This document shows, piece by piece, positions 1 to 26,064 of a stretch of DNA of 26,064 bases (positions are counted from its first letter, which is position 1; the number at the start of each line of letters is the position of its first letter). The stretch comes from an uncultured Solimonas sp. (GTDB lineage: Bacteria > Pseudomonadota > Gammaproteobacteria > Nevskiales > Nevskiaceae). The notes under the pieces are model-generated. The model was given only the letters and a program-made list of their open reading frames with translations, was not told where the DNA came from and did no database searches. The stretch covers positions 1 through 26,064 of the forward strand of contig CAMLDZ010000038.1 of assembly GCA_946478985.1 (NCBI GenBank), read 5' to 3'. The translations under genes were made by a program, and so were the position numbers.

Positions 1-20
1 CTGCGCCAAAACCGTCTCCG

Positions 21-54
21 TCACAGCGGCGGCCATAGCGTTAACAGGCCCTAG
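21..54 (-). repeat. CTAGGGCCTGTTAACGC-type repeat, copy A
   Basis: On the minus strand this reads CTAGGGCCTGTTAACGC followed by TATGGCCGCCGCTGTGA. It matches copy B at 26017-26050 at 33 of 34 positions, in inverted orientation, and its first 17 bases match copy C at 25075-25091. The element includes the TAG stop codon of the HopJ-family gene. It contains the palindrome GTTAAC. Its function is unknown. Confidence 0.8.
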
Positions 55-395
55 CGCGGCTTGAGGGCCTCGCCCGCGAAGCTCACGCCGCTCCAGCCGC
101 TGCGCATGAAGCTGCGGATGTTCTGGTGATCGCTCGCCTGCGGATGCCGCAGCACGTCCTCGCGGTAGTAGCGGCCGAAGCAGGCCAGCGTCTCGGCCTC
201 GTTCAGCGCCTGCAGTTTCGCGAACGCGAAGATCTTGCAGGAACCGCCGTTCTGGCCGGCGGCGTTGTCGACCTCGCCGTTGCGGAACGCAGTCGGCGTG
301 TAGGTGTATGCGGCTTCGATCGCGGCAATGGTGTCGGCGAACTCGATCTGCTCTGGGGTTTCACGCAGGCGCTGCAGGAAGGCATTCAGGGACAT
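51..395 (-). CDS. HopJ type III effector family protein
   Basis: The 114-residue protein starts at the ATG at 393-395 with MSLNAFLQRLRETP. It carries the family hallmarks: FADTIAAIEAAYTYTPTAFRNG, then NAAGQNGGSCKIFAFA, then LACFGRYYREDVL, and HQNIRSFM near the C terminus (PF08888-like). An upstream start would add about 25 residues that look unlike the family, so the internal ATG is preferred. The family is named after Pseudomonas syringae HopJ but is common in free-living proteobacteria with no type III secretion. Effector function should not be assumed and the cellular role is unknown. It is divergent from arfB, with a 115-bp gap. Its TAG stop lies inside a dispersed repeat. Confidence 0.88.
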   Translation of the reverse strand: MSLNAFLQRLRETPEQIEFADTIAAIEAAYTYTPTAFRNGEVDNAAGQNGGSCKIFAFAKLQALNEAETLACFGRYYREDVLRHPQASDHQNIRSFMRSGWSGVSFAGEALKPR

Positions 396-510
396 GACAA
401 GGCCGTTCTGATCGAAAAGGCCGCGCAGTGTAGCGACGCAGGCTTGCCCTGGCCGCCGCCGGCGCTTCAAGCTTGCGGCCGTCGTTCACGCCTATCAGGA
501 CGCTCCGGCC

Positions 511-909
511 GTGCCCCCGCTCATTGACGAATCCGAAATCGAATTCAGTGCCGTGCGTGCGCAGGGCTCGGGCGGCCAGAACGTCAACAAGGTGTCGACG
601 GCGGTGCACCTGCGCTTCGATATCCGCGCCTCATCGCTGCCGGCCGACATCAAGGACAGGCTGCTGGCGCTGCAGGATCAGCGCATCAGCAAACAGGGCG
701 TCATCGTCATCAAGGCGCAGGCCACGCGCAGCCAGGAACAGAACCGCGCCGACGCGCTGGCCCGGCTGAACGAACTGGTGACCGCCGCGGCGACGCCACG
801 CAAAACGCGCCGCGCGACCAAGCCGACGCACGGCTCCAAGCTGCGCCGGCTGGAAGGCAAGAGCCTGCGCAGCAAGCTCAAGGCCGCACGCAGCCGCGTT
901 CAGGACTGA
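511..909 (+). CDS. arfB: Alternative ribosome-rescue factor ArfB (YaeJ), peptidyl-tRNA hydrolase
   Basis: The 132-residue protein is a single RF-1-like domain. The GGQ motif is at residues 21-23 (RAQGSGGQNVNKVST), which in this family catalyses hydrolysis of peptidyl-tRNA on stalled ribosomes. The C terminus is rich in Lys and Arg (KLRRLEGKSLRSKLKAARSR), as expected for the tail that enters the empty mRNA channel. There is no stop-codon recognition domain, which separates it from PrfA and PrfB. The start is a GTG at 511; no in-frame ATG precedes it. The length is close to the usual 135-140 residues. It acts in the cytoplasm on non-stop complexes. It converges with the DUF2149 gene, with a palindromic repeat between them. 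Confidence 0.93.
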   Translation: MPPLIDESEIEFSAVRAQGSGGQNVNKVSTAVHLRFDIRASSLPADIKDRLLALQDQRISKQGVIVIKAQATRSQEQNRADALARLNELVTAAATPRKTRRATKPTHGSKLRRLEGKSLRSKLKAARSRVQD

Positions 910-920
910 AGCGGCGCCGG

Positions 921-1014
921 CCCTCATCCGGCGCTACGCGCCACCTTCTCCCGCCAGCGGGAAGGATTCCGGGATGCCCCTCTCCCGCTTGCGGGAGAGG
1001 GCTTGGGGTGAGGG
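921..1014. repeat. REP-like palindromic element, copy 1 (CCCTCATCCGGC module plus CCCTCTCCCGC module)
   Basis: The element begins CCCTCATCCGGCGC and ends TTGGGGTGAGGG. Inside are two hairpins: CTTCTCCCGC/GCGGGAAGG and CCTCTCCCGC/GCGGGAGAGG. The whole is roughly palindromic end to end. It lies between the convergent arfB and DUF2149 genes, abutting the stop of the latter, so it may end transcription from both sides. Related copies are at 15229-15328 and 19726-19851. Confidence 0.8.
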
Positions 1015-1016
1015 CG

Positions 1017-1346
1017 CTAAGGCCCGACCAGGATCAGCTTGCCGGTTTTCGGATCGCGGTAGACCTGCCCCACCGGTTCCATGCCGGCGCCGCCCTGCTG
1101 GCCTTTCATGCTGTCCGGCAGATCAGCCAGCTCCTTGCCCTGCTGCACCGTCTGCTGCGGCGCGCCGGGTTGCCCGTCGACCTGTCCGGGCGCGGTGGTG
1201 CTGAACAGCTGCGGCTGCGCCGACACCAGCGCGACGATCAGCGCGCAGATGAACACCAGCATGATGTCGACCAGATTGACAAGCGAGGCCTGCGGGTCTT
1301 CCGGGGTTTCATCGAAGCGCGAATAGCGACCCCAGCGACGCTTCAC
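1017..1346 (-). CDS. DUF2149 protein, ExbD/TolR-like partner of the proton channel
   Basis: The 109-residue protein has a short basic N terminus and one membrane helix at about residues 22-42 (SLVNLVDIMLVFICALIVAL). A Pro/Gln/Gly-rich linker follows, and the end is a small domain finishing VYRDPKTGKLILV. The helix resembles the ExbD/TolR segment (FIDVMLVLL), with Asp27 where those proteins carry their proton-binding Asp. The domain family (PF09919-like) is typically found beside CobN-like chelatases and ExbB-like proteins. The GTG start overlaps the ExbB-like stop by 4 nt (GTGA), so the two are translationally coupled. By analogy it is the rotor or stator partner in a proton-driven complex; that is inference. 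HmuV of the Bacteroidota haem loci is a likely relative. Confidence 0.85.
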   Translation of the reverse strand: MKRRWGRYSRFDETPEDPQASLVNLVDIMLVFICALIVALVSAQPQLFSTTAPGQVDGQPGAPQQTVQQGKELADLPDSMKGQQGGAGMEPVGQVYRDPKTGKLILVGP

Positions 1347-1783
1347 GAGGCGCGCTCCCAGCGGCTCAGCGCCTCGTCGTACCAGCGGCGGCGCAGGCGG
1401 CCGACGACGAAGCCGACCAGGCCCGCGGCCAGACCCAGCACCGTGGTGTCGAAAGCGGTGTGCATCGCTTCCGCCAGCACTTTGAGTTCACCCCCGGACA
1501 ACGCCGTCAGTCCCGGGCCGAGCGAGATCAGCGTCGCCATCAGGCCGAGCATCGGCGCGCTGCGCGTGAGAATGTCGGCGCGCTCGATGCGCCGATGCGC
1601 GCGACGCTCGACCGCCGCCAGATCCAGCGGCGGCGCACGACGGCGCAGCGCGAAGCGCTCACCGATCGTCAGGCCGATGTCGAGACAGGCCGCCGCGGCG
1701 GCGGCAAACAACAGCGCGATCGTCGGCCACAGCAGCAGCGGCACGAGTTCATGTGTCCAGTCGATCAGCGGGGTCACGCTCAT
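1343..1783 (-). CDS. MotA/TolQ/ExbB proton-channel family protein
   Basis: The 146-residue protein has three predicted membrane helices: about 13-37, 76-95 (APMLGLMATLISLGPGLTAL) and 113-130 (TVLGLAAGLVGFVVGRL). The last two match the TolQ/ExbB/MotA pore helices. Threonines 113-114 head the third helix, near the region where ExbB and TolQ carry their conserved pore Thr. It is shorter than ExbB (about 240 residues), with a reduced cytoplasmic loop. The ATG at 1783 has a good ribosome site (AAGGA, 6-nt spacing); a TTG two codons upstream is rejected. It sits 160 bp downstream of cobN on the same strand. In Bacteroidota hmu loci a CobN-like HmuS is encoded with the same two partner families. The likely role is energising the membrane-anchored CobN. 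Confidence 0.85.
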   Translation of the reverse strand: MSVTPLIDWTHELVPLLLWPTIALLFAAAAAACLDIGLTIGERFALRRRAPPLDLAAVERRAHRRIERADILTRSAPMLGLMATLISLGPGLTALSGGELKVLAEAMHTAFDTTVLGLAAGLVGFVVGRLRRRWYDEALSRWERAS

Positions 1784-1817
1784 TGGCAATCCTTGTCGTC
1801 CATCTTGGTTGTTTCAC

Positions 1818-1851
1818 CATGTAGCCCGGTCCGTCTGCGCGGAACCGGGCC
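1818..1851. repeat. REP-like hairpin (GTAGCCCGGT...)
   Basis: The sequence GTAGCCCGGT, a short CG-rich loop and GGAACCGGGCCAC form a hairpin with CCCGGT/ACCGGG arms. It lies in the gap between cobN and the ExbB-like gene, next to a second, larger inverted repeat. Confidence 0.6.
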
Positions 1852-1867
1852 ACCCGCATCGTCCGTC

Positions 1868-1957
1868 GTAGGGCGGGTCAGGCCGCAGGCCGTAACCCGC
1901 CGCCGGTCTCCGGCGCGACTTTGCGACGGCGGGTTACGCTGCGCTAACCCGCCCTAC
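1868..1957. repeat. Inverted GTAGGGCGGGT repeat pair behind cobN
   Basis: The left arm begins GTAGGGCGGGTCAGG and contains GTAACCCGCC. The right arm contains GGCGGGTTACGCTGCG and ends TAACCCGCCCTAC. Each arm can fold on itself and the two can pair with each other. The element overlaps the end of cobN: the last codons and the TAG stop (1944-1946) are made of repeat sequence. Such elements often stabilise or separate transcripts; the effect here is not known. Confidence 0.75.
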
Positions 1958-4900
1958 CGGAATCGGCGTTCGGTTTGCGGGCCGCACCACGATCGAAGCC
2001 GCGGTAAAAGCCGAACAGCAGCAACGCCACCAGCAGCGCGAGCGCGGCATACAGCACGCGGCTCTGCATCTGTTCGCCGCCCTGCTCGCTGGCCTTGGCT
2101 TCCGCCTGCTGCTGCGCATCGGCATCGTCCGTCTGCAGTTCGCTGATCGTGCTCGGCGCCTCAAGCTTGGCCTCGGCTTCGACGCGCGCCTTGTCGAGCA
2201 TCTGCTTCAGCGGCTCGCGCTGGTCGTCGCGCAGGTAGGGCTGCACCCACTCGAACACCGGATGATCCGGCCGCGTGTGGCCGCTGCCGGGCAGGCCGGC
2301 CTTAAGCAGCAGATCGACCCACTGCTGGCCGAGCTGCTTGAGCGTCGCCTCGTCCGCCTGCCAGAAGCCCTTCTCGGCGGCGACCATCAGGATCGCCATC
2401 ATGTTGGTCTTCACATGGACATTGCTGCCCTGCTCCAGGAACTGGTCGAGGCCGAGCTGATAGCGGTCGTCCAGATAGACGGATTTCACCTCGTCCCAGG
2501 CCCAGCTCTTGATGATGTCCGGGTTCGTCACCTGCCAGCCCCACAGGTATTCGACGAACTCGCTGCCCATGGTCCGCGCGCCGGCGTAGCCGTGCTGCAT
2601 CAGCGGACGAATCCACGCGGGGTTCAGATAGCGGCCGCGCAGCTCGCCGAGCAGCGCCGCCTGCAGCGGCTGCATCTCCGGCTTGTCGGGATCGGAGCTG
2701 TCGATAACGTGGCTGGCCGGCACCTTGCCCTTCAGCGTCTCGACCGCGAGGCTCAGGCCGCCGAGGTAGTCGAAGGCATCGTTGTTGTCGATCAGGCCGT
2801 AGAGATTGCTGGCGCGACCGAGATACGTGTTGTCGACGCGCTTGAGGTTGCGCTCCAGCAGCGCGTGCTGCGGCGCGCCGCCGCCGTCGCTGGATGAATA
2901 GGCATGGCCGATGCGGTTGATGTACGCCGCCGACAGTTCCTTGCGATCGGTCCAGGCGCCGCTGCGCTCGGCAAGCCGATTGATGCCGGCGCCGTAGTCG
3001 CCCGGCGCGGTACCGAACACGCGCAGCGCCGCCTGCGGACCGGCCTTGTCGAGGCTCAGGCCGCTGCCGAGCAGCGCCTCGGTTTCCTCGATCCAGTGCT
3101 GGGCGACGCGGTTCTTCGCCAGCGGCTCCTCGCCCGGTTCTTCGAGCGGACCCAGCGGCGCCAGCGCCGCTGCGAGCGCTGCGGCCAGCTTCGGCTTCTG
3201 CTTCTCGATGGTCTTGCGGCTGCCGTCCAGCGCCAGCAGCACGGCCTTGTCGAGCCAGCCGATCTGGTTGCCGAACAGATCGCGGAACAGGCCGGACGAG
3301 ACGAACAGCGTGTCGGCGCGCAGCTTCACGTCGGCCAGCGGCCGGCGTTTGAGCGCGGTGACGATGCCGCGGCTGTTCCACACCGGCTCGATGCCGAGCA
3401 GCGCCAGACCGAAGCCGACCATCGCGCCCTCGTCGCGCACCGAGTCGGAGGCCCAGAGGATCACCGCCTCCTTGCCGTCTGGCTTGGCCTTGGCGCGCGC
3501 TTCCACCGCCATCTTCTCGCCGAGCTGATAGCCGAGCCGCGACGGGATCAGGCTGTTGTCGAGACCGTGGAAATTGCGGCCGGTCGGCAGCGCGTCGGCA
3601 TTGCGCAGCGGATCGTTGCCCGGTCCGGGTTTGACGAAGCGGCCGTTGAGACCGCCGAGCAGCGCAGCCATTTCGCTGGCCGGCGACGCGGCGAGCCGCG
3701 CGCGGATGCCGGCGTCGTTCGTCTGCATCGACTTCAGCATGATCGCCAGCGCTTCCGGCTTCCAGTCGCGGCCGAAGACGTGCAGGCCCAGCGGCATGTA
3801 GTCCTCCTGCAGCTGGGTCAGGTAGTGACCGATCTCGTGCACCAGCAGTTCGTCGTCGGCCTGATCGAAGCTGATGCCGCGCACCTGCAGCTCGGCGTCC
3901 ATGCTCTCGGTCAGCGCCTCGCGCAGCTTGAGTGCATCGATCAGCTCGCGCATGCCGCGCGCGGCATCGCTGCGCACGGTCGGGTTGTTCGAGGCCTCGA
4001 AGCTCTCGACCAGCTGGCGCAGCTTGAGCAGATCGTCGTACAGCGGCGTGGCGGCCAGCGGCGGCGTCAGGTGGTCGATCATCACCGCCAGGCCGCGGCG
4101 CTTGGCCTGCAGGCCCTCGCCGACACCGTCGACGATGTACGGATACAGGCCCGGCACGTCGGCGGCGATGGCTTGCGGAAAGTCGAACTCGTCCTGGCCG
4201 ACGCTCTTGCGCGGCAGGAACTCGTAGGTCGAGTGGCGGCCGAGATGGATGATCGCGTCGGCGTGAAAGTCATCGCGCAGCCAGTGGTAGAACGCGAGGT
4301 ACTGGTGGGTCGGCGCGATCGTGGTGTTGGCGTGCAGCAGTTCCTCATTCAACTCCCAGCCGCGCGGCGGCTGCGGACCGATGAAGACCTTGCCGAAGCG
4401 CAGGCCCGGCAGCACCAGCTTGCCGACGTGAACCATGATGCGGCCCGGCGCCGCGCCCCAGCCGCGCAGGCCCTCGATGCCGGTGGCGATCAGCGCGCGG
4501 CTGAGCTGCGCCACCTGCTGCTCGTTGCCGCCACGGCTGATGCGGACTTCGTAAGCGGCTTCGAGCTGCGTCAGCAGATCGAGCGCGCGATTGCGCGCGG
4601 CATGCTGCGCGCCCTCGACCATGTGGCGCAGTTCCTTGATCGTGTGTTCGACCTGCTCGCGTGCGCCCTGCGGTGCGCGCGCGGCCAGCGCGGCGTCGAC
4701 CGCGGCCTGCAGGCGACCAAGCGGACCATCGACCACTTCACCGCGGATCGCCGACGGCAACGTGTCGAACCAGCGCGCGTAGTCGGCGGCCTTCACCGTC
4801 GTCACGCGCCGCGCCATCTCGGTCAGCGCGTCATTGGCTTCCGGCAAATTGACGCCATCGCGCTGCAGCTTGTCGAGCAGTTCTTCGGAGGTCTTCGGCA

Positions 4901-6233
4901 GCGTGCCGGTGTCGTAGCCGGCGGCCTTGAGCTGCTGCAGGATCTGCAGCAGCGAGGCCGGTACGTCGAGATTGTCGGCGCCGATGTTGTGCCGGCCCGG
5001 CGGGTGGTTGTAGTAGACGATGGCGACGCGCTTGTCGGCGTTCTTCTGCGTCTGCAGTTTTACCCAGCGCGCGGCGCGCGCGGTGAGCTGGCCGATCTGC
5101 GCAGGCAGCGGCGCGATCCGCGACACCGCCATGCCGGTCAGCGCATCGACGCCGGCCGGCGCCGCGGTGGCGACGACGATCGCCTGCGAAGCACCCTGCA
5201 GTTCCGGCATCGAGATCCGGTAGTAGACGCTGTCCCAGGCCAGGCCCTGCGCCGACGCGCGCCAGGCGGCGGCGGTGGTGTCGTGCAGGCGGATGCCTTT
5301 CAGCACGGGCACATCAAGTTCGGTCAGCAGCTGTGCGGCGGCGCGGCTGTCGCTGCTGCCGCCGATCAGGAAGTCCTGCAGCGAGATCACCGCGCCGAGT
5401 CTGGCGCCGAGCTTTTCCTTGAGCACCCGCAGCGCCTGCGTGCTGGACTCGCCCCAGCGCGCGCGCAGCTGCAGGCAGTCGAGCTGCTGCGCCTTTAGCG
5501 CCGCACAGATCGCGCGGCCGGTGTCGTCGTCGGCGCGCTCCTGATCAAGCAGCGCCACCACTTTGCGATGGCCGCCGAGCTTTAGCTCTTCAGGTGCGAC
5601 CGTCGCGTCGTTCCAGATCAGACGCAGCGCCTGCGCATCCTCGACGGCGGCGGCGCCGCTGCGACCGAGCAGATGTGCGAACAGCGACAGCAGATTGCGC
5701 TCGCCGCGGTTCTGCCAGTAGCCGCGCACGGCGATCCACGGTGCCTGCCGCGGATGCGCGCGACTGGCCTCGGCGACCCAGGCGGCGCTCGACGCGGTAT
5801 CGGTCCTGGCTGACGACAGCTGGTCGTAGAGCGGATCGGCAGGCGCGAACAGCGCCTTGCCCTGCCAGCGGCTGCGGCGGCCCAGATCGGTGTCGCCGGC
5901 CACCGCGATCACGTTTTTCGCCGGCAGCGTGTCGAGCAGCGGCAGCACGCGCTGGGCGCTGTCCTTGAACAGGTTGGCAAGCAGGATCGCGTCAGCATCG
6001 GCGAGCAGCTTGCGCAGCTCGTCGGCGGACAGCGCATCCATCTGCTCGGAGGTGCGGAACACCAGGCGGTCGCCGGGGTTCTGGGTGTGGAAGCGCTGCG
6101 CGGCCTCGGTCATGCCTTCAGAGCTGCGCTCGGAGACGATCGCCACCAGCGTCGCCGCGGAACCGAGGCCGGACCAGCCCAGCGCCAGAAACGTCAACAG
6201 CAGGGCGCAGGCGCGCCGCGACAGCATTTTCAT
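1944..6233 (-). CDS. cobN: CobN-like chelatase large subunit, exported and membrane-anchored
   Basis: The 1429-residue protein belongs to the CobN/BchH/ChlH family, whose classical members insert Co or Mg into tetrapyrroles. Family blocks seen include GKVFIGPQPPRGWE, HLGRHSTYEFLPRK (663-676), ILWASDSVRDEGAMVG, SSGLFRDLFG and LNPAWIRPLMQHGYAGA. Unlike the cytoplasmic biosynthetic CobN, it starts with a signal peptide (MKMLSRRACALLLTFLALGW, cleavage near residue 26). It ends with a Glu/Gln-rich linker and a hydrophobic helix at about 1389-1408, followed by a basic tail. This implies a large periplasmic domain anchored in the inner membrane. The ATG at 6233 has GGTGGA 5 nt upstream. It lies behind a cobalamin riboswitch and is followed by ExbB-like and DUF2149 genes. 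HmuS, a haem dechelatase homologue, is the closest known layout. The substrate (corrinoid, cobalt or haem) cannot be told from sequence. Confidence 0.9.
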   Translation of the reverse strand: MKMLSRRACALLLTFLALGWSGLGSAATLVAIVSERSSEGMTEAAQRFHTQNPGDRLVFRTSEQMDALSADELRKLLADADAILLANLFKDSAQRVLPLLDTLPAKNVIAVAGDTDLGRRSRWQGKALFAPADPLYDQLSSARTDTASSAAWVAEASRAHPRQAPWIAVRGYWQNRGERNLLSLFAHLLGRSGAAAVEDAQALRLIWNDATVAPEELKLGGHRKVVALLDQERADDDTGRAICAALKAQQLDCLQLRARWGESSTQALRVLKEKLGARLGAVISLQDFLIGGSSDSRAAAQLLTELDVPVLKGIRLHDTTAAAWRASAQGLAWDSVYYRISMPELQGASQAIVVATAAPAGVDALTGMAVSRIAPLPAQIGQLTARAARWVKLQTQKNADKRVAIVYYNHPPGRHNIGADNLDVPASLLQILQQLKAAGYDTGTLPKTSEELLDKLQRDGVNLPEANDALTEMARRVTTVKAADYARWFDTLPSAIRGEVVDGPLGRLQAAVDAALAARAPQGAREQVEHTIKELRHMVEGAQHAARNRALDLLTQLEAAYEVRISRGGNEQQVAQLSRALIATGIEGLRGWGAAPGRIMVHVGKLVLPGLRFGKVFIGPQPPRGWELNEELLHANTTIAPTHQYLAFYHWLRDDFHADAIIHLGRHSTYEFLPRKSVGQDEFDFPQAIAADVPGLYPYIVDGVGEGLQAKRRGLAVMIDHLTPPLAATPLYDDLLKLRQLVESFEASNNPTVRSDAARGMRELIDALKLREALTESMDAELQVRGISFDQADDELLVHEIGHYLTQLQEDYMPLGLHVFGRDWKPEALAIMLKSMQTNDAGIRARLAASPASEMAALLGGLNGRFVKPGPGNDPLRNADALPTGRNFHGLDNSLIPSRLGYQLGEKMAVEARAKAKPDGKEAVILWASDSVRDEGAMVGFGLALLGIEPVWNSRGIVTALKRRPLADVKLRADTLFVSSGLFRDLFGNQIGWLDKAVLLALDGSRKTIEKQKPKLAAALAAALAPLGPLEEPGEEPLAKNRVAQHWIEETEALLGSGLSLDKAGPQAALRVFGTAPGDYGAGINRLAERSGAWTDRKELSAAYINRIGHAYSSSDGGGAPQHALLERNLKRVDNTYLGRASNLYGLIDNNDAFDYLGGLSLAVETLKGKVPASHVIDSSDPDKPEMQPLQAALLGELRGRYLNPAWIRPLMQHGYAGARTMGSEFVEYLWGWQVTNPDIIKSWAWDEVKSVYLDDRYQLGLDQFLEQGSNVHVKTNMMAILMVAAEKGFWQADEATLKQLGQQWVDLLLKAGLPGSGHTRPDHPVFEWVQPYLRDDQREPLKQMLDKARVEAEAKLEAPSTISELQTDDADAQQQAEAKASEQGGEQMQSRVLYAALALLVALLLFGFYRGFDRGAARKPNADSGRAG

Positions 6234-6292
6234 CAGGTTCCACCCGCCGTGTGACATCGTCATCGGGCGACGTGGGGGCTTTTGATGGTGGC

Positions 6293-6335
6293 GGCGCGTG
6301 AGGCGGGCGCAGACACGACCGGCGCCCGCCGCGCC
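6293..6335 (-). promoter_or_regulatory. Strong hairpin between the cobalamin riboswitch and cobN
   Basis: On the minus strand, GGCGCG and GGGCGC are followed, after an 11-nt loop, by GCGCCC and CGCGCC, giving a two-part GC-only stem. It sits just 3' of the aptamer and about 60 bp before the cobN start, where an expression platform is expected. No U-run follows, so it is not a typical intrinsic terminator. Confidence 0.45.
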
Positions 6336-6348
6336 ACGCTCGACATGC

Positions 6349-6576
6349 TCAGGCCGGTCTCCGGACTCGTCGCAAGCGCCTCAACTGAAGCGAACCGCGA
6401 CACGCCTTCCCATGCGGCGATGCACAGTGGCGGGCGCAAACCGGGCGGCTTGCGTTGTCGCGATCCTGGCCCGGACCGGCGCCAGCTTTACGATCACCGT
6501 TGCGGGGGCAGCGCAGGATTCACACCTGCTTCCCGTTGAACCCTTGAAGGAGACACGCTCCCCGCCGGGCACCTGA
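6349..6576 (-). promoter_or_regulatory. Cobalamin riboswitch upstream of cobN
   Basis: Read on the minus strand, the conserved blocks occur in order: AACGGGAA, GGTGTGAATCC, GCGCTGCCCCCGCAACGGTGA, GCCACTGTG, GGGAAGGCG and the B12 box AGTCCGGAGACCGGCC. A TCAGG...CCTGA pairing can close the outer stem. Riboswitches of this kind normally reduce expression when adenosylcobalamin or a related cobalamin is plentiful. It lies in the 5' leader of cobN, beginning about 30 bp after the predicted promoter -10 box. Confidence 0.95.
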
Positions 6577-6605
6577 TCGAAAACCGCGCAAGCGCGGCGG
6601 CGCGG

Positions 6606-6635
6606 ATTCTACGGGCGCGCTTCCGGCGCCGGCAA
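6606..6635 (-). promoter_or_regulatory. Predicted sigma70 promoter for the cobN riboswitch transcript
   Basis: On the minus strand, TTGCCG (6630-6635) and TAGAAT (6606-6611) are separated by 18 bp. TAGAAT matches the -10 consensus at 5 of 6 positions. The implied start, near 6599, places the whole aptamer in the transcript. Confidence 0.6.
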
Positions 6636-6686
6636 GCGTGAGCTTGCGATGCCAATACGATGCACATGCCGTGCTACCGTATGGCG

Positions 6687-6869
6687 ATGGAACAGAAGAC
6701 CGCCCGGCTGACGCTGCTGATCGACCCCGCCAAGAAGCAGGCTTTCGAAACGCTCTGCGCACAACAGGACCTGACGCCTTCGCAGGTAGTCCGACAGCTG
6801 ATCCGCGACTATCTCGCCAAGCACGGTGTCAGCTACGCCAGCAAGCCGGCGCGCAAGGCGCCCAAGTAA
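6687..6869 (+). CDS. Small ribbon-helix-helix (CopG/Arc-like) protein
   Basis: The 60-residue protein reads MEQKTARLTLLID, then a helix-turn-helix pair (PAKKQAFETLCAQQDLTPSQ, VVRQLIRDYLAKHG) and a basic tail. The beta-strand followed by two helices, with TPSQVVRQLIRDY, is the ribbon-helix-helix pattern of small DNA-binding regulators and antitoxins. No toxin gene is adjacent. In-frame ATGs exist at 6660, 6666 and 6681. No good ribosome site precedes any of them. An extended -10-like TGCTACCGT ends at 6680, so a leaderless mRNA starting at 6687 is possible. It is divergent from the cobN promoter by about 50 bp. Its target is unknown. Confidence 0.75.
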   Translation: MEQKTARLTLLIDPAKKQAFETLCAQQDLTPSQVVRQLIRDYLAKHGVSYASKPARKAPK

Positions 6870-6874
6870 GCGCC

Positions 6875-7105
6875 TCACATCCCGGCCGAACGCTTCACCG
6901 CCTGGATGAACAGATAGCCGCCGCCGCACAGCGCGCCGACGAAAATCAGGATCGCCAGCAGCATCGTCAGCGTACCCGCCTGCGCAAACTCCTGACCGCG
7001 ATCGCGGCTGCTGCGAATGCCGACGGCGGCGGCCAGAATGCCGCCGATCAGCTGGAACACGTTGGGCGGCTTGCGCGCCGGTTCGTCGGGCGGGTGGTCT
7101 TGCAT
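6875..7105 (-). CDS. DUF2970 small membrane protein
   Basis: The 76-residue protein has an N-terminal stretch NVFQLIGGILAAAVGIRSSRDRGQEF typical of DUF2970, followed by one membrane helix at about residues 47-69 (LTMLLAILIFVGALCGGGYLF). The conserved G(I/V)RSSxxRxxDF-like block supports the family call. The ATG at 7105 has AGGAG at good spacing. It lies 18 bp downstream of the SulP gene on the same strand and is probably co-transcribed. The family's function is unknown; a structural or regulatory membrane role is a guess. Confidence 0.8.
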   Translation of the reverse strand: MQDHPPDEPARKPPNVFQLIGGILAAAVGIRSSRDRGQEFAQAGTLTMLLAILIFVGALCGGGYLFIQAVKRSAGM

Positions 7106-7123
7106 CGTCGCTCCTTTGAAGGA

Positions 7124-8788
7124 TCAAGCACGCATCGCAGCGTGGTCGTCGGCCGGTTCGCAGGCGCGCAGGGCATCGTCAAAACCGCCGTGGTAGCGCC
7201 GGCGGCCGTCGCGGCGCGCCAGGCCGGCGCGGATCAGCTTGCGCAGCACACTGCGCCGCGCCTCACATAGCAGCACATGCACACCACGGCGCTCAAGCCG
7301 CGTGATCGCTTCCTCCAGCGTCTGCATGCCGGTGATGTCCATGAACGGCACGCGCGCGAGACGGATGACGATATGACATGGATCGGTATGCGTCTGTTGC
7401 AGCGCGCGTTCGAGATTTTCGACGGCGCCGAAGAAAAACGGTCCGTCGATCGAATAGACCATCGTGCCGGGCGGCAACTGCGCGCGGCCGGCATCCTGCA
7501 GCTCGCGCTGCAGCTCGCGCTCGGCCAGCGGCGCGACTTCCACCGACTGCGACATCCGGCGCAGGAACAGCAGCATCGCCAGAATCACGCCGACGTTGAC
7601 GGCGACCACCAGATCGGCGAACACCGTCAGCAGGAAAGTCACCACCAGGATGATCGTGTCGGCGCGCGGGGCCTTGCGCAGCATCCAGACGAATCGGTGC
7701 GCCTCGCTCATGTTCCAGGCGACGACGAACAGGATCGCCGCCAGCACGCACAGCGGCACGCGGCCGGCCAGCGGCGCGAGCAGCAGCAGGATCAGCACCA
7801 GCACCAGCGAATGAACGATGCCGGCCAGCGGACCGGTCGCGCCGTTGCGGAAGTTGGTCGCGGTGCGGGCGATCGCGCCGGTCGCCGCAAAGCCGCCGAA
7901 CAATGGCGCGACCAGATTGGCGATGCCCTGGCCGATCAGCTCCTGGTTGGAATCGTGGCGCGTGCCGGCCATGCCGTCGGCCACTACCGCCGACAGCAGT
8001 GATTCGATGGCGCCGAGCATCGCGATCGTGAACGCCGACGGCACCAGGCTGATCAGCCGCTCGAAGCTGAACGCCGGCAGCGTCAGCGACGGCAGGCCCT
8101 GCGGAATGCCGCCGAAGGCGCTGGCGATCGTCGCCACGCCATCGAAGCCGAACGCCGTCTGCAGCGCGGTGACGACCAGCATCGCCAGCAGCGGTCCCGG
8201 CACGCGCGCAAGGCCCGGGACGCGCGGCCCGCAGAGCACGACCAGCAGACTCAGCAGCGCCAGCGCGGTAGTCGCCGGATGCAGCGACGGCAAGGCCTCC
8301 AACAGATGCAGCAGCTTGTCGTGGAAATGCGCGCCCTGGATCTTCGGCAGGCCGAAGAAGTCCTTCCACTGGCCGGTCCAGATGATCACGCCGATGCCGG
8401 CGGTGAAGCCGACGATCACCGGATCGGGGATGTAGCGCAGCACGCCGCCGAAGCGCGCCAGGCCCAGCAGCACGAGGATCAGGCCGGCCATCGCCGTCGC
8501 CAGCAGCAAGCCGTCGACGCCGTGCTGGGCGGTGACACCGGCCAGGATCACGACGAAGGCGCCGGTCGGGCCGGCGATCTGGATGCGGCTGCCGCCGAAC
8601 AGCGAGACGATCAGGCCGGCGACGATCGCCGTGTAGATGCCCTGCTCCGGCTTGACGCCGGAAGCGATCGCGAAGGCCATCGCCAGCGGCAGCGCGACGA
8701 CGCCGACGATCGCGCCGGCGACGATGTTGCGCAGCCAGTGCTCCGGCCTGAACAAACCCGCCCGCGCCGCCTCGACGATCGCGATCAT
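7124..8788 (-). CDS. SulP family inorganic anion transporter with STAS domain
   Basis: The 554-residue protein (with the ATG at 8788) has a SulP membrane domain of roughly 10-14 helices, including the signature LPLAMAFAIASGVKPEQGIY and the GGSRIQIAGPTGAFVVI block. A C-terminal cytoplasmic STAS domain (about residues 425-530) carries PFMDITGMQTLEEAI, the loop equivalent to the phosphorylation site in anti-sigma antagonists. SulP proteins carry sulfate, bicarbonate or other anions. No carbonic anhydrase, sulfate-assimilation or other substrate clue is nearby, so the substrate is open. A second in-frame ATG at 8800 is possible. It forms a likely pair with the DUF2970 gene and separates the two riboswitch-controlled B12 units. 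Confidence 0.92.
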   Translation of the reverse strand: MIAIVEAARAGLFRPEHWLRNIVAGAIVGVVALPLAMAFAIASGVKPEQGIYTAIVAGLIVSLFGGSRIQIAGPTGAFVVILAGVTAQHGVDGLLLATAMAGLILVLLGLARFGGVLRYIPDPVIVGFTAGIGVIIWTGQWKDFFGLPKIQGAHFHDKLLHLLEALPSLHPATTALALLSLLVVLCGPRVPGLARVPGPLLAMLVVTALQTAFGFDGVATIASAFGGIPQGLPSLTLPAFSFERLISLVPSAFTIAMLGAIESLLSAVVADGMAGTRHDSNQELIGQGIANLVAPLFGGFAATGAIARTATNFRNGATGPLAGIVHSLVLVLILLLLAPLAGRVPLCVLAAILFVVAWNMSEAHRFVWMLRKAPRADTIILVVTFLLTVFADLVVAVNVGVILAMLLFLRRMSQSVEVAPLAERELQRELQDAGRAQLPPGTMVYSIDGPFFFGAVENLERALQQTHTDPCHIVIRLARVPFMDITGMQTLEEAITRLERRGVHVLLCEARRSVLRKLIRAGLARRDGRRRYHGGFDDALRACEPADDHAAMRA

Positions 8789-9004
8789 GCCTTCACCCAT
8801 CCAACACACGTTATGTGCATATGATGATCATATCATCGGCATTGCCGCTGGAACCCAGCCTGCGGGGAGAAGGTGCCCGATGAGCGGATCAAAGGCCGCT
8901 TTCGAGTACACGTGCGCGTCCGGCGCGCCCTTCACCCGCGTTTGGACAAGCCGGGGAGTGGCTCGATGTCGCTGCCCAGCTCACCTTCAGATGCATGCCG
9001 CCGA
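8789..9004. other. Intergenic region between SulP and the btuM promoter
   Basis: No gene is supported here. An AT-rich patch (8812-8838, including ATGATCAT) stands out in this GC-rich DNA and is likely to hold the SulP promoter on the minus strand, but no clean -35/-10 pair could be chosen. At 8861-8887 there is GCGGGGAGAAGGTGCCCGATGAG, which resembles one half of the CCCTCATCCGGC repeat. The rest shows no recognisable signal. Confidence 0.5.
8861..8887. repeat. Degenerate partial copy of the REP-like element
   Basis: TGCGGGGAGAAGGTGCCCGA followed by TGAGCGG matches the right half of the element (GCGGGAGAAGGTG...GATGAGGG) found complete elsewhere in the window. No left arm is visible. Confidence 0.45.
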
Positions 9005-9034
9005 CTGTCGCGAGCGCGGTCGCGGTGCTAAAGT
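9005..9034 (+). promoter_or_regulatory. Predicted promoter of the btuM-cob operon
   Basis: An extended -10 box, TGCTAAAGT (TAAAGT at 9029-9034), is preceded 18 bp upstream by the weak -35 CTGTCG (9005-9010). The implied start, near 9041, is just before the cobalamin riboswitch. Confidence 0.45.
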
Positions 9035-9045
9035 CCGCGCCGTTA

Positions 9046-9230
9046 CGGATGCCTGCATCGCTCCACTCGATGCAGGTGAAACGGGAAGCCGGTGACGTCT
9101 CCAGACCCTGGACACCAGCCCGGCGCTGCCCCCGCAACGGTAAGCGAGAGACGGACTCCCATCGCCACTGCGCAACGCGCGGGAAGGCAGAGATCCGAAG
9201 CCTGCACTCGCGAGCCCGGAGACCGGTCCG
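9046..9230 (+). promoter_or_regulatory. Cobalamin riboswitch upstream of btuM and the cob operon
   Basis: The conserved blocks run in order: AAACGGGAAGCCGGTG, GCGCTGCCCCCGCAACGGTAAG, GCCACTGCG, CGGGAAGGCAGA and the B12 box AGCCCGGAGACCGGTCC. The outer stem can form from CGGATGCC and GGTCCG. It ends about 80 bp before the btuM start. It probably represses the whole downstream operon when cobalamin is plentiful. Confidence 0.95.
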
Positions 9231-9312
9231 CAACGAACCGAAGATGCGCGGAGGGCGTGTCGATTCGGGATGCTTTGCCAACGCGCCGCGCGCGCAGCCA
9301 GGAGTCTTTGCG

Positions 9313-9882
9313 ATGAACCTTTCCCGTCCGGTGCAGTTCGGCGTCATGGGCGCGCTCGCGCTGCTGATGATCGCCACGCGTGGCCAGCACTTCGCCAGCG
9401 TCGATGCGCTGCCGAGCGCCTCGTGGGCCGTGTTCTTCCTGGCCGGCCTGTTCTTCCGCCCGCTCTGGGGCTTCGCCGCGCTGTTCGCGCTGGCCACGGT
9501 GCTCGACCTCGCCTCGCTGAAGAACGGCACCGTCACCCAGTGGTGCCTGTCGCCGGCCTACTGGGTGCTGCTGCCGGCCTACGGCTCGCTGTGGTTTGCC
9601 GGCCGCCTGTACAGCTCGATCCATCGCGATGAACTGCGCACGCTGCTGCCGCTGGCCAGCACGCTGGCGGCCAGCGGCTTCGTCGCCTACCTGTGCTCGG
9701 GCGGCGGCTTCTACTTCTTCTCGGGCCATTACCCGGATGCCAGCCTGGCCGAGTTCGCTGCGCGCATCGCCCAGTACTACCCGCACTCGACCAGCGTGAT
9801 GGCCGGCTATGTGATCGTCGCCGCCGTCGTCTACGCCACGCTGCGCCTGCTGGCGCCGCGCGGCGAGCTGGCCCGCGCCTGA
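9313..9882 (+). CDS. btuM: BtuM-type cobalamin transporter (solitary ECF S-component)
   Basis: The 190-residue protein has about six hydrophobic segments. The family signature is present: DLASLKNGTVTQWCLSPAYW followed by LLPAYGSLWFAGR, and later SGGGFYFFSGHYPD. Cys78 in the TQWCLSPAY block lies where the characterised Thiobacillus denitrificans BtuM has the cysteine that ligates cobalt of cobalamin. That protein imports B12 without an ECF ATPase module and removes cyanide from cyanocobalamin. The start is the ATG at 9313 with AGGAG 8 nt upstream. It is the first gene behind the riboswitch and is followed 13 bp later by cobO. No ECF ATPase or T-component genes lie in the window, which fits a solitary S-component. 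The likely role is inner-membrane uptake of cobalamin or precursors. Confidence 0.85.
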   Translation: MNLSRPVQFGVMGALALLMIATRGQHFASVDALPSASWAVFFLAGLFFRPLWGFAALFALATVLDLASLKNGTVTQWCLSPAYWVLLPAYGSLWFAGRLYSSIHRDELRTLLPLASTLAASGFVAYLCSGGGFYFFSGHYPDASLAEFAARIAQYYPHSTSVMAGYVIVAAVVYATLRLLAPRGELARA

Positions 9883-9895
9883 GACGCTCACGCGG

Positions 9896-10519
9896 GTGAG
9901 CGAACCAGAAGACGCGCTCGCCGCACGCCATCGCGTGCGGATGCTGCGCAAGAAGCAGGTCATCGACAGCAAGATCGCCGCGGCCACCGAGGACCGCGGC
10001 GTTCTTTTGGTCAACACCGGCAACGGCAAGGGCAAGAGTTCGGCGGCGTTCGGCATGGTCGCGCGCGCGCTCGGCCACGGCATGAAGGTGGGCGTCGTGC
10101 AGTTCATCAAGGGCGCGATGTCGACCGGCGAGGAACGGTTCTTCCGCAATCTGCCCGGCCTCGAAGGCCGTCTCGACTGGCACGTGATGGGCGAAGGCTA
10201 TACCTGGGAAACCCAGGACCGCTCGCGTGACATCGAGAAGGCGCAAGCCGCCTGGCAGATCGCCGCACGCATGCTCGCCGACGAGGCCTACGGGCTCGTG
10301 GTGCTCGACGAACTCAACATCGCGCTCAAGCACCGCTACCTCGACGTGCAGGAGGTGGTGCGCGTGCTGCTGTCGCGCCCGGACCTGCAGCACGCCGTCG
10401 TCACCGGCCGCGCCGCGCCGCCGGAGCTGATCGAGGCCGCCGACACCGTCAGCGAGATCGCCGTGCTCAAGCACGCCTTCCAGTCCGGCATCCGCGCGCA
10501 GAAAGGCGTCGAGCTGTGA
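9896..10519 (+). CDS. cobO: Cob(I)yrinic acid a,c-diamide adenosyltransferase
   Basis: The 207-residue protein belongs to the CobO/CobA/BtuR family. It transfers the 5'-deoxyadenosyl group of ATP to the cobalt of reduced corrinoids, forming the upper ligand. The P-loop NTGNGKGKSSAAFG is at residues 40-53, and VVQFIKGAM and the VVLDELNIAL block are in place. The N-terminal helix (RHRVRMLRKKQVIDSKIA) is the segment that covers the corrin in the Salmonella enzyme. The start is GTG. Length matches the family (about 200 residues). The stop overlaps the cobB start by 4 nt (GTGA). It is the second gene of the operon and also serves salvage of incoming corrinoids delivered by BtuM. Confidence 0.96.
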   Translation: MSEPEDALAARHRVRMLRKKQVIDSKIAAATEDRGVLLVNTGNGKGKSSAAFGMVARALGHGMKVGVVQFIKGAMSTGEERFFRNLPGLEGRLDWHVMGEGYTWETQDRSRDIEKAQAAWQIAARMLADEAYGLVVLDELNIALKHRYLDVQEVVRVLLSRPDLQHAVVTGRAAPPELIEAADTVSEIAVLKHAFQSGIRAQKGVEL

Positions 10520-11841
10520 GCGCCGCGGTCGGCAGCGGCCCGGCCGCGCGCTGCCGCGCGCTGCTGGTCTCGGCACCGGCGTCGAACCAGGGCAAGACCA
10601 CCGTCACCAGCGCACTGGCGCGCCGTGCGCGGGAGGCCGGCCTGCGCGTGCGCTGCTTCAAGACCGGCCCGGATTTTCTCGACCCGATGCTGCTGGAGCG
10701 TGCGTCCGGCGCGCCGGCCGAACAGCTCGACCTGTGGATGGTGGGCGAGTCCAATTGCGTGGCACGGCTGCACGCGGCGGCGCAGGACAACGACCTGATC
10801 CTGATCGAAGGCGTGATGGGCCTCTACGACGGCGCGCCGTCGAGCGCCGACCTCGCGCGCCGTTTCGGCGTGCCGGTGCTGGCGGTGATCGACGGCAGCG
10901 CGATGGCGCAGACCTTCGGCGCGCTGGCGTTCGGACTATCGCGCTATCAGGACGGTTTGCCCCAAAAAATGCTGATGCACGGCGTGATCGCCAACCGCGT
11001 CGGCTCGACGCGCCACGGGCAGATGCTCAAGGACAGCCTGCCGGCGCCGCTGCACTGGCTCGGCGCGCTGCCGCGCGATCCGGCGTATCAGCTGCCGGAA
11101 CGCCATCTCGGCCTGGTGCAGGCCGCCGAGATCGCCGACATCGATGCGCGTATCGACGCCGCTGCTGCTGCGCTCGGTGACGCGGTCGACTTCGCTCAAA
11201 TCCCCGAGATCGAGTTCGCTGCGCCGCTCGCCGAAGCGCCACCGCCGCTGCTGCGCGGCAAGCGCATCGCCATCGCCCGCGATGCGGCGTTCTCGTTCCT
11301 CTACCCCGCCAACCTCGACACGCTGCGCGCGCTCGGCGCCGAGTTGGGCTTCTTCTCGCCGCTCGCCGACACCGCGCCGCCGGAATGCGACGCCGTGTAT
11401 CTGCCGGGCGGCTATCCGGAACTGCATGCCGGAACGTTTGCCGCCAACACGGCGATGCACGCCGCGCTGCGCGCGCACCGCGATGCCGGCAAGCCGCTGC
11501 TCGCCGAGTGCGGCGGCATGATGTCGCTGTTCGAGACGCTCGCCGACCGTGACGGCCGCGAGCACGCGATGGCCGGCCTGCTGCCGGGCGCAACGACGAT
11601 GCGGCCAAAACTGCAGGCGCTCGGCCTGCAGGCCGTCGACACGCCGGACGGCGAGCTGCGCGGTCACAGCTTCCATTACTCGGAGCTGCGCACGCCGCTG
11701 CAGCCGCAGGCGCGCGGTCGCAATCCCAATGGCGGCAAGACCGCCGAGGCGATCTACCGCGACGGCGCGCTGACCGCGTCCTACGTGCATTTCTACTTCG
11801 CGTCGAACCCGGTCGCCGCGGCGCGGCTGTTCGGCGCCTGA
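10516..11841 (+). CDS. cobB: Cobyrinate (hydrogenobyrinate) a,c-diamide synthase
   Basis: The 441-residue protein has an N-terminal dethiobiotin-synthetase-like ATPase domain with P-loop SAPASNQGKTTV (19-30) and FKTGPDFLDP. Its C-terminal class I glutamine amidotransferase domain carries the nucleophile Cys332 in LLAECGGMMSLFE and a late HSFHYSE block. The enzyme amidates the a and c side chains of cobyrinic or hydrogenobyrinic acid using glutamine and ATP. Whether it acts before or after cobalt insertion depends on the pathway, which the window does not show. It starts at a GTG overlapping the cobO stop and ends 7 bp before bluB. The length is normal for the family. Confidence 0.95.
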   Translation: MSAAVGSGPAARCRALLVSAPASNQGKTTVTSALARRAREAGLRVRCFKTGPDFLDPMLLERASGAPAEQLDLWMVGESNCVARLHAAAQDNDLILIEGVMGLYDGAPSSADLARRFGVPVLAVIDGSAMAQTFGALAFGLSRYQDGLPQKMLMHGVIANRVGSTRHGQMLKDSLPAPLHWLGALPRDPAYQLPERHLGLVQAAEIADIDARIDAAAAALGDAVDFAQIPEIEFAAPLAEAPPPLLRGKRIAIARDAAFSFLYPANLDTLRALGAELGFFSPLADTAPPECDAVYLPGGYPELHAGTFAANTAMHAALRAHRDAGKPLLAECGGMMSLFETLADRDGREHAMAGLLPGATTMRPKLQALGLQAVDTPDGELRGHSFHYSELRTPLQPQARGRNPNGGKTAEAIYRDGALTASYVHFYFASNPVAAARLFGA

Positions 11842-11848
11842 AGCGGCG

Positions 11849-12502
11849 ATGAGCGCGCATCGCTTCGAGGCCGGCGCAGTCGACGCGGTCTATCACGCGA
11901 TCCACCAGCGCCGCGACATGCGCCACTTCGCCGGCGGCAGCATCGCGCCGGACACGCTGCGCCGCCTGCTCGAAGCCGCGCATGCGGCGCCCAGCGTCGG
12001 CCTGTCGCAGCCCTGGCGGATCGTGCGGATCACCGATGCCGCGCTGCGTGGCGCCATCCACACGCTGGTCCACGACGAGGTCGCGCGCACCGCCGACGCG
12101 CTCGGCGCGCGCCGCGACGAATTCCTCGCACTGAAAGTCGAAGGCATCCGCGACTGCGCCGAGCTGCTGGTGGTCGCCGTAGACGACGGCGGCGCGCAGG
12201 AGATCTTCGGCCGCCGCACGCTGCCGGAGATGTCGCTGGCCTCCGCCGCCTGCGCGATCCAGAACCTCTGGCTCGCCGCGCGCGCCGAAGGGCTCGGCCT
12301 GGGCTGGGTATCGATGTTCGAACCCGGCGAACTGGCCACGCTGCTGAACCTGCCGACGCGCGCCAAGCCGATCGCCGTGCTGTGCCTGGGGCCGGTCGAG
12401 CAGTTCTACGCCGCACCGATGCTGCAGCTGGAGCGCTGGCGCGAGCCGCGCCCGCTCGCGGCGTTGCTGTGCGAGAACCGCTGGACGGACGCCACGCCAT
12501 GA
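11849..12502 (+). CDS. bluB: 5,6-dimethylbenzimidazole synthase BluB
   Basis: The 217-residue protein has a nitroreductase-like flavin fold. Hallmarks are YHAIHQRRDMRHF near the N terminus, HAAPSVGLSQPWRIVRI and LGLGWVSMFEP. BluB breaks down its reduced FMN with oxygen to make 5,6-dimethylbenzimidazole, the lower ligand of B12. Its presence indicates an aerobic or oxygen-tolerant host making true cobalamin. It starts with an ATG 7 bp after cobB, and its stop overlaps the next gene by 4 nt (ATGA). The product feeds CobT, encoded downstream in the same operon. Confidence 0.95.
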   Translation: MSAHRFEAGAVDAVYHAIHQRRDMRHFAGGSIAPDTLRRLLEAAHAAPSVGLSQPWRIVRITDAALRGAIHTLVHDEVARTADALGARRDEFLALKVEGIRDCAELLVVAVDDGGAQEIFGRRTLPEMSLASAACAIQNLWLAARAEGLGLGWVSMFEPGELATLLNLPTRAKPIAVLCLGPVEQFYAAPMLQLERWREPRPLAALLCENRWTDATP

Positions 12503-13314
12503 GCTTCATCGCGCGCGGCCCGCAGCGCATCGTCTGCATGACCGAGGAGACCACCGAGACGCTGTACCGGCTCGGCGAGCAGGACCGCATCGTCGGCATT
12601 TCCGGCTTCACCGTGCGGCCGCCGCAGGCGCGCAAGGAGAAGCCCAAGGTGGCCGCGTTCACCAGCGCCAGGATCGAGCGCATTCTCGAACTCAAGCCGG
12701 ATCTGGTGCTCGGCTTTTCCGACCTGCAGGCCGACATCGCCGCCGAGTTGATCCGCGCCGGCGTCGCGGTGCAGATCTTCAACCAGCGCAGCGTCGCGGA
12801 CATCTTCGAATTCATCGCCATGCTCGGCGCGATGGTGCGCGCGCCGCAGCGCACGCAGGCGCTGCTCGACGAGCTGCAGCGCAACGTCGATGCCGCAGGA
12901 GAGGCAGCCGCGCGCCTGCCGCAGCGGCCGCGCGTGTTCTTCGAGGAATGGGACGAACCGATCATATCCGGCATCCGCTGGGTCGCCGAGCTGATCGAGA
13001 TCGCCGGTGGCAGCGACTGCTTCCCGGAACTGTCGTGCGAAGCTAGCGCCAGGCGGCGCATCATCGAGGACAGCGCAAGGATCATCGAACGCGCGCCGCA
13101 GCTGATCATCGGCTCCTGGTGCGGCAAGAAGTTCAAGGCCGAGAAAGTTGCGGCGCGGCCCGGCTGGGACGTGATCCCGGCAGTGCGCGACGGACGCCTG
13201 GCCGAGATCAAGTCCTGCGACATCCTGCAGCCGGGTCCGGCCGCGCTCGGCGACGGCCTCGCGCAGCTGAGCCGCTTGATCACCGCCACCGCGCGCGGCG
13301 AAGCTTTGCCATGA
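12499..13314 (+). CDS. Cytoplasmic BtuF-like cobalamin-binding protein
   Basis: The 271-residue protein has a periplasmic-binding-protein type III fold (PF01497-like). It opens with RIVCMTEETTETLYRLGEQD and VGISGFTVRPPQA, followed by ILELKPDLVLGFSDLQ. BtuF has the same opening pattern. There is no signal peptide: the chain starts MSFIARGPQRIVCM with no hydrophobic stretch, so it should remain in the cytoplasm. No BtuC or BtuD genes are in the window. The ATG overlaps the bluB stop and its own stop overlaps cbiB, so it is tightly held within the operon. Relatives of this form appear to be conserved in proteobacterial cob operons. A role as a cytoplasmic corrinoid carrier or sensor is inference. 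Confidence 0.85.
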   Translation: MSFIARGPQRIVCMTEETTETLYRLGEQDRIVGISGFTVRPPQARKEKPKVAAFTSARIERILELKPDLVLGFSDLQADIAAELIRAGVAVQIFNQRSVADIFEFIAMLGAMVRAPQRTQALLDELQRNVDAAGEAAARLPQRPRVFFEEWDEPIISGIRWVAELIEIAGGSDCFPELSCEASARRRIIEDSARIIERAPQLIIGSWCGKKFKAEKVAARPGWDVIPAVRDGRLAEIKSCDILQPGPAALGDGLAQLSRLITATARGEALP

Positions 13315-14261
13315 GCGCCTTGCTGATCACTGCCGCCGTCGCCGCCGACACGATCCTCGGCGAACCGCGCCGTGGCCATCCGCTGGTGGCGTTCGGCCGC
13401 TATGCAAAAGCGCTGGAAGCGCGCCTGCATCCCGGCGAGGCTGCGGACAGAAGCCGGGCCCGCCAGCGCGGCGCACTGGCGCTGCTGCTGGCCGTAGCGC
13501 CGGCGACACTGGCCTGCGCGCTGTTGCTGGCGCTGACCGCACGCTGGCCGCTGCTGAGTGCGCTGATCGAGATCACCGTGCTGTATTTCACCATCGGCCA
13601 CCGCAGCCTGCGCGATCACGCACGCGAGGTCTGGATCGCGCTGCGCCGCCAGGATCTGCCCGAGGCGCGACGCCGCGTCGGCATGATCGTCAGCCGCGAC
13701 TGCTCGCAGCTGGACGAAACGCGCGTCGCCGCCGCCGCGATCGAATCGGTGCTGGAAAACGGCAGCGACGCGGTGTTCGGCGCGCTGTTCTGGTTCGCCG
13801 TCGCTGGCGCACCCGGCGCACTGGCCTATCGCCTGATCAACACGCTCGACGCGATGTGGGGCTACCGCACGCCGCGGCATCTGCATTTCGGCTGGGCGGC
13901 GGCGAAGCTCGACGATCTGGTCAACTGGATCCCGGCGCGACTGACCGCGCTGAGCTATGCGCTCGCCGGCCACGGCGCCGACGCCCTGCACTGCTGGCGC
14001 ACGCAGGCGCCGGCCTGGGACAGCCCCAACGGCGGCCCGGTGATGGCGGCCGGTGCCGGCGCGCTCGGCCTCAGCCTCGGCGGCAGCGCGCGCTATCACG
14101 GCCAGCTCAAGAAGCGGCCCTCGCTCGGCTGCGGCCCGGCCCCGGTCGCCGACGACATCCGCCGCGCGCTGTCGCTGCTGCTGCGCGCGCTGACGATCTG
14201 GCTGGCGGCGCTGCTGGTCGTCAGCGTCGTCGTCACCCTGCTGGTGCGCGGCCATGCTTGA
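13311..14261 (+). CDS. cbiB: Adenosylcobinamide-phosphate synthase (CbiB; CobD in Pseudomonas naming)
   Basis: The 316-residue integral membrane protein opens AAVAADTILGEPRRGHPLVAFGR, the typical CbiB start. Other family blocks are ARRRVGMIVSRDCSQLDE, AAAIESVLENGSDAVFGALFW, INTLDAMWGY and WDSPNGGPVMAAGAGALGL. It attaches aminopropanol (or its phosphate) to adenosylcobyric acid, giving adenosylcobinamide or its phosphate. At least four hydrophobic segments are visible. It starts at an ATG overlapping the previous stop by 4 nt and overlaps the next gene by 8 nt. It partners the threonine-phosphate decarboxylase encoded immediately after. Confidence 0.95.
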   Translation: MSALLITAAVAADTILGEPRRGHPLVAFGRYAKALEARLHPGEAADRSRARQRGALALLLAVAPATLACALLLALTARWPLLSALIEITVLYFTIGHRSLRDHAREVWIALRRQDLPEARRRVGMIVSRDCSQLDETRVAAAAIESVLENGSDAVFGALFWFAVAGAPGALAYRLINTLDAMWGYRTPRHLHFGWAAAKLDDLVNWIPARLTALSYALAGHGADALHCWRTQAPAWDSPNGGPVMAAGAGALGLSLGGSARYHGQLKKRPSLGCGPAPVADDIRRALSLLLRALTIWLAALLVVSVVVTLLVRGHA

Positions 14262-15333
14262 GCACGGCGGCAGACTGCGCCGCGCCGCACAGCAGTACGG
14301 CATCGCCCTTGGCGACTGGCTGGATCTGTCGACGGGCATCAGTCCGTGGAGCTGGCTCGACGATCGCGCCTGCGCGATCGAGGTGCGGCACTGGTCGCGG
14401 CTGCCGGAGGACGAGGACGGCCTCGAAGCGGCGGCGCAGCGCTACTACGGCGCCGCCGCGCTGGCGGTCGCCGGCTCGCAGGCGGCGATCCAGATGCTGC
14501 CGAGGCTGCGCGCGCCATCACGCGTCGGCGTGCTGCGGCCCTGCTATGCCGAGCATGCGCAGGCCTGGCGGCAGGCTGGCCATGCGGTCGCTGCACTGCC
14601 GCGCGAGGTGCTGCTGGAGCAGATCGATGCGCTCGACGTCGTCGTGCTCGCGCATCCCAATAATCCCGACGGCCAGCGCTACACACGCGACGAACTGTTG
14701 GCCCTGCATGCGCGGCTCGAAGCACGCGGCGGCTGGCTGCTGCTCGACGAAGCCTTTGTCGACGCGGAGCCTGATGCCAGCCTCGCCGCCGATGCGCATC
14801 GCCCCGGCCTGATCGTGCTGCGCTCGCTCGGCAAGTTCTTCGGCCTGGCCGGCGCGCGCGTCGGCTTCGTGCTCGCCGAGGCGTCGCTGCGCGCGCGGCT
14901 GCGCGACATGCTTGGCCCTTGGCCGCTGTCCGGGCCGGCACGGCTGATCGCCACGCAGGCGCTCGACGATCGTGACTGGCAGCGGACGCAAGGCGCACGG
15001 CTGCAGGGCGCCAGCGCCGAGCTGGCGCAGGCTCTGCGCGATGCAGGCCTTGCGCCGGACGGCGGCTGCGCGCTGTTCCAGTGGCTGCGCCACCCGCAGG
15101 CCGCGGCGCTGCACGCGGCGCTGGCCAGCCTGGGCGTGCTGACGCGGCTCTGCGACGACGGTGCCAGTCTGCGCTTCGGTCTGCCGCGTGATGCGCGGGA
15201 ACTTGAACGGCTGCGCGTGGCGCTGCGGCCCTCATCCGGCGCGGTGCGCCACCTTCTCCCGCAAGCGGGAGAAGGTAGGAATCATCAAGCCCCTCGACCG
15301 CCTGCGGCAGAGGGCTTCGGGGTGAGGGCATGA
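14254..15333 (+). CDS. cobD: L-threonine-O-3-phosphate decarboxylase (CobD; CobC in Pseudomonas naming) with repeat-derived tail
   Basis: The 359-residue protein is a PLP-dependent fold-type I enzyme of the aminotransferase class. It shows [12 protein letters not shown] near the start, [22 protein letters not shown], and the PLP lysine Lys194 in [17 protein letters not shown]. It makes the aminopropanol phosphate used by CbiB. The natural fold appears to end near LERLRVALR (residue 325). Residues 326-359 are translated from a REP-like repeat (15229-15328), giving a low-complexity tail beginning [11 protein letters not shown]. Without the repeat the protein would have about 325-330 residues, normal for the family. 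The stop overlaps cobQ by 4 nt. Confidence 0.93.
15229..15328. repeat. REP-like palindromic element, copy 2, inside the cobD-cobQ junction
   Basis: This copy begins CCCTCATCCGGCGC, contains a perfect CCTTCTCCCGC/GCGGGAGAAGG hairpin, and ends TTCGGGGTGAGGG. It is read through in frame as the last 34 codons of cobD. Its final GGTGAGG lies directly before the cobQ ATG and may act as its ribosome site. The second module has degenerated (CCGCCTGCGGCAGAGGG). Confidence 0.85.
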
Positions 15334-16799
15334 ACCGCCACACGCTGATGGTGCAGGGCACCACCTCCGACGCCGGCAAGAGCACGCTGGTCGCCGGCCT
15401 GTGCCGCGTGCTCAAGCGTCGCGGTCATGCCATCGCACCGTTCAAGCCGCAGAACATGGCGCTGAACTCGGCGGTGACCGCCGACGGCGGCGAGATCGGC
15501 CGCGCGCAGGCGCTGCAGGCGCAGGCGGCCGGACTGCAGCCGACCACCGACATGAACCCGGTGCTGCTCAAGCCGACCACCGACGTCGGCGCGCAGGTGA
15601 TCATCCATGGCCGCGCGGTCGCCAACATGGACGCGCGCGGCTATCACGACTACAAGCGCATCGCCCGCGAGGCGGTGCTGGCCTCGCACGCGCGCTTGCA
15701 GGCGCAATACCAGGCGGTGATCGTCGAAGGCGCCGGCTCGCCGGCGGAGATCAACCTGCGCGCCAACGACATCGCCAACATGGGCTTCGCCGAGGCGGTC
15801 GACTGCCCGGTGATCCTGGTCGCCGACATCGATCGCGGCGGCGTGTTCGCGCACCTGGTCGGCACCCTGGAGCTGCTCAGCGCCTCCGAGCAGGCGCGCG
15901 TGGTCGGCTTCGTCATCAACCGCTTCCGCGGCGACATCAAGCTGCTCGAACCCGGCCTGCGCTGGCTGGAGGAACGCAGCGGCAAGCCGGTGCTCGGCAC
16001 GCTGCCCTACCTGCACGGCCTCGCGCTCGATGCCGAAGACGCCATCGTCCGCGGCGAGGCGCACAAGGCGGACGCCAAGCTGCGCGTGATCGCGCCGGTG
16101 ATCCCGCGCATCAGCAATCACACCGACTTCGATCCGCTGCGCCAGCATCCGCAGGTCGACTTCCGTTTCGTCGGGCCCAACGAGGACAAGCCGGCCGCCG
16201 ATCTGGTGATCCTGCCCGGCTCCAAGGCCGTGCGCAGCGACCTCGCCTGGCTGCGCGCACAGGGCTGGGAGCCGTACCTGCAAAAACACCTGCGCTACGG
16301 CGGCAAGCTGCTCGGCATCTGCGGCGGCCTGCAGATGCTCGGCACCTCGATCGCCGATCCGCTCGGCATCGAAGGCGCGCCGGGCGAGACGGCCGGCTTC
16401 GGCTGGCTCGATCTCGCCACCACGCTGGAAGCCGAGAAACAGCTGCGCCGTGTCGAAGGCCGGCTGGCGTTTGCCGATGCCGAGGTGCGCGGCTACGAGA
16501 TTCACGCCGGTGTCAGCCGCGGCGCGGCGCTGTCGCGTCCGGCGGCACACCTCGGCAACCGCGACGACGGTGCGGTCAGTGACGACAACGCCGTGCTCGG
16601 CACCTATGTGCACGGCGTGTTCGACGCGCCGGACGCCTGCGCCGCGCTGCTGCACTGGGCCGGCCTGGAGCGCGCACAGACCGTCGACATCGACGCACTG
16701 CGCGAAGCCTCGCTCGACCGGCTCGCCGACACGCTGGAAGCACATCTCGACATGCCGCGCGTCCTCGCGCTGCTCGACCTGCAAGCGACATCGACATGA
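15330..16799 (+). CDS. cobQ: Cobyric acid synthase (glutamine-hydrolysing)
   Basis: The 489-residue protein has an N-terminal ATPase domain with P-loop [14 protein letters not shown] (10-23), [13 protein letters not shown] and [13 protein letters not shown]. Its C-terminal triad amidotransferase domain has Cys331 in [11 protein letters not shown] and a late YVHGVFD block. It amidates four side chains (b, d, e, g) of adenosylcobyrinic acid a,c-diamide, giving adenosylcobyric acid. The length is standard. Its start (ATGA overlap with cobD) and probably its ribosome site lie at the edge of an inserted repeat. The stop overlaps cobU by 4 nt. Confidence 0.96.
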
Positions 16800-17326
16800 G
16801 CACGACGCCACGCAGCCTGATTCTCGGCGGCGCACGTTCCGGCAAGAGCCGGCTCGCCGAACGGCTCGCGCAGGACAGCGGGCTGGAAGTGGTCTACATC
16901 GCCACCGCCGCGGCCGGTGACGGCGAGATGGGCGCGCGCATCGCCCGGCATCGCGCCGAGCGGCCGGCACACTGGCGCACGGTCGAACAACCGCTGGCGC
17001 TGGCCGCCACGCTGAAGAACGAGGCGCGCGCCGGTCGCTGCATCCTCGTCGACTGCCTGACCTTGTGGCTGAGCAATCTGCTGCTCGCCGACGATGGCAC
17101 GCTGGCGCGCGAGCGCGATGCGCTGCTCGATGTCTTCACCACCCTGCCCGGCCAGCTGCTGCTGGTCAGCAACGAAACCGGCCTCGGCATCATTCCGCTC
17201 GGCGAACTGACGCGCCGCTACGTCGATGAAGCCGGCCGTCTCCATCAGCAACTGGCGGCGCGCTGCGAGCGCGTCGTCTTCTGCGTCGCCGGCCTGCCGA
17301 TGACGCTCAAAGGACCCGCACCGTGA
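16796..17326 (+). CDS. cobU: Bifunctional adenosylcobinamide kinase / adenosylcobinamide-phosphate guanylyltransferase (CobU/CobP)
   Basis: The 176-residue protein has the P-loop [12 protein letters not shown] (11-22). His52 in [15 protein letters not shown] matches the guanylylated histidine of Salmonella Cob[12 protein letters not shown] and [19 protein letters not shown] are further family blocks. It phosphorylates adenosylcobinamide and then activates it with GTP to adenosylcobinamide-GDP. It overlaps cobQ and cobT by 4 nt each. In Pseudomonas clusters the same position is occupied by cobP. Confidence 0.96.
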
Positions 17327-18381
17327 CTGGCCCCTCGAACTGGCTCGATGCCGCCATCCCCGCGCCGAGCGCCGCAGCCGAAGCCGCCGCGCGCGCGCGG
17401 CAGGCTCAGCTGACCAAGCCGCCCGGCGCGCTCGGCGAACTGGAGACCCTGGCGATCCGCCTCGCCGGCCTGCAGTCGCGTGAACAGCCCGCGGTCGAGC
17501 GCGTCCACATCAGCGTGTTCGCCGCCGACCACGGCGTCGCCGCCGAGAACGTCTCGGCGTTTCCGCAGGCGGTGACGGCGCAGATGGTCGACAACTTCGC
17601 GCACGGCGGCGCCGCGATCAGCGTCGCCGCGCGCACGCTGGGCGCGCGCTTCGAGGTCGTCGATCTCGGCACCGTCGGTGCATCGTCGGCAAAGACCGGC
17701 GTGCGTCGCGAGCGGATCGCCGCCTGCACCGCCAACCTCGCGCGCGAAGCGGCGATGAGCGATGCGCAGCTGGATCAGGCGCTGGCCAGCGGCCGCGACG
17801 CGGCGCTGCGCGCGAAGGCCGCGCATGCCGAGCTGTTCATCGGCGGCGAGATGGGCATCGCCAACACCACCAGCGCCAGCGCGCTGGCCTGCCAGCTGCT
17901 CGGCGCCGCGCCCGCCACCCTCGCCGGTCCCGGCACCGGCCTCGACGCGCCGGGCGTCGCGCACAAGGCGCTGGTAATCGAGCGGGCGCTGGCGCTGCAC
18001 GCGCCGCATTGCGCGACGCCGCGCGAGGCCTTGCGCCGCCTCGGCGGTTTCGAGATCGCCGCGCTGGCCGGTGCCTGCATCGCCGCCGCGCAGCAGCGCA
18101 TTCCGGTGCTGGTCGACGGCTTCATCGTCAGCGTCGCCGCGCTGGCGGCCACGCAGATGCGCCCCGAACTGCGGCCCTGGCTGATCTTTGCGCACCGCTC
18201 GGCGGAGCCCGGGCACGCGCGCGTGCTGCAGGCTTTCGACGCGCACGGCCTGATCGATCTGGGCCTGCGCCTCGGCGAGGGCAGCGGCGCGGCGGTCGCG
18301 GTGCCGCTGCTGCGGCTGGCCTGCGCGCTGCACGCCGGCATGGCGACGTTTGCCGAGGCAGGCGTCGCCGGCAAGAATTGA
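17323..18381 (+). CDS. cobT: Nicotinate-nucleotide--dimethylbenzimidazole phosphoribosyltransferase
   Basis: The 352-residue protein has family blocks [49 protein letters not shown] and [12 protein letters not shown]. Glu319 in [13 protein letters not shown] corresponds to catalytic Glu317 of Salmonella CobT. It joins dimethylbenzimidazole (from BluB) to ribose phosphate from nicotinate mononucleotide, giving alpha-ribazole phosphate. The GTG start overlaps the cobU stop; cobC follows after 6 bp. The length matches the family (about 350). Confidence 0.96.
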
Positions 18382-18387
18382 CGCATC

Positions 18388-18957
18388 ATGGGTATCGATC
18401 TCCTCCGCCACGGCGCGACGACGCTCCGCGGCCACTACTGCGGCAGCACCGACGCGCCGCTGACCATGGACGGCATGGCAGCGATGCTCGATGCCGTGCA
18501 GGGCCGCCGCTGGCAGCGCATCGTCAGCTCGCCGCTGACGCGCTGTGCCGACTTTGCCGAATCGCTGGCCGCGCAGCTCGGCGTGCCCTGCCGCATCGAT
18601 GCACGTCTGCGCGAGCTGCATTTCGGCAGCTGGGAAGGCCGCCACCCGCGCGAGATCCCGGAGGCCGAGCTCGGCGCGTTCTGGGCCGATCCGCTGGGCG
18701 CTGCGCCGCCGGGCTCCGAGTCGCTGCGCGCACTGCAGTCGCGGGTGTTTGCCGCCTGGCTGGAACTCGCTGAAGACGCGGTCAGCACCCTGGTCGTCAC
18801 CCACGGCGGGCCGATCCGCGTTCTGCTCGCGCTGGAGCGCGGGCTGCCGCTGACGCGCTCGCACGAGATCGAAGTGCCGCTGGCCGGGCTGATCCGTCTG
18901 CCGTCGCCGGCATTGACGGCGTTCGCGGCCCCGGCAAGCGGCGTGAGCCTGCATTGA
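18388..18957 (+). CDS. cobC: Alpha-ribazole phosphatase, histidine phosphatase family
   Basis: The 189-residue protein has the phosphoglycerate-mutase-like LLRHGAT motif, with the phospho-accepting His8, a second catalytic His139 in VVTHGGPIRVLL, and RELHFGSWEG. Family members remove phosphate from alpha-ribazole phosphate or from the final cobalamin phosphate. Sequence alone cannot distinguish it from other histidine phosphatases; its position between cobT and cobS decides the call. Its TGA shares one base with the ATG of cobS. Confidence 0.9.
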   Translation: MGIDLLRHGATTLRGHYCGSTDAPLTMDGMAAMLDAVQGRRWQRIVSSPLTRCADFAESLAAQLGVPCRIDARLRELHFGSWEGRHPREIPEAELGAFWADPLGAAPPGSESLRALQSRVFAAWLELAEDAVSTLVVTHGGPIRVLLALERGLPLTRSHEIEVPLAGLIRLPSPALTAFAAPASGVSLH

Positions 18958-19679
18958 TGCCGCGCGGCCTGCTCGTCGCGCTGCAGTTCCTGACGCGGCT
19001 GCCGCTGCGCGTGGAACCGGCGCCGTCGGCGACCGAGCTGGGCCAGTCGCTGCTGTGGTACCCGCTGGTCGGTGCGCTGCTGGGCCTGCTGCTGGTCGTC
19101 GCGGTGATTCCGGCGCTGCCGCTGCCGCTGCACGCGGCGCTGCTGCTGGGCCTGTGGGTGATCGCCAGCGGCGCCTTGCATCTGGACGGCCTGGCCGACT
19201 GCGCCGATGCCTGGATCGGCGGTCATGGCGACCGCGAGCGCACGCTGGCGATCATGAAGGACACGCACGCGGGTTCGATGGCCGTGGTCGCGATCGTCGT
19301 CGTGCTGCTGAGCAAATTTGCGGCGCTGCTGGCCCTGCTTGAGCAGGGGGCCGGCTGGACGCTGTGGCTGGCGCCGCTGCTGGCGCGGGCGGCGATGCCG
19401 GCGCTGTTCGCGAGCACGCCCTATGTGCGCAGCCAGGGGCTCGGCAGCGCGCTGGCCGAACAGCTGCCGCGCAACATGGCGTGGATCGTCGTGTCGCTGG
19501 CGCTGGCCAGCACGGCCGCCGCCGGCATCGACGGCGTGTTTGCGGCCTTATGCGCAGTCGCCGCCTTCGCCCTGCTGCGCCGCGCCTTCATGCGCCGCCT
19601 CGGCGGCTTTACCGGCGACTGCGCTGGCGCCGCCGTCGAACTGACCGAGCTGACGGTGCTGGTAGCGCTGGCGGTTTGA
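18957..19679 (+). CDS. cobS: Adenosylcobinamide-GDP ribazoletransferase (cobalamin synthase)
   Basis: The 240-residue polytopic membrane protein joins adenosylcobinamide-GDP to alpha-ribazole (phosphate), the last assembly step. It opens LLVALQFLTRLPLRVEP. The signature GALHLDGLADCADAWIGG is followed by IMKDTHAGSMAVVAIV, and the C terminus has GGFTGDCAGAAVELTELTVL. The ATG at 18957 fits the TGATG junction; a TTG one codon upstream is less likely. It is the last gene of the operon. After it come palindromic repeats and the convergent gyrA. Confidence 0.95.
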   Translation: MPRGLLVALQFLTRLPLRVEPAPSATELGQSLLWYPLVGALLGLLLVVAVIPALPLPLHAALLLGLWVIASGALHLDGLADCADAWIGGHGDRERTLAIMKDTHAGSMAVVAIVVVLLSKFAALLALLEQGAGWTLWLAPLLARAAMPALFASTPYVRSQGLGSALAEQLPRNMAWIVVSLALASTAAAGIDGVFAALCAVAAFALLRRAFMRRLGGFTGDCAGAAVELTELTVLVALAV

Positions 19680-19725
19680 GAAACGCGGACTTACGGTTCG
19701 GCCACTCAAAGCAGCTACGGTTGTT

Positions 19726-19851
19726 CCCTCTCCCCGCCTGCGGGGAGAGGGTTGGGGCGAGGGGCAGCGAGGCACCCGTATCGCCTGATGATGCCGCGCT
19801 CCCCCTCATCCGGCGCTGTGCGCCACCTTCTCCCCGCAAGCGGGGAGAAGG
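19726..19851. repeat. REP-like element, copy 3, modules in swapped order; probable bidirectional terminator
   Basis: Positions 19726-19764 hold CCCTCTCCCCGC/GCGGGGAGAGGG followed by TTGGGGCGAGGGG. Positions 19803-19851 hold CCCTCATCCGGCGC followed by CCTTCTCCCCGC/GCGGGGAGAAGG. These are the two modules of copy 1 in reverse order. Both hairpins are perfect and lie between convergent cobS and gyrA. This is a natural place for terminators, though no U-tracts are present. Confidence 0.75.
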
Positions 19852-19861
19852 TGATCACAGC

Positions 19862-22573
19862 TCAATCGGCCGCTGGCATCTCTGAATCCGCTTCGCCCAC
19901 TTCATCGATGACCGCATCGGCTTCGTCGTCGGCGACGATGCGATCGATGCCGACCAGACGGTCGGCGTCGCCGGCGCGCATCAGGCGCACGCCCTGGGTG
20001 TTGCGGCTCATCGTGCGCACGTCGGTGGTCTTGAAGCGGATCAGGATGCCGTTCTCGGAAATCAGCATGACCTGATGGCTGTCGTCGACGGTGACGGCGC
20101 CGATCAGCCGGCCGGTCTTGTCGGACAGCGCCTGGGCGATCACGCCCTGGCCGCCACGGCCGCGACGCGGGAACTGCTCGACCGGCGTGCGCTTGCCGTA
20201 GCCGAATTCGGAGACGGTGAGGATGTCGCCACCCTCGGCGACGATCAGCGCGATCACGCGCGCACCATCGACGCCTTCGGCGCCGGCCTCGTCGCCATCC
20301 TCGGCCGCTTCGAGCGCGTCCTCACCCTCCTCCTCGCTGCCGGCAAACGCCTTCAGCAGGCGGATGCCGCGCACGCCGGTCGCGCCGCGACCCATCACGC
20401 GCACGTCGTTCTCGTTGAAGCGGATCGCACGGCCACCGTCGGAGACCAGGATCACGTCGTCGTTGCCGCGGGTCAGCGCGACGCCGACCAGTTCGTCGTC
20501 GACGCGCAGGTCGACGGCGATGATGCCGTTGCGACGCACGTTCTGGAACGCGGCCAGCTCGGTCTTCTTGACGGTGCCGCGACGCGTGACCATGAAGATG
20601 AAGCTGCTCCTGGGCTCCTCGCCCTCGAGCAAGGGCGCCGGCGCGAAGCTCTTGATCGCCAGCACGGCATTGATCTTCTCGCCGCCTTCGAGCGGCAGCA
20701 GATTGTTGAACGGCTTGCCGCGCGAGCCGCGCGAACCCGGCGGCAGCTCGAACACGCGCAGCTTGTAGCACTTGCCGGCGCTGCTGAAGCACAGCAGCGT
20801 GTCGTGCGAATGCGCGACCCAGAGGCGGTCGACGAAATCCTCGTCCTTGGTGGTGGCGGCGATCTTGCCGCGGCCGCCCCGCTTCTGCGCCTGGTATTCG
20901 ACCAGCGGCACCGCCTTGACGTAGCCCTCGTGCGACAGCGTGACGACCATGTCCTGCGGCGGAATCAGGTCTTCACGATTGATGTTGAGCGCGGCGTCGG
21001 TGATCTCGGTGCGGCGCTCGTCGCCGTACTGTTCCTTGACCTCCAGCAGCTCGCCGCGGATCACCGACAGCAGGCGCGTCTCCGAACCGAGGATGTCGAG
21101 GTAATCGAGGATCGCCTCCAGCAGGGCCTTGAACTCGTCGTGGATCTTGTCCTGCTCCAGGCCGGTCAGCCGGTGCAGGCGCAATTCCAGAATGGCCTGC
21201 GCCTGCGCTTCGGAAAGCCGGTAGCCGGGCTTGCCGTCGTGATCGATGATGCCGAACTCGCGCGTCAGCTCCTGCGGCCGCGAGGCGTCGGCGCCAGCGC
21301 GTTCCAGCATCGCCAGCACCGGGCCGGGCTCCCAGATGCTGCCCATCAGGCCGGCCTTGGCCTCGGCCGGCGTCGGCGAACTGCGGATCAGCGCGATCAC
21401 CGCATCCAGATTGGCCAGCGCGACCGACAGGCCTTCCAGAACGTGGGCGCGGCGGCGCGCTTCACGCAGCAGGTAGCGGGTGCGGCGCGTCACGACCTCG
21501 CGGCGGTGCCGCACGAAGATGTCGAGCAGCTGCTGCAGCGACAACAGTCGCGGCTGACCGTTGTCCAGCGCCACCATGTTGAGATTGAAGCTGTCCTGCA
21601 GCTGCGTCTGCTGGAACAGATTGTTGAGCACCACCTCGGCGTTCTCGCCGCGGCGCAGCTCGATCACCATGCGCATGCCGTCCTTGTCGGATTCGTCGCG
21701 CAGTTCGGTGATGCCTTCGAGCTTCTTGTCCTTGACCAGCTCGGCGATCTTCTCCAGCAGCCGCGCCTTGTTCACCTGGTACGGCAGCTCGGTGACGATG
21801 ATCGCCTGCTTGTCGGCGGAGACGTCCTCGAAGTGCGTACGGCCGCGCACGACGATGCGGCCACGACCGGTGGCGTAGGCCTCGACCAGTCCTGCCGCAT
21901 CCAGCAGCAGGCCGCCCGTTGGGAAGTCCGGCGCCGGGATGTGCTGCATCAGCTCGGCCAGCGTGATCGAGGGGTTGTCGATCAGGGCGATGCAGCCGTC
22001 GATGACCTCGCCGAGATTGTGCGGCGGAATGTTGGTGGCCATGCCGACGGCGATGCCGGAGCTGCCGTTGACCAGCAGGTTCGGAAACTTGGCGGGCAGG
22101 ACGCTGGGTTCCTGCTCGGAACCGTCGTAGTTGGGCTGGAAATCGACCGTTTCCTTGTCGATGTCGGCAAGCAGCTCGTGTGCGATCCGCGTCATGCGGA
22201 TTTCGGTGTAACGCATCGCCGCCGGGTTATCGCCGTCGACCGAGCCGAAATTGCCCTGGCCGTCGACCAGCAGGTAGCGCATCGAGAACGGCTGCGCCAT
22301 GCGCACGATGGTGTCGTAGATCGCCGAGTCGCCGTGCGGATGGTATTTACCCATCACGTCACCGACGATGCGCGCCGACTTCTTGAACGGCTTGTTGTAG
22401 TCGTTGCGCTGCTCGTGCATCGCGAACAGCGAGCGGCGGTGCACCGGTTTCAAGCCATCGCGGGCGTCCGGCAGCGCGCGGCCGACGATCACGCTCATCG
22501 CGTAATCGAGATAACTGCGCCGCATCTCGTCTTCGAGATTGACGCTGACAACTTCCTTGGCGAAATCAGTCAT
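19862..22573 (-). CDS. gyrA: DNA gyrase subunit A
   Basis: The 903-residue protein is a complete GyrA. The catalytic Tyr122 lies in [10 protein letters not shown]. The quinolone-determining region reads [18 protein letters not shown], with Ser83 and Asp87 as in sensitive strains. The GyrA-box needed for DNA wrapping is present (QKRGGRG). The C-terminal beta-pinwheel carries an acidic insert at about residues 745-769 ([19 protein letters not shown]...). The chain ends in an acidic tail, as in many gammaproteobacteria. With GyrB it introduces negative supercoils using ATP. The start ATG at 22573 ([17 protein letters not shown]) matches homologues. It converges with the cob operon and is probably transcribed alone. 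Confidence 0.97.
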
Positions 22574-22715
22574 GGACGACGGTCATCGGTCGGGCGCGGA
22601 TCAGGCATTTACCGTCCCGGCGCGCGGCCTCAGCAGCACGTACGCAACAGCCGGAATTTCAAAGGATTCCAGCGCGCCTTTGCGGCCGCGCCAGGACGGG
22701 ATCGGATGTCAGAAA

Positions 22716-22724
22716 ATCTTAACA
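22716..22724 (-). promoter_or_regulatory. Possible extended -10 promoter of gyrA
   Basis: On the minus strand, TGTTAAGAT sits in an AT-rich patch about 140 bp before the gyrA start. It fits a TGn-TANNNT extended -10. No convincing -35 was found. Confidence 0.35.
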
Positions 22725-22827
22725 CAAGCGGGCATTTGCCGGGCGCTTGGCCAGCGGTTTGATTGCCTGGCGGCGGCGCTTTTCGCACAAGCGGAGAATC
22801 AGCCTGCGAATGTCCGAAAATCGGCCA

Positions 22828-24186
22828 TCAGCCGGGCCGCGCCTGACGCATCGTCACAAACTCTTCCGCGGTGGTGGGATGGATGCCGATGGTGTCGTCG
22901 AACACCTGTTTGCTGGCCCCGGCCTTGAGCGCCACGGCCAGCCCCTGGATCAGCTCGCCGGCGTCCGGCCCGACCATGTGGCAACCCAGCACGCGGTCGG
23001 TGTCGGCGTCGACGACCAGCTTGAGGAAGGTCGATTCCGGCGACGCGGTCAGCGTCAGGCGCAGCGGCTTGAAGCGGCTCTCGTAGATGCGCAGCGAGTG
23101 CCCTGCCTGGCGCGCCGCCACTTCCGTCAGGCCCACCGTGCCGACATTGGGCAGGCTGAAGACCGCGGTGGGAATCTGCGCGTAGTCGAGCGGCCGGAAC
23201 GCCTGCGGCTGGAACAGCAGCCGCGCGACCGCCATGCCTTCGGCCAGCGCCACCGGCGTCAGCTGCACGCGGCCGATGACATCGCCGACCGCCAGGATCG
23301 AGGGCTCCGCACTGCGGTATTGCGCATCCACCTCGATGTAGCCGCGCGCATCCAGGCGCGCCGCGGTGGCCTGCAGGTTGAGGCCATCGAGCCTGGGCCG
23401 CCGGCCGGTGGCATAGAGCACGCAATCGGCTGCGAGGGTGCCGCCATCTTGCAGCAGCACCTGCAGACTGCCGTCGCCGTGGCGCTCGATGCCCGCGACG
23501 TCGGCATTGAAGCGCAGATCCAGACCCTTGAGCCGCAGCTGCTCGGCCAGATGCTGGCGGACGCCATCGTCGAATGCGCCCAGAAACAGCGCGCCGCGGT
23601 ACAGCTGCGTCACCTGCGCGCCCATGCCGTGGAAGATCGAGGCGAACTCCACGGCGATATAGCCGCCGCCGACGACGACGATGCGACGCGGCAGCGCCGG
23701 CAGGTGGAACGCCTGGTCGGACGTGATCGCATGCTCGATGCCCGGCACTGCCGGCAGCTGCGGTTCGCCGCCGGTGGCAATCAGGATGTTCTCGGCGCGC
23801 ACGACCTGGCCCTGGATGTCGATCGTGTGCGCGTCCAGCAGCCGCGCGTGGCCGCGAAACGTCCGCACGGCAGCCCTGTCGAGCAGGTCGGCGTAGATGC
23901 CGTTGAGCCGGGCGATTTCGCGATTCTTGTTGGCGAGCAGGGTCGGCCAGTCGAAGGCGGCCTGGTCCAGCGTCCAGCCATAGCTGGGCGCCTGCGCAAA
24001 TTCGTCCGCGTAGGCGGCGCCATAGGCGAGCATCTTCTTCGGCACGCAGCCGAGATTGACGCAGGTCCCGCCCAGCTCGGCGCTTTCGGCAAGACCGACG
24101 CGCGCACCGAAGCCCGCCGCCGTACGCGCCGCGCGCACGCCGCCGGACCCGCCGCCGATGACGAACAGTTCGTAGTCGAACGACAT
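22828..24186 (-). CDS. gor: Glutathione-disulfide reductase
   Basis: The 452-residue flavoprotein reduces glutathione disulfide. The FAD site is [13 protein letters not shown] (9-21), the redox-active Cys42 and Cys47 lie in [13 protein letters not shown], the nucleotide site is [13 protein letters not shown], and His436/Glu441 form the catalytic pair in [12 protein letters not shown]. The NADPH 2'-phosphate region reads [12 protein letters not shown]. Arg197 matches Arg198 of E. coli Gor, but the position of Arg204 is Gly203. The ATG at 24186 has GAGGAA 6 nt upstream. Dihydrolipoamide dehydrogenase and mercuric reductase are excluded by the C-terminal block. It appears monocistronic. Confidence 0.94.
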
Positions 24187-24277
24187 GTCAGTTCCTCGCT
24201 CCGATTCGATGCGCGGATTGTCACCGATGCGCGCGATCGCCGACGGCCGAGCCGAATCCGGGTGATACTGTCGGCAG

Positions 24278-25078
24278 ATGGATGTTCACTCCCCTGTGGC
24301 TCGTCACCGCGGCACTCTGCTCGCTGAGGACGAACCGCGGCCGTGGCAGACCGCATACGCCTGCAGCCATTCGCCCTTCGTCATCCTCTGCGACCACGCC
24401 GGCATGCGCGTACCGCGGAGCCTGAACGGGCTGGGCCTGCACGCCGAGCAGCTGCAGCGCCACATCGGCTGGGATATCGGCGCCGCGGCGCTGGGCCTGC
24501 ACCTGGCGGAAAACCTGCAGGCGACGCTGGTCATGCAGCCGTATTCCCGGCTGGTGATCGACTGCAACCGGCCGCCCGACAGCGCCGAATCGATCCTCAG
24601 CTGCAGCGACGAGGTGCCGATCCCGGGCAACCACCAGCTCAGCGCCGATGACGTCGCACTGCGCGTCGACGAGATCTTCACGCCCTATCACGCGCAGATC
24701 CGCCACATCCTCGACCGGCGGCTGCAACGCGGGCAAGCCACCGTGCTGCTGTCCTTGCACAGCTTCACGCCGGTCTACCAGGGCGTGCAGCGGCCCTGGC
24801 ATATCGGCCTGCTGTACAACCGCGACGAGCGCCTGGCGCGCGCGCTGGAGGCGGCGCTGCAGACCGAACCCGGCCTGCAGATCGGCGACAACGAGCCGTA
24901 CTCGGTCGGCGACGACACCGACTACTCGATACCAGCGTATGGTGAGCGGCGCGGGCTGCCGCATGTCGGCATCGAAATCCGCCAGGACCTGATCGCCGAT
25001 GCGGCCGGCCAGGCGCAATGGGCATCGCGGCTGACGCGGCTGCTCACGCCGCTGCGCCACAGCCTGACCTCGATCTAG
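24278..25078 (+). CDS. N-formylglutamate amidohydrolase family protein
   Basis: The 266-residue protein carries [15 protein letters not shown] near the start, then [27 protein letters not shown] and [13 protein letters not shown], and ends with [11 protein letters not shown]. These are the conserved blocks of the FGase family (PF05013), zinc-dependent amidases related to carboxypeptidases. Genuine HutG acts in histidine breakdown. No hut genes are nearby and many family members have other or unknown substrates, so no symbol is given. It is divergent from gor. Its TAG stop begins a CTAGGGCCTGTTAACGC repeat. Confidence 0.88.
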
Positions 25079-25091
25079 GGCCTGTTAACGC
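25075..25091 (+). repeat. CTAGGGCCTGTTAACGC repeat, copy C (core only)
   Basis: Seventeen bases identical to the core of copies A (21-54) and B (26017-26050). It starts at the TAG stop of the preceding gene. The following bases (GCTGGTCGATGCC) differ from the TATGGCC extension of the other copies. Confidence 0.7.
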
Positions 25092-25210
25092 GCTGGTCGA
25101 TGCCGGCGCGCGCAGCACGGGGCGCCGGCGCATCGACGCTCATGCGCGGCATCGTGCTGCAGCTGTCCCCGCATCACCTGCTTATCGTCGTCCGAGACCG
25201 AAGGCTGCCC

Positions 25211-26020
25211 ATGCATATCCGCTTTGGCTACGAACTCATCTATCAGTGTCCGCAGCCGACGCCGATGATCCTGCACCTGCACTCGCACGAGTCGCGCGCA
25301 TCCGATCTGCTGCGGGCCGACCACCTGCGCACCAACCCCGCGGTGCCGGTGACTCTTTACCGCGACGGATTCGGCAACTGGTGCAGCCGCATCGTCGCCC
25401 CGGCCGGACGAATCTGCCTGAGCGCCGACGGCCTGATCCAGGACCACGGACGCCCGGAGCCGCGCGCGCGCAACGCCGTCCAGCTGCCGGTGGAACAGCT
25501 GCCGGAGGAGACGCTGGTCTATCTGCTCGGCAGTCGCTACTGCGAGACCGACCTGCTGACCGACATCGCCTGGAAACTGTTCGGCCCGACGCCGCTGGGC
25601 TGGCCCCGGGTACAAGCCGTCTGCGACTACGTGCATCGCAGCATCACTTTCGGCTACGAGTACGCGCGGCCGACCAAGACGGCCTGGGAGACGTTCAACG
25701 AACGCACCGGCGTCTGTCGCGACTACGCCCACCTGGCGATCACCTTCTGCCGCTGTCTCAACATCCCGGCGCGTTATTGCACCGCATATCTCGGCGATAT
25801 CGGCGTGCCCCCGGTCGACGCGCCCATGGACTTCGCCGGCTCGATGGAAGTGTTCCTGGGTGGCAGCTGGCACAGCTTCGACCCGCGCAACAACCAGCCG
25901 CGCGTCGGCCGTATCCTGATCGCCCGCGGCCGCGACGCTGCTGATGTCGCCATCACCACCACTTACGGCCCGCACACGCTTGAAAGCTTCAAGGTGTGGA
26001 CCGACGAGGTGCCGGCCTAG
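25211..26020 (+). CDS. Transglutaminase-like cysteine peptidase family protein
   Basis: The 269-residue protein has an N-terminal beta-rich domain (MHIRFGYELIYQCPQPTPM...) and a transglutaminase core. The triad Cys169 (ERTGVCRDYAHLA), His221 and Asp224 (SWHSFDPRNN) is intact. The family (COG1305-like) includes peptidases and cross-linking enzymes; its substrates in bacteria are mostly unknown. There is no signal peptide. The ATG at 25211 follows an AAGG ribosome site; an upstream GTG/ATG extension to 25100 has no family similarity. The TAG stop is part of a dispersed repeat. Confidence 0.88.
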   Translation: MHIRFGYELIYQCPQPTPMILHLHSHESRASDLLRADHLRTNPAVPVTLYRDGFGNWCSRIVAPAGRICLSADGLIQDHGRPEPRARNAVQLPVEQLPEETLVYLLGSRYCETDLLTDIAWKLFGPTPLGWPRVQAVCDYVHRSITFGYEYARPTKTAWETFNERTGVCRDYAHLAITFCRCLNIPARYCTAYLGDIGVPPVDAPMDFAGSMEVFLGGSWHSFDPRNNQPRVGRILIARGRDAADVAITTTYGPHTLESFKVWTDEVPA

Positions 26021-26050
26021 GGCCTGTTAACGCTATGGCCACCGCTGTGA
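26017..26050 (+). repeat. CTAGGGCCTGTTAACGC-type repeat, copy B
   Basis: CTAGGGCCTGTTAACGC followed by TATGGCCACCGCTGTGA. It matches copy A at the opposite end of the window with one mismatch, in inverted orientation. It includes the stop codon of the transglutaminase-like gene. Confidence 0.8.
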
Positions 26051-26064
26051 TGCCACCCGCTTTG

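Follow-up and report, generated by a model that had tools for sequence, protein, structure and literature searches.

The closest described relatives of the locus analysed here are HmuS, HmuU and HmuV of Bacteroidota (hmuYRSTUV operon), where HmuS, likewise an exported and membrane-anchored member of the CobN superfamily, is encoded together with ExbB-like and DUF2149 partners (PMC10434189). In P. aeruginosa, PA1922-PA1925 comprise receptor, CobN-like, ExbD-annotated and DUF2149 genes of the Zur regulon (PMC4542158, PMC9431628), by annotation an exported-type CobN trio in a metal-uptake setting; that PA1923 belongs to the group we call class A is a guess made from annotation, not from sequence. 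The G. lovleyi pSZ77 cluster (L059) contains CobN, ExbB and DUF2149 genes after cobalamin riboswitches and near cobalamin genes, and Hmu-like operons with a cobalamin riboswitch and a proposed role in cobalamin metabolism were described in 2023 for Bacteroides fragilis (PMC10100974, section 13). Close precedents therefore exist in hmuYRSTUV, PA1922-1925, the G. lovleyi cluster and the riboswitch-led Hmu-like operons. The canonical CobN of CobNST is cytoplasmic, has ATP-driven partners and is encoded in a ring-synthesis operon (PMC7689651), and a third CobN-related type besides CobN and ChlH, BtuS, is attributed to Rodionov 2003 in PMC6460266.

The window, that is, the whole stretch of DNA analysed (26,064 nucleotides of contig CAMLDZ010000038.1 from an uncultured Solimonas sp.), contained the following features:

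1017..1346, minus strand: DUF2149 protein, ExbD-like, one transmembrane segment with an Asp (PF09919, 57.1 bits; TolR/ExbD alignment)
1343..1789 (TTG start) or 1343..1783 (ATG start), minus strand: ExbB-like proton-channel protein (PF01618, 35.5 bits; hydropathy; ExbB/TolQ alignment)
1868..1957, no strand assigned: palindromic element between cobN and exbB (nested inverted repeats)
1944..6263, minus strand: class B CobN-like chelatase, 1439 aa (PF02514, 806 bits; hydropathy; tree)
6335..6591, minus strand: cobalamin (B12) riboswitch aptamer in the cobN leader (RF00174, model positions 1-189 complete)
9030..9245, plus strand: second cobalamin riboswitch, at the head of a corrinoid salvage operon (RF00174, 102.7 bits)
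9313..9882, plus strand: membrane protein akin to a solved cobalamin transporter (PDB 8c7p, E 3.7e-38)
9896..19679, plus strand: salvage genes cobO, cobB, bluB, BtuF-like, CbiB and threonine-phosphate decarboxylase, continued by cobQ, cobU, cobT, ribazole phosphatase and cobalamin synthase (NCBIfam, Pfam; ribazole phosphatase and BtuF score below the NCBIfam cut-offs)

The arrangement of riboswitch, CobN, ExbB-like and DUF2149 genes claimed in the preliminary description was real, each element giving its family match on the minus strand, and the two partner families were indeed those of the hmu operon. The trio differed from hmu in the separate clade of its CobN-like protein, the missing HmuS ligands and His1209, the B12 riboswitch and the cob genes; no HmuY or HmuT gene was seen. 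It also differed from PA1922-PA1925, which are under zinc control, and from the G. lovleyi cluster, whose CobN fell on the class A side of the tree and which adds a receptor, DUF2162 and a separate ExbB-ExbD-TonB set. The B. fragilis operons, of which the preliminary description made no mention, belong to Bacteroidota and are likened here by description, section 13 of that paper describing no cob salvage genes.

The RF00174 match upstream of cobN, with 78.6 bits and an E value of 4.5e-18, was well above the gathering score of 31.5, extended 15 nt past the end first assigned to it and left 71 nt to the cobN ATG. A cobalamin riboswitch preceded the trio at the same position in L001-L004 and headed it in 9 of the 11 relatives that could be assessed, in agreement with the B12 control proposed earlier, while the folding of the leader downstream of the aptamer (z -1.5) was uninformative. 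The ExbB-like and DUF2149 genes overlapped by 4 nt. A gap of about 160 nt, containing the palindromic element, lay between cobN and exbB of the window, and in 10 of 11 compared relatives these ORFs overlapped or were at most 26 nt apart (407 nt in L046).

By hydropathy only, the CobN-like protein had an export-type N-terminal segment and a C-terminal membrane segment, as the preliminary description had claimed, and it is predicted to be exported across the inner membrane; three canonical CobN rows showed no such export segment. Among the 117 full-length proteins of the best 120 homologues, the N-terminal threshold was passed by 107, the C-terminal one by 108 and both by 98, the internal 70-aa stretches of the same homologues used as control passing them in 221 and 15 of 2016 cases, respectively. 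Neither curated NCBIfam CobN cut-off was reached (best score 571, with 1248 required; TIGR02257 507, with 822 required), and the tree placed the protein in a clade of its own, apart from both canonical CobN and HmuS (SH-aLRT 100), corroborating that it is not an ordinary CobN. Class B, a label given to matches of at least 48% identity over long stretches (other matches being shorter and at most 47% identical), is a distinct branch of a family known for heme iron removal or B12 cobalt insertion, with about 24% identity to HmuS and 27-29% to canonical CobN, from which it was separate in a tree lacking ChlH. The tree and motif table excluded L050, whose cobN is a 414-aa fragment, L005 and G338, in which cobN is truncated or split, and also L081.

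The HxGRHST signature occurred in 120 of the 120 best homologues. A separate signature count excluded L058, whose motifs are VYVGRHST, without the first His, and DNDDGFDFQGG. The equivalent of HmuS His538, the catalytic His of HFGTHG, was retained in all alignment rows. However, the site-1 heme ligands Met79 and His254 of HmuS were replaced by Leu and Gly in the window protein, and the LSLDHxxEFMGG motif (His1209, Glu1212), of a type found in 118 of 120 HmuS relatives, read IDNNDAFDYLGG, with Asp at both positions; all 37 class B rows had Asp in place of His1209. The resulting His + Asp pair matches canonical CobN, with which class B also shares the superfamily fold, although canonical CobN is cytoplasmic and has ATP-driven partners. 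The maximum number of Met per 60 aa had a median of 4 (3-7) in class B and 7 (7-13) in HmuS. A loss of the lid residue His506 in class B was considered and dropped, as a His lay one residue earlier in 95 of the 95 sequences parsed (of 120). The structure nearest to a model of residues 590-1345 appeared to be canonical CobN; the first 150 residues of this model, which include the catalytic His, were poor.

The class B gene was found in 12 of 369 gammaproteobacterial genomes and the trio was complete in all 12 carriers, its neighbours being mostly genes for BtuB-like receptors and cobO, cobB and bluB. Azotobacter vinelandii also has a class B protein (P0103). Two class B loci (L038 and L039) had no riboswitch, and a BLAST search did not find the corrinoid genes of the window within about 20 kb of them. 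The corrin-ring markers CbiC and CbiJ were both missing in 11 of 14 class B host genomes (assemblies of unstated completeness), and the other three carried ring genes inside the same cluster. The class B gene was the sole CobN-family gene in 11 of 14 class B genomes, 9 of which gave no CobT match and two (G003 and G148) only matches below the cut-off, so that, judged by CobT, a lone CobN with CobS/CobT partners was not encountered in these relatives; no CobT match exceeded the curated cut-off in any of 16 class B genomes (3 weaker matches). Each of the 14 class B genomes encoded FecCD-type permeases, a family also serving siderophores, and the window itself encodes a transporter relative, which disfavoured the idea that the trio substitutes for BtuCD. 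CobB was above cut-off in 126 of 274 genomes and CbiC in 29, and CobB was dropped as a marker of incomplete-corrin salvage.

Starting from the gene set, control element, clade and neighbourhood established above, we infer that corrinoids are the substrate class, and the CobN-like protein probably aids bacterial use of scavenged B12-type molecules. Our main reading, with a probability of roughly 40%, is that of a periplasmic, inner-membrane-anchored CobN-type chelatase devoted to corrinoid salvage, with cobalt insertion and a proton-driven pair. When B12 is scarce, the riboswitch would permit synthesis of the protein; corrinoids, reaching the periplasm via BtuB-like receptors, might be held in the superfamily cavity, where His677 would handle the metal together with the Asp that aligns with residue 1209 of HmuS. 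Cobalt would most likely be inserted into metal-free or wrongly metallated corrins, and BtuFCD or another carrier could then deliver the corrin to CobO, CobB and CobQ. Insertion rather than removal is a speculative direction: HmuS, the best-studied exported relative, removes metal (PMC12583661), and the literature searched gave no example of metal-free corrin salvage. The ExbB-like/DUF2149 pair may replace the cytoplasmic AAA+ motor (CobST, ChlID), the proton gradient driving the cycle. The complete form of this proposal, in which an exported cobaltochelatase powered by the proton gradient loads cobalt into periplasmic corrins that lack a metal or carry the wrong one, with ExbB/DUF2149 in place of CobST, and corrin auxotrophs gain B12 precursors unusable by others, seems rather unlikely. 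If the main reading were true, a B12 branch would be added to the exported CobN-type chelatases, the powering of a large chelatase without ATP would become testable, and a corrinoid step would be predicted between BtuB and BtuFCD in bacteria that, among those tested, mostly lack corrin-ring synthesis. We found no earlier statement of a proton-driven chelatase or of a B12-type exported CobN in the literature searched, which took in few subscription papers.

Among the alternatives, a cobalt-scavenging dechelatase would act in the periplasm on a chelate imported by a TonB receptor, releasing its Co(II), and would be under B12 control because B12 needs cobalt. It has analogies in HmuS, which frees heme iron, and in the Zur-controlled PA1923 system, which may do so for zinc; the trio is also part of heme operons, has urease-accessory and hyp genes as its neighbours in Runella, and in G. 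lovleyi follows cobalamin riboswitches and adjoins a DUF2162 membrane gene. The three hosts with ring genes in the same cluster fit this alternative too. Nevertheless, it is doubtful, since without CbiC and CbiJ the freed cobalt would be unusable for new corrin, making a free cobalt supply an unlikely function in 11 of the 14 hosts, and no cobalt permease was recognised by eye in the class B gene strings.

It is still less probable that the ExbB-like/DUF2149 pair is an extra TonB energiser for a corrinoid receptor, the CobN-like protein binding or chelating without a motor. HmuU and HmuV have been ascribed to TonB-driven import (PMC10100974), and the L040 string includes a receptor and a TonB gene. 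However, DUF2149 had a CobN-family gene nearby in 19 of 19 cases, yet several strings headed by cobN (window, L001-L004, L042, L045, L046 and G338) contained no receptor, L058 had a receptor gene and neither partner, and the G. lovleyi cluster held ExbB-DUF2149 side by side with a complete ExbB-ExbD-TonB set. The 19 of 19 association and this separate set favour the pair as a motor serving the chelatase, although powering by the proton gradient is speculative, and heme turnover by purified HmuS in vitro (PMC12583661) suggests that a motor is perhaps dispensable. By hydropathy, the ExbB-like protein had three membrane segments and DUF2149 a single N-terminal one. The Asp in this segment, common to ExbD/TolR in the alignment and a further point in favour of a proton-driven motor, was conserved in 16 of the 17 rows for DUF2149, L060 having Glu instead. 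The hhalign match of DUF2149 to ExbD was weak (probability 24.7, p 7.9e-4, 20 columns), and PDB ExbD entries (E 1.2 and 3.9) ranked among stronger unrelated matches.

A demetallase stripping cobalt from imported corrinoids would be the exact cobalt counterpart of HmuS, the closest exported relative of known activity (a metal-removing one, PMC12583661), and a possible reductase, a PepSY_TM protein, is encoded beside the L005 trio; this reading is nonetheless very improbable, because the gene would be on at B12 shortage, when destroying corrinoids is senseless, chemical removal of cobalt from B12 is reported as unsuccessful so far (PMC5103170) and most tested hosts could not rebuild the ring. 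A heme dechelatase under incidental B12 control, although it would share superfamily and partner families with HmuS, is hardly credible given the lost Met79 and His254, the His1209 replacement and the corrinoid-related neighbourhood, and the view that the protein is not of the heme type was upheld. Class B proteins labelled cobaltochelatase CobN could be mistaken for evidence of aerobic B12 synthesis. Finally, L044 had an additional tetrapyrrole methylase gene between exbB and the DUF2149 gene.

The riboswitch, the CobN-like gene and its two partner genes lie on the minus strand of the window, and a corrinoid salvage string lies on the plus strand, as follows.

6591-6335, minus strand: cobalamin riboswitch (RF00174, 78.6 bits), 5' of the CobN-like gene
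6263-1944, minus strand: CobN-like protein of 1439 aa (CobN-Mg_chel, 806 bits, the sole Pfam family in the protein)
3' of the CobN-like gene, minus strand: ExbB-like gene (Pfam, 35.5 bits)
3' of the ExbB-like gene, minus strand: DUF2149 gene (Pfam, 57.1 bits)
7124-8809, minus strand: SulP-type permease (Pfam), upstream of the riboswitch and the trio
9030-9245, plus strand: second cobalamin riboswitch, heading the salvage string
Plus strand: salvage string of cobO, cobB, bluB, BtuF-like protein, CbiB, threonine-phosphate decarboxylase, cobQ, cobU, cobT, ribazole phosphatase and cobalamin synthase (profile matches)

The RF00174 and Pfam matches agreed with the preliminary description, which had placed the riboswitch and the three genes on one strand with coordinates correct to within 15 nt. 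The first gene of the plus-strand string encodes a relative of 8c7p, a cobalamin transporter with known structure (E 3.7e-38). The closest relative found was in a Hydrocarboniphaga MAG (L005, 87% over 645 residues), followed by Steroidobacter and Peristeroidobacter. In the window, a REP-like palindromic element (1868-1957) sits between cobN and exbB, and a HopJ-family gene (PF08888, 51-470) adjoins the locus in the Hydrocarboniphaga MAG as well (79% identity). Beside the trio of that MAG (4468-10655), genes for two TonB-dependent receptors and for a PepSY_TM protein, possibly a periplasmic reductase, follow a riboswitch; the counterpart of this block in the window would fall past its left edge.

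Hydropathy, the sole criterion used for export, showed basic residues and then a hydrophobic stretch at the N-terminus of the window protein, and a hydrophobic stretch and then a basic tail near its C-terminus, whereas three canonical CobN rows had neither hydrophobic stretch. Among the best 120 of 859 homologues, 117 were full length and 98 of these passed both terminal thresholds; internal stretches of the same proteins passed the C-terminal threshold in 15/2016 cases and the N-terminal one in 221/2016. The window protein is thereby predicted to be exported with an N-terminal signal-type and a C-terminal membrane segment, as had been proposed.

Scores against PDB sequences were nearly equal for CobN (9uk9, 348 bits), ChlH (342) and HmuS (321), and none of the NCBIfam CobN and BchH models reached its cut-off. 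A quickly built tree (40 rows, 865 columns) was rooted on the canonical CobN rows and flagged by the program for long branches; in it, the window protein and 22 relatives formed a single branch (class B, SH-aLRT 100), HmuS clustered with 11 other exported CobN-like proteins having DUF2149 nearby (class A, support 88), and the three canonical rows made a third group. The separate branch and the missed CobN cut-off suggest that, as claimed earlier, this is not an ordinary CobN. The signature H-x-G-R-H-S-T occurred in 120/120 of the best homologues, and source names placed class B in Gammaproteobacteria and in MAGs labelled Nitrospirales, Nitrospinota and Acidobacteriota. An exported, DUF2149-linked class A protein (L047, 8547-12446) passes the NCBIfam equivalog NF004644 'cobaltochelatase subunit CobN' (1756 bits, cut-off 1248), likely an annotation trap.

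The window protein was searched in 369 genomes of class Gammaproteobacteria, 41 of which had any match and 12 a class B gene. For class B, exbB-like and DUF2149 genes adjoined cobN in 12/12 genomes, with one gene between the two in L044 and some 400 nt separating them from cobN in L046, and a cobalamin riboswitch headed the co-directional string in 9/11 assessable genomes (not in G148 and G261; G005 was left out because its sequence is cut inside cobN). Four Steroidobacter-type relatives had riboswitch and trio in 4/4. In contrast, only one of 12 class A loci, that of Geobacter lovleyi, had the string so headed; in L061 the riboswitch was downstream of DUF2149, and in 10/12 it was absent from the scanned stretch. 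The trio was followed by cobO, bluB or both in L040-L045 and L082, and L081 read receptor, cobN, exbB, DUF2149, btuF-like, btuC-like, btuD-like, cobB, cobO, cobQ. The L043 receptor scored 545 bits with the B12-receptor model TIGR01779, under the cut-off of 600. In L039, a TPP riboswitch (14347-14477) and a receptor gene come after a class B trio without a B12 riboswitch.

A sole CobN with a CobT partner, which would have argued for ordinary cobalt insertion, was looked for in the relatives. No further CobN-family gene accompanied class B in 9/9 later genomes or, among the first five, in G003 and G005 (G002 also had a class A gene, G001 and G004 a canonical CobN), and CobT gave no match over the cut-off in 16 class B genomes, with three weaker matches. 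CbiC was not found in 5/5 and 6/9 class B genomes, nor CbiJ in 11/14; both were missing from the same 11/14, genomes whose completeness is not stated, and both were near the trio in the remaining three (G293 and G338 were left out of this count). In view of these counts, the class B protein probably does not serve as inserting subunit in an ordinary aerobic pathway in the hosts tested, and cobalt provided alone would be unlikely to aid B12 synthesis in those 11. Two Steroidobacter-type genomes carry a canonical CobN, one (L076, G004:C1:1-20000; TIGR02257, 1584 bits) with CbtA and two riboswitches nearby, the other (L078, G001:C364) with a ChlI-type ATPase; even so, neither genome yielded CbiC or CbiJ.

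Stripping of cobalt from corrins is argued against by the riboswitch, which turns the gene on at B12 shortage. Passages of PMC5103170 report no success in chemical removal of cobalt from B12 derivatives, and metal-free hydrogenobalamin from Chromatium; for these three reasons we prefer, with modest confidence, the reading that the protein inserts cobalt into scavenged corrins carrying no metal or the wrong one. A portion of PMC8620254 carries a speculation by others, cobalt insertion into imported cobalamin in Chlorobium.

DUF2149 has one TM with an Asp at its start (NLVDIMLVF, aligned with YIDVMLVL of TolR/ExbD), kept in 16/17 rows (Glu in L060), and the Thr region of ExbB is kept in the third TM of the ExbB-like protein. 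By alignment, homology of DUF2149 to ExbD is only suggestive; part of PMC10100974 calls HmuV ExbD-like by sequence and predicted structure. Of 274 genomes, 18 contained DUF2149 matches, 19 altogether, and a CobN-family gene was near every one of these 19, on the opposite strand at a distance of about 4 kb in L052 and as a fragment in L050. The G. lovleyi cluster holds both ExbB-DUF2149 and an ExbB-ExbD-TonB set, and the Marinobacter class B protein (L058) had no C-terminal helix by hydropathy, exbB-like and DUF2149 genes not being found in the 20 kb read. This linkage, the TM Asp, the double set and L058 favour a motor for the chelatase rather than a second TonB energiser; of the proton-driven motor proposed earlier, the partner families are present at the locus and the coupling to the chelatase is a hypothesis that no fact proves.

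Related systems are described in the parts consulted of several papers: HmuS removes heme iron (PMC12583661); the ExbB-like and DUF2149 genes of hmu are HmuU and HmuV (PMC10434189); the Zur-controlled PA1922-PA1925 operon encodes a receptor, CobN-like, ExbD-annotated and DUF2149 proteins (PMC9431628, PMC4542158); and BtuS is a third CobN type, attributed to Rodionov 2003 (PMC6460266). Hmu-like operons of B. fragilis with a cobalamin riboswitch have been suggested to act in cobalamin metabolism by PMC10100974, which also holds HmuV diagnostic of heme transport, a view at odds with class B operons. The locus is a distinct B12 branch within known exported CobN/ExbB/DUF2149 systems, so that the preliminary description stands in its observation and in part of its interpretation.

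On the G. lovleyi plasmid (L059, 3155-3621), two cobalamin riboswitches lie 5' of a receptor-DUF2162-ExbB-DUF2149-CobN string; the paper on this plasmid does not use the word riboswitch in its main text, and an excerpt of PMC3403914 notes that the G. lovleyi CobN lacks CobS/CobT and lies by TonB genes. The class A trio of Runella (L060, 3443-10700) has a urease accessory gene on one side and hypC/D/E on the other, neighbours that suggest nickel.
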